Below the pieces are notes generated by a model, which was not told the origin of the DNA, ran no database searches, and saw nothing but the letters and a program-made list of their open reading frames with translations. From positions 1 to 43,492 of the forward strand of contig ONCC01000018.1 of assembly GCA_900316235.1 (NCBI GenBank): a stretch of 43,492 bases of DNA, in the 5' to 3' direction. The DNA comes from an uncultured Bacteroidales bacterium (lineage in GTDB: Bacteria; Bacteroidota; Bacteroidia; Bacteroidales; P3). Position numbers and translations under genes: made by a program. Shown here piece after piece: positions 1 through 43,492 of this stretch (positions are counted from its first letter, which is position 1; the number at the start of each line of letters is the position of its first letter).

Positions 1-195
1 CCGGTTGTAACGCCAGTGGCACCGCCGGGTAGCTATGTCTGGATCGGATAAGCGCTGAAAGCATCTAAGTGCGAAGCCGGCCCCAAGATGAGACTTCGTT
101 ACAGGGTGGTCGAAGACTACGACCTTGATAGGCCGCAGGTGTAAAGGCAGCGATGTCAAAGCCGAGCGGTACTAATTACCCGAAGACTTTCCGTC
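1..195 (+). rRNA. 23S ribosomal RNA, 3' end (partial)
   Basis: The window opens inside the last part of 23S rRNA. The conserved 3'-terminal text is recognisable: GGATCGGATAAGCGCTGAAA followed by GCATCTAAG, and near the end GAGCGGTACTAATTACCCGA. The mature 3' end is set approximately, just after that last segment. The 5S gene follows about 90 bases downstream in the same orientation, as usual in a bacterial rRNA operon. Confidence 0.95.
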
Positions 196-283
196 GGGAA
201 CTTGACCTTGTGTCAAGAACCCGTGCACCTTGAGGTGCATAGTTTTCCCTTATATGTTTTGTTCCAGTTGTCAAACCCATTAT

Positions 284-394
<111 letters not shown>

Positions 395-401
395 TTTTTC
401 T

Positions 402-432
402 AAGGGAATCACGAAAGTGGTTCCCTTTTTTT
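402..432 (+). terminator. rRNA operon terminator
   Basis: GGGAATCAC and GTGGTTCCC form a nine-pair stem (one G-U) around a GAAA loop, followed by a T run. It sits a few bases after the 5S gene. Confidence 0.9.
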
Positions 433-544
433 GTTTGCCCTCCGTGCAGTGTATCGTCCACCGCAGGCTTCCCCCCATCACGGTGTAACCACCGTACCTC
501 ACGATTCCCTCCGTCCCTTGTGAAAACAAGCCGTTTCGGCTATC
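433..544 (+). repeat. Left copy of ~110-bp inverted repeat bounding the island
   Basis: It starts directly after the rRNA terminator T run. Read forwards it matches the reverse complement of 22417-22525. The inner 42 bases (503-544 against 22417-22458) differ at only four positions; the outer part is more diverged but alignable through blocks such as GTTT..CCTCCG, GTATCG and GGCTTCCCCC. No protein is obvious in it. It could be a boundary of the island or one copy of a dispersed genomic repeat. Confidence 0.7.
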
Positions 545-590
545 TTCTTTTTTCTTTTCGGCTATCTTTTTCTTTTTTTTCGGCTATCTT
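535..590 (+). repeat. Three tandem repeats of 22-bp period
   Basis: TTCGGCTATCTT occurs at 535-546, 557-568 and 579-590, exactly 22 bases apart, separated by pyrimidine-rich spacers. The first copy overlaps the inner end of the left inverted repeat. The right end of the island has the complementary GATAGCCGAA at 22379 and 22417. Multiple short copies inside an inverted end resemble subterminal recombinase-binding sites, but that role is inferred. Confidence 0.7.
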
Positions 591-611
591 TAAAATATTG
601 ATAATAAAAAA

Positions 612-637
612 CGAGACCCTGTTTAGAGGGTCTCGTT
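612..637 (-). terminator. Terminator downstream of the DUF6266-like operon
   Basis: GAGACCCT and AGGGTCTC form a perfect eight-pair stem with a short loop. A-rich sequence lies on one side and GTTTC on the other, so on the minus strand it would end transcription of the 698-1750 genes. Confidence 0.75.
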
Positions 638-697
638 TCATACTTGGTTATGGTTGCTACGGTCGGCCGGATGGCCGAGAGGGAGGTTTGGCAGGGA

Positions 698-1501
698 TTA
701 GCCTTCGTCGCCGTCGCCGGTGTTGTTGCCGCCGGTCGAGCCGCTGCCGCCGGTGCCACCAGTGCCGCTGTTGCCGCCCGTGGTGCTGCCGTTGCCGCTG
801 ACGGTGAGGGCCGCCGAGATGGTGGGCGAGAAGGCGAAGCCCGTGGTGGTCACGCGGTTGAGGTCGAGCACGAAGCCTGCCGTGTTGGCGCCCGTCTGGC
901 CGAGGGCTCCCCAGGCGTCCTGCGTCTTGGGCTCGAGGACGATGCCGTAGGCGAAGACCTCCAGCGCGTCGCCGCTCTCGTTGGCGCTCTTGCCGATGCT
1001 GATGGCCGTGCGGGTGTCGAGGGCCGCGGTGTGGCGCCACAGGCCGGTGTTCAGGTCGTGCACCATGATGCACTTGGCGATAGGTTCGCCCTCGGCGGCG
1101 CCGCTGAAGGTGGCGGTGAACTGGCTGCTGTCGCTCGTGATCTGCATGGTGATGGCCTCAGCGTAGCTGGGGTTGTCCACCAGGTGCAGGTCGTAGAGCA
1201 GCGAGGCCTGCGAGCCGTTCTGGTTCACCACGACGTTCTGCAGCAGACGCTTGATGAGGGTGCCGCGGTCGGTCTTGCGGAAGCCGTTGGCGATGAGCGC
1301 GGTGCGTCCCACTTCGCCGAGCATCCCGGCCACCTGAGCGGCGAGCTTCATCTTGGCGCGCTGGCGCATCTGGGCGTCGGTGCGGGGGTTAGCTACTGAG
1401 GCGGCGAGCTGCTTGAAAACGATACCGCCCTTGGGGCCTTTCTGACCCACGGTGTTGCCGGCCTTGCCGACATACTGGATAAGAGAAACAATTTTTGCCA
1501 T
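698..1501 (-). CDS. DUF6266-like protein with Gly/Ser/Thr-rich tail
   Basis: A 267-residue protein starting MAKIVSLIQYVGKAGNTVGQ. Residues about 35-60 (SVANPRTDAQMRQRAKMKLA) match the SVANPRT-x-AQ-x-x-QRAK pattern of the Bacteroidetes DUF6266 family, whose function is unknown. The last ~35 residues are low-complexity Gly/Ser/Thr/Asn ending in DGDEG. There is no signal peptide. It is the second gene of a minus-strand pair with the small membrane protein at 1562-1750, 60 bases apart. A clear promoter is at 1938-1947 and a terminator at 612-637. Proteins of this kind occur in Bacteroidales mobile or accessory modules. Family assignment is by motif memory only. Confidence 0.7.
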   Translation of the reverse strand: MAKIVSLIQYVGKAGNTVGQKGPKGGIVFKQLAASVANPRTDAQMRQRAKMKLAAQVAGMLGEVGRTALIANGFRKTDRGTLIKRLLQNVVVNQNGSQASLLYDLHLVDNPSYAEAITMQITSDSSQFTATFSGAAEGEPIAKCIMVHDLNTGLWRHTAALDTRTAISIGKSANESGDALEVFAYGIVLEPKTQDAWGALGQTGANTAGFVLDLNRVTTTGFAFSPTISAALTVSGNGSTTGGNSGTGGTGGSGSTGGNNTGDGDEG

Positions 1502-1561
1502 TTTAGTTTTTCCTTTCTTTGGTTAAATGGTTAATAATGATTTGGTTTCGGTTTTTGGTTT

Positions 1562-1750
1562 TCAGAGCAGTCCTACCATCGTGGAGCAGGAGACGGTTCC
1601 GGCGCCAGCCAGGATGAGGCCGCAGATGTAAGCGATGACTTTGACCACGATAAGCCACCACGGGTCGTTGACTTTCAATTTGGCTGAGCGGGCCGCCTCG
1701 GGGTCGTCGAGGATTTGCTGGATTTGCTCGTTGCTGATTTTGACTTTCAT
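1562..1750 (-). CDS. Small single-span membrane protein, 'smalltalk'-like
   Basis: A 62-residue protein with a charged N-terminal half (KVKISNEQIQQILDDPEAA) and one hydrophobic span at about residues 31-57 (PWWLIVVKVIAYICGLILAG) ending in SCSTMVGLL. Bacteroidales 'smalltalk' proteins are usually about 30-35 residues and consist mainly of a VIKVIIAV-type helix ending near a Cys. This looks like such a helix with an added N-terminal segment. Smalltalk genes usually sit near VirE/DUF3987 and HU-like genes; here a VirE-type gene lies at the other end of the island. Function unknown. Confidence 0.6.
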   Translation of the reverse strand: MKVKISNEQIQQILDDPEAARSAKLKVNDPWWLIVVKVIAYICGLILAGAGTVSCSTMVGLL

Positions 1751-1937
1751 TTGGTTTTGGTTTTGAAGGTTTGACTTTTCAATATGTTTAAGCGCTTAAA
1801 TTTTCTGCGTTTTCTGCGATTTCTGCGGGACATTTTCGTTTTCGTTTTGGTTTTCGTTCGAAAGTTAGACTTAAGTCAGACTTACGTTAGAGTTACCTTA
1901 GACTTGCTCTCTCGCTGCCTCTCGCTTGAAATCACGA

Positions 1938-1947
1938 TGCAAAGATA
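1938..1947 (-). promoter_or_regulatory. Promoter -7 box with long repeat-rich leader (1751-1937)
   Basis: TGCAAAGATA on the plus strand is TATCTTTGCA on the minus strand, the Bacteroidetes -7 box. The leader to the small membrane gene is about 180 bases. It holds tandem TTTCTGCG (three copies at about 1803-1829), TTTTCGT (three copies) and TTAGACTT-type repeats (about 1863-1907). No ORF of note is visible in 1751-1937. Confidence 0.65.
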
Positions 1948-2166
1948 CGGTGGTGGCATTGCGGTCTACGAATAGTAGTGAAAATAATTTTTAAGTCACT
2001 GTGGTTCAGTTTACAATCAGGGCAAGTGATTGTGTTGTTTTGAGGTGATTCGTGAGTTTTATTCATCGAGCAAAGCGAGATGAACCGGAAAGAGGGTTGC
2101 CTACAGCGAAAGATTCAACAAATTTATTCAAAATCAACCAAATAGAATAAAATGATATCGAATGGT

Positions 2167-2310
2167 GTGACACCGTGACAGCGTGACAGTTCAAAATAGG
2201 GTATATCGAACCTCGAAAAAAATCTTTATATTTATATTAATATAAATATAAAAGTTTAGTTTCGACTTTTCATAGTCGAAAAACGAACTGTCACACTGTC
2301 ACGCTGTCAC
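2167..2310. other. Origin-like region: inverted iterons around an AT-rich palindrome
   Basis: Three 8-base units of GTGACA type occupy 2167-2192. A near-identical array (24 of 26 bases) lies in the opposite orientation at 2285-2310. Between them the DNA is very AT-rich and includes a perfect 24-bp palindrome (2227-2250, centre ATTAAT) and a TTCGACT/AGTCGAA hairpin (2261-2280). The 2167-2192 array recurs exactly at 22231-22256. Iterons next to AT-rich DNA are the layout of plasmid and ICE replication origins. A DUF3987 primase-helicase is encoded in the same island. The origin role is inferred. Confidence 0.5.
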
Positions 2311-2343
2311 GGAAGTTATTTTTGCTGTTTCAGAAATATTTCG

Positions 2344-2351
2344 TACCTTTG
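2344..2351 (+). promoter_or_regulatory. Promoter -7 box of the WYL regulator gene
   Basis: TACCTTTG fits TAnnTTTG and lies 20 bases before the ATG at 2372, giving a short leader. It has no copy of the TGTACC/GGTACA operator found at the other island promoters. Confidence 0.65.
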
Positions 2352-2371
2352 CAAATTCAATCTTTACATCG

Positions 2372-3286
2372 ATGAAAGCATCGTCTCTTTTCAAGCAGTA
2401 TGTGTGGCTGGTGGACACCATCCGGAGGGCGCGGCGCATCTCGCTGGCCGACCTCAGCGACCGCTGGCAGCATACGGAATTCAGCGAGGGTACTCCCCTC
2501 AGCCGCACCACTTTCAATAGGCACCGCGCGGCCGTCGAGGAGATTTTCGGCATCGTGATCGGATGCGATGCGGACAACAAATACTATATCGTGGATCGGG
2601 ATTTGTTGCGTAGCGACAGCGTGCAGGAGTGGATGCTCAGTACGCTGACGGTGAGCAATATCGTGGGGGAAGCGCGCGGGTTGCACGACCGCATCCTGCT
2701 GGAGAGCATTCCCACCGAAGGGGAGCAATTGAAACAGGTGGTGGAGGCCATGCAGCGGAGTGTCCGCATTAAGGTGACCTACCGTCGATACGGCCAGCAG
2801 GAGGATTCCGGATGGACGATGGAGCCCTATTGCATCAAACTCTTCCGTCGCCGTTGGTATCTGTTGTGCCACTTTCCCGAAGACGATGCCCACACCATCA
2901 AGCACTCCAATGCTTTCATCGTGCTGAGTTTCGACCGTATCACGAGCATCACGCTCACCGATGAGACCTTCACGCTCGACCCCTATTTCAGCGCTGAGGA
3001 CTTCTTTGCCGAATACTTCGGAGTAATGACCGACTCTCGTATCCCGCTCACGCGCATCGTGTTGCGGGCTTACGGAAACGAACGTTATGCGCTGCGTGAC
3101 CTTCCGTTGCACCCCTCGCAACAGATGTTGGAAGAGGGTGACGGATATGTCGATTTCGAAGTTCGTTTGCGACCCACCACCGACTTTTTGGCCCATCTGC
3201 TCTCTCGCGGCCGCTGGGTGGAGGTGATTTCTCCCGATGATATAGCACAGAAAATCAAAGAACTGCATCAAGAGGCGATAAAATAA
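2372..3286 (+). CDS. WYL-domain transcriptional regulator
   Basis: 304 residues. The N-terminal ~70 residues look like a winged helix-turn-helix (ISLADLSDRW, PLSRTTFNRHRAAVEEIFG). A WYL domain follows at about residues 120-210 with the RRRWYLLCHF core near residue 160. The C-terminal part (about 220-304) matches the WCX extension. Such proteins are cytoplasmic DNA-binding regulators that sense nucleic-acid ligands through WYL and often control phage-defence loci. Eight bases after its stop begins the first TGTACC-N7-GGTACA promoter, so it is the best local candidate to bind that operator, by inference from position. Length and domain order are normal and the gene looks intact. Confidence 0.9.
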   Translation: MKASSLFKQYVWLVDTIRRARRISLADLSDRWQHTEFSEGTPLSRTTFNRHRAAVEEIFGIVIGCDADNKYYIVDRDLLRSDSVQEWMLSTLTVSNIVGEARGLHDRILLESIPTEGEQLKQVVEAMQRSVRIKVTYRRYGQQEDSGWTMEPYCIKLFRRRWYLLCHFPEDDAHTIKHSNAFIVLSFDRITSITLTDETFTLDPYFSAEDFFAEYFGVMTDSRIPLTRIVLRAYGNERYALRDLPLHPSQQMLEEGDGYVDFEVRLRPTTDFLAHLLSRGRWVEVISPDDIAQKIKELHQEAIK

Positions 3287-3293
3287 TCTTATA

Positions 3294-3331
3294 GTGTACC
3301 GTGTTGTGGTACAGTGAGGGGTGTATCTTTG
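3294..3331 (+). promoter_or_regulatory. Operator-promoter, copy 1
   Basis: The palindrome TGTACC-N7-GGTACA (3295-3313) overlaps the expected -33 position (TTG inside it). It is followed, 10 bases after the palindrome, by TATCTTTG at 3324-3331. The same arrangement with the same spacing recurs at 16407 and 16597. It drives the 3410-6498 operon. A protein on the palindrome would block the -33 region, so repression is the simplest reading. Confidence 0.75.
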
Positions 3332-3409
3332 CATTGTGAAAGAAACACGACCGTAGCGGAGTGAATCTTTCTCAAAGGATTTAAGTCAAACAATTAAAAC
3401 CACAATGCA

Positions 3410-3772
3410 ATGAAAGCACATCAGATGTATTACATGGATTGCCACCTGGCTGGCAGGAAGTATTATGATGCCGACATCGTATGGGATTACTTGCGTGTCG
3501 GTCAGAAACTTCGTTTGGAGCGCGAAACTGACAACCCTCACGATCCCTACGCTGTGCAGGTCGTCTACACCAAAGACGGGGAAGATTACCTGATAGGGTA
3601 CATTCCGAGAAACGAGAACCGCGACCTTGCGGGCATTCTTGAGATGGGTTGGACGGAGATGTTCGACTGCCGAATCTCCAGCATCAATCCCGACACGCAC
3701 CCCGAGAATCAGGTGAGACTCACGATCAGTATCAAGAGAGCTCCTGTTGCGACCACGAAAAGCCGCAAGTAA
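3410..3772 (+). CDS. HIRAN-domain protein
   Basis: A 120-residue protein that is almost entirely one HIRAN domain: YYMDCHLAGRKYYD at the start, the conserved ERETDNPHDPYAVQVV block near residues 38-54, and YLIGYIPRNEN near 62-73. HIRAN binds single-stranded DNA or 3' DNA ends and is otherwise found on Rad5/HLTF-type helicases or as small stand-alone bacterial proteins. There is no signal peptide. It is the first gene of a plus-strand operon. The leader contains an out-of-frame ATG CAA TGA at 3405-3413 that overlaps the true start, a possible two-codon upstream ORF. Its DNA partner is unknown. Confidence 0.85.
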   Translation: MKAHQMYYMDCHLAGRKYYDADIVWDYLRVGQKLRLERETDNPHDPYAVQVVYTKDGEDYLIGYIPRNENRDLAGILEMGWTEMFDCRISSINPDTHPENQVRLTISIKRAPVATTKSRK

Positions 3773-3803
3773 TCTTTTCTTTTAACGCGAATTATTGTTA
3801 ATT

Positions 3804-4469
3804 ATGTTTACGATGGAATCGACAATCAAAGTGGTGGGTACCGGCAGCATTCATGTGGTGCCCGATGTGACGAGGCTTGAGATAAGCATCAGCCGCGTCT
3901 TCAAGACATACGAAGAGACCTATGCCGCCGCCAAAGAGAACAGCGCGCAGATGGTGAAGATATTGGAATACAACCACCAGTCGGGCAAGCTGGCGAAAAC
4001 CATCCGTATGGACATCAACGAACACACCGAGAGCATCTACAAAGGCGGCAACTATGTGGGTTCGAAGAAAGACGGATACGAGCTCAAGCAGCACATCAAG
4101 GTCGACCTCGGGATGGACAACATGCTGGTGAACAACATTATCAAGGGTGTGGGCAAGTTCATACCCTCTGCGCAAATCAGTATCGGGTACACGCAGAAAG
4201 ACCCCCGTCCCACACAACTCAAGATGCTGGAGCGGGCCGTCAAAGACGCACACGACAAAGCGGAGATTATGGCGAAAGCCGCCGGATGTCAGCTGGGAGA
4301 GGTGAGCGAGATAGAATATGGCGAGATGGAGGTACATATCTACTCGCAAGCCCGCGAGATACATTGTGCCGAAGAGGCCGTCAGCTGTACGCCCAACAGC
4401 CTCGATATCACGCCCGACGACCTGGTGGTCAGCGACAATGTGAATGTAGTTTGGAAATTGAAAAAGTAA
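3804..4469 (+). CDS. SIMPL-domain (DUF541) protein, cytoplasmic form
   Basis: 221 residues from the ATG at 3804; a second ATG at 3813 is possible. The fold markers of SIMPL/DUF541 are present: VVGTGSIHVVPDVTRLEISI at the start, YELKQHIKVDL in the middle, the AVKDAHDKAEIMAKAAGCQL helix near residues 149-168, and a DVVNVVWKLK-like last strand. Most SIMPL proteins are exported, but this one has no signal peptide. It is the second gene of the operon, 31 bases after the HIRAN gene and 6 bases before the ADP-ribosylglycohydrolase gene. Biochemical role unknown; the family is linked to signalling and stress. Confidence 0.85.
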   Translation: MFTMESTIKVVGTGSIHVVPDVTRLEISISRVFKTYEETYAAAKENSAQMVKILEYNHQSGKLAKTIRMDINEHTESIYKGGNYVGSKKDGYELKQHIKVDLGMDNMLVNNIIKGVGKFIPSAQISIGYTQKDPRPTQLKMLERAVKDAHDKAEIMAKAAGCQLGEVSEIEYGEMEVHIYSQAREIHCAEEAVSCTPNSLDITPDDLVVSDNVNVVWKLKK

Positions 4470-4475
4470 CGATTC

Positions 4476-5567
4476 ATGTTAGGTGCGATCATAGGCGACA
4501 TCGTGGGGAGCCGGTGGGAGTTCAACCCTACCAACGACTACAACTTCGAGCTCTTCTCCAGTAAAAACAGTTTCACCGACGACACCATCTGTACAGTGGC
4601 GGTAGCCGATGCCATTCTGCACGGTAGCGAGGATTTCGGGAAGTATATCCACAGCTGGTGCCGCCGTTACCCGCACCCTATGGGCGGTTACGGGGGACGG
4701 TTTGCGCAATGGGTGAAGAGCGACCACCCCGAGCCCTACGGCAGTTGGGGCAACGGTTCCGCCATGAGGGTCAGTCCTGTGGCGTGGGCTTACAGCGACC
4801 GCTACAACGTCATGCGGCTTGCGGAGCTTACGGCTTCCTGTACCCACAACCATCCGCTGGGCATCAGCGGGGCGCAGGCGGTAGCACTCGCCATTCGCGA
4901 CTGCCGTCAGCTGCACCGCACGGGAATCTGTATCGGAGCCGACGAGGCGAAGAGGCACGGGTTGCAGGAGGCGATACGACACTTCGGCCGTTCGGTCGAC
5001 CTCAAGGAGGAGCGTGTGCAAAACAGATTCGATGAGACATGCGAGGGGACGGTACCGGTGGCTTTCTGGATCATCAACCAGAGTCGCTCGTTCGAGGATG
5101 CCATCCGTAGGGCGGTAAGTCTCGGAGCCGATGCCGACACCCTGGGGGCCATTGTGGGCAGCATTGCTGAAACCATCTGGGCGATACCCGAGTGGATGAA
5201 GAAGAAAGCACTCAGCTACCTGCCCGAAGAGATGCGCGATGTGGTGCGGGCTTTCCGCACGTATGTCCACTCTCACACGAAAAGCAGCGGGTGGGTGATA
5301 ATGAGCGACGAGGAGATAGAGGCTTTGGGAAACGACTTCGGGGTGGATGAGATGTCGAAAAAGCGCAACTTGATGACAGTGGCGCGTATCTGGCACGATG
5401 TGGGATGGTCGGACGCACGCACGGTGCCGGAAGAGATTGTCGACCCTTGTGTCACCTGTTGCCACCCAGGGGGAAACGGAGTGTGTAGATTCGGGAGCAG
5501 CAGCCGCAAAGCCCGTCGGCTGACTCATTGCCCGACGTATTTACCGGAACCGAAGTGGTTGCCGTAA
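4476..5567 (+). CDS. ADP-ribosylglycohydrolase family protein with Cys-rich extension
   Basis: 363 residues. Residues 1-~270 are an ADP-ribosylglycohydrolase (ARH/DraG-like) domain: GAIIGDIVGSRWE at the N-terminus, the Mg-binding FTDDT near residue 34, GNGSAMRVSP near 93, HNHPLGI near 117, and SLGADADTLGAIVGSIAE near 214 (the usual GGDADT becomes GADADT). The enzyme would remove ADP-ribose from proteins or nucleic acids in the cytoplasm. An extra ~90-residue tail (271-363) has CVTCC and a later C, GNGVCRFG and HCPTY, which may bind metal; I do not recognise it. Operon context links it to the HIRAN and SIMPL genes. An anti-toxin or anti-effector role is possible, but no ADP-ribosyltransferase is visible nearby. 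Confidence 0.9.
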   Translation: MLGAIIGDIVGSRWEFNPTNDYNFELFSSKNSFTDDTICTVAVADAILHGSEDFGKYIHSWCRRYPHPMGGYGGRFAQWVKSDHPEPYGSWGNGSAMRVSPVAWAYSDRYNVMRLAELTASCTHNHPLGISGAQAVALAIRDCRQLHRTGICIGADEAKRHGLQEAIRHFGRSVDLKEERVQNRFDETCEGTVPVAFWIINQSRSFEDAIRRAVSLGADADTLGAIVGSIAETIWAIPEWMKKKALSYLPEEMRDVVRAFRTYVHSHTKSSGWVIMSDEEIEALGNDFGVDEMSKKRNLMTVARIWHDVGWSDARTVPEEIVDPCVTCCHPGGNGVCRFGSSSRKARRLTHCPTYLPEPKWLP

Positions 5568-5579
5568 AAATTATTGATT

Positions 5580-6041
5580 ATGGGAACAGATATCTGGGTA
5601 CATGCAGAGTATCTCAACTTTCGACGGAAGAAGTACCAGTACATAAACAAGCACTTCTACATTATTCGGTCGTACTTGCTTTTCGATATTCTTGCTGGCG
5701 GACGAGGGAGAAGAGAACCCATCTATTGTCAGCGTGGACTTCCCGACAATGTTTCAGCAAAAACATTAAAAGATTATAGAAACGAGGGAGATGACATCCA
5801 CGATGTCAGTTGGCTCACCACGCAGGAGTATCGAAAATGTCTTGATTGGTATTACGAGATAGTGGATGCGCCAAACGAAGATCCTCCGACCGAAGCTCGC
5901 CGATGGAGGGAGGATTATCTCTCTCCGGATGGAACCCCAAATCCTGAAGTTGCAGCCACTGCCGAACGAATCTATCGATATCTGAAAGCCTCCGAAGACA
6001 AAGGACATCCGGCAAGAATTGTTTTTTGGTTCGATAACTGA
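5580..6041 (+). CDS. Conserved protein resembling the MGCDIH phage-associated family
   Basis: 153 residues from the ATG at 5580 (an in-frame TTG is two codons upstream). The start MGTDIWVHAEYLN, then RSYLLFDILAGGRGR near residue 32, EPIYCQRGLPDNVS near 48 and DDIHDVSWLTTQEY near 70, follow the layout of a family in phages and mobile DNA that begins MGCDIH and contains an RxYxLFxxLAGVR...PRGLPxDxS...HSxSWLTxxE pattern. The usual Cys and His of MGCDIH are Thr and Trp here. Function unknown. Fourth gene of the operon, 12 bases after its neighbour. Confidence 0.6.
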   Translation: MGTDIWVHAEYLNFRRKKYQYINKHFYIIRSYLLFDILAGGRGRREPIYCQRGLPDNVSAKTLKDYRNEGDDIHDVSWLTTQEYRKCLDWYYEIVDAPNEDPPTEARRWREDYLSPDGTPNPEVAATAERIYRYLKASEDKGHPARIVFWFDN

Positions 6042-6057
6042 ATAATAAAATACCCCT

Positions 6058-6498
6058 ATGAACGACACGGTAAAAAGCTTATTGATAATAGGATTGCTGA
6101 CGTTCCTGCTGGCTTGGGGATGTCACAGTTGCAACAAGGCTATCGACAGAGAGTATCCTCCTATCCATACCGACTGGAATGCTATCGAGAGGGATAATGC
6201 TGTAACGAATAGCTATTCCTCACAACCGTCCAGCGAGGAGAAACAATGGGATAGAGAACAATGGGAGGCTGATAAGAAACGGCGTACTGAAAAATTTGCC
6301 GATTTGATGCGAGCCTTTGGAGATGCGGAGGAAGAGTGGAAACGCGAGCATGAGGATGAAGAATACCACGATGTGATGAGCACCTATGACGAGGGCTATG
6401 AGAACGGCTTTCGCGACCGACAGAGTGGACGCGACCGCGATGAGACAGAATATGGTATCCAGTACGACGAGGGCTATAGCGACGGGTATGGTGATTAG
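6058..6498 (+). CDS. Membrane-anchored protein with GYxxG repeats
   Basis: 146 residues, not recognised. One hydrophobic span is at residues 6-22 (KSLLIIGLLTFLLAWGC), ending in a Cys pair (CHSC) that is not a clean lipobox. The middle is highly charged (KQWDREQWEADKKRR...EEEWKREHEDEE) and probably helical. The C-terminus repeats a YDEGY pattern: YDEGYENGFRD and YDEGYSDGYGD. Such short Gly/Tyr/Asp repeats occur in several small envelope-associated proteins of unknown role. Last gene of the HIRAN-SIMPL-ARH operon, 16 bases after the previous one. Confidence 0.7.
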   Translation: MNDTVKSLLIIGLLTFLLAWGCHSCNKAIDREYPPIHTDWNAIERDNAVTNSYSSQPSSEEKQWDREQWEADKKRRTEKFADLMRAFGDAEEEWKREHEDEEYHDVMSTYDEGYENGFRDRQSGRDRDETEYGIQYDEGYSDGYGD

Positions 6499-6527
6499 AT
6501 AATTTTTGCCAATCCGGAAATAATATG

Positions 6528-6535
6528 TATCTTTG
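6528..6535 (+). promoter_or_regulatory. Promoter -7 box of the yhcG-like gene
   Basis: TATCTTTG followed by CAG, 113 bases before the start at 6649. The leader is AT-rich with runs of AACAAAG type and no ORF. Confidence 0.7.
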
Positions 6536-6648
6536 CAGTTTAAAATTTTTATATAGAAAGCAAATAAAAACAAGATAAACAAAGAACAAAGAAACAATTA
6601 ATTAATGGCGGCAACGCCAATTTATAAATCCATAAAAGACCAAACATT

Positions 6649-7833
6649 ATGGCTAATATACAGAAGAGGACCGAATTGCAATATGATATGCTACGGTCGG
6701 TGGTGGACACCATCAAGGCCGCCATACTGCAGAGCCAGGCTCGGGCGGCACAACTCGTCACCCAAGAGCAACTGGGGCTATATTATGGTATTGGCCGTTA
6801 TGTTTCGGAACACTCGCGGAAAGGCTATTGGGGTACCGGCGCGATAGAGAACATAAGCACGATGCTGAAGTCCGAATTGCCCGGTTTGAAAGGCTTCTCG
6901 GCAGAGAACATCAAGCTGATGCGCCGTTTTTACGAAGCTTGGAAAGACATCGAGGTCAATTCGGTAGCCGCGACTACCGAAATTTCAGAAAATGGTCAGC
7001 ATCAGCAGATTGCAAATTCGGTAGTCGAGACTACCGAATTGCAGCCAGCGGAATCAGAAACCATCCACCAACTGCAACTCACCAACGACGAGGCCTTTCC
7101 CGTAAGCGCCTTCTTAAACATCTCCTTCACTCATCATGTCACCATCTTCCGTAATGTCAAAAACTACGAGGAACGCAAATACTATATCCAGCAGGCTTAC
7201 CAGCAGCGGCTGACGGTCGATGATTTGGAGCGTCTAATTAAGTCGGATGCATACAAACATCAGAAAACCCTTCCTAACAACTTCCTTCAAACCATACCCG
7301 ACAAACAGATGGCGCTGCGTATGTTGAAGATGTTCAAAGACTCCTATTTGCTGGATTACATCAATGTGGAGGATATTGATGTATCTGACCCAGAGGATGT
7401 GGACGAGAGCGTGATTGAGAGCAAGATTGTGATGAACATCAAGAACTTCATTATGACCTTTGGCAAATCGTTCACCTACAAGGGGCATCAGGTTCATTAC
7501 GACAAATTGGGGCACGACCATTGGATTGACCTGTTGTTCTTCAACAGGGAATTGCAATCGTTGGTGGTTGTGGAATTGAAGAAAGGCCAGTTCAAACCCT
7601 CTTATCTAGGTCAGTTGGCTGCCTACCTGCGCATTCTTGACGACGACGAGAGGCTTCCCGGCGAGAACCCATCGGTAGGCATCATACTCTGCAAGAAAGC
7701 TGATAAGGCATATGTGGAGTATGTGTTGCAGGACTACCGCAAACCCATGGGCGTAGCCACCTACAGGCAGATGCAGGACCGCCTCCGAGAGCTGTTGCCA
7801 CCCGAAAAAGAAATACTGAAACTAATCCCGTAG
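6649..7833 (+). CDS. YhcG-family (DUF1016) PD-(D/E)xK nuclease-domain protein
   Basis: 394 residues. An N-terminal DUF1016 helical region is at about 10-105 (LGLYYGIGRYVSEHSRKGYWG, LKGFSAENIKLMRRFYEAW). Then comes a polar linker (about 106-145). The C-terminal DUF1016 nuclease-like domain (about 155-385) has FLQTIP, HDHWIDLLFF and VVVELKKGQFKPSYLGQL, which fit the D...ExK core of PD-(D/E)xK enzymes near residues 290-310. YhcG proteins are predicted endonucleases often found beside restriction-modification genes, as here. The linker is encoded by two DNA palindromes (6958-7040). It has its own promoter; no partner gene is close enough to be certain of co-transcription. Confidence 0.92.
   Translation: MANIQKRTELQYDMLRSVVDTIKAAILQSQARAAQLVTQEQLGLYYGIGRYVSEHSRKGYWGTGAIENISTMLKSELPGLKGFSAENIKLMRRFYEAWKDIEVNSVAATTEISENGQHQQIANSVVETTELQPAESETIHQLQLTNDEAFPVSAFLNISFTHHVTIFRNVKNYEERKYYIQQAYQQRLTVDDLERLIKSDAYKHQKTLPNNFLQTIPDKQMALRMLKMFKDSYLLDYINVEDIDVSDPEDVDESVIESKIVMNIKNFIMTFGKSFTYKGHQVHYDKLGHDHWIDLLFFNRELQSLVVVELKKGQFKPSYLGQLAAYLRILDDDERLPGENPSVGIILCKKADKAYVEYVLQDYRKPMGVATYRQMQDRLRELLPPEKEILKLIP
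6958..7040. repeat. Two palindromes inside the YhcG-like coding sequence
   Basis: AATTCGGTAG and CTACCGAA arms occur twice: imperfectly at 6958-6983, and as a perfect 12-bp arm palindrome with a 2-base centre at 7015-7040. Both are translated in frame into similar peptides (NSVAATTEI, NSVVETTEL) within the interdomain linker. They look like a small repeat that duplicated or inserted at a tolerant site. Confidence 0.85.
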
Positions 7834-7857
7834 GTGGACGATAAAAAGTGACAATCG

Positions 7858-7865
7858 TATTTTTG
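7858..7865 (+). promoter_or_regulatory. Promoter -7 box upstream of the helicase-methylase genes
   Basis: TATTTTTG then CAAC, 25 bases after the YhcG-like stop. The distance to the helicase start at 8193 gives a leader of roughly 320 bases, which contains the long inverted repeat at 8005-8122. Confidence 0.6.
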
Positions 7866-8004
7866 CAACTCGAAAAAACAATAATAAGAATGTGTGAATG
7901 TGTGAGTGCGTTAGTATTAATAAATAGAATAATTAAAACGAAATAATTATAGAGAAATAAAGGAACGATAAAGACATAATTTAGAAGCGTTTTTGCTTTT
8001 CTTA

Positions 8005-8122
8005 GTATACCCGAAATCGCCAAATTTCTAAATGTACTACACGGGAAAGTGGAAAGCGCTCGCGGTGTTATCCGTGGGGCTTTTCCGTTTGTAGTACAGG
8101 TTTTGGCGAACCTCGGGTATAG
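8005..8122. repeat. Long interrupted inverted repeat in the helicase leader
   Basis: TATACCCGA, TCGCCAAA and TGTACTAC at 8006-8040 recur in reverse complement as GTAGTACA, TTTTGGCGAA and TCGGGTATA at 8091-8121, with further pairing inside (GGAAAG with CTTTTCC). The arms are about 35-45 bases with mismatches. As RNA this would be a large stem-loop 70 bases before the start codon. As DNA it could be a small palindromic element. No protein is seen in the interval 7834-8192. Confidence 0.6.
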
Positions 8123-8192
8123 ACAGAAAAAGATTTCTGCGGATAGCTTTTTTATACTCAAGGAAGGCGAAGCGCCATAAACGCTGAGCCTT

Positions 8193-11100
8193 ATGAGCAC
8201 CAAGTTTTTCAATAATATCGAGACGACGCTGATGGACAAGTTCCACGGCATCGCCACCAATATGGCCAACTTCGACATCTTCCACGCCGTTGTTGGCTAT
8301 TTTCGTTCCAGCGGCTACTTCAAGTTGCGCAAAGAATTGGATCACGTCCAAGAGATTCGCATCCTTGTCGGCATCAATATCGACAATATCTTCCGTCAGT
8401 CACAAGCGGCTGGCAAACTCTTTTTCGGTGACAAAGAGGTGAGTTTGGAGCAATATTGCGAGGATTTCCTCAACGATGTCTATCAGTCGGAATACTCATC
8501 GGAAGTGGATGAAGGCATCCGACAGTTCTGCACCGATGTGTCGGAAGGTCGCCTGCAACTTCGCATCCACCCCACTAAAGACCTCCACGCAAAGTTCTAT
8601 CTCTGTCTGCCGCAAAATCACAGCGAACACAGCGACGGTTGGGTCATCATGGGCAGCAGCAACCTCAGCGCACAAGGACTCGGCACCACCGAGCCACCCC
8701 GCTACGAGCTCAATGTGGCCATGAAGGATTACGACGATGTGCATTACTGTGAGGAACAGTTCCAAGAGCTTTGGAACGATGCCATTCCGGTAACGCTGGA
8801 CGATGTGAACCAAATCGTGGGGAAGACCCATCTGGCTCCCGAAGAACATCAGCCGACTCCCTACGAGCTTTATATGCGGATGCTTATCGACCATTTCGGC
8901 AACCAGGTAGAAGACGATTTCATTCCGCAACTCCCCGACAATTACGACAACCTTACCTACCAGCGCGATGCTGTGGTGCAGGGTTACGATATTATGATGC
9001 AGCACGGTGGATGTTTCATTGCCGATGTGGTGGGTTTGGGCAAAACGGTGGTGGCCGCTATGATTGCCCAGCGGTTCATCGCCGCCAATGGCGACAACAC
9101 CCGCATCCTCGTCATCTTCCCTCCTGCGGTGAAAAGTAACTGGGAGGAAACATTCAGAGATTTTGGCATCAAGAACAAGTACAGTCGTTTTATCACCAAC
9201 GGAAGCCTTGATAAAATCATCGATGGTGACGGTTACGATGAAAAGGAATACTACGACCTTATCATTGTTGATGAGGCCCATAACTTTCGTCACGACAGCA
9301 ACGGCAACTACGACCTGTTGCAACGCATCTGCAAATCGGCTCGTCTCAACAAGGGCAATGTGAAGGGAGGCAAACGTGTGCTACTGCTTTCGGCAACTCC
9401 GCTCAACAACACCCCTGAGGATATCAAGAACCAGCTGCTGCTGTTCCAAGATACCGCCCGCTGCACACTTGATGGTATTGGAAACATAGCCGACACCTTC
9501 GCCCCATGGATAAAGGAGTTCAAGAGCCTCATGTCGCAACGTCGTACCTTGAGTGCCGAACACCTTACCAGTCGAATCGATGCCATCAACCAGGAGTTAC
9601 GTCACAAGGTATTGGAGAAGGTGATGGTGCGCCGCACACGAAGCAATATTCAGCACGAACCCCGTTATGCCAATGAGATTCATTTCCCGCAGTTGCTCGA
9701 CCCCACCGACCGCACCTACCAGATGTCGCCCGATGTGCTGATGCTCTTCGTCGACACCTATAAGAAACTGGTTGATACTCCCACCGCCAATCTGAAAGAA
9801 GAGAATCCCGATATGTTCGACGGCAGCGGCTTGCATTATGCCCGTTACCGTGCTGTGGAGTATTGCCCCTCATACAAAGTGCCCTCTGGACGAAAAGCCA
9901 AACAGGTGGCCGACTCGCTGGCATCCATCTACCAAACCCACATGGTCAAACGTCTGGAGAGTAGTTTCGATGCCTTCCGTCGCTCGTTGCACACCCTTCT
10001 CGATGCCACCGAGGGTATGATAAAGATGTTCGAGGAGGACAAGGTTATCATTGCCCCCGAACTGAACGTGAAGAAATTGCAAGCCGATGGGTTGGAGTTG
10101 GACGAGATTATCGAGATAGCCATTGGCAAGGGTTTCGACCAAAACGAGATTACCTTCCGTGCTGCCGACTTCAAGCCCGATTTTCTGCCTATGCTTAGGT
10201 ACGATGCTGATGTGCTGAAGAAACTGTGCAAACGGTGGGAGGCGGTCAAATCCGACCCCAAGTTGGATCTCTTCGTCGATATGCTGCAGGACGAGCTTTT
10301 TGACAAGAAAAAGAATCTGGAAGGCAAGTTGGTAGTGTTTAGCGAAAGTGTGGATACCGTCAACTATCTGGAGAAAAACTTGAAAGAGCGTCTGCATCGT
10401 AACGATATCCTCGCGGTGTGTGCCAAAAACCGCAACCGCCTGCGTGACACGATACGTGCCAATTTCGATGCCAAATACAAAGAAGAATGGCGCAACGACT
10501 ACAACATCATCATCACCTCCGACGTGTTGGCTGAAGGTGTCAACCTGCATCGCGCAAATATCATCGTCAACTACGACAGCCCTTGGAACGCCACCCGTCT
10601 GATGCAACGCATAGGTCGTGTGAACCGTATCGGTTCCACAGCCGATGCCATCTACAACTATATGTTCTACCCGTCAGATCCTGGTGACGCCATCATCAGT
10701 CTCAAGAAGAATTCCCTTATCAAGCTGCAGAGTTTCCATTCCGCCCTCGGTGAGGACACCAAGATTTACTCGCACGAAGAGATGGTGCATGAGTTCAAAC
10801 TCTTCAATGCCGATGTGCGCGACGAAACCGACCGCAGTTTGGAACTGCTGCGCGAAGTGCGTCACCTTCACGACATTGACCCCACCCGCTACCGCCACAT
10901 CAAGCAACTTCCTCCCAAGAGCCGCTGCGCCCGCCAAAGTACGCAGACATCCCCCTCGGCACAGACGATTTCTTATCTAGCTTCACCCCTAAAGAAAGCC
11001 TTCTATCTCGTTGGTGCCGACATCAGGGAACTATCCTTCCTTGAGGCAGCCGACATCTTCTATGCTAAACCCGACGAGAAAGCAGTTCCTTTCGGTGAAT

Positions 11101-11501
11101 GTGAGCAACTTCATTACGAGCAGGTACAGACAGCGTTGAAACAATACACCCTCGACCAGCAGAAAGAGCATCAGGAGGATAAACCCAAGATTGGCAGCAA
11201 AGACAACGATGCAAAGAAGGCTGCCGCTTTCCTGCGTGAGGTGCGTCCGATGCTGGACGACGAAGGTCGTCGTACTGCCGACCGACTGAAACAGCTGGTG
11301 GAGCGTGGCACCTACAACCAGTTGGCTGATGCGCTTATCCGAATTTCGAAAAAACAGAAGAAGGAGCCTGCTCCTCTCGTCAAGATTGTGGAGCAACTCG
11401 AAGAGCTGGACAATCGCTACAGCCAGCCGCAGATTTCGACCTTCACCAAGCAGGTGGCGCTCACCAGTGCAGATATTATTCTTTCCGAAACCTTCAAATA
11501 A
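8193..11501 (+). CDS. PLD-like nuclease / SNF2-type helicase fusion
   Basis: 1102 residues. The N-terminal ~250 residues contain a phospholipase D-like motif near residue 132 (HAKFY, then WVIMGSSNLSAQGL). A superfamily 2 SNF2-like helicase follows: Q-type LTYQRDAV near 253, Walker A DVVGLGKTVVAAM near 276, DEAH box IIVDEAHNFRH near 355, SATPLNN near 398, and motifs V-VI SDVLAEGVNLHRA and RLMQRIGRVNRIG near 775-810. The C-terminal ~250 residues are unassigned. It would translocate on DNA and may cut it. It forms an operon with the methylase 9 bases downstream. The pairing recalls DISARM and other helicase-methylase defence loci, but I cannot match it to a named type. Start chosen at the first good ATG. 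Confidence 0.92.
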   Translation: MSTKFFNNIETTLMDKFHGIATNMANFDIFHAVVGYFRSSGYFKLRKELDHVQEIRILVGINIDNIFRQSQAAGKLFFGDKEVSLEQYCEDFLNDVYQSEYSSEVDEGIRQFCTDVSEGRLQLRIHPTKDLHAKFYLCLPQNHSEHSDGWVIMGSSNLSAQGLGTTEPPRYELNVAMKDYDDVHYCEEQFQELWNDAIPVTLDDVNQIVGKTHLAPEEHQPTPYELYMRMLIDHFGNQVEDDFIPQLPDNYDNLTYQRDAVVQGYDIMMQHGGCFIADVVGLGKTVVAAMIAQRFIAANGDNTRILVIFPPAVKSNWEETFRDFGIKNKYSRFITNGSLDKIIDGDGYDEKEYYDLIIVDEAHNFRHDSNGNYDLLQRICKSARLNKGNVKGGKRVLLLSATPLNNTPEDIKNQLLLFQDTARCTLDGIGNIADTFAPWIKEFKSLMSQRRTLSAEHLTSRIDAINQELRHKVLEKVMVRRTRSNIQHEPRYANEIHFPQLLDPTDRTYQMSPDVLMLFVDTYKKLVDTPTANLKEENPDMFDGSGLHYARYRAVEYCPSYKVPSGRKAKQVADSLASIYQTHMVKRLESSFDAFRRSLHTLLDATEGMIKMFEEDKVIIAPELNVKKLQADGLELDEIIEIAIGKGFDQNEITFRAADFKPDFLPMLRYDADVLKKLCKRWEAVKSDPKLDLFVDMLQDELFDKKKNLEGKLVVFSESVDTVNYLEKNLKERLHRNDILAVCAKNRNRLRDTIRANFDAKYKEEWRNDYNIIITSDVLAEGVNLHRANIIVNYDSPWNATRLMQRIGRVNRIGSTADAIYNYMFYPSDPGDAIISLKKNSLIKLQSFHSALGEDTKIYSHEEMVHEFKLFNADVRDETDRSLELLREVRHLHDIDPTRYRHIKQLPPKSRCARQSTQTSPSAQTISYLASPLKKAFYLVGADIRELSFLEAADIFYAKPDEKAVPFGECEQLHYEQVQTALKQYTLDQQKEHQEDKPKIGSKDNDAKKAAAFLREVRPMLDDEGRRTADRLKQLVERGTYNQLADALIRISKKQKKEPAPLVKIVEQLEELDNRYSQPQISTFTKQVALTSADIILSETFK

Positions 11502-11510
11502 GTCAACAAT

Positions 11511-14500
11511 ATGAATCCCGAAACCCTCCGCAAGATATTTCAATCGTCGTTCGACTACAAAACCTATAGCCAAGAGATTGTCCATCGTGTTTTCGGTTGC
11601 AACGATGTGGCTTCACGTCCGGAGTTGCTCGACACCAATGCCGAAGGCGACAAAAGCCATTTCATCGGTCAGATGGAGGACATCGATGGCCGTCTGCTCG
11701 GTTTCTTCTACACCCGTGTGGCCGATGGTGGCGATGTGCGTCGTAAACGCGTGGGACTTCGCAAATTGATTAGCCCTTATCTGAAATACGATGTCGACGG
11801 TGCTATTGCCATCTTCGACGATGGACACCATTGGCGACTGTCCTATATCTGCGACCTCAAGGAGGGTAACACTTCGGCCAAACGATTCTCCTACATTATG
11901 GGGGATGAGAAGGGCCAATACAAAACACCCCTTGAGCGACTGGAGAGGGTGGCCGAAATGAAAGGTCGCTACAAACTTTCCGACCTCCGTGAGGCCTTCT
12001 CGGTCGATGCCCTCAGCAAGGAGTTCTTCAACGAATACCACGACCATTACGACATTATCGTCGACGAGCTGAAACGGCAAGGTTTTGAGGGTGCCACCAT
12101 CCACGACTATGTGAAGAAGATGATGGGTCGTATCGTCTTCCTGCACTTTCTACAAAAGAAACGCTGGCTGGACAATAACCCTGCATTTCTGCGCGACCTA
12201 TTCTTCTTCAGCCCTCACCAATCCGACTTCCTAGAACAGGTGTTGGAGCCCCTATTCTTTGGCATCTTCAACACCGAAAGCGACCAGCGAGAGAATCTGT
12301 TTACCAATGAGCATTGGGATAAAGGCTTGTTGAAACAATGGGTGAAATTACCCTACTTGAACGGAGGCTTGTTCGAGAAAGACGAAGTGGATAAACAGAA
12401 GATTAAGTTACCAGCTTCGCTCTTTGAGGATTTGTTCTCCTTTATGGCATCCTACAACTTCACCGTCGACGAGAACGACCCCGATGATGCTGAGATTGGT
12501 GTTGACCCTGAGATGCTGGGCAAAATCTTCGAGTCGCTGCTGGAGGACAACAAGGCCAAAGGCGCCTTCTATACCCCAAAGGAGATTGTGCGCTATATGT
12601 GTAAAGAGAGCCTGATTGCCTACCTGTCGTCGCAAATAGGAAAATCTCAATCAGAACGAAAAGAACAAAAAGATGATTCTGATAGTTCTGATGGTTCTGG
12701 TTGCGATAAATTCATTCGTGCATTTGTCGAGAGCCACGAGATGCAACCTGCCCTAGAACCATACAGAGACATTATAGATAGGGCATTGCGAGAGGTAAAG
12801 ATCTGTGACCCTGCTATCGGTAGTGGAGCCTTCCCGATGGGATTGTTGAACGAATTGTGGCGTTGCCGCGAAGCACTCTGCGACAGCAGCACCCCCTCTA
12901 AGTTAGAGGGGGTGTCCGAAGGACGGGGGCGTGTGTCTTCCCGCGTTGACTTGAAGAAAGAAATCATTGAGAATAACATTTACGGAGTAGACATCGAAAA
13001 AGGTGCCATCGACATTGCTCGTCTCCGTTTTTGGCTCTCCATCGTTGTTGATGCAGACACTCCCGAACCCTTACCTAACTTCGACTACAAGTTTATGCAG
13101 GGGAATAGTCTTATTGAGGGTTATAATGGTTTTGACCTAAGTCGCATTTCGAACCGACTTCCGGGCGGACAAAGCAAGTCGATACAATTGGTACTTGGTC
13201 TTGATAGCGACTTGAGCAGAAAGAATCTTCAGCGTCTTATGCGTGATTATTTCTCTGTCACAGATCATAAGCGGAAGGCTAGTATGCGACAAGCTATCAA
13301 CGATGAAGTTAAACATCTAATAAGCGACAGTATCGGTGGTACACCAGCTGCGATGGCTAACCTTGAAAAACTTGATTGTTCATCCACTAAAGACTTTTTC
13401 CTTTGGCATACTTGGTTTAAAGACATTTTCGACAAAGGCGGTTTTGATATTGTTATTGGTAATCCTCCATACATACAACTGCAAGCCGATGGTGGGAAAT
13501 TGGGTGAATTATATAAGGATTGGGGATTCTATACATTTGCACGTACTGGTGACATATACAGCTTATTTTATGAACAAGGATGGAATATTCTTGCAAAAGG
13601 AGGCCACCTCTGCTATATCACATCAAATAAATGGATGCGTGCAGGATATGGAGAAAAGACTCGTGAATTTTTCACAACAAGGACAAATCCCATACTTTTG
13701 GTCGACCTTGGCGCTAATGTTTTTGAAAATGCAACTGTAGACACAAACATTCTGCTTTTTTCAAAGGCATCGAATCAAAAGGAAACATTGAGCGTTACTT
13801 TTACCGAAGATAGCTTAGAAAATTTGAGCGATTTCGTGCAGCAACAGGGATGTGTCTGCTCATTTTCAGGTAATGATAGCTGGGTAATACTTTCTCCCAT
13901 TGAACAGAGCATTAAAAGAAAGATAGAATCTGTTGGTGTTCCCTTGAAAGATTGGGATATACAGATAAACTATGGCATAAAGACAGGCTTCAACGATGCA
14001 TTTATCATAACCACCGAGAAGCGTGAAGAGATACTTGCCGCTTGTCGAGATGAAGATGAAAAAACTCGCACGGCTGAACTAATACGACCGATTTTGCGTG
14101 GCCGCGATATTAAACGTTATGGTTATGATTGGGCAGGATTATGGCTTATTGCCACCTTCCCCGCCAGACATTATGATATAGAGAAGTACCCTGCTGTAAA
14201 GGAATATTTGCTTTCCATCGGTATTGAAAAATTGGAACAAACAGGTAAAACACATATAGTAAACGGAGAAACAATCAAGGCTCGCAAAAAGACTAATAAT
14301 AAGTGGTTTGAGACACAAGATAGCATAAGCTATTGGGACGATTTTTATAAGCCAAAACTAATGTATGCTGATATTACACAGAAACTAAACTTTTGTTACT
14401 GTGAAGAGGTAATGTTTTGTAACAACACAACATATTTTATGACAGCAACAGACAGTTCTCTGCTCCCTCAAATAATGAAATATTTGAATTCTCCTTTAAT

Positions 14501-14663
14501 GGATTGGTACTATAGAACCATTTCTGTGCAATTGGGAGAAAGGGCGGTGAGAATGTTCTCTATATATGTCCTCAAAATACCCATTCCCAAAGAGCTTTCT
14601 GATAATATATATGAAGCGTATCATTTATCGAAAGAGGAAGTGGCCTTTATTGAGCATCAATGA
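11511..14663 (+). CDS. Eco57I-type adenine methylase with invertible C-terminal specificity region
   Basis: 1050 residues. The methyltransferase core has motif I DPAIGSGAFPMGLLNEL near 433, the GVDIEKGAIDIARLRFWLS block near 496, and motif IV IGNPPYIQL near 647, as in N6-adenine methylases of the Eco57I/PglX class. The N-terminal ~330 residues (RKIFQSSFDY..., HFLQKKRWL) resemble those of large BREX/type IIG-like methylases. Residues ~772-1050 are the target-recognition region (SDFVQQQG..., LIRPILRGRDIKRYGYDW, ending EVAFIEHQ). This region has a second, divergent version on the opposite strand (14647-15465) bounded by a 25-bp inverted repeat, so it can be swapped. From about 13430 the DNA is visibly richer in A and T than the upstream half. 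A palindromic repeat is inserted in frame at 12890. Confidence 0.93.
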   Translation: MNPETLRKIFQSSFDYKTYSQEIVHRVFGCNDVASRPELLDTNAEGDKSHFIGQMEDIDGRLLGFFYTRVADGGDVRRKRVGLRKLISPYLKYDVDGAIAIFDDGHHWRLSYICDLKEGNTSAKRFSYIMGDEKGQYKTPLERLERVAEMKGRYKLSDLREAFSVDALSKEFFNEYHDHYDIIVDELKRQGFEGATIHDYVKKMMGRIVFLHFLQKKRWLDNNPAFLRDLFFFSPHQSDFLEQVLEPLFFGIFNTESDQRENLFTNEHWDKGLLKQWVKLPYLNGGLFEKDEVDKQKIKLPASLFEDLFSFMASYNFTVDENDPDDAEIGVDPEMLGKIFESLLEDNKAKGAFYTPKEIVRYMCKESLIAYLSSQIGKSQSERKEQKDDSDSSDGSGCDKFIRAFVESHEMQPALEPYRDIIDRALREVKICDPAIGSGAFPMGLLNELWRCREALCDSSTPSKLEGVSEGRGRVSSRVDLKKEIIENNIYGVDIEKGAIDIARLRFWLSIVVDADTPEPLPNFDYKFMQGNSLIEGYNGFDLSRISNRLPGGQSKSIQLVLGLDSDLSRKNLQRLMRDYFSVTDHKRKASMRQAINDEVKHLISDSIGGTPAAMANLEKLDCSSTKDFFLWHTWFKDIFDKGGFDIVIGNPPYIQLQADGGKLGELYKDWGFYTFARTGDIYSLFYEQGWNILAKGGHLCYITSNKWMRAGYGEKTREFFTTRTNPILLVDLGANVFENATVDTNILLFSKASNQKETLSVTFTEDSLENLSDFVQQQGCVCSFSGNDSWVILSPIEQSIKRKIESVGVPLKDWDIQINYGIKTGFNDAFIITTEKREEILAACRDEDEKTRTAELIRPILRGRDIKRYGYDWAGLWLIATFPARHYDIEKYPAVKEYLLSIGIEKLEQTGKTHIVNGETIKARKKTNNKWFETQDSISYWDDFYKPKLMYADITQKLNFCYCEEVMFCNNTTYFMTATDSSLLPQIMKYLNSPLMDWYYRTISVQLGERAVRMFSIYVLKIPIPKELSDNIYEAYHLSKEEVAFIEHQ
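12890..12930 (+). repeat. REP-like palindrome inserted in frame in the methylase gene
   Basis: A perfect palindrome with 12-base arms (CACCCCCTCTAA / TTAGAGGGGGTG, one-base centre, 12890-12914) is followed by a GTCC-GAA-GGAC mini-hairpin and a G-rich tail. The unit reads like an intergenic REP element. It is translated as TPSKLEGVSEGRGR between motif I and the next methylase block, without breaking the frame. Confidence 0.8.
13825..13849 (+). repeat. Invertible segment boundary, copy 1
   Basis: Begins TGAGCGATTTCGTGCAGCAA and ends CAGGG, inside the methylase coding sequence (codons for SDFVQQQG). Identical in reverse complement to 15440-15464. Likely crossover site of the serine recombinase. 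Confidence 0.92.
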
Positions 14664-15465
14664 ATGCAATTTCCTGTGAAGATAAAGCATAGAATCTACT
14701 TAGGATGCTATCCACCTCGTCTTCTTTACATTGCAGATTACATTGATTTGGCATAGGGACTCGTATTTCCGCCATGAAATCAACACCTTTTCCTCCAGTA
14801 ACATTGGCAGAGGATAAAATAATGCGATTGAATATTTTGGAGTTGAGGTAGTTTAACAAATGCTGGAGATGTTTTCCTGTTATCATATATAGTTTGTTGT
14901 TTATCATCCAATCGGAAGGCACCATACATGCATCCATTTCTACCCCGATTTCTCTGTACACAATTTTTGGCTTAGATAAATCGTCCAAATAAGCGCAGTT
15001 ACGAAGGTTATATGGAGTATCTCCTTTATCGGCACGAGAGCTTATCTTATCCCAGTATTTGTCAAGGTGTTGCTTGACTGCAGGATAGTCATTTATATCA
15101 ATGCGAGGTATTCTCCCACGAACACCATTATGGGTATTAATAAGCCAGAGATTAGCCCAATCATACCCATACCTCTTGATGTCTCGGCCCCTAAGAATCG
15201 GTCGTATTAGTTCAGCCGTTCTCTTTCGCTCATCCTCTGTTTTGCAGTTACCCAGGATTTCGTCTCGCTTGGCTGTGTCAACAATAAAAGCTTCATTATA
15301 GCCAGTAAGTACACCTCTATAGATATTTATGTCCCAATCACGGAGTGGGGTACCAACAGCCTCGATTTTGCGTTTTATACTTTGTTCTATCGCTGACAAT
15401 ATTACCCAACTGTAATTTCCTGTGAACTGACAACGAGTCCCCTGTTGCTGCACGAAATCGCTCAT
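14647..15465 (-). CDS. Alternative (silent) target-recognition cassette of the methylase
   Basis: 272 codons, homologous along their whole length to methylase residues ~772-1050. SDFVQQQG, SWVILS-x-IEQSIKRKIE, RTAELIRPILRGRDIKRYGY and a final EIAFIDAQ are shared, while the centre (WLINTHNGVRGRI..., MDACMVPSDWMINNKLYMI) differs, as expected for a different DNA-target domain. It lacks any methylase core. After inversion it would be fused in frame to the methylase. Its ATG overlaps the recombinase stop (ATGA), so it could also be made as a separate polypeptide by translational coupling; which happens cannot be told from the sequence. It ends convergently with the methylase, overlapping by 17 bases. 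Confidence 0.9.
   Translation of the reverse strand: MSDFVQQQGTRCQFTGNYSWVILSAIEQSIKRKIEAVGTPLRDWDINIYRGVLTGYNEAFIVDTAKRDEILGNCKTEDERKRTAELIRPILRGRDIKRYGYDWANLWLINTHNGVRGRIPRIDINDYPAVKQHLDKYWDKISSRADKGDTPYNLRNCAYLDDLSKPKIVYREIGVEMDACMVPSDWMINNKLYMITGKHLQHLLNYLNSKIFNRIILSSANVTGGKGVDFMAEIRVPMPNQCNLQCKEDEVDSILSRFYALSSQEIAFIDAQ
15440..15464 (-). repeat. Invertible segment boundary, copy 2
   Basis: Exact reverse complement of 13825-13849. Its first three minus-strand bases are the TGA stop codon of the recombinase, so inversion would leave the recombinase reading frame complete in both orientations. Confidence 0.92.
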
Positions 15466-16076
15466 AATCCTTCCTCCAATTTTCTAATATCAATAAAACG
15501 TGCAAGTGTATTTCTGTCAACCTTACAGATTTTCGCTATTTTTCGATGAGAAGTTCCATTCTTTAGTAATTCGGAGATAAGCAACTCTTTCCCAGAAAGC
15601 TTATACTTATCAGGTGAACTTCTTCGCCCTTTGGGACGCCCCAATACAACGCCTTCTGCTTTCTTTCTCGCCAAAGCCTCTTTGGTCCTTTGGCTAATCA
15701 AATTACGCTCTATTTCTGCAGATAGACCGAATGCGAATGCTAGTACTTTGCTTTGAATGTCGTCACCAAGGCGATAGCTGTCCTTAATCGTCCATACACG
15801 ACACTCCTTTTTCATACAGAGACTCAATATCTCCATAATCATAAAAAGGCTACGTCCCAATCTTGAAAGTTCGGAACATATGATAATGTCATCCTTCTGC
15901 ACCTTGTTTAATAGCACACCCAGCCGTCGTTTGTCGTAGTTTTTTGTGCCGCTAATAGTTTCTTCTATCCAGCCATCGATAGAGATATCTTGATGCTGGC
16001 AAAAGTTGTTTATTTCAAACCGTTGGTTCTCCACCGTCTGTTTGTCGCTGCTAACTCTAATGTATCCGTAAATCAT
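15462..16076 (-). CDS. Serine recombinase (Hin/Pin-type DNA invertase)
   Basis: 204 residues, the normal size of small serine invertases. The catalytic domain runs to about residue 140: MIYGYIRVSSDKQ with the nucleophile Ser near residue 9, YDKRRLGVLLNKVQKDD near 48, SELSRLGRSL near 69, and the long E helix AFAFGLSAEIERNLISQRTKEALA near 113-136. GRPKGRR then leads into a C-terminal helix-turn-helix (GTSHRKIAKICKVDRNTLARFI). It catalyses site-specific recombination between short inverted sites. Its stop codon is the first base triplet of the 25-bp repeat that bounds the alternative methylase cassette, so this segment is its natural substrate. Low G+C like the cassette, suggesting they moved together. 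Confidence 0.95.
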   Translation of the reverse strand: MIYGYIRVSSDKQTVENQRFEINNFCQHQDISIDGWIEETISGTKNYDKRRLGVLLNKVQKDDIIICSELSRLGRSLFMIMEILSLCMKKECRVWTIKDSYRLGDDIQSKVLAFAFGLSAEIERNLISQRTKEALARKKAEGVVLGRPKGRRSSPDKYKLSGKELLISELLKNGTSHRKIAKICKVDRNTLARFIDIRKLEEGL

Positions 16077-16085
16077 TTTTTACGA

Positions 16086-16093
16086 TAAAGATA
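16086..16093 (-). promoter_or_regulatory. Weak -7-like box of the recombinase gene
   Basis: TATCTTTA on the minus strand matches the Bacteroidetes box at all positions but the last (G to A). It lies only 9 bases before the start, suggesting a very short or absent leader and weak expression, which would suit a rare inversion event. Confidence 0.4.
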
Positions 16094-16229
16094 CAAATTT
16101 CCTTGTGAAGGAATACGCATTGAAACAAGTGAGATCCCTCACCACAGTAGCACCAAGGACAAAAAGAAACTCCTCGACAAAATCAACACCGCCCTAAACA
16201 TGGGTTGGACAATCGAAATCGTAAAATAA
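16089..16229 (+). pseudogene. Remnant of a gene 3' end
   Basis: An open stretch of 46 codons with no start codon. It ends in a peptide that looks like a real C-terminus (KDKKKLLDKINTALNMGWTIEIVK is its tail, given here as family-unknown) before a TAA at 16227. It sits directly upstream of the recombinase on the opposite strand. It may be the stump of a gene interrupted when the recombinase-cassette block arrived. The product is not recognised. Confidence 0.3.
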
Positions 16230-16273
16230 CCAAAAGCATATCGATCCAAAGGTTTTTCATAAAACCCTATTTT

Positions 16274-16372
16274 TTAATGTGAAGCGGGGCGACCACGAGT
16301 TATTCGCTGCATTTGATTTATTTCAGCGGTGCTCATGGGCATACCAGGCCGCCCCAATTTTTTAGAAATCAT
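16274..16372 (-). other. Short minus-strand ORF overlapping a dispersed repeat
   Basis: A 32-codon ORF starting MISKKLGRPGMPMSTAEINQ. It covers 16304-16334, a sequence repeated with few differences at 22724-22755, where the same frame would read RPASTAEIKLNG without a start. The coding status is doubtful; the nucleotide repeat is the firmer observation. No promoter or strong ribosome-binding site is seen. Confidence 0.3.
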
Positions 16373-16406
16373 CAACTTATATTCCGCCTTGTAAAATAAT
16401 CCCATA

Positions 16407-16444
16407 GTGTACCGCGTTGTGGTACACCGATAGGTGTATCTTTG
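16407..16444 (+). promoter_or_regulatory. Operator-promoter, copy 2
   Basis: GTGTACC-N7-GGTACAC (16407-16427), then TATCTTTG at 16437-16444, with the same spacing as copies 1 and 3. It precedes the 26-residue mini-ORF at 16481. Confidence 0.8.
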
Positions 16445-16480
16445 CAATCGGATTATTAACCTAAAAGAAAGGAGAAAAAA

Positions 16481-16561
16481 ATGGGCTTTTTGATTGCATT
16501 GACGCTTTTCCGCGACGTCCTCGGCGAGCTCTTCGGCCACCCGTTCTTCAAGAACCTCTGA
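16481..16561 (+). CDS. Mini-ORF (26 residues) behind operator copy 2
   Basis: ATG at 16481 is preceded by AAAGGAGAAAAAA, the most convincing ribosome-binding site in the region. The peptide is MGFLIALTLFRDVLGELFGH followed by PFFKNL: a hydrophobic N-terminal helix and a short basic aromatic end. Its last residues (HPFFK) resemble those of the 12-residue mini-ORF at 16644 (HPIFK), which also follows the same operator. It could be a leader peptide, a small toxin or a signalling peptide; the sequence does not decide. Confidence 0.5.
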   Translation: MGFLIALTLFRDVLGELFGHPFFKNL

Positions 16562-16596
16562 CGATAGTTGTCGAAAAACGCACGTCCATTTTTGCA

Positions 16597-16634
16597 GTGT
16601 ACCGCGTTGTGGTACACCTATAGGTGTATCTTTG
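16597..16634 (+). promoter_or_regulatory. Operator-promoter, copy 3
   Basis: GTGTACC-N7-GGTACAC (16597-16617) and TATCTTTG (16627-16634), nearly identical to copy 2 including the following CATCGGATTAT. This tandem duplication places a second controlled promoter before the 16725-18657 gene pair. Confidence 0.8.
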
Positions 16635-16643
16635 CATCGGATT

Positions 16644-16682
16644 ATGCACTTTTCCGATCATCCCATCTTCAAGAAATGGTGA
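16644..16682 (+). CDS. Mini-ORF (12 residues) behind operator copy 3
   Basis: ATG at 16644 begins 10 bases after the -7 box, so the message would be nearly leaderless. The peptide is MHFSDHPIFKKW. Its HPIFKKW end resembles HPFFKNL of the mini-ORF at 16481. It may be a shortened duplicate or a leader peptide of the 16725 gene. Translation is unproven. Confidence 0.3.
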   Translation: MHFSDHPIFKKW

Positions 16683-16724
16683 TGGTTAGGAGATGTGTGA
16701 TGTGATATAATAACTCGAACAACA

Positions 16725-18098
16725 ATGACGGATAACACAGAAAAATACAAGGATTATATTCAGCATACCATCATCGGCTATCTGAAAAGGATGATGGATG
16801 GCGGCAGCCAAGGGGACGAAACAAGCGGATATGTTCCGCCGGCAAACCACGTTCCCCATGACTCGGTGTACAAAAGCACGTTGCACACGATGATGGAACC
16901 TTACTACAGAATGTACCTCTATGGCGAGACACCGCTGTGCAAGCCGAACATGGAGAACATCCGATGGGAAATGAGACGCATTATCGACGACGATGACCTG
17001 TTTGGCCGCTGGGCATCGGAGCAGGACCTGATAACGTCGGCTGAATGTTGGGGCGACAATATGAAACTTATCGATGAGCCGAAACGTATCCACCAATACT
17101 TCTACCTGCTGGAGGCCCTGCTGCAAAAGGATTGCTACCAGGATTGGGTTGAGCTGTCGCAGAGATTGAAGGAATCGCTGTTCAAGTCAGAGGTATACAG
17201 CGACTACAAGACCGACGAGGTGCTGTGTGTGCTGCATGCCTTCACGATGATTATGCAGCAGGATTGGCCGAAAGAGAAGAAAGAGGAGAATTTGGAACTG
17301 CTGCGACGGCAATGGCTGTTTATGAAACACTACTACTCGGTGATGACGCGGCATATCGTGGGTGTGAAATGGACGAAGTTTACCGATGTCGCCAACACGG
17401 TGATGAGGTCGAGCCAATCCTTTATGCCCCACATACACATCTTCTATTGTGGTTTGATGGATTGTGCCGATGAGCTGAATCTCGACCGGAAACATCGCAA
17501 GCAACTGGACAATGTCATTCAAAAGATGCAGGATGTTGTGGGTAGGACAGAGCCTTCGGAGATGCTTTATGAGCTGTGCGACGCCCTCTTTCCCGAAGAT
17601 TTCCAGCGGATGATGCAGGAGCACAAGCCCAAGAGCTACAAGGAAGTGGAGGACGAGAACCGCCAGAAGGACGAACTCATCAAGCAGTTGGGCGAACAAA
17701 AGGGTCATTTGCAGGACGAACTCGACAAGACGCGCGATGTGTTGCAAAGGATGATTCTGACGGCAATACCCATCGAACAAGTGGATGCGGAGCTGATGAA
17801 ATACCCTCCCACAATGGCATGGCAACTGTTGTGCGAACTGAATAATAGCACTGTGCTCAACGGGATTGCGGTGTGGCGAAACGCTTATCCGGCATTGCTG
17901 GAGAAATATCGCGGTTTGTTGGTCGGCAGCATGAACCAGCAGAAAGAGTTGATCGAGGCGATGAAGGCTGTCGTCGAGCGCCCCACCAATTCCTACAATT
18001 ACGCACCCGGAGCCGTCCACGACGACAACCGCAGGCAGATTATGCTGGGTGAGGAAAGAATGAAACTGCTACAACAAAAACAACTGGTAAATGAGTGA
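16725..18098 (+). CDS. Unknown helical protein with coiled coil and C-terminal HDD motif
   Basis: 457 residues, not recognised. Mostly helical and charged, no signal peptide or membrane span. A coiled coil is likely at about residues 305-345 (EVEDENRQKDELIKQLGEQK onward). Near the C-terminus it has YNYAPGAVHDDNRRQI (about 426-441), very like YHYEEGAIHNDHKKVL at the start of the next gene's product. The downstream gene overlaps by 8 bases, so the two are co-translated and probably act together. It lies under operator-promoter copy 3. Similar motif-bearing pairs occur in Bacteroidales accessory DNA as hypothetical proteins, as far as I recall; no function is known to me. Confidence 0.8.
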   Translation: MTDNTEKYKDYIQHTIIGYLKRMMDGGSQGDETSGYVPPANHVPHDSVYKSTLHTMMEPYYRMYLYGETPLCKPNMENIRWEMRRIIDDDDLFGRWASEQDLITSAECWGDNMKLIDEPKRIHQYFYLLEALLQKDCYQDWVELSQRLKESLFKSEVYSDYKTDEVLCVLHAFTMIMQQDWPKEKKEENLELLRRQWLFMKHYYSVMTRHIVGVKWTKFTDVANTVMRSSQSFMPHIHIFYCGLMDCADELNLDRKHRKQLDNVIQKMQDVVGRTEPSEMLYELCDALFPEDFQRMMQEHKPKSYKEVEDENRQKDELIKQLGEQKGHLQDELDKTRDVLQRMILTAIPIEQVDAELMKYPPTMAWQLLCELNNSTVLNGIAVWRNAYPALLEKYRGLLVGSMNQQKELIEAMKAVVERPTNSYNYAPGAVHDDNRRQIMLGEERMKLLQQKQLVNE

Positions 18099-18657
18099 CA
18101 CCTATCATTACGAAGAGGGAGCCATACACAACGACCACAAGAAGGTGCTCCAGATCGGCAACGTTGGTGTGAGCGATGTCGGAAAGTTGCTTGGTGCGTT
18201 CTTTAGTAGCGACATCGAGGATGCCGTGATTGAGGGGAATGATGGTAGGGAATTCCCCGATTTCCGCCAAGCGATTGTTGACGAGTTGTCTGCTTTGGTC
18301 GAGAAGGGTGACTGGGTGGATGGCATCAAAGCCGATGATATCAAAGGAATGTTGACGGCGGTGCTCGGGAGGGGAGAAACACCATTGAGCGACGAAGAGG
18401 CGGAGATGTCGGAGGTGCTATGGGGCATGCTTGAGCATGGGCGTGGAGGAAACAGGGTTCGGGTGACTTGGCAGAATCTGGTGGGTTATTTCCGGGACAA
18501 AAAGCTACTCAACGCTAAAAGTGCCCCTGAATTGAATAAGGACTTCTTCGGAGACAAAGAGGGCTCGGACAATATCAACAAGGGGCGCAACGGCAGGTTG
18601 TCGAAAGTGACCCCGCTGCTGGATGCATACGTGCCGAAATTGGTCAAGAAGAGGTAA
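18091..18657 (+). CDS. Unknown protein sharing the GA(V/I)H(D/N)D motif with its neighbour
   Basis: 188 residues, not recognised. The N-terminus SDTYHYEEGAIHNDHKKVLQ carries the shared motif. A likely globular domain follows, with VSDVGKLLGAFF, FRQAIVDELSALVEKGDW and VRVTWQNLVGYFRDKKLL, ending in a basic tail (PKLVKKR). It is soluble with no signal peptide. The start at 18091 overlaps the preceding stop by 8 bases, so translation is coupled. A strong terminator follows at 18687. The pair forms a discrete transcription unit. Confidence 0.8.
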   Translation: MSDTYHYEEGAIHNDHKKVLQIGNVGVSDVGKLLGAFFSSDIEDAVIEGNDGREFPDFRQAIVDELSALVEKGDWVDGIKADDIKGMLTAVLGRGETPLSDEEAEMSEVLWGMLEHGRGGNRVRVTWQNLVGYFRDKKLLNAKSAPELNKDFFGDKEGSDNINKGRNGRLSKVTPLLDAYVPKLVKKR

Positions 18658-18686
18658 TCAGACATAATCTGAACACAAATATCGGG

Positions 18687-18722
18687 TGCCCGATTCTCAT
18701 TTTTGAGAGTCGGGCATTTTTG
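18687..18722 (+). terminator. Terminator after the unknown gene pair
   Basis: TGCCCGATTCTCA and TGAGAGTCGGGCA form a 13-pair stem with one G-U pair and a T loop, followed by TTTTTG. Beyond it, 18723-18799 holds no gene; AATAATCTGA repeats occur there. Confidence 0.9.
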
Positions 18723-18799
18723 TTTTCTATTGTCTTTGTGAGTGTTGAGAAATAATCTGAAAATAATCTGAGATTATTTACTCAGATTGACGGCTTGTC

Positions 18800-18807
18800 T
18801 ATCTTTG
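18800..18807 (+). promoter_or_regulatory. Promoter -7 box of the primase-helicase operon
   Basis: TATCTTTG followed by CATCGGATT, the same downstream text as operator-promoter copy 3, but without the TGTACC palindrome upstream. The leader to 18928 is about 115 bases with no evident ORF. Confidence 0.7.
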
Positions 18808-18927
18808 CATCGGATTTCCAAGGAAACCAAGAGACAATTGATTTATTAACCCGAGTGGAAGTGAGGAGGATGTTCTCGAGTAAATGGCCAAAGATTCCGA
18901 CCTTCTTCTCACAACACTTAAAAACAA

Positions 18928-19323
18928 ATGAATCGTATAAATGTTTTCGTTGACAATGTCAACATAGACACTCAGACGACGTATTCTGAGAATGGCAAAA
19001 TCAACATCAACCGCTGTCCCTACGAGGAGAACCCACACCTGGTACAGAACGGCGACCGCGTGAGCCAGAAAGGGCGCATGGTGACCGAGGACGACGGCAC
19101 GTCGTGCTTCCGCCCTTACGCCCACGGCAGCGGCAGCCGCTACAACACGCTCTTCCAGACGGCGCACGGCTCGGTGAAGGAGACGCTGAACGACATCATC
19201 GTTCAGCTACGCTTCCCAAAGCGTCTGGGCAAGGCGCTCATCGAGGCAATGTTCAAGGACGAGTCGGAGGAGGTGGCAGCCTTTATCAAGACTCGCACCA
19301 CGGAAACGAATTGGTCTTTATAA
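18928..19323 (+). CDS. Unknown protein upstream of the primase-helicase
   Basis: 131 residues, not recognised, soluble. The first half is polar and Asn-rich (RINVFVDNVNIDTQTTYSEN) with CPYEENPHLVQNGDR. The second half contains a helical stretch, GSVKETLNDIIVQLRFPKRL and ALIEAMFKDESEEVAAFIKT. It precedes the VirE/DUF3987-type gene by 32 bases in the same direction, so it is probably co-transcribed and may act in the same DNA transaction. No catalytic motif is visible. Confidence 0.75.
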   Translation: MNRINVFVDNVNIDTQTTYSENGKININRCPYEENPHLVQNGDRVSQKGRMVTEDDGTSCFRPYAHGSGSRYNTLFQTAHGSVKETLNDIIVQLRFPKRLGKALIEAMFKDESEEVAAFIKTRTTETNWSL

Positions 19324-19353
19324 AGTTTAAAGTTTAACGTTTAAAGTTTAAAG
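19323..19353 (+). repeat. Tandem GTTTAAA repeat between two genes
   Basis: Four copies of an AGTTTAA-type unit fill the 32-base gap between the 131-residue gene and the primase-helicase gene. Similar simple arrays fill the gap after the latter gene. Confidence 0.75.
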
Positions 19354-19355
19354 AC

Positions 19356-21632
19356 ATGAGTACACACCTGATATACTATAAGGATGGGGCGAAAGTGATG
19401 CGTCCCATCCTCAACAGAGAGGAATACATGGCTTTGCGCGACAGCGAGAAACAGAAGGCGATAGTGAAGGCCGTGCGTGGCGGCGACGAGAAGCTGAAGA
19501 TGCGGCTGGCGCAGATGAACTATTCGTGCCTGCCAGGCGAGGACGGGAAACTGAAAGGTGCCACACGGATGAGCACCACGGTGGGGATGGATGTCGACCA
19601 CATCAATGCCGAAGAGATGGAGAGCGTGAAAGAGCGCATACTCGAGAAGAAGGAGGAGCTGGGGTTGCTGATGCTGGAGAAGAGCGCGCGGGGCGCGGGG
19701 TACCACCTGGTGTTCCGCCGCCGCGAGGAGCTGAGCCAGGAGGAGAACTTGCGATGGGCGAGCGAGCTGCTGGGGGTGGAGTTCGACAAAGGGGCAAAGG
19801 ATGTGACGAGGGTGTTCTTCACCACGACGGGGAGCGAGGAGGACCTACTTTATCTCGACGATGAAATCTTCGAGGTGGCTGAGGCCAAGGCGAACACGGA
19901 GAACCTTTTGAACACGAATCGCACGAATGACACGAATAGTTTGCCTTCGGCTGAGGAGGGATCGCTGCGCGAGAAATCTGAAGAAAATCTGAAAGAAAAT
20001 CCTGCAAAATCTTCCTCTTTTTCGAACGATTATCACGGCATCCCGTTCACGGAGATCATCGCCAAATACTGGGAGATGTTCAACGACGGCAAGGAGCCGC
20101 AGGAGGGCGACCGCGATACGCTGACCTACCAGCTGGCATGCGACCTGAGGCACATCTGCGGGCGCAACGCCCAATGGCTCGACCAGGTGATACCCTGCTA
20201 CGACGGCTTCCCGCTGGAGGAGAAGCGCAAGAAGATTGAGAGCGCCCTCTCGGCCAAGAGCGAGGGGATGCCCTACCGCTTGAAGCAGGTGCTGCAAGCG
20301 CTGAAATCACAGTCAGCCATCAAGGCCTGCGGTGGCACCACGACCACACCGCCGCCGATGCCCAAGAAGCTGCCGCCACTGGTAAAACTGCTCACCAGCA
20401 ACGTACCCGACTTCTACAAGCCCGCCGTGGCCGCCGCCGTCTTCCCCGCGCTGGGGGCGCATCTGCATGGGGTGAAGTTCCGCTACTGGGACAACGTCGA
20501 CCATGAGGCTACCTTTATGAACGTCCTCATCGGCCGCCAGAGCATCGGCAAGGGCACCATCAAGAAGCCCGTCGAATACATCATGGAGGACATCCGCCAG
20601 CGCGACATCCCCAACCGCCAGCGCGAGGCCGAATGGAAGCAGAAGAACCCCGGCGCCAAGCAGAAGAAAGACCCGCGTCCGACCGACATCTGCATCCAGA
20701 TGCTCATCGACAACCTGACGGACGCCGTCTTCAACCAGCGCATCGTGGATGCCAACAACAACGGCGAACGCTTCATCTACACCATCGTGGACGAAATCGA
20801 TGCCCTGAAGAAGGTGACCTCGAAAGGGACGGTGGACGAGGTGGGGTTGCTCATCCGCAAGGCCTTCGACAACTCGATGGCCGGACAGGAGCGAGTGGGA
20901 GCCGACTCGGTGAGCGGCATCGCGCCCCTGCGGTGGAACTTCAACGCCTCGACCACGCCGCCCAACGCCCGCAAGTTCTTCGGCAAGATGGTGAACGACG
21001 GCACGGTGAGCCGCCTCGATGTGGCCACCATCATCCGCAACGACGATGACGACGAGGCACCCATCCTGGGCATCTATGACCATCAGTTTGCCTCCGAATT
21101 GAAGCCCTACATCGACCGTCTGGAGGCTTGCAACGGCTTGATTGAGTGTCCGCAAGCACGGAAGCTCTCGCTCGAGATGAAGAAGGAGAACAGCGATGCC
21201 GCGAAACTCTACGACTCGGAGGCCTACCGCGTGTTCAGCTATCGCGCCAACGTCATTGCCTGGCTCAAGGGCATGGTGCTGTATGTGGCGCACGGCTACA
21301 AATGGAGCAGGGAGATAGCCGACTTCGTGCGGTGGAGCCAGCAGTACAACCTCTGGTGCAAGATGCTCTACTTCGGCCAGCAGCTGGAGAAGGAGCTGCG
21401 CGAGGAAGTGGAGATACAGCGGCAGTCGGGGCCTCAGAACCTGCTGGAGCTTTTGCCCGACGAGTTCACCCGCGAGCAGTACCAGCTGATGCGGCAGAGC
21501 CAGGGACGCAGCAACGACGGAGGTGCCGCCTTGCGCAAATGGACGAGCCGAGGCTACATAGCGATGGATGCGGCGAGTGGTAGGTACGTTAAGACCGAAG
21601 AGTACCTGAGGAAGTTTAGAGTTAAGAGTTGA
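19356..21632 (+). CDS. VirE N-terminal / DUF3987 primase-helicase-like protein
   Basis: 758 residues. Residues 1-~170 match the BT4734-like (VirE N-terminal) domain, an archaeo-eukaryotic-primase-like fold: MGCD-like GMDVDHINAEE near 88 and GAGYHLVFRRRE near 113. A linker (about 180-225) contains NTNRTNDTNS, encoded by CACGAAT repeats. A PriCT-like helical segment follows (DRDTLTYQLACDLRHICGRN near 250). Then comes DUF3987 with a P-loop-like IGRQSIGKGT near 390 and an acidic IVDEIDALKK near 476. Such proteins are thought to prime and unwind mobile-element DNA. In Bacteroidales they sit near HU-like, smalltalk and amidase genes. Identical iteron-like arrays occur at 2167 and just downstream at 22231. 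Confidence 0.88.
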   Translation: MSTHLIYYKDGAKVMRPILNREEYMALRDSEKQKAIVKAVRGGDEKLKMRLAQMNYSCLPGEDGKLKGATRMSTTVGMDVDHINAEEMESVKERILEKKEELGLLMLEKSARGAGYHLVFRRREELSQEENLRWASELLGVEFDKGAKDVTRVFFTTTGSEEDLLYLDDEIFEVAEAKANTENLLNTNRTNDTNSLPSAEEGSLREKSEENLKENPAKSSSFSNDYHGIPFTEIIAKYWEMFNDGKEPQEGDRDTLTYQLACDLRHICGRNAQWLDQVIPCYDGFPLEEKRKKIESALSAKSEGMPYRLKQVLQALKSQSAIKACGGTTTTPPPMPKKLPPLVKLLTSNVPDFYKPAVAAAVFPALGAHLHGVKFRYWDNVDHEATFMNVLIGRQSIGKGTIKKPVEYIMEDIRQRDIPNRQREAEWKQKNPGAKQKKDPRPTDICIQMLIDNLTDAVFNQRIVDANNNGERFIYTIVDEIDALKKVTSKGTVDEVGLLIRKAFDNSMAGQERVGADSVSGIAPLRWNFNASTTPPNARKFFGKMVNDGTVSRLDVATIIRNDDDDEAPILGIYDHQFASELKPYIDRLEACNGLIECPQARKLSLEMKKENSDAAKLYDSEAYRVFSYRANVIAWLKGMVLYVAHGYKWSREIADFVRWSQQYNLWCKMLYFGQQLEKELREEVEIQRQSGPQNLLELLPDEFTREQYQLMRQSQGRSNDGGAALRKWTSRGYIAMDAASGRYVKTEEYLRKFRVKS

Positions 21633-21636
21633 GGGT

Positions 21637-21742
21637 TTAGAGTCAGTTCAAGAGTTCAAGGTTCAAAGTTTAAGAGTTCAAGGTAAACATTAATTATCGT
21701 GTAACTGGCCATTAATTATTCGTGTAATTCGTGCTATTCGTG
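21637..21742. repeat. Simple-repeat-rich spacer
   Basis: The 160-base gap before the next gene carries AAGAGTTCAAGG-type repeats (21650-21683) and three ATTCGTG units (21718-21742). The latter are the reverse complement of the CACGAAT repeat inside the primase-helicase coding sequence (about 19912-19939). Confidence 0.7.
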
Positions 21743-21792
21743 TTCGGAAATTAATGGATAATTAATGGTCATTCGCGTAAAAATGAAACGTT

Positions 21793-22227
21793 ATGATAAC
21801 CATCGAGAATAATGAACAATGCTTCGTGCAGCTTTGGCAGCGGCTGGAGCGCACGAGGCAGCTCTTCGGCATGCAATACCGCCGCTTCTGCATCCGCAGG
21901 GTGATGCATTCGTGGCTGGGGAGCGAGGCGACGGACGAGATGATAGGCGAAGTGTGCGAGCTGGCCGCGACGCATGAATACGAGCCGGTGTATGGCTTGG
22001 ACGAGTTGCCCGCGCCCGGGTTGCACCCTCGGAAGTGCCGCGAGTTCCTGCGGGCATTGGTCGCCGTCCGGCTCGGCATCGGAGTGAGAAAAGTTGATTT
22101 GAAAGCCCTCGACCGCGCCTATTCGGTAGCCTTCCCCCACAGTACCCCTTTAAATGTGAATAAAAAGCGCCGCCCCAGTGCCCTCCACCATGAGGGCAAC
22201 GACGAGGATGGTGACGACCCTCCATAA
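21793..22227 (+). CDS. Unknown basic protein at the island's right end
   Basis: 144 residues, not recognised. Mostly helical (VQLWQRLERTRQLFGMQYRR, EMIGEVCELAATHEYEP) with a basic then acidic tail (NKKRRPSALHHEGNDEDGDD). No signal peptide. It follows the primase-helicase in the same direction after a repeat-rich 160-base gap, and the 26-base iteron array begins 4 bases after its stop. The position suggests a DNA-binding accessory factor for that region, but this is only inference. Confidence 0.7.
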   Translation: MITIENNEQCFVQLWQRLERTRQLFGMQYRRFCIRRVMHSWLGSEATDEMIGEVCELAATHEYEPVYGLDELPAPGLHPRKCREFLRALVAVRLGIGVRKVDLKALDRAYSVAFPHSTPLNVNKKRRPSALHHEGNDEDGDDPP

Positions 22228-22230
22228 GGC

Positions 22231-22256
22231 GTGACACCGTGACAGCGTGACAGTTC
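22231..22256 (+). repeat. Iteron-like array, right copy
   Basis: Three GTGACA-type octamers, identical base for base and in the same orientation as 2167-2192, 20 kb away. The following 22257-22378 contains a CAGGTAATCA repeat and no gene. Confidence 0.85.
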
Positions 22257-22416
22257 GGAAATGAGAGCCACCTACCACGGGTGGCTCTTTGATTTTTCAG
22301 GTAATCATGTGAACAGGTAATCAGGTAATATAGTGAATTCTTTCCATCGGTAAAGCGGCATATTATGTGTTTTTATCAGATAGCCGAAAAAAACGGTAGA
22401 TTTGATTTGTTTTTAT

Positions 22417-22525
22417 GATAGCCGAAACGGTTTGTTTTCCCAAGGGCCGGAGGCAATCTTCCTCTCGCTGGCGCGACAGGGTGGGGGAAGCCCGCTGTGC
22501 CCGATACGCCGCGCGGAGGCTAAAC
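22417..22525 (-). repeat. Right copy of the ~110-bp inverted repeat
   Basis: Reverse-complement match of 433-544 (38 of 42 identical at the inner end). A further GATAGCCGAA copy lies at 22379. A 62-codon minus-strand ORF (22363-22551) runs through it but is probably a by-product of the repeat. From 22526 to 22911 I see no gene, only the short repeat at 22724-22755. Confidence 0.7.
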
Positions 22526-22723
22526 CCATGAAGCCCCTTGCGGGTCTCCATTGAAAAATTGTGCGTTTTGTTCTCCGCTGCGCTATCGGAGGTTCACAGG
22601 ACCTCCTTCACATACTTTTCCTCCCCCACACACGTATCCTCCCCGAGTGTGGGTCTTAAGTGGAAAGGAAGTTGACTCACTGCATTGTATTTTATTATTA
22701 AGGTGTTCGCAGGCATACCATGC

Positions 22724-22755
22724 TCGCTCCATTTAATTTGATTTCAGCGGTGCTC
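22724..22755 (-). repeat. Dispersed 31/32-bp repeat (second copy of 16304-16334)
   Basis: Shares TTTCAGCGGTGCTC exactly and about 28 of 31 positions overall with 16304-16334, with one single-base gap. Both read STAEI in the same minus-strand frame. Role unknown. Confidence 0.6.
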
Positions 22756-22911
22756 GCAGGCCGTGTCCCCTCTTTAGCAGCCAGAGAGGCAAGAGTTGGT
22801 TGTTGAGTAGCAGAGTTGTTGTCAATGTGGCATTTGTAGTAAATAGCAGTAGAAGAGCAAAGAAGCCGTAGTTGGTAAATAAGTATCGGGGCCAGGCAGA
22901 AGCCTCACATC

Positions 22912-23020
22912 GCCGATGATACTGTATCCTCGACTTGGCCCGATGTGTGGGAACTCATCGGGTCTCGGCTCGCAGATTCACTGAATCTGCTCATGTGTGG
23001 AAAAGTAAGTCGCCGCCCAT
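22912..23020 (+). pseudogene. Aberrant 5S rRNA 3' half with expanded helix IV region
   Basis: GCCGATGATACTG (22912-22924) corresponds to GCTGATGATACTG of the true 5S (349-361), and 22996-23020 is identical to its last 25 bases (370-394). Between these blocks the true 5S has 8 bases but this copy has about 71, containing two hairpins: CCCGATG/CATCGGG (22939-22962) and GCAGATTC/GAATCTGC (22972-22990). No 5S 5' half is visible upstream, so it cannot make a normal 5S. It is followed by its own terminator. It could be a decayed rRNA gene, a recombination scar, or part of a novel RNA. Confidence 0.75.
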
Positions 23021-23026
23021 CTTTTT

Positions 23027-23057
23027 AAAGGAGTTCCGATAAGGGACTCCTTTTTTT
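23027..23057 (+). terminator. Terminator after the 5S-like remnant
   Basis: GGAGTTCC and GGGACTCC pair (one G-U) around GATAA, followed by seven T. The layout matches the true rRNA terminator at 402-432, but the stem sequence differs. Confidence 0.85.
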
Positions 23058-23082
23058 GTTTTGTCGTTTGGGGTGATTTTTG

Positions 23083-23090
23083 TATCTTTG
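23083..23090 (+). promoter_or_regulatory. Promoter -7 box of a decayed gene
   Basis: TATCTTTG then CAAA and ATG at 23095. The start codon lies about where transcription should begin, so the message would be leaderless or nearly so. Confidence 0.6.
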
Positions 23091-23094
23091 CAAA

Positions 23095-23387
23095 ATGAAA
23101 ATGATTGTCAGGATGAGATATAAGCTGTTGATTATATGTGCGCTGATGGCTCGATGAGCTTCAGCGACAACACTTTTACCACTGACCAGTGGAATTCCAT
23201 GGAAGCTGCTGGCGCCATCTTCCTCCCTGCTGTCCACAATACGGGTGGTGAAGGACACTATTGGTCCTCTACTTCATCCAACGATACGGAGGCAAAGCGC
23301 TTCTACTTCAGTGTCAGCGAACTCTATACTACTAACTCTGAACCTAAAACCAACACCTGCTCTGTCCGTTTGGTGAGAAGCAATTGA
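23095..23387 (+). pseudogene. Decayed surface protein with a C-terminal FISUMP-like fragment
   Basis: Starting at the ATG at 23095, a signal-peptide-like MKMIVRMRYKLLIICALMAR is followed at once by a stop. In another frame, 23136-23387 encodes a fragment typical of the C-terminal end of Bacteroidetes FISUMP/DUF1566-like surface domains: WNSMEAAGAIFLPA, GHYWSSTSS, and CSVRLVR just before the stop. The two parts suggest a large internal deletion with a frameshift that joined the secretion signal to the domain's tail. The parent protein would have been an exported or lipid-anchored surface protein. A promoter is still present. Confidence 0.65.
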
Positions 23388-23417
23388 ATCTTTTTTAAAG
23401 AACTGGAGATAATTTCG

Positions 23418-23425
23418 TATTTTTG
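23418..23425 (+). promoter_or_regulatory. Promoter -7 box of the lipoprotein gene
   Basis: TATTTTTG followed by CAACG, 54 bases before the ATG at 23480. Confidence 0.7.
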
Positions 23426-23479
23426 CAACGATAATTGAATATTGAATAAATAGTACAAATATTTAAAAACTACATTATT

Positions 23480-23920
23480 ATGAAGAAATTTCTTTCTCTG
23501 GCCTTTCTCTCTGTGGCCATGATAGCTGCTGTCTCCTGCTCGAAAGATGACGACAAGAAGACAGATTCCCCCTCCATTAAGGGTACTCTATGGGAAGCCG
23601 ATGTGAATTATACCAACGTTCCGGTGCTTGGCTCGGGTACCCTCCAGCTGGAGCTCTTTTTCAAGAACGAGACTCTTTGCCGTGTGGATGCCGACCTTCC
23701 CGCGGGAATCCAGATGGCTTTGGCGGCTCTCGGTATTGGGAACCTCCAGCCGGGGGATTATCCCTACACCTTCGACGGCACGAAGGTGACGATTCAGATT
23801 GGCGGCAGTAACTTTGAACTCGACTATACGGGCAACACCCTTGTTTTTCACATCCCCGACCAGTACAGCGCTGTTGTTACTTACCTTGGGGGACCCGATG
23901 TGGTGTTCAACAAGCAATAA
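23480..23920 (+). CDS. Small lipoprotein with surface-export signal
   Basis: 146 residues. The signal peptide MKKFLSLAFLSVAMIAAVSC ends in a lipobox Cys at residue 20, followed by SKDDDKK. Acidic residues right after Ser-Lys are the pattern of Bacteroidetes lipoproteins exported to the cell surface. The mature part is a short beta-rich domain (KGTLWEADVNYTNVP, TLQLELFFKNETLCR, YPYTFDGTKVTIQIGG) like small lipocalin-type domains of unknown ligand. It is single in its transcription unit, with its own promoter and a shared terminator. Confidence 0.85.
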   Translation: MKKFLSLAFLSVAMIAAVSCSKDDDKKTDSPSIKGTLWEADVNYTNVPVLGSGTLQLELFFKNETLCRVDADLPAGIQMALAALGIGNLQPGDYPYTFDGTKVTIQIGGSNFELDYTGNTLVFHIPDQYSAVVTYLGGPDVVFNKQ

Positions 23921-23923
23921 CCT

Positions 23924-23958
23924 AAAAAAAGGCCGCAACGTCGTTGCGGCCTTTTTTT
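23924..23958. terminator. Bidirectional terminator between convergent genes
   Basis: GGCCGCAAC and GTTGCGGCC form a perfect nine-pair stem with a 3-base loop, flanked by A7 on one side and T8 on the other. It serves the lipoprotein gene and the minus-strand gene ending at 23958. Confidence 0.93.
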
Positions 23959-24728
23959 TATCTCTGTGTGGGGAACTGCGGTGTTGCTTTTAGGAATGCC
24001 TGGTAGTCGTCAATCATTCCTTTGTACATCTCTTTGCGGCTGTAGACGTTGTAGTTGGGGTGGTACTGCTTCACCACCAGCACATTGGCCTTGGGGGAAT
24101 AGAAGCAGTGGGGGTTGACCTGCTCGAGGTCGGAGTAGACGTGCTTCTGCAAAAAATCGACCATGATGCCCTGACCGCCGATGCAGAGGATGATATCGGT
24201 GTTGTACATGGTGATTTGTTCCTTCAGCAGGTCGGCGTAGTTGTCCATATATTTTTGGAGGACGGCATTGCTGGCGGCCTTCATGTCGGGCTGTTTCTTG
24301 CAGTTGATGCGGACGATGGGCGCGTTCTCATAGAATCCCTGCAGGCGCGTCGGCAAATCAGCCTTGTGGAAAGGTATCACCTTCCGCTCCGGAATGGTCA
24401 ATAGGCCGTAAGCCCACAACTCGAGGTTGGGGAAGAAGCGGAGGGCAGTGCGATTGGTGAGGCGTGGGGAGGGGACGCGGCCGCTTTCGGCGCGGAGATC
24501 CCAGCAGTCCTCTTCGTCGAGTTCCTTGGTAAGCACCATCAGACGCATGCCGGCGTCGTTCCATAGCTGTTCCTCGTTGGCGGGGCGGTGGACTTGGTTC
24601 AGGCCGTCCCACCAGATTTCTCCGCGGTAGAGGAGGCCGTCTTTGGCGATGAGGTCGGCGTCGTGGAGCTTGCGGGCACGCTGGGCCCACTTGGTGAAGA
24701 ATTTTTCTTCTCGGTCTTTGTAGGTCAT
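23958..24728 (-). CDS. Uncharacterised protein, possibly uracil-DNA-glycosylase-like fold
   Basis: 256 residues, soluble, no signal. It begins MTYKDREEKFFTKWAQRARK. Notable segments are GEIWWDGLNQVHRPANEEQLWNDAGMRL (split here as WWDGLNQVHRP and NDAGMRLMVLTKELD), IILCIGGQGIMVDFLQ near 200 and KANVLVVKQYHPNYN near 228. The arrangement of a buried strand with GG followed by a late HPNY/HPS-like segment faintly recalls uracil-DNA glycosylase-fold proteins, but the typical GQDPY-type motif is not visible. Treat the function as unknown. It has its own minus-strand promoter at 24778 and shares a terminator with the lipoprotein gene. Confidence 0.7.
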   Translation of the reverse strand: MTYKDREEKFFTKWAQRARKLHDADLIAKDGLLYRGEIWWDGLNQVHRPANEEQLWNDAGMRLMVLTKELDEEDCWDLRAESGRVPSPRLTNRTALRFFPNLELWAYGLLTIPERKVIPFHKADLPTRLQGFYENAPIVRINCKKQPDMKAASNAVLQKYMDNYADLLKEQITMYNTDIILCIGGQGIMVDFLQKHVYSDLEQVNPHCFYSPKANVLVVKQYHPNYNVYSRKEMYKGMIDDYQAFLKATPQFPTQR

Positions 24729-24777
24729 GATGATTCAGATAATAGTTTATAGATAAGATCTATAGTTTTTCAATTTG

Positions 24778-24785
24778 CAAAATTA
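24778..24785 (-). promoter_or_regulatory. Promoter -7 box, minus strand
   Basis: CAAAATTA is TAATTTTG on the minus strand, fitting TAnnTTTG, 50 bases before the start at 24728. Confidence 0.5.
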
Positions 24786-24894
24786 CGTTTTTTTTTGCAA
24801 ATGGCCAAAAATATTTTTTGGAGCACACTTTTTTTTGTGCTTCTGCGTTAATGAGATAAAGAAAAATGCAGGCGAGACGCCTGCGCACCCAAAG

Positions 24895-25566
24895 ATGAGG
24901 AGAAGATACATCCTGACGTTTTTTATGATGCTCATTGTGAGCTTCCCCGGGTTGCAGGCACAGTGGAAGGGGAGTTTGAGTGCGGGAGTGGCCTTTCCGG
25001 CGGGAGCCACAGGCAACGCCCCGAGGCTTTCGACGAGCTTCACGGCGGGCATTCGGGCGGTGTGGATTCCCGAGCGTATGCCGTTGGGATTGACGGCGAT
25101 GCTCGACGGGTTCCACTGGCTGAAGGGGGAGCACCCCGACCGCTCGGCAGTGCCGATGGACGAGGAGTTACACACCTTCCGCGCCCTTCATTTCCCGCTT
25201 ACCGTGGGACTTTGGATACCATTTGCTTCTTTGCATAATACGTTGAATGCGAGTGCATATATTGCCGTTGGTGGCTATTGGCGCAACATGACCTGCCAGC
25301 GGATGGCCGCACCCGGGGTGATGGACGACATGGAGGAGAGTGGATGGGGTGTGGCCTGGAAGGTGGGGATGGAGATAATCTATAATGATCGATTCAGCTT
25401 GGGTATCAGCTATCTTGCCTGTGGCAATCCCTTTGCTACTGGCGGCGACCCGTTGCCGGCCGGGACGGGCATGATAGAGAACGGCATCCGCCGTTCGCAA
25501 CCCTCCCTCGATGGCTACGGCCAGGGGTTCTTGTGTGTCATCCTAGGCTACTGGCTAACGAGATAG
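24895..25566 (+). CDS. Probable outer-membrane beta-barrel protein
   Basis: 223 residues from the ATG at 24895, chosen because it is immediately followed by a signal peptide (MRRRYILTFFMMLIVSFPGL, cut near LQAQ); the frame stays open for 40 codons upstream. The mature protein has alternating strands ending in aromatic or Gly turns (WKGSLSAGVAFPAG, FTAGIRAVWIPERM, ALHFPLTVGLWIPF, SAYIAVGGYWRNM, RFSLGISYLACG) and a last strand GFLCVILGYWL, as in small OmpW/OmpA-like barrels. No ligand can be inferred. Neighbours do not clarify its role. No clear -7 box is seen for it. Confidence 0.75.
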   Translation: MRRRYILTFFMMLIVSFPGLQAQWKGSLSAGVAFPAGATGNAPRLSTSFTAGIRAVWIPERMPLGLTAMLDGFHWLKGEHPDRSAVPMDEELHTFRALHFPLTVGLWIPFASLHNTLNASAYIAVGGYWRNMTCQRMAAPGVMDDMEESGWGVAWKVGMEIIYNDRFSLGISYLACGNPFATGGDPLPAGTGMIENGIRRSQPSLDGYGQGFLCVILGYWLTR

Positions 25567-25647
25567 TTTTCTGTTAATTTTTGTTAAAATTAAACCCAAA
25601 ACCTGACTTGGAAACACAAAAAATCGGGTTTGGGCTAAGTGGCTATA

Positions 25648-25719
25648 AACCAGTTATCAAGTCCCTACCAACTCCTAACCAACTCCTACCATGGTAGGAG
25701 TTGGTAGGGTGATGGTAGG
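25648..25719. repeat. Dispersed palindromic repeat, copy 1
   Basis: A 72-base unit with a perfect 28-bp palindrome at 25678-25705 (centre CCATGG) and GATGGTAGGGT tandem copies after it. A second copy with about seven differences is at 38157-38228. Both are intergenic. Confidence 0.85.
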
Positions 25720-25770
25720 GTGATGGTAGGGATTTTTTTGCTTGTTTGTAGAAGGATGAAATAATTTTTT

Positions 25771-25778
25771 TATCTTTG
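25771..25778 (+). promoter_or_regulatory. Promoter -7 box directly before an RNA methyltransferase start
   Basis: TATCTTTG, then only five bases to the GTG at 25784. Transcription would start at or next to the start codon, so a leaderless message is likely. Confidence 0.65.
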
Positions 25779-25783
25779 CAAGC

Positions 25784-26587
25784 GTGAAAATTATCAAGAT
25801 TGACAGTTTGGAGGTGCCGGAGGTGGCTGTTTATGCGCATCTTACGGAGGCACAATTGCGTTCGCGTTTGGAGCCAGAGAAGGGTATTTTCATTGTGGAG
25901 AGCGAGAAGGTGATACGTGTGGCGCTGGCGGCGGGCATGAAGCCGCTTTCTTTTTTGTCGGAAAGTAAATATATAGATACGCAGGTGCGCGCGATGTGTG
26001 AGGAGTATAGGGTGGGGGAGGAGGTGCCGGTGTATACCGGTGAGCGCGAGGTGCTTGCAGGGTTGACAGGATATGAGTTGACGCGTGGAGTACTGTGTGC
26101 AATGAAGCGTCCGGAGGCGAGGGGAGTAGCGGAGGTGATTGGCAATGTCCGCCGTGTGGCGGTGATGGATTCGGTCGTCAATTCGACGAATACGGGAGCC
26201 ATCTTCCGTGCGGCGGCGGCCTTGGGTGTTGATGCACTGTTGCTTACGCGCACCTGCTGCGACCCGTTGAACCGTCGTGCCTGCCGCGTGAGCATGGGTA
26301 CTGTGTTCCAGATTCCGTGGACGTGGCTCGACCACTACGGGCAGCTGAAAGATTTGGGATTCAAGACGGTAGCACTGGCACTGACCGACCGGTCGGTGAG
26401 CATCGACGACCCTTGCTTGAAGGAGCCCGAGAAGCTGGCCATCATCATGGGAACGGAGGGTGACGGCTTGAGCGACAGCGTGTTGCGCCAGTGCGACTAT
26501 GTGGCCAAGATCCCCATGCAGCGTGGCGTGGATTCTTTGAATGTGGCCGCTGCCGCCTCGGTAGCTTTCTGGGAACTGCTTCACTAA
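25784..26587 (+). CDS. SpoU/TrmH-family RNA 2'-O-methyltransferase
   Basis: 267 residues from a GTG. The N-terminal ~110 residues are a substrate-binding domain (EKGIFIVESEKVIRVALAAG). The SPOUT domain has all three motifs: NSTNTGAIFRAAAALGVDA near 131, LAIIMGTEGDGLSD near 212, and IPMQRGVDSLNVAAAASVAF near 244. These bind S-adenosylmethionine through the trefoil knot and methylate a ribose 2'-OH in tRNA or rRNA; the target is not determined by sequence. It stands alone, with a promoter at 25771. The start is fixed by the promoter spacing. Confidence 0.93.
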   Translation: MKIIKIDSLEVPEVAVYAHLTEAQLRSRLEPEKGIFIVESEKVIRVALAAGMKPLSFLSESKYIDTQVRAMCEEYRVGEEVPVYTGEREVLAGLTGYELTRGVLCAMKRPEARGVAEVIGNVRRVAVMDSVVNSTNTGAIFRAAAALGVDALLLTRTCCDPLNRRACRVSMGTVFQIPWTWLDHYGQLKDLGFKTVALALTDRSVSIDDPCLKEPEKLAIIMGTEGDGLSDSVLRQCDYVAKIPMQRGVDSLNVAAAASVAFWELLH

Positions 26588-26636
26588 GGACTCGATTGTC
26601 GGCGAAACGAACCTACATTGACGTCGAGGTAGGTGC

Positions 26637-27740
26637 CTATTGACACAACTGATAGAGATGGCCAGGGAGGGTTCGCACCACCTTGGCCATTTCCATGTTG
26701 AAAAGGATGGAGGCAGCTTTGGGGAGTGAGAAACCGACGGCGGAGGCTATCTCCTCGAGAGTCTGGTGGTCGCAGGTTTTCAGGTGGTTGACTATTTTCT
26801 GCTCGTCGGACGAGAGTTTGGGCATTTCTTTCATTTCACTCATGGATAGTTGTTTGCCCATGAGAGGCCAGCCGAGTTGGAAGGCGATGTCGTCGGCGTT
26901 GCGGACCAGGAGTGCGCGGTTGGTGGCGATGAGGTTGTTGGTACCCCGAGAGTAGGTGTCGGAGAGGCGTCCTGGGACGGCAAAGACCTCGCGTTGATAG
27001 CTGGCAGCGATGGCGGCAGTGATGAGGGCTCCGCCTTTCTCGGAGGCTTCGACGACGATGGTGGCGTCTGCCAGGGCGGCGATGATGCGGTTGCGGGCGG
27101 GAAAGTAGCGGGGATTGATGGCTGTTCCAGAGGGGTATTCGGTGACAAGGGCTCCGCCATTCTCAAGGATGCGTTTGGCTAGAGGTCGGTTCTCGGCAGG
27201 ATAGATCTGGTCGAGACCATGCCCGAGGACGGCGACGGTGGGTAATCCGTAGTCGAGGGCGGCGGTGTGGGCAGCGGTGTCGATTCCGTAGGCGAGACCG
27301 CTGATTATAGGGGTGTTGTAAGGTTTTAGTTCGTGGATAAGACGGTCGGTGTTGTCGCGTCCATAGGGGGTGGCGCGGCGGGTGCCGACAACGGCGATGG
27401 GGCGTTCGGGATTGAGGTTGGCAGAACCGAGGATATAGAGCAGGGCGGGACAGTCGTCAGTCTCGTCGTGGTTGAGTCGCTCGGGGTAGTCGGGGTCGGT
27501 GAAGAAAAGGGGTCGGATATGGTTTTGCTCACAGAAGCGCAATTCTTCCTCAGCACGGTTAAATCCACTCTTATTGAGAATATTGTCGAGGACAGATTTG
27601 TGTGTGCCGAAAGCATTCTTGAGTTCGGATTTGGGCAGGGAGAAGATGTCCTCGTCAGGATAGAGGTCGACGAGGCGACGGATGGAAGTGTTGCCGAGTC
27701 CGGGGGTGAAGGAGAGGGCTATCTGTGAGAGTGTTTCCAT
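26637..27740 (-). CDS. dprA: DNA-processing protein DprA/Smf
   Basis: 367 residues. An N-terminal helical SAM-like region (about 1-90) is followed by the Rossmann-like DprA domain: [15 protein letters not shown] near 115, [15 protein letters not shown] near 144, [15 protein letters not shown] near 170, [24 protein letters not shown] near 197 (PRNR-type FPARNR), [12 protein letters not shown] and VFAVPG. A winged-helix C-terminal domain follows ([10 protein letters not shown]...[12 protein letters not shown]). DprA protects incoming single-stranded DNA and loads RecA during natural transformation. The Nudix gene overlaps its start by 22 bases in the same direction, so the two are coupled. Confidence 0.96.
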
Positions 27741-28237
27741 TGTTCTGCGAGGGTTTTAAGGGTGCCGTAGGATTGGGAGAGGCGGCGGTGCCATTCGTCC
27801 GGGGAGACCCAGCAACCGGCGGTGATGCCTTCTTCCTGCTGCGGTATAATATCTTGTTTTTGTGCTGTCATGGGGAACCAAGAGGTCTGTTTGAGGTGCC
27901 ATTTGTGAGGGGGAGGGTTGGGTCCTTTGAACCAGATTTTGGGAGCACGGAAGAGGTGGTAGGTTTTTATAGGAGAGAAAGGATAATTGTTTAAAGGAGA
28001 GGGGAGGATACCGGTTTCTTCGTGGACTTCGCGGAGGGCGGCGTCGAGGAGGGTCTCGCCGGGCTCGACCTTGCCTTTGGGGAGGTCCCATCGGCCGTTG
28101 CGGAGGATGAGGAGCATGGTGCCATCGGGAGCGAAGATGATTCCGCCGGCGGCTCGGACGTAGCACATGTGTCGTTTGAGGAGGCGGAGGAGCCAGAGGG
28201 GAAGGTTGAAGGTGTGATATTTATAGCTGATAAGCAT
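27719..28237 (-). CDS. Nudix hydrolase
   Basis: 172 residues. A full Nudix box is present: [20 protein letters not shown] then TGI at about residues 55-77 (G-x5-E-x7-R-E-x2-E-E-x-G). [19 protein letters not shown] precedes it as the first strand. It hydrolyses a nucleoside diphosphate linked to another moiety; the substrate is unknown. The N-terminal 20 residues ([14 protein letters not shown]) are hydrophobic and may be a peripheral helix. It overlaps dprA by 22 bases and follows the META-domain lipoprotein gene after 12 bases; all three are on the minus strand. Confidence 0.93.
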
Positions 28238-28249
28238 GGAATGATGGGA

Positions 28250-28702
28250 TTATTGGAGTTCAAATTGGAGGAGGGTCTTGTTTTTGTTGCCGAGGGAGAG
28301 GGTGGTTGTGGAGAGTGAGAGTTGGGTGCATTTTTGGAGGGTGGCGAGGTATCGTTTTTCGGCGTTCATGAGGGCTTCGGGGCACTGGGTGTTGGAGGGT
28401 TGTAAATTGCTAATGATCAAGCGGGAATCGTGGAGACTATAGTCGGCAGTATAGGTGTTGCATTGGGCTTGACCGTGGAGGGAGGCGGTTTTGGGATTGA
28501 AGATGAGGGTGATGGGGGACGATGAGGGGGCAAGGGGGCGGCCCTGGATGGCTACGAGTTGCCATACCTGGTCTTTTGTCATACGTTCCCGTCCGCCTGC
28601 GGCGTCCACTTCCTCTATCTTAGAGGAGGAGTTCAGGCTGGTGCAGGAGATCTGGATCAGTACCAAGAGAACCATCAGGAGTGTTTTGGAAATGTTTTTC
28701 AC
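28250..28702 (-). CDS. META-domain (HslJ-like) lipoprotein
   Basis: 150 residues from a GTG at 28702. A TTG further upstream would overlap the -7 box and is rejected. The signal MKNISKTLLMVLLVLIQISC has a lipobox Cys at 20. The mature part is a META/DUF306 domain: WQLVAIQGRPLAP, ITLIFNPKTASLHGQAQCNTYTADYSL and the CPEALMNAEKRYLATLQKC block with LLQFEL at the end. Such proteins are periplasmic or membrane-anchored and linked to stress or heat-shock functions; the exact role is unknown. It is the first gene of the lipoprotein-Nudix-dprA unit, divergent from the glycosyltransferase. Confidence 0.88.
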   Translation of the reverse strand: MKNISKTLLMVLLVLIQISCTSLNSSSKIEEVDAAGGRERMTKDQVWQLVAIQGRPLAPSSSPITLIFNPKTASLHGQAQCNTYTADYSLHDSRLIISNLQPSNTQCPEALMNAEKRYLATLQKCTQLSLSTTTLSLGNKNKTLLQFELQ

Positions 28703-28729
28703 AGCGTTTGTTGATAAAAAATTCGACTG

Positions 28730-28737
28730 CAAAGATA
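28730..28737 (-). promoter_or_regulatory. Promoter -7 box of the META lipoprotein-Nudix-dprA unit
   Basis: CAAAGATA on the plus strand is TATCTTTG on the minus strand, 27 bases before the chosen GTG start. Confidence 0.7.
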
Positions 28738-28770
28738 CGAAATGTTTTTGAATTACGTTATAATAAAGTT

Positions 28771-29850
28771 TTGAAAGGGGAGAAAAAGATAAGGATTGCG
28801 ATGGCGGTGACGAATGATTTGGTTACCGACCGGAGGGTGATGCGCCATGCAGAGGCGTTGCGCGAGGTGGGGTGTGAGGTGATTCTTATCGGCCGCAAGG
28901 AGCTGGCTGTGAGAATGAAGAAGAGCTGGGAGTTCTATGTGGAGTATAATGTGAGGTTGTTGTGGCGGCTGCTGCGGACGCGGTGCGATGTGGTGTGGGC
29001 GAACGATACGGACACGCTGTTGGCCTGCTACATTGCTTCGCGTCTGAAACGTTTGAAGCTGGTGATGGATGCGCACGAGCTATTCCCCGAAGTGCCAGAA
29101 CTGGTGGGCCGCGAGAGGGTGAAGCGTGTGTGGGAAACGTTGGAGCGGAGGCTAATGCCGAAGTGCGACGGGTTGTTGACGGTGTGCCAGAGCATTGCCG
29201 ACTACTATCGGCAGAAATATGGAGTGGAGATGAGTGTGGTGAGGAACATTTCGAGTGAAAAATTAAAAGTGAAAAGTGAAAAGTGTGCTGGCACAATGAA
29301 AATGTTGTTGTACCAGGGGTGTGTGAACAAGGGCAGGGGTGTGGATTGGGCGATAGACGCGCTGGAGTGGCTGGAGGATTGCCGACTGGTGGTTGCCGGT
29401 GGAGGAGACCTGCTGGAGGAGATGAAGGAATATGCGAAGAGCAAGCCGTGGAGTGACCGAGTGGAGTTTCTGGGTAGGCTGATGCCCGAAGAATTGAACA
29501 AGTTGACACCTCAGGCGAGCGTGGGATTGGTGATGTTGGAGGATATGGGGTTGAGCTACCATTTCGCGTTGCCGAACAGGATAGGGGATTTTGTGGCTGC
29601 TGGGGTGCCGATGGTGGTGAGTGATTTGCCGGAGATGGCAGGAGTTGTGAGGAAGTTTGGAGTGGGGGAGGTGATTGAAGGTGAAAGGTCGAAGGTGAAA
29701 GGTGAAAGGTGTGAGGCGAAGGCGCTGGCGGAGGGGGTGAAGAGGGTGCTGGCGAGGGAGTGGAAGGAGGATGATTTCGCTGCAGCGCGAGCTGACATGA
29801 ATTGGGAGAAAGAGAAGAAAAAACTGATAAAAATTATTGAAACGATATGA
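28771..29850 (+). CDS. Group 1-type (GT4-like) glycosyltransferase
   Basis: 359 residues from a TTG at 28771; ATG at 28801 is an alternative but would remove the first strand (KKIRIAMAVTNDLVTDRRV). The N-domain has VWANDTDTLLACYIAS and MDAHELFPEVPELV. The C-domain has LLYQGCVNKGRGVDWAI, LVVAGGGDLLEEMKE, EFLGRLMPEEL and the donor-site region PNRIGDFVAAGVPMVVSDLPEM. A sugar acceptor is not predictable. Two stretches are encoded by tandem repeats: SEKLKVKSEKC (29254-29285) and EGERSKVKGERCEA (29677-29712). Both lie in surface loops between domains or near the end. Its stop overlaps the signal peptidase start (ATGA). Confidence 0.88.
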   Translation: MKGEKKIRIAMAVTNDLVTDRRVMRHAEALREVGCEVILIGRKELAVRMKKSWEFYVEYNVRLLWRLLRTRCDVVWANDTDTLLACYIASRLKRLKLVMDAHELFPEVPELVGRERVKRVWETLERRLMPKCDGLLTVCQSIADYYRQKYGVEMSVVRNISSEKLKVKSEKCAGTMKMLLYQGCVNKGRGVDWAIDALEWLEDCRLVVAGGGDLLEEMKEYAKSKPWSDRVEFLGRLMPEELNKLTPQASVGLVMLEDMGLSYHFALPNRIGDFVAAGVPMVVSDLPEMAGVVRKFGVGEVIEGERSKVKGERCEAKALAEGVKRVLAREWKEDDFAAARADMNWEKEKKKLIKIIETI

Positions 29851-31388
29851 TCTACGAATTGCTATTGATGTTCTATGTGGTGGGGACTGTGATGGGCCTT
29901 TGGTTTATTTTCAAGAAGGCGGGGCAGGCTCCGTGGAAGGCACTGGTGCCGTTGTATAATATCTGGGTGTGGCTGAAGGTGTGTGGTAAGGGGAATTGGA
30001 AATGGGTGGTGAGCTTTATTATTCCCGGCATCAATATTTTTGTGTTCTTGCTATTGGTGGTGGAGACGGCGCGGGTGTTCCGTCGGACGAATTTCTGGGA
30101 GCAGACGTTTGGAGTGTTGGTACCGTTTGTGTACCTGCCGATATTGGGGCTGACGGGGTTGGAATATCACGACCCGAAGGAGGAGCCGCCTGCGGCGGTG
30201 AGCGAGGTGCGCGACTGGGGGGAGAGTATTGTTTTTGCGCTGATAGCGGCGGTGTTGATCAGAGGTTTTGTGTTTGAGCTGTTCTCGATACCGTCGTCGA
30301 GTATGGAGAAGAGTCTGATGGTTGGAGACCATTTGATTGTGAGTAAGCTGGCGTATGGGCCGAGGGTGATTATGACGCCATTGGCTTTGCCGCTGATGCA
30401 CAATACCATCATTGGCACGCAGATGAATTCCTATATCGGCCCTCATTTGCCGTATCACCGTTATCCGGGCTATAGTCATGTGAAGCGTTATGATGCGGTA
30501 GTGTTCAATTTTCCGGCAGGAGATACGGTGCTGACGAATTTCCTGGATGGTAAGTACACCTACTATGAGGCAGTGCAGGAGTTTGGCCGAGAGGCGGTGC
30601 TGGAAGGGAGAGCCTACCATCCGATATTGGGTCCGCTGGGAGGTATTAAAGTGCGACCGGTGGACAAGCGGGAGAATTACATCAAGCGCTGCATGGGATT
30701 GCCCGGGGAGACGCTGCAGATAATCAACAAGGTGGTGCATATCGACGGCAAGCCTGTGGAACTGCCCACAGATGCGGAGTTTGACCACGAAGTGGTGATA
30801 GCGTCGGGTTTCAACCCTGAGATTGTCCTGGGCGATTGTGGAGTGAGCAAGGATGATTTGATGGATGCTCCGAGGGGTTATGATGGGGCGGGTAACTGTG
30901 TCCTGCGACTGCCGCTCTCCGCGGAGTTGGTGAGAAAACTTAAGAGCAATTCGACGGTTATTGCGGTGGAGGAAGTGGAGTATCCTGCCGATTCGGCGCA
31001 GCGGCTCTATCCCAACGCACCTGGATACTACTGGTCGGTGGACAACTATGGACCTATCCTTATTCCTGCCAAGGGGAAGAGTTTGAAACTTACGTTGGAG
31101 AACCTGCCGCTTTATCGTCGAGTGATTGAGGCCTACGAAGGCAATAGGCTCGAGGTGAAGGACGGGAAGATATATATTAACGGCACGCAGACCGACAGCT
31201 ATACACCCAAGATGGATTACTATTGGATGATGGGCGACAACCGACACCACAGCCAGGACAGCCGTTTCTGGGGATTTGTGCCGGAGGACCACATCGTGGG
31301 ACAGGCCAAGCGAGTGCTATGGTCGACGAAGAAGGACAGTTTTGGTGTGCGTATGGATCGCACGATGCGTAACGCCAATGCGAGATAA
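29847..31388 (+). CDS. lepB: Signal peptidase I with N-terminal membrane extension
   Basis: 513 residues. The first ~115 residues form a DUF5684-like multi-span region (LLLMFYVVGTVMGLWFIFK, WVVSFIIPGINIFVFLLL, FGVLVPFVYLPILGL). The peptidase follows: a membrane span (SIVFALIAAVLIRGFVFEL), catalytic Ser in IPSSSMEKSLMVGDHLIV near 150, catalytic Lys in ENYIKRCMGLPGE near 278, and GDNRHHSQDSRFWGFVPEDH near 458. It cleaves signal peptides on the outer face of the cytoplasmic membrane. Large insertions between the Lys box and the GDNR box are normal for Bacteroidetes. It is coupled to the upstream glycosyltransferase by a 4-base overlap and followed 8 bases later by the topoisomerase gene. Confidence 0.95.
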   Translation: MIYELLLMFYVVGTVMGLWFIFKKAGQAPWKALVPLYNIWVWLKVCGKGNWKWVVSFIIPGINIFVFLLLVVETARVFRRTNFWEQTFGVLVPFVYLPILGLTGLEYHDPKEEPPAAVSEVRDWGESIVFALIAAVLIRGFVFELFSIPSSSMEKSLMVGDHLIVSKLAYGPRVIMTPLALPLMHNTIIGTQMNSYIGPHLPYHRYPGYSHVKRYDAVVFNFPAGDTVLTNFLDGKYTYYEAVQEFGREAVLEGRAYHPILGPLGGIKVRPVDKRENYIKRCMGLPGETLQIINKVVHIDGKPVELPTDAEFDHEVVIASGFNPEIVLGDCGVSKDDLMDAPRGYDGAGNCVLRLPLSAELVRKLKSNSTVIAVEEVEYPADSAQRLYPNAPGYYWSVDNYGPILIPAKGKSLKLTLENLPLYRRVIEAYEGNRLEVKDGKIYINGTQTDSYTPKMDYYWMMGDNRHHSQDSRFWGFVPEDHIVGQAKRVLWSTKKDSFGVRMDRTMRNANAR

Positions 31389-31396
31389 TTGTGATT

Positions 31397-34024
31397 ATGG
31401 AAGATATAGAAAAGAACGAAAATATAGAAGAGCAGGGGACGACGGTGTCGCTCGGCGGGATGTTCAAGGACTATTGGATTGACTATGCGAGCGACGTGAT
31501 TTTGGATCGTTCGGTACCTGATATCGACGACGGCTTGAAGCCAGTGCAGCGAAGGATACTGCATGCAATGGAGGAGACTGACGACGGTCGCTTCACGAAG
31601 GTGGCCAACATCGTGGGTAACACGATGCAGTACCACCCCCATGGTGACATGAGTATCAAGGACGCGCTGGTGAACATGGGACAGAAAGACCTGCTGATAG
31701 ACTGCCAGGGAAACTGGGGCAACATCCTGACGGGTGACGATGCCGCTGCGGGCCGATATATCGAGGCACGGTTGTCGAAGTTTGCCAAGGAGGTGGTGTT
31801 CAATCCGAAGACGACGGAGTGGAAGCCGAGTTACGACGGCCGTAAGCAGGAACCCATCACGCTGCCGGTGAAGTTTCCGTTATTGCTGGCGCAAGGAACA
31901 AAGGGTATTGCCGTTACGCTCACCTCTGTCATCCTGCCGTATAATTTCTGCGAACTGCTGGAGAGCAGCATCAAGATTCTGAAAGAGGAGGAATTTGAGA
32001 TATATCCAGACTTCCCCACAGGAGGATTGATAGATGTGAGCCGCTATAACGATGGAGCACAGGGAGGACGACTTCGCATCAGGGCGAAGATGCACTACGA
32101 CGAGAAGCGCAAAGCTATTGTTATCACCGAACTCCCCTATAGTGTGACTACTGACGTGCTCATAGACAGCATAGTGAAAGCCAATGAGAAGGGGAAGATA
32201 AAAATCAAGAAGGTGGACGACAACACGGCCGCCGAGGTGGAGATTGTGGTGTACTTGCCTGCAGGTGTGAGTCCGGACCAGACGATAGATGCCCTCTATG
32301 CCTTCACGAGTTGTCAGATATCTTTCTCGCCACAGACCTGCGTGATTGTGGACGACAAGCCTGTTTTCATGACGGCCAGCGACATCCTGCGTCACAACAC
32401 GATGCGCACCAAGGACCTCCTGCGTCAGGAACTGGAGATACAGCTTGCCGAGCTCGAGGAACGGTGGCACTGGGTGAGTTTGGAGAAGATATTCTTTGAG
32501 AAGGGCATCTACAAGAAGATGGAGCAGAAGGACAGTGTGTCGTGGGACGAACAGGTTGATGACATGCACAAGGCCTTTGGGCCGTACAAGAAGCGCTTCA
32601 AGCGTGAGATTACGAGGGAGGATGTCCTGAAGCTCACCGAGAAGCCCGTGAGGAAGATTTCGAAATTCGACATCAAGAAGGCTGCCGAGGAACTGGCCAA
32701 CATCGAGATGACTATCGAGGAGGTGCAGAACCACCTGGCTCACCTGACCGACTACGCCATCCGCTATTTCCGTCATATCCTTGAGAAATACGGTAAAGGG
32801 CGGGAGCGCAAGACTGAGATACGCTCTTTTGAGGATATTGAGTCGACCACGGTGGCTCTTGCCAATGAGAAACTCTATGTCAACTACCAGACGGGCTTTG
32901 CCGGCTGGGGCCTGAAACGTGAGGAGGGAGTCGAGGTGGCCTGCGAATGTTCGAAGATGGACGACATCATTGTGTTCCGCCGAGACGGAACCTTCATGGT
33001 CACCAAGATACAGGAGAAAGTCTTCGTGGGCTCGCAGGAATGTCCCGAGATATTGTTTATCTCGGTGTTCCGCAAACGCGACGAGCGCACCGTATATAAT
33101 ATGATATACCGCGACGGCGGCCCCGATGGCTACGTGATGGTGAAGCGCTTCAACGTCACTTCCGTCACGCGCGACAAGGACTACCCCCTCACCAAGGGCA
33201 CGAAAGGGAGCAAGGTGCTCTACTTCACCGCCAACCCCAACGGCGAGGCGGAAGTGATTACGGTTCATCATGTTTCTAAGCCCAAACTGAAGAAGACCTC
33301 CTTTGATTTCGACTTCAAAACCCTAGCCATCAAGGGACGCCAGTCGATGGGTAATATACTGACTCGTAATGCCGTGCGCTCCATCAATCTTAAGGACGAG
33401 GGCGTCTCCACGCTGAGTGCCCGCAAGATATGGTTCGACGAGAGTGTGAAGCGTCTGAATGTCACGGAGGCGGGAAGATTCCTCGGAGAGTTCCACGGTA
33501 GTGACAAGATACTGGCGTTGATGCAGTCTGCCACCTACCGCACCACCAATTTCGATCTGGCCAACCACTATGACGATGACCTTATCGATCTGCGCAAGTT
33601 CCGAAATGACCAGATAGTCAACGTTCTCTATCGTTCTCCGGACGGCTATCCCTACCTCAAGCGTTTCGTCCCCGAAGCTAGCGACCGCAAGATCTCGTTC
33701 CTCGAGGACGACGGCTCGCAACTCATCTCCATCTCTATGGATTTCTATCCTCGTCTGGAGGTGGTCTATTCTCCCGATTCCGGGAAGAAAATTGCTTCTG
33801 AAATCATTGAGGTCGACGACTTTATCGCTGTCAAGAGCCACAAAGCCCGCGGCAAGCGTGTCACCACCTTCAATGTCGACCAGTTCAACTGGCTGCAGCC
33901 TCTCAAACCCGACCCCGAACCCTCCGATGATTCTGAAAATTCGGAATATTCTGAGAATACGGAAATATCAGAGATTGATGACCGCATGGGCTTCGCTGAA
34001 GGAACCCAAACCCAATTGTTTTAA
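31397..34024 (+). CDS. parC: DNA gyrase/topoisomerase IV subunit A
   Basis: 875 residues from the ATG at 31397 (GTG two codons upstream is possible). The breakage-reunion domain has ILDRSVPDIDDGLKPVQRRI, NTMQYHPHGDMSIKDALVNM and the catalytic Tyr in AAAGRYIEARLSKFA near residue 119. A long coiled region (about 380-480) and a C-terminal beta-pinwheel follow. The C-tail is acidic and repetitive (DDSENSEYSENTEISEIDD). It cuts and reseals both DNA strands to decatenate or relax chromosomes together with the ParE subunit, which is not in this window. I call it ParC rather than GyrA because the pinwheel lacks an evident GyrA box (QRRGG). The gene is intact. Confidence 0.88.
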   Translation: MEDIEKNENIEEQGTTVSLGGMFKDYWIDYASDVILDRSVPDIDDGLKPVQRRILHAMEETDDGRFTKVANIVGNTMQYHPHGDMSIKDALVNMGQKDLLIDCQGNWGNILTGDDAAAGRYIEARLSKFAKEVVFNPKTTEWKPSYDGRKQEPITLPVKFPLLLAQGTKGIAVTLTSVILPYNFCELLESSIKILKEEEFEIYPDFPTGGLIDVSRYNDGAQGGRLRIRAKMHYDEKRKAIVITELPYSVTTDVLIDSIVKANEKGKIKIKKVDDNTAAEVEIVVYLPAGVSPDQTIDALYAFTSCQISFSPQTCVIVDDKPVFMTASDILRHNTMRTKDLLRQELEIQLAELEERWHWVSLEKIFFEKGIYKKMEQKDSVSWDEQVDDMHKAFGPYKKRFKREITREDVLKLTEKPVRKISKFDIKKAAEELANIEMTIEEVQNHLAHLTDYAIRYFRHILEKYGKGRERKTEIRSFEDIESTTVALANEKLYVNYQTGFAGWGLKREEGVEVACECSKMDDIIVFRRDGTFMVTKIQEKVFVGSQECPEILFISVFRKRDERTVYNMIYRDGGPDGYVMVKRFNVTSVTRDKDYPLTKGTKGSKVLYFTANPNGEAEVITVHHVSKPKLKKTSFDFDFKTLAIKGRQSMGNILTRNAVRSINLKDEGVSTLSARKIWFDESVKRLNVTEAGRFLGEFHGSDKILALMQSATYRTTNFDLANHYDDDLIDLRKFRNDQIVNVLYRSPDGYPYLKRFVPEASDRKISFLEDDGSQLISISMDFYPRLEVVYSPDSGKKIASEIIEVDDFIAVKSHKARGKRVTTFNVDQFNWLQPLKPDPEPSDDSENSEYSENTEISEIDDRMGFAEGTQTQLF

Positions 34025-34044
34025 ACCGAAAATAGTCTGAAGAG

Positions 34045-35229
34045 ATGAAGATATTAGTTGTTTTGCCCCGATTTCCCTATCCTCTCGAGAAAGGTGACAA
34101 ACTCCGCGCCTATCACCAGATTGTGGAACTTTCGAAACGTCATGAGATATATCTGTTTGCTGTCTCGCATACCAAGGTCACTCCCGAGCAGCGCGCTGCC
34201 CTCGAACCCTACTGCCGCGAGATAGCTGTGGTTACCCCCACGCGTTTCACTGCCTATTTCAATGTGGCTCGCAACTACCTTCGCTCCAAATCGCTTCAAA
34301 TGGGTTATTGGGACTCTGCCCGTGCGCGCCGCACCGTTAGGGAAATGGCCAAACGCATCCAACCCGATATCGTATACAATCAGATGGTTCGCACCGTCCC
34401 CTTTGTGGCACGTTTGCCTTTCCTCAAGGTGATGGATTTCCAGGACTCCCTCTCCCTCAACACCGAGAGACGCATGGATCAGTCCAAGGGCCTCTGGCGA
34501 TCTATCCTCCACTACGAGTTCAAGATGCTGCGGTCGACCGAATACAACGCCTTCAAAATCTTTGATGCTCTCACCATTATCTCCGAGGTCGACTCCGACG
34601 CCATCCCCCACAAGAAAAACGGCGAAATCCATATCGTTCCCAATGGCGTCGACTTCGACTACTTTAAAGAGGACATGGGGAACGACAAGCCATCAGCATT
34701 CTCCCTCGTCTTCTGTGGCAATCTCTCCTATGCTCCCAATATCGACGCTGTACGTTATTTGGTCAAAGAGGTCATGCCGTTGGTATGGGAAAAGGAGCCT
34801 CGGGCTACCCTCCTCCTCGCTGGAGCCGACCCCAAGGCCTCTGTCCGAGTCCTCTCTTCTGAGCGTGTCTCCATCCAGGCCTCGTTGCCCGACATTCGTT
34901 CTGCCTATGCTGCTGCCGACATCTTTGTTGCGCCCATGCGCATTGGCTCGGGACTGCAGAACAAGTTGCTGGAGGCTATGTCGATGGGGCTGCCCTGTGT
35001 CACAACCCCCCTCGCCAATGCCGCTCTCGGCGCCACCCCCGGCACGCACCTCCTCATTGGCGACACACCCCAATCTCTTGCCGACAGCATCCTCAAACTC
35101 ATCGCCGACAAGAACCTTGCCACCACTCTCGCCCGCGAAGGCAATGCCTATGTCCATCAGCACTACTCTTGGGAAGCCGCTGTTGAACCTCTCGAAAATA
35201 TCTTTAATGGGCTCGTGGAATCCAAATAA
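34045..35229 (+). CDS. Glycosyltransferase, TIGR03087-like
   Basis: 394 residues. LVVLPRFPYPLEKGDKLRAY at the N-terminus and VMDFQDSLSLNTERRM in the first domain fit the family of 'PEP-CTERM/EpsH1-associated' sugar transferases (TIGR03087). The second domain is GT-B-like: IHIVPNGVDFDYF, LVFCGNLSYAPNIDAV, LLLAGADPKASV, and the donor-site block APMRIGSGLQNKLLEAMSMG. It probably adds a sugar in polysaccharide or glycan assembly at the inner face of the membrane. No exosortase is seen nearby. The HflX start overlaps its last 23 bases. Confidence 0.88.
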   Translation: MKILVVLPRFPYPLEKGDKLRAYHQIVELSKRHEIYLFAVSHTKVTPEQRAALEPYCREIAVVTPTRFTAYFNVARNYLRSKSLQMGYWDSARARRTVREMAKRIQPDIVYNQMVRTVPFVARLPFLKVMDFQDSLSLNTERRMDQSKGLWRSILHYEFKMLRSTEYNAFKIFDALTIISEVDSDAIPHKKNGEIHIVPNGVDFDYFKEDMGNDKPSAFSLVFCGNLSYAPNIDAVRYLVKEVMPLVWEKEPRATLLLAGADPKASVRVLSSERVSIQASLPDIRSAYAAADIFVAPMRIGSGLQNKLLEAMSMGLPCVTTPLANAALGATPGTHLLIGDTPQSLADSILKLIADKNLATTLAREGNAYVHQHYSWEAAVEPLENIFNGLVESK

Positions 35230-36445
35230 GCAGGGTAAGTTCCGCAATAGCATCGGAGAGGAGGGTAAGCGTCCATCTCCGCAGGAGCGAAATACTTTTG
35301 TCAACGAGGAAATCCCCGAGCGGGCCATCCTCGTCAGTGTCTGCCCTAATGTCCAAACAATCAGGCGCACCGAGGAATATCTCGATGAACTCGAATTCCT
35401 TCTGCGAACCGCCGGCGGCGTCACCGTCAAAAAAGTCATCCAGAAACTCGACCGTCCCGATACCCGCACCTATGTCGGCTCGGGGAAACTCGATGAAATA
35501 AAAGAATACAAGCAAGCGTTAGATGCTGATATTATCGTCGTCGACGATGAGTTGTCTCCCGCACAACTACGCAATCTCGAGAAGGAAATGGAGTGCCGCA
35601 TCCTTGACCGCACCACCCTCATTCTTGATATCTTCGCCCGTCATGCACGCACCTCCACCGCTCGCACGCAGGTGGAACTGGCTCAGCTTCAATACATGCT
35701 GCCGCGTCTGACCCGCATGTGGACCCACCTCGAGCGTCAGCGCGGTGGTATTGGCATGCGCGGTCCCGGTGAGACACAGATTGAGACCGACCGCCGTCTC
35801 ATCAAGGAGAAAATCTCTGCCCTCAAACTACAGCTTGCCAAGCTCGACACCCAAAAAACGTTGCAGCGAAAGAATCGCGAGAGCCTCGTCCGAGTGGCGT
35901 TGGTGGGCTACACCAATGTTGGTAAGTCTACCATTCTCAACCTACTGGCCAAGAGTGACGTGTTGGCCGAGAATAAGCTCTTCGCCACTCTCGACACCAC
36001 CGTCCGCAAGGTGGTCATCGGCAACCTCCCGTTCCTCCTCACCGATACCGTCGGATTTATCCGCAAACTCCCCACGCAGTTGGTGGAGAGTTTCAAGAGC
36101 ACCCTTGACGAAGTCTCAGAGGCTGACCTCCTCCTCCATGTCGTCGACATTTCGCACCCTGACTACCTGTCGCAAATCGACGCGGTGAACAAAACCCTTG
36201 CCGACATCCACGCCGACGACAAGCCGGTTATTATGGTGTACAATAAAATAGACCAAGTGGAGAGTGTGGAGTGTGTAGTGGATAGCACACAGGAACAAAT
36301 GCTACCCACTAACAACTACCCACTACCCACTATTTACATCTCCGCCGCAAAGAAACAAAACATCGATGCCCTCCGCAATCTCCTCTACGGGGAGATTGCC
36401 CGCATCCACGCCATACGGTACCCATACAATAATTTCCTATATTGA
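35207..36445 (+). CDS. hflX: GTPase HflX
   Basis: 412 residues from the ATG at 35207, inside the end of the previous gene. The N-terminal HflX domain has VGSGKLDEIKEY, TLILDIFARHARTSTARTQV (split: ILDIFARHARTST, AQLQYMLPRLT) and GGIGMRGPGETQIETDRR. The GTPase domain has G1 GYTNVGKST near 236, G3 DTVGFIRKLP near 281, G4 YNKID near 346 and G5-like ISAAKK. HflX splits stalled ribosomes under stress. Between G4 and G5 about 27 residues (ESVECVVDSTQEQM, NNYPLPT) are encoded by DNA with ACTACCC-type tandem repeats (36256-36333), an in-frame insertion in a surface loop. Confidence 0.95.
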   Translation: MGSWNPNKQGKFRNSIGEEGKRPSPQERNTFVNEEIPERAILVSVCPNVQTIRRTEEYLDELEFLLRTAGGVTVKKVIQKLDRPDTRTYVGSGKLDEIKEYKQALDADIIVVDDELSPAQLRNLEKEMECRILDRTTLILDIFARHARTSTARTQVELAQLQYMLPRLTRMWTHLERQRGGIGMRGPGETQIETDRRLIKEKISALKLQLAKLDTQKTLQRKNRESLVRVALVGYTNVGKSTILNLLAKSDVLAENKLFATLDTTVRKVVIGNLPFLLTDTVGFIRKLPTQLVESFKSTLDEVSEADLLLHVVDISHPDYLSQIDAVNKTLADIHADDKPVIMVYNKIDQVESVECVVDSTQEQMLPTNNYPLPTIYISAAKKQNIDALRNLLYGEIARIHAIRYPYNNFLY

Positions 36446-36449
36446 AAAA

Positions 36450-36481
36450 GAAGCCCCTGCAATTCGCGGGGGCTTCTTTTT
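36450..36481. terminator. Terminator between convergent hflX and protease genes
   Basis: GAAGCCCCTGC and GCGGGGGCTTC pair with one mismatch around AATTC, flanked by A and T runs. It serves both strands. Confidence 0.88.
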
Positions 36482-37990
36482 TTATTTCATCACTACCACT
36501 TTTTTCGCTGGTCGGTCTCCAACTTTGACGATATAGACACCCGGGAGCGCAGACGTCTTGTCTGCAGTACTAATCAATCGACCCATCATATCAAATATCC
36601 TCACTTTTTCTCCCTCAGCACCTTCGACTATGATACGGCCGTTTTGGGTACTAATGCGGACGGGAACGTCAGCGGTTTCAGGATTGAAGCCCTGCTGGTT
36701 GAGGAAGTGTACGTGGAAGGTGAGTTCGGTACCGTTCTCCTGGATGTTGGTGATTTCGAAGGAGGTCTCAGGCGTACCGTCGGTGAGGTAGGGGTGGGGA
36801 TCGGTCGAAGGGCCAAAGGCGGTACGCTCCATCTGGGTGCTGAAATTGGCAGCGTAGATGTTACCGTCTTCGGTGTCGATGTCGCTCCCTGGACGGAAAA
36901 CCCAGTATTGGTGCGCGCGACTCTGACCGTCGAAGAAAGCATTGGCGAACATGCCGCTGTAGTCGAGCGGCACCGTATCGTTCCATCGTGCGGCGATGAG
37001 GCCGGTGTGGGGAATTCCGAACTCGAAGGGGTCTTGCTTGTTTCGGTATTCGAAGGTGAACCACTGGGTGCTGTCGATGGCCGACTTGATGTAGTAGCAG
37101 TTGCGGTGGGGGCTGGAGCCCACACTGTTGAGTGTATAGTCGCCGCTGCAGGTAATCTCTATCGGGTCGTCGCAGACGTGGAGGATCTTGTTTTTGTAGA
37201 TGGCTGCTGTGTGGTTGGCGCCCTCATGATTGTTGCACATCACGTCCCACGAACCCGCAGGCGTAACGTTGCGGTAGTTCACATAGTGGTAGAGGTCTGG
37301 CAGGTCGAGCGAGTGCCCCAGCTCGTGGCAGAACACTTGGGCGGTGAAGTAGCCGTGATCCGCACCTTCGAACTCGAAGTTGAAAGTGTTGGGCCGCACG
37401 CCTTTGACTGTGACCGGGTGGTCGATGGAGTCGTGGGGAAAATACTCCATGTGGGGCCACAGTATTGAGGCCCATTCGCCGACGCCTCCTTTTACTATAA
37501 AACTCACATTGTCAATGTCTCCGTCACCGTCACCATCCAGCACAACATTGGAATCCACCAAGCCAAGTGAGTCCACATAGTGGAATGCGCGGGCTTGCAA
37601 CTGCGCCTCACGCATCGAGATGCCTACAAAAGGCTGTTCCCACAGCTGGTAGCCAATGGGGTTGGCTTCGGTGTAGGGCTGAAAGTAGCCGCGCGGCATC
37701 GTGTCACGGTACGAAACAATGATTCCATCGTGGATATTGTTGGTGTACACCGTGTTGTAATGAATGCGGCCGTAAGACATCGCATCGTAGTAGTTGTACA
37801 CGCTGTAGTAGCGCAGCATGCGACAGTTGAACATCGAGTCGATGTCGGCGAAGGAGTGGTCAATCTCCTCGTCGTCGGCGAAGCGAATAAAGATGACCAG
37901 GTTGGTTAGCTCTTTCGTCTCGCTCTGGGCTATCGACCAACTTGGCATCATTAGCAGCAGGGCTAGCAAAAACGTAATGTTATGTCTCAT
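36482..37990 (-). CDS. Secreted M6-like metalloprotease with type IX secretion tail
   Basis: 502 residues. The signal peptide is MRHNITFLLALLLMMPSWSI. The N-terminal part has LTNLVIFIRFADDEEIDHSF, typical of M6 peptidases. The zinc site HELGHSLDLPDLYHY is near residue 221 (HExxH plus downstream Asp), with WDVMCNNHEG after it. The last ~75 residues have VRIFDMMGRLISTAD and PGVYIVKVGDRPAKKVVV, the C-terminal sorting pattern of the type IX secretion system, so the protein is exported across the outer membrane and probably anchored. The substrate is unknown. It stands alone, with a minus-strand promoter at 38035. Confidence 0.92.
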   Translation of the reverse strand: MRHNITFLLALLLMMPSWSIAQSETKELTNLVIFIRFADDEEIDHSFADIDSMFNCRMLRYYSVYNYYDAMSYGRIHYNTVYTNNIHDGIIVSYRDTMPRGYFQPYTEANPIGYQLWEQPFVGISMREAQLQARAFHYVDSLGLVDSNVVLDGDGDGDIDNVSFIVKGGVGEWASILWPHMEYFPHDSIDHPVTVKGVRPNTFNFEFEGADHGYFTAQVFCHELGHSLDLPDLYHYVNYRNVTPAGSWDVMCNNHEGANHTAAIYKNKILHVCDDPIEITCSGDYTLNSVGSSPHRNCYYIKSAIDSTQWFTFEYRNKQDPFEFGIPHTGLIAARWNDTVPLDYSGMFANAFFDGQSRAHQYWVFRPGSDIDTEDGNIYAANFSTQMERTAFGPSTDPHPYLTDGTPETSFEITNIQENGTELTFHVHFLNQQGFNPETADVPVRISTQNGRIIVEGAEGEKVRIFDMMGRLISTADKTSALPGVYIVKVGDRPAKKVVVMK

Positions 37991-38034
37991 ATCAACAATG
38001 TATTACTATAAAAATAGTGTAAAGAAAACAGGTG

Positions 38035-38042
38035 CAAAAGTA
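38035..38042 (-). promoter_or_regulatory. Promoter -7 box of the M6 protease gene
   Basis: CAAAAGTA is TACTTTTG on the minus strand, 44 bases before the start. The interval 38043-38344 otherwise holds only the palindromic repeat at 38157; I see no clear -7 box for gcvT. Confidence 0.6.
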
Positions 38043-38156
38043 CAAATAATAATTGATTGGCTAAAGGAAATATTGCACAGTCCATAAAATTAACTTAAAA
38101 ATTCCTAAAATCCCTCCAAAACCCCTTCTTTATCCACTAACCGCTAACTACCTATG

Positions 38157-38228
38157 AACCAGTTACCAACTCCCTACCAACTCCTAACCAACTCCTACCA
38201 CAGTAGGAGATGATAGGGTGTTGGTAGG
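38157..38228. repeat. Dispersed palindromic repeat, copy 2
   Basis: 72 bases matching 25648-25719 with about seven substitutions, several of which break the central palindrome. It lies upstream of gcvT. TCCCTACCAACTCCTAACCA is identical in both copies. Confidence 0.85.
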
Positions 38229-38344
38229 TTGATGCTAATGTTAAAATGTCAACTTGAACTTTTTTTCGACCCTCGGCACAATAATTCAGTCAACCTTCCG
38301 TTATCAAAGTTAGAATTAATAATAATTAACAAATACGTAACATA

Positions 38345-39451
38345 ATGAAAACCACACCGTACACCGATTTACACATCAAGCTCGGCGCCAAAATGGCTGA
38401 GTTTGCAGGCTACAACATGCCCATCCAGTACACCACCCTCATCGAGGAGCACAACAATGTCCGCAACAACGTGGGCGTGTTCGACGTGAGCCACATGGGC
38501 GAGTTCCGCGCCAAAGGCCCCATCGCCAAGCACTTCATGCAGTATGTCACCACCAACAACGTCGAGGACCTCTTCGACGGCAAGGTGCAGTACACCTGCC
38601 TGCCCAACGGTCAGGGTGGCGTCGTCGACGACATGCTCGTCTACCGCGTCCATGACGACGAGTACTTCATGGTGCCCAACGCCGCCAACATCGACAAGGA
38701 CTGGAAATGGATGAGCCAGATTGCCGACAAGATGGGTATGGAGCTCGGCAAGGACTTCGTCAACGAGAGCGAGCAGTGGGCTCAGCTCGCCGTCCAGGGC
38801 CCCAACGCCCTGAAGGCCATGCAGAAGCTGACCAGCGAGAACATCGTCGACATGGAGTACTACACCTTCAAGATCCTCACCTTCGCCGGCATTCCCAACA
38901 TCATCCTCAGCACCACGGGCTACACCGGCGCCGGCGGCTGCGAGATCTACATCCCCAAGGAGAAAGCCATCGAGGTGTGGGACAAGGTCTTCGAGGCTGG
39001 TAAAGAGTTCGGCATCATGCCCGCCGGTCTCGGCTGCCGCGACACCCTGCGTCTTGAGAAGGGCTTCGCCCTCTACGGCCACGAGATGGACGACACCGTC
39101 AGCCCCCTCGAGGCTCCTCTCGCCTTCATCGTCAAGCTGAAAGCCGAGAACAACAACTTCATCAACAAGGAACTCCTCCTCGCCCAGAAGGCTGCTGGCT
39201 TCAAGCGCAAAGTGGCTGGCTTCGAGATGGTCGACCGCGGCATCGCCCGCAACGGCTACGAGGTCTGCAACGCCGAAGGTAAGAAGATTGGTGAGGTGCG
39301 CAGCGGCTCCCCCAGCCCCAGCACCGGCAAGAACATCGGCACCGCCCTTATCTGCGCCGAATATGCCAAGACCGGCACCGAGATCTACATCAAGATCCGC
39401 GAGAAACTCCTCAAGGCCGTCACCGTCAAGATGCCCTTCTACGAGGGTTAA
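38345..39451 (+). CDS. gcvT: Glycine cleavage system T protein (aminomethyltransferase)
   Basis: 368 residues, normal length. The GcvT pattern is complete: GAKMAEFAGYNMPIQY, VGVFDVSHMGEFRAKGP, VQYTCLPNGQGGVVDDMLVY, LAVQGPNALK, STTGYTGAGGCEIYIP, GLGCRDTLRLEKGFALYGHE, and the C-terminal barrel RSGSPSPSTGKNIGTAL. It transfers the aminomethyl carbon from lipoyl-H protein to tetrahydrofolate, releasing ammonia, in the cytoplasm. Third-position C/G use is very strong (AAC, ATC, CTC, GGC), suggesting high expression. The other glycine-cleavage genes are not in the window. The toxin-antitoxin pair starts 12 bases after its stop. Confidence 0.97.
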   Translation: MKTTPYTDLHIKLGAKMAEFAGYNMPIQYTTLIEEHNNVRNNVGVFDVSHMGEFRAKGPIAKHFMQYVTTNNVEDLFDGKVQYTCLPNGQGGVVDDMLVYRVHDDEYFMVPNAANIDKDWKWMSQIADKMGMELGKDFVNESEQWAQLAVQGPNALKAMQKLTSENIVDMEYYTFKILTFAGIPNIILSTTGYTGAGGCEIYIPKEKAIEVWDKVFEAGKEFGIMPAGLGCRDTLRLEKGFALYGHEMDDTVSPLEAPLAFIVKLKAENNNFINKELLLAQKAAGFKRKVAGFEMVDRGIARNGYEVCNAEGKKIGEVRSGSPSPSTGKNIGTALICAEYAKTGTEIYIKIREKLLKAVTVKMPFYEG

Positions 39452-39463
39452 ACGATTTGACCT

Positions 39464-39682
39464 ATGTGCACCATATCCCTCACATACGACCAAAACAACG
39501 CCCTCGCCCAACGCAAGCTGGATGAGTTGCTGAAGTCCGGCCTGTTCAAACGGACCGAGACCGTCGCCGACCGCGAGTTGCGCGAACTGGAGCGTCGCAT
39601 GAATGCCTACGAGCATGGGGCGATGAACTCCGTACCGCAGGCGGAAGTCTACGACCGCGTAATGGCTGCGATATGCAAGTAG
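39464..39682 (+). CDS. Antitoxin of a ParE-type module
   Basis: 72 residues, acidic-basic and helical (NALAQRKLDELLKSGLFKRT, RELRELERRMNAYEHG). This is the usual size of ParD/RelB-like antitoxins, though no ribbon-helix-helix is obvious. Its last 10 bases overlap the start of the toxin gene, the standard antitoxin-first arrangement. It would bind and neutralise the toxin and repress the operon. It follows gcvT so closely that read-through is likely; no promoter of its own is seen. Confidence 0.7.
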   Translation: MCTISLTYDQNNALAQRKLDELLKSGLFKRTETVADRELRELERRMNAYEHGAMNSVPQAEVYDRVMAAICK

Positions 39683-40002
39683 AGTGGCTCACGGCAGCGG
39701 AGGATGACCTTCGGGAGATTGCCCGTCGTGTGGCGCTTAACTTCGGTTACGTCACAGCCGAACAGACGGTTGCCAGCGTAACAGAAGAGACACAGCGACT
39801 GGCCGACTTCCCCGAGATGGGTCGTCTGTGTGATGAATACGAAGGCTCGCGCCGTGTTTACCGTTCGCTGAACACTCGCCACGACCGCATCGTCTATACC
39901 GTCACTGCCGACTGCGTCCTCATAGTGGCCATCTTCGACTGCCGCCGCGACCCCACCGAATTGTCATCCATGGTAAAGGAACGTGACACACAGAACCGAT
40001 AG
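39673..40002 (+). CDS. ParE/RelE-family toxin
   Basis: 109 residues. VEWLTAAEDDLREIARRVAL at the start, QRLADFPEMGRLCDE in the middle, and RVYRSLNTRHDRIVYTVTAD with VLIVAIFDCRRDPTEL at the end follow the ParE/RelE toxin fold (helical hairpin then beta sheet with conserved Arg and final IxxxFDCRRDP). ParE members inhibit gyrase and RelE members cut mRNA on the ribosome; the sequence fits ParE better but does not prove the target. The start overlaps the antitoxin by 10 bases. A long GC hairpin follows at 40023. Confidence 0.85.
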   Translation: MQVEWLTAAEDDLREIARRVALNFGYVTAEQTVASVTEETQRLADFPEMGRLCDEYEGSRRVYRSLNTRHDRIVYTVTADCVLIVAIFDCRRDPTELSSMVKERDTQNR

Positions 40003-40022
40003 CACATAGATCTACAACACAA

Positions 40023-40057
40023 ATCGAGGCCCGCGACGGAACGTCGCGGGCCTCGAT
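40023..40057 (+). terminator. Strong hairpin after the toxin gene
   Basis: A perfect 16-pair stem (arm ATCGAGGCCCGCGACG) with a GAA loop. It is followed by GTATTTATG rather than a T run, so it may slow or stabilise the message end rather than act as a classic terminator. Confidence 0.65.
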
Positions 40058-40091
40058 GTATTTATGATTCAAAATTTGGGGAGGTTGAAAG

Positions 40092-40340
40092 ATCTCTTTT
40101 TACCGTGTTTCAAATTTGAAAGGCCCCGAAAACACTCTTTTCAGTCATTTTTATTTTCATTTGGCCCTCGCGACACTCTTTTCACCGCCTTTTGATTTCA
40201 AAACACCCCCGCTATACTCTTTTCTCCCGTTTCTCAAAATCATTTGGCCTTCGCGACACTCTTTTCAGCCGTTTTCAAAATCGATTGGCCCTTGCGACAC
40301 TCTTTTCACCCGTTTTCAAAACCGATTGATATGCGACACC
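40092..40340. repeat. 41-bp tandem repeat array (about six units)
   Basis: A unit of GCGACACTCTTTTCA-CCGTTTTCAAAA type recurs with the CACTCTTTT core aligned at 40092, 40133, 40174, 40215, 40257, 40298 and a broken last copy at 40337. Spacing is 41, 41, 41, 42, 41 and 39. Copies are degenerate. The period is not a multiple of three, so a coding role is unlikely although one plus-strand frame is open across it. It fills the gap between the toxin gene and the minus-strand protease. Function unknown. Confidence 0.88.
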
Positions 40341-40349
40341 TTGGCGGCC

Positions 40350-41594
40350 TTAATCAATCAGTATTAGTTCTTGGCGTTTGTATGAGACGAGCATCTTCTG
40401 CTTGGCAAGCACCTCGCAGCCGAAGAGACCGTCTATGCCTTTGCTCTCTTTTAGGTGAGACACGTCAGAGAATGCAGTCTGTTGTTTCTTGAACTTGCGT
40501 CCGCCGAGCGTGAGGGTGGTCTTGCCCTTTGTAATCGAAGCCCGCCCGTCACCGTAGCCTGTGAGATGGTCTTTTTTGAGGCTCTTGACCGTGGACGGAT
40601 GCAGTTGGAGCCAATCGCTGGCGAGCAGGTTGGTCTGTGCCCCACTGTCGAAGGCCAGCACTACGGGCACGCCACCCACTTGGCAGTCGAAGGCCAGCAG
40701 ATGACCTTTCTTCACGCCGCTCACCGTTTGGCAGCGGTAGCCCTCGTTCAGCAGCCATTGGTATGTGGTGTCCGGGCTTAGCAGCACTATCTCGCCAGCC
40801 TTGAAGTCGAACAGCACGTCAAAATCTTTGTAGAAACTCTGCCCCAAAATGCCGTGCACCGCCACGCCGACGGTCTCCAGATTGCTCAAGTCCGATGTCA
40901 TGATGTCCGTCTCGTTGAGCATAACGCCGCCCATATCCATCAATTTCACATGGTGCACACCGCTGACGGAACCTGTGCCGACGGCACCCCGACCGCCGCT
41001 CCCCATCACCTGGCCGTCTATGTTGTGGTCGAAATACTTACTGTTGAGAACGACGATAGGGGAACCTGTATCGAAGAACATATTGCACGGCTGGCCGTCG
41101 ATGATGACGGTCACAATGGGTAGCCCGCCATAGCGATGCACGGGGATGCGCACCATTTTCACTTCTGGTTGTACTTTGGCCGTGGGGTTGGCTTTTAGAA
41201 GCGAGACATTACTCGACAGTAAATTGGCCTCGAGAACCAAGTTATCGACGCTGAAAAGGATTGTTGCCTCCGAGGTGCTGCTGTCAGGTTTCGTTATGAT
41301 GTAACGCAACGTCAGTCCCATGCTGTTCTGTTCAGTGCCCGTCAGTTCCCAACTCGTCATGGCGGGCATTTGGGCAATAATTTGCTTAAGCACTTTAGCA
41401 GCCGTGGGCTGTTTGATGTTGTTATAATGGAATTCAGGTGCCAATAGTTCGTCGATACCGTCGGGTGTATGGTTTTGTGCGGCAGTCAAGATGCGCTCGG
41501 CTATCGGTTTGCAGGTATTCACATCTTGGCCATATGCTACTGTGCCAAGAAAGAAGCTACACACCATCGCGCCGAGCAAAAAGAGTTTCTTCAT
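40350..41594 (-). CDS. Exported retropepsin-like aspartic protease (double domain)
   Basis: 414 residues from the ATG at 41594. Signal peptide MKKLFLLGAMVCSFFLGTVA, cut near AYGQ. An N-terminal ~120-residue domain (PIAERILTAAQNHTPDGID) of unknown role comes first. Two aspartic-protease halves follow: CNMFFDTGSPIVVLNSKYF near 170 and VPVVLAFDSGAQTNLLASDW near 317. HGILGQSFYKDFDVLFDF and DGLFGCEVLAKQKMLVSYK are the matching hydrophobic-glycine elements. It should be periplasmic or surface-associated; its substrate is unknown. The two active-site motifs in one chain make a pseudo-dimer. It is a single gene; no -7 box is visible in 41595-41842, which contains no other gene. Confidence 0.88.
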   Translation of the reverse strand: MKKLFLLGAMVCSFFLGTVAYGQDVNTCKPIAERILTAAQNHTPDGIDELLAPEFHYNNIKQPTAAKVLKQIIAQMPAMTSWELTGTEQNSMGLTLRYIITKPDSSTSEATILFSVDNLVLEANLLSSNVSLLKANPTAKVQPEVKMVRIPVHRYGGLPIVTVIIDGQPCNMFFDTGSPIVVLNSKYFDHNIDGQVMGSGGRGAVGTGSVSGVHHVKLMDMGGVMLNETDIMTSDLSNLETVGVAVHGILGQSFYKDFDVLFDFKAGEIVLLSPDTTYQWLLNEGYRCQTVSGVKKGHLLAFDCQVGGVPVVLAFDSGAQTNLLASDWLQLHPSTVKSLKKDHLTGYGDGRASITKGKTTLTLGGRKFKKQQTAFSDVSHLKESKGIDGLFGCEVLAKQKMLVSYKRQELILID

Positions 41595-41842
41595 ATTCAA
41601 TTTATTTTAGAAATTACAAAACCATCCCGCCCCGTCGCAACTTTGCGGCAGAGAGAGGCAAATGAATTAAAAACAAAAAGGAAAGACTCCCGACAATTAC
41701 CTGTGCAATTCGTGGGGGTGGGGTGACTATCAGCGAGTTATGAGCATTGTTCAGCATCGTCCCGTTTTCGTTTCACACTGCAAATATACACATTTCCCGC
41801 CACATGGAAAAATATAATTTCCTTGGTTTCGCAAAAAGTGAG

Positions 41843-41850
41843 TATCTTTG
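41843..41850 (+). promoter_or_regulatory. Promoter -7 box of the antiporter gene
   Basis: TATCTTTG then CAACC, 20 bases before the ATG at 41871. Confidence 0.75.
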
Positions 41851-41870
41851 CAACCGATAACAGCATAGCT

Positions 41871-43307
41871 ATGGATAAGAAGGATAATGTCGAAAAGCCG
41901 CGCATACACTGGACTCTGGCGCTGGTGCCGCTGGCGGTGCTGGTGGCGCTGCAGGTGCTTGTCATCAAGGAATTCGGCTCCGATGCCCTCGACGGGGCAA
42001 GCCAGACTGTCCTGCTCGTGGCGGCGGCGGTGGCGGTGACGATGGGGATGATATTCTACAAGGTGCCGTGGAAGGACATCGACCACGCCATCTCGGACAA
42101 TGTGCGCACCATCGGCGGCGCCATCCTGATCCTATTCCTCATCGGTGCTGTGTCGGGCAGCTGGATGCTGAGCGGCGTGGTGCCGACGATGATTTACTAC
42201 GGCATGCAGGTGGTCTCGCCGGCGGTGTTCCTCTTCGTTGCCTGCCTCATCAGCGCGCTGGTGTCGCTGGTCACGGGCAGCTCGTGGACCACCATCGCCA
42301 CCATAGGCATCGCGCTGATGGGCATCGGCGCGGCACACGGCTACGGCGTGGGCTGGACGGCGGGCGCCATCATCTCGGGCGCCTACTTCGGCGACAAGAT
42401 TTCGCCCCTCTCCGACACCACGGTGCTGGCCTCGTCGGTGGGCGAGGTGCCGCTGTTCAAGCACATCAAGTACATGCTTATCACCACGGTGCCGTCGTTT
42501 ACCCTCGCTCTGATTATCTTTCTGGTGGCCAGTTTGATGCATGCCGACGCTGGTGTGGAGCAATCGGCGCAGTTTGCCGAAGGGCTGCAGGGGGTCTTCA
42601 ATATCAATGGCTGGCTACTTTTGGTGCCAATGGCTACGGCCATCTTCATCGCGTTGCGGTTGCCGGCGGCCATCGTGCTGTTCCTCTCGGCATTCCTTGC
42701 CGGAGTGGTGATGCTGGTGGCGCAGCCCGACATTGTGTCGCAGATAGGGGAGGGGAACGGCTTCCGGGGCCTGATGACGACCTATTACGGCAGCACGTCG
42801 CTCGACACCGGCAACGATGTCCTCACCAACCTGGTGCAGACGCGCGGCATGCGTGGAATGCTGAGCACCGTCTTCCTCATCTTCTGTGCCGCCGCCTTTG
42901 GCGGTGCGCTGTCGGGTACAGGCATGCTGCAGAGTCTCACCTCGGCGCTGGCCAAGGGCATCAGTGGCCGCCGCTCACTGGTCTCTACTACCGTGGGGAC
43001 GGGTCTCTTCGCCAACATGGTCACCGGCGACCAGTACCTCAGCATCGTCCTCACGGGCAATATCTACAAAAAACTATACAAAGAGAAGGGCTTCGAGGGA
43101 CGCCTGCTGAGCCGCTCGACGGAGGACTCCGCCACCGTTACCTCGGTGCTGGTTCCGTGGAACACCTGTGGCATGACGCAATCGCTCGTGCTGCACGTGC
43201 CGACGCTCACCTACCTGCCTTATTGCTTTTTCAACATCATTTCGCCGCTGATGTCCATCACGGTGGCGATGATTGGGTACAAGATTTTCCGCGTGGAGAA
43301 AAAATAA
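41871..43307 (+). CDS. nhaC: NhaC-family Na+/H+ antiporter
   Basis: 478 residues from the ATG at 41871; the frame is open upstream, but the promoter at 41843 fixes the start. About 12 hydrophobic spans. The family signature is clear in the middle: VTGSSWTTIATIGIALMGIG, AGAIISGAYFGDKISPLSDT and VLASSVGEVPLFKHIKYM. The C-half has TGDQYLSIVLTG and VLVPWNTCGMTQSLVLHVP. It exchanges Na+ (or a related cation or metabolite, as in the malate-lactate members) for protons across the cytoplasmic membrane. Substrate choice cannot be read from the sequence. Single gene with its own promoter. Confidence 0.93.
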   Translation: MDKKDNVEKPRIHWTLALVPLAVLVALQVLVIKEFGSDALDGASQTVLLVAAAVAVTMGMIFYKVPWKDIDHAISDNVRTIGGAILILFLIGAVSGSWMLSGVVPTMIYYGMQVVSPAVFLFVACLISALVSLVTGSSWTTIATIGIALMGIGAAHGYGVGWTAGAIISGAYFGDKISPLSDTTVLASSVGEVPLFKHIKYMLITTVPSFTLALIIFLVASLMHADAGVEQSAQFAEGLQGVFNINGWLLLVPMATAIFIALRLPAAIVLFLSAFLAGVVMLVAQPDIVSQIGEGNGFRGLMTTYYGSTSLDTGNDVLTNLVQTRGMRGMLSTVFLIFCAAAFGGALSGTGMLQSLTSALAKGISGRRSLVSTTVGTGLFANMVTGDQYLSIVLTGNIYKKLYKEKGFEGRLLSRSTEDSATVTSVLVPWNTCGMTQSLVLHVPTLTYLPYCFFNIISPLMSITVAMIGYKIFRVEKK

Positions 43308-43331
43308 TTTGTCCACGTCAAAATTAATTTG

Positions 43332-43339
43332 TATTTTTG
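43332..43339 (+). promoter_or_regulatory. Promoter -7 box of the DUF1015 gene
   Basis: TATTTTTG followed by CAG, 45 bases before the ATG at 43385. Confidence 0.7.
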
Positions 43340-43384
43340 CAGTTCCAAATTAACGTATAAATCAATAATTAAAAAGACACAAAT

Positions 43385-43492
43385 ATGAGCGTTATCAAAC
43401 CCTTCAAAGGATTCCGCCCCCCGGTGGACATCGTCGAGAAACTGGCTTCGCGCCCCTACGACGTTCTGAATAGCGAAGAAGCCCGCGTGGAA
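43385..43492 (+). CDS. DUF1015 protein, N-terminal part (runs off the window)
   Basis: 36 codons are visible: MSVIKPFKGFRPPVDIVEKL, then ASRPYDVLNSEEARVE. The PFKGFRP and ASRPYDVLNSEEAR blocks are the characteristic start of DUF1015 proteins, usually about 410 residues, of unknown function and often near serine-pathway genes in Bacteroidetes. Truncated by the window end, not by mutation as far as can be seen. Confidence 0.85.
   Translation, partial: MSVIKPFKGFRPPVDIVEKLASRPYDVLNSEEARVE

Follow-up and report, generated by a model that had tools for sequence, protein, structure and literature searches.

Invertible specificity is established for type I HsdS subunits and for type II systems, and invertible type I hsdS loci generally use tyrosine recombinases. 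Among the gene-altering inversions of Milman, Yelin and Kishony (2023), type II restriction-modification was reportedly one of the newly targeted families, and the BREX of Goldfarb (2015) is said to include an inverted duplicate pglX. In passages of PMC3090145, the hsdS shufflon of Bacteroides fragilis is given four sets of inverted repeats and a recombinase of the tyrosine type; in passages of PMC4747536, Mpi of B. fragilis flips 13 regions, seven capsule promoters among them. Pin17FIII of Prevotella intermedia 17F is described in passages of PMC5608340 as a type IIG methylase with a SNF2 helicase upstream and a convergent gene of 918 bp 23 bp away, the strain having the motifs GGNYAG, CCNYAG and GGYGAB and the cloned methylase just GGYGAB. 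We read the convergent gene as a target-recognition domain (TRD) cassette. Rikenella microfusus has a published methylome with three related motifs.

The window analysed here is a stretch of 43,492 nucleotides from an uncultured Bacteroidales bacterium (contig ONCC01000018.1, assembly GCA_900316235.1). Its segment 13825-15464 is very probably a three-tier shufflon, in which the adjacent serine recombinase of the Mpi family likely inverts the DNA between three nested pairs of sites and so swaps predicted TRD modules of a type IIG-like methylase. The features are listed below, with a and b marking the two sets of modules.

8193..11501, plus strand: PLD (HKD) nuclease-like and SNF2 helicase gene, 1102 aa (Pfam PLDc_2, SNF2-rel_dom, Helicase_C)
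11511..14663, plus strand: Eco57I / type IIG-like adenine methylase, 1050 aa, reading frame in use, TRD a-a-a (PF07669, PF12950, PF02384)
13825..13849, plus strand: site 1, left arm of the outer inverted repeat, 25 bp perfect, core GAGC-GATT
13827..14132, plus strand: active TRD module 1 (a)
14070..14093, plus strand: site 2, left arm, 24 bp perfect, core GACC-GATT
14133..14342, plus strand: active TRD module 2 (a)
14336..14344, plus strand: site 3, left arm, 9-bp core GGACGATTT, with a further shared 10-mer at 14348-14357
14343..14660, plus strand: active TRD module 3 (a)
14647..15465, minus strand: silent TRD cassette b-b-b, 272-aa ORF, TaqI_C alone
15462-15157, 15156-14980 and 14979-14650, minus strand: silent modules 1, 2 and 3 (b)
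14978..14986, minus strand: site 3, right arm, with a further shared 10-mer at 14965-14974
15196..15219, minus strand: site 2, right arm, 24 bp perfect
15440..15464, minus strand: site 1, right arm, 25 bp perfect
15462..16076, minus strand: serine recombinase of the Mpi 'master DNA invertase' family, 204 aa (Resolvase PF00239; NF009949)

The plus-strand methylase matches the Pfam family Eco57I (PF07669) with 136.2 bits against a cut-off of 25.3, and TaqI_C (PF12950) covers its residues 860-1025, that is, the TRD is in the same chain as the methylase domain. Type IIG models fit it best, with 550 bits for REase_MTase_IIG in PADLOC. The Pfam scan of the 1050-aa chain gave no nuclease family; the PLD domain is in the helicase gene, for which the best PADLOC match is 'HKD+Snf2'. 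This gene lies directly upstream of the methylase, as an earlier first-pass annotation had it in calling the methylase helicase-linked, and is its probable partner. The same annotation called the enzyme PglX-like, which holds loosely: the BREX-1 PglX model NF033452 scores 91.7 bits, far under its cut-off of 500, and an assignment to BREX was rejected on this score. None of the PglX-partner families in NCBIfam is above its own cut-off among nine window proteins. DISARM was likewise rejected, the DrmD helicase model NF038317 giving 146.2 bits against a cut-off of 610. Nor is this a type I HsdS inverton: no HsdS domain is found by Pfam in 18 window proteins, and the TRD is a TaqI_C domain within the methylase. 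Two AlphaFold models are weak (mean pLDDT 70.1 and 66.1, with parts of modules 1 and 2 below 50), and because of the low pLDDT of both, the module boundaries cannot be placed on the fold. Foldseek on the first of them found BrxX/PglX, CamA, MmeI and DrdV, all with low TM.

The perfect 25-bp inverted repeat reported in the first-pass annotation is present at exactly 13825-13849 and 15440-15464. No other perfect inverted repeat in the window is as long, counting those whose arms are separated by 50 bp or more and lie within 5 kb; in 60 simulated windows (second-order Markov) the longest did not exceed 18 bp. In its own genome the 25-mer, with up to 3 mismatches allowed, occurs at these two places and no others, and the exact 25-mer was absent from the viral contigs scanned. 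Viral contigs contain 39 loci with relatives of the recombinase, and one of these (L166) has a 19-mer match. Sites 2 and 3 are nested inside the site 1 pair, and the TRD is split into three modules. It counts against a shufflon that site 3 of the window is just the 9-bp core and a 10-bp match; some relatives have longer exact runs there.

Both TRDs have the shared blocks SDFVQQQG, RGRDIKRYGYDW and a final AFI-x-x-Q (AFIEHQ and AFIDAQ), as had been noticed from the sequence alone. The core that these blocks surround is divergent with shared ends, as described, but it is not a single unit, since the site 2 and site 3 pairs divide it. The expectation that inversion keeps the reading frame is borne out by the in-silico flip, which gives an open methylase of 1043 aa and an intact minus-strand TRD ORF of 279 aa. 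A disabled minus-strand cassette had been named as evidence against a switch; here the silent cassette is an intact ORF, and its start codon shares the sequence ATGA with the stop codon of the recombinase gene. The recombinase gene directly adjoins the invertible segment. Its product scores 340.7 bits with NF009949, the model of the Mpi invertase family, above the curated cut-off of 272, and its nearest PDB chains, 4m6f and 3uj3, are 'DNA-invertase'.

In the mechanism that we propose, inversion at site 1 would exchange modules 1, 2 and 3, inversion at site 2 would exchange modules 2 and 3, and inversion at site 3 would exchange module 3 alone, with one recombinase presumably cutting at all three sites. 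The module set not in use would be silent on the opposite strand. Given three site pairs and three modules, one gene would provide 2^3 = 8 enzymes.

Seven rearranged enzymes were computed by in-silico inversion of the window DNA and compared with a public collection of 5.8 billion proteins, clustered at 90%. Four of the seven are present letter for letter, known as proteins alone, so that the three nested inverted pairs correspond to alternative C-termini of one gene. Inversion at site 1, the simple flip, gives P0018 (1043 aa; a cluster of 1 sequence and 2 contigs), inversion at site 2 gives P0006 (1 sequence, 4 contigs), inversion at site 3 gives P0004 (1 sequence, 1 contig), and inversion at sites 2 and 3 gives P0003, which is a-b-a (6 sequences and 15 contigs, the other members being not necessarily of exactly the same form). 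Each is identical over its full length, and the 772-residue cores of the four have 0 mismatches. The remaining three, with module b first and module a elsewhere, were not found at full length among the best 120 matches, where the 90% clustering may hide them.

The genome itself has the a-a-a methylase, the b-b-b cassette and a paralogue on contig 55, and nothing else of the kind. The paralogue is 89% identical to the window in the helicase and 73-76% in the methylase core; it was rejected as a second shufflon, since its TRD is unrelated and the 12 kb that were read show neither a cassette nor a recombinase. A TRD-only protein, P0122, has the modules b-a-b, which match those of the window at 100/100/96%, and it complements P0003 with its a-b-a. 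In a more distant strain, P0005 is full length and b-b-a (85/97/88%), and P0165 is TRD-only and a-a-b (96/94/85%). Given that both are listed with 3 contigs, the longest of 330479 bases, they probably share a contig, one being the active form and the other its silent complement.

The arrangement recurs in relatives. Of 80 related recombinase loci, 57 have a match to a similar TRD or methylase no more than 4 kb away, with fragments counted. Counting against a fixed association, 11 of the 80 have neither a TRD nor a methylase nearby, and in the recombinase tree methylase-linked and unlinked copies are not separated, the label being unclustered; the recombinase is therefore not strictly tied to a methylase target. 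In the 23 loci where both cassettes were parsed (the window and 22 of the 80), the cassettes were compared for how often an identical residue also has an identical codon. The proportion is 0.97-0.99 for site 1, 0.83-0.94 for site 2 and 0.75-0.94 for site 3. Elsewhere it is 0.46-0.77 for the remainder of module 1, 0.67-0.81 for the stretch from site 2 to module 2, 0.18-0.67 inside module 2 and 0.20-0.70 inside module 3, and the peaks fall on the same three places across species. Among 183 full-length homologues parsed, 207 of the 358 pairs with cores at least 96% identical differ (below 80%) in at least one module, and the differences come in many mixes; P0021 and P0343, for example, have a core identity of 100 and module identities of 99/32/100.

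Some loci are irregular. L114 has site 3 fused to a GGACAATTTT within the methylase core, together with a hybrid of site 1 and site 2, and L075 has extra half-cassettes starting at sites 2 and 3; we read both as wrecks of shuffling. Several observations count against a shufflon: the methylase frame of L075 ends at site 2, the site 2 copies of L105 differ by one base in the core region, and in the draft of R. microfusus the methylase frame is broken after module 1. In favour of a shufflon, contigs stop no more than 300 bp from the 3' end of the recombinase in 25 of the 80 loci, and equally close to its 5' end in one, although long repeats without inversion can also be a source of such ends.

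The target-domain switch proposed in the first-pass annotation is supported as an exchange by the exact match to P0018, by the adjoining resolvase/invertase and by the layout recurring in other Bacteroidales. A two-state flip, in which recombination at the 25-bp outer repeat alone exchanges two whole TRDs, would be in keeping with that repeat being the longest perfect one and with its exact product in the collection. It is nevertheless very improbable, and too modest a reading, because there are three nested site pairs and because P0003, P0004 and P0006 combine identical cores with mixed modules as exact products of sites 2 and 3; the codon-identity peaks at these two sites, recurring across species, argue in the same direction.

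Mixed modules might also be alleles that arose between strains through gene conversion or the usual homologous recombination, and not through programmed inversion. Modules do differ between distantly related genomes as well, which implies horizontal exchange of modules over long times. As an account of the four isoforms this is improbable, since they show no mismatch in the core, every module is unaltered, the sites have exact tracts in common of just 25, 24 and 9 bp, which is short for RecA, complementary silent cassettes exist, and a serine recombinase is adjacent in relatives, these having been found through the recombinase. Least probable of all, and hardly credible, is that metagenome assembly created the isoforms as chimeras by jumping at short repeats. 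Assemblers can misjoin at repeats of 24-25 bp, and P0004 rests on one contig, but site 3 of the window shares 9 bp, which is below the usual k-mers, and both P0004 and P0003 need a junction there; moreover, the single sequences of P0006 and P0018 stand for 4 and 2 contigs.

If the three-tier shufflon is correct, the TRD modules would set different DNA targets, and one gene could aim at up to eight of them. The methylase and the PLD/SNF2 helicase would act together in restriction or exclusion, and the target of this system, and with it the methylome, would switch within a population. We suggest more tentatively, as a possibility below even chances, that this is a natural combinatorial recognition code, in which a single Mpi-type recombinase serves all three site pairs, distinct cores (GAGC, GACC and GGA[C/G]) keep the pairs apart and modules are swapped independently. 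Each module would read a separate part of the target, and every such locus across Bacteroidales could have as many as eight specificities, which would be predictable. The central dinucleotides would be AG (GAGC), AC (GACC) and GA (GGA[C/G]), and the recombining of GG/CC and NYAG/YGAB in P. intermedia 17F would be a parallel.

If the shufflon is real, one gene would give single genomes of common Bacteroidales as many as eight methylase/restriction specificities, and phage resistance, DNA uptake and methylome would therefore vary within a clone. The shufflon would account for methylomes with several related, unassigned motifs: those of P. intermedia 17F and R. microfusus, with three related motifs each, are consistent with it. 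It would also be a natural set of module swaps for reading the module-to-motif code of type IIG enzymes, a long-sought aim for specificity engineering.

In comparison with known systems, the type I hsdS loci (SpnIII/PsrA of S. pneumoniae, and the B. fragilis shufflons) likewise have several inverted pairs and a local recombinase shuffling specificity modules. There, however, the modules are in a separate HsdS, whereas in the window they are in the methylase chain (Eco57I/TaqI_C), three within one TRD, and the recombinase is a small serine invertase instead of a tyrosine recombinase. Mpi of B. fragilis and the window recombinase have a common family (NF009949), the window gene abutting a coding shufflon. 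BREX PglX is a related adenine methylase with in-chain specificity, and BrxX/PglX is the top Foldseek match at a low TM of ~0.3; the PglX models and partner families nevertheless stay below their cut-offs here. In the passages of PMC5608340, Pin17FIII resembles the window in its SNF2 helicase, IIG methylase and convergent gene, with three related motifs in one strain, as far as the description goes; those passages do not propose inversion for the locus. The literature searched (titles, abstract starts and passages) does not describe any type IIG TRD inverted at three sites. Invertible specificity itself is known, and the nested three-module type IIG form is a new version of it.

The perfect 25-bp inverted repeat described by the first-pass annotation is present at exactly 13825-13849 and 15440-15464 (site 1), and is the longest perfect inverted repeat of the window; in 60 Markov simulations of the window the longest was at most 18 bp. 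Allowing up to 3 mismatches, no copies of the 25-mer beyond the two arms were found in the genome. The repeat starts at SDFVQQQG both in the methylase and in the minus-strand ORF, and this ORF, the proposed second homologous region, is made of the target-recognition domain (TRD) alone. In silico inversion of 13825-15464 keeps the reading frame as claimed, both ORFs remaining open, with a methylase of 1043 aa and a silent ORF of 279 aa. The reported link to a helicase is also borne out by the gene order. The relevant features are:

8193-11501, PLD and SNF2 helicase gene, upstream of the methylase
directly after the helicase gene in gene order, Eco57I/TaqI_C methylase gene
14070-14093 and 15196-15219, site 2, a perfect 24-mer common to both cassettes
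14336-14344 and 14978-14986, site 3, a short core common to both cassettes
minus strand, downstream, serine recombinase (204 aa), its end overlapping the silent cassette start codon as ATGA

The two alternative TRDs proposed earlier would indeed be exchangeable cassettes, but of a nest of sites and not of a two-state switch: two further shared sites lie inside the outer repeat. Sites 2 and 3 divide the TRD into modules 1, 2 and 3, for which the versions in the active methylase (a) and the silent cassette (b) are 75%, 31% and 35% identical, respectively. Inversion at site 1 would exchange modules 1-3, at site 2 modules 2-3, and at site 3 module 3 only. The structure predictions were of too low confidence for the modules to be located on them. 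The recombinase, whose 3' end faces site 1, scores 340.7 bits (cut-off 272) against the Mpi 'master DNA invertase' family model, and its closest PDB chains are two DNA invertases, followed by gamma-delta resolvase.

The product of every inversion combination was computed from the window DNA and compared with database proteins. Methylase residues 560-1050 were searched against 5.8 billion proteins, and among the best 120 of 7999 scored matches there are four in which the first 772 residues equal those of the window methylase with no mismatches. These four are identical over their full length to the computed products of inversion at site 3 (P0004), site 2 (P0006), sites 2 and 3 (P0003) and site 1 (P0018). 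None is encoded by the window, and a search of its genome yielded the a-a-a methylase, the b-b-b cassette and a paralogue on contig 55, and no other form. The remaining three combinations were absent among the matches listed (best 120 of 7999), including those of a search started from P0018; clustering of the database at 90% may hide them. Complementary arrangements are found in TRD-only proteins: P0122 is b-a-b (modules 100, 100 and 96% identical), and P0165, from a more distant strain, is a-a-b (96, 94 and 85%). The full-length P0005 of that strain is b-b-a (85, 97 and 88%), and probably shares one contig with P0165, because both entries show 3 contigs, the longest of 330479 bases.

The contig-55 paralogue is part of another pair of helicase and methylase genes (at 39385-41640), with 89% identity in the helicase and 73-76% in the methylase core. 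Its TRD is unrelated, no silent cassette or recombinase was found there, and the pair is perhaps a fixed version of the same system.

Among 344 collected proteins, 183 parsed as full-length methylases, the remainder, including TRD-only proteins, being excluded. These gave 358 (non-independent) pairs with at least 96% identity over the core, taken as the 330 aa preceding the TRD. All modules were at least 90% alike in 134 pairs, and some module fell below 80% in 207. The mixes among these 207 include high-high-low (64), middle-high-high (49) and high-low-high (15); module 1 is seldom below 75% because it is conserved.

Genome contigs were profiled for the recombinase, and the best 80 of 446 relatives were kept: mostly Bacteroidota, with one Parasutterella (Pseudomonadota), one MAG labelled Fibrobacteraceae and two without phylum. 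In 57 of the 80 loci a match to a TRD or methylase, counting fragments, lies within 4 kb of the recombinase; 12 lack such a match but have a contig end less than 300 bp away from it, and 11 have neither. The recombinases of these 11 may serve other targets, like Mpi. In two loci without a methylase (L115 and L148) the recombinase sits beside short ORFs, which in L115 start alike on both strands (MERKNYSKPFM, MKKKTYAKPFF); this is perhaps another kind of invertible target. In the Parasutterella muris locus all elements of the layout are present and the inverted repeat is 119 bp long; finding it outside Bacteroidota suggests transfer between phyla or contamination. Within the genus, 28 of 120 genomes (own included) have a recombinase match of any level, and five besides our own have one that is 80-93% identical, in four of them with the 3' end within 170 bp of a contig end.

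Of 81 loci (the window plus the best 80 of 446), 25 contain an inverted pair 14 bp or longer, and both cassettes could be parsed in 23 of these, some active copies being cut or broken. Codon identity among identical residues has three peaks in these 23 loci, at sites 1, 2 and 3, though in module 1 it is raised in some loci by recently homogenised tracts. In a pattern search of 24 loci, the pattern partly defining the letters, the core is GAGC in 44 of 47 copies of site 1, GACC in all 47 of site 2, and GGAG or GGAC (32 and 15 of 47) at site 3, where about six copies seemingly matched a different spot. A T-rich stretch mostly follows the core. Between the two copies within a locus, the four-letter core is the same in 22 of 23 loci for site 1, in all 23 for site 2 and in 18 for site 3. 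The few joints of one locus, L114, would place the exchange on the left side of the fifth base of the core, and we propose AG, AC and GA as the central dinucleotides.

As we read it, L114 shows the outcome of mixing between sites: recombination of site 3 with GGACAATTTT within the methylase core has split the gene, and the locus also holds a hybrid of site 1 and site 2. At 8603-12756, about residues 1-240 are fused to module 3 with the remainder on the opposite strand, apparently a wrong inversion between site 3 and the look-alike site. In another locus (L075, 8594-13598) the shufflon is enlarged by extra half-cassettes starting at sites 2 and 3, and the methylase frame ends at site 2. In 25 of the 80 loci (best 80 of 446) the contig ends no more than 300 bp from the recombinase 3' end, and in one locus it does so at the 5' end (within 1 kb, 33 and 3). 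Either repeats or mixed populations can cause this excess.

Several other features of the window were observed. Upstream are genes for a YhcG/DUF1016 PD-(D/E)XK nuclease (6649-7833; PADLOC PDC-S02), an ADP-ribosylglycohydrolase (4476-5567) and a HIRAN-domain protein (3410-3772), possibly part of a wider defence island. A 41-bp direct repeat (16406-16446 and 16596-16636, 98% identical, 190 bp apart) precedes short ORFs and recurs in part at 18797-18816; with its palindromic GTGTACC...GGTACAC block and Bacteroides-like TAnnTTTG promoter motif, it looks like a shared operator/promoter. An element at 12894-12929 with a palindromic part (CCCTCTAAGTTAGAGGG...) lies in frame within the methylase gene, and has three more copies in the genome with 2-3 mismatches each.

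For P. intermedia 17F, PMC5608340 describes a type IIG locus whose genes are ordered as in the window: an upstream SNF2/RAD54 helicase, a methylase (22231-25584) and a convergent gene (25608-26525). The strain has the motifs GGNYAG, CCNYAG and GGYGAB; the cloned methylase gave only GGYGAB, the second gene none, and both together only GGYGAB. The authors propose that the motifs come from a single one of the genes or from several acting together, perhaps along with the helicase, and they note that R. microfusus DSM 15922 has a homologue of the system as well as three related motifs. The locus that we found in DSM 15922, presumably the same homologue, carries the recombinase and two TRDs, with an inverted repeat of 310 bp, the active methylase frame being broken in the draft. 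In our reading, shuffling that takes place in the native strain but not in the clones would explain the motifs missing from the 17F clones.

Type I HsdS is an established case of invertible specificity, and Milman et al. in 2023 reportedly placed type II systems among the families with gene-altering inversions. A literature search, with most subscription papers outside its coverage, turned up no description of a type IIG methylase shufflon with three nested sites and three modules. In our judgement, invertible specificity as such is known, and what is new here is its nested three-site, three-module form in a type IIG methylase.
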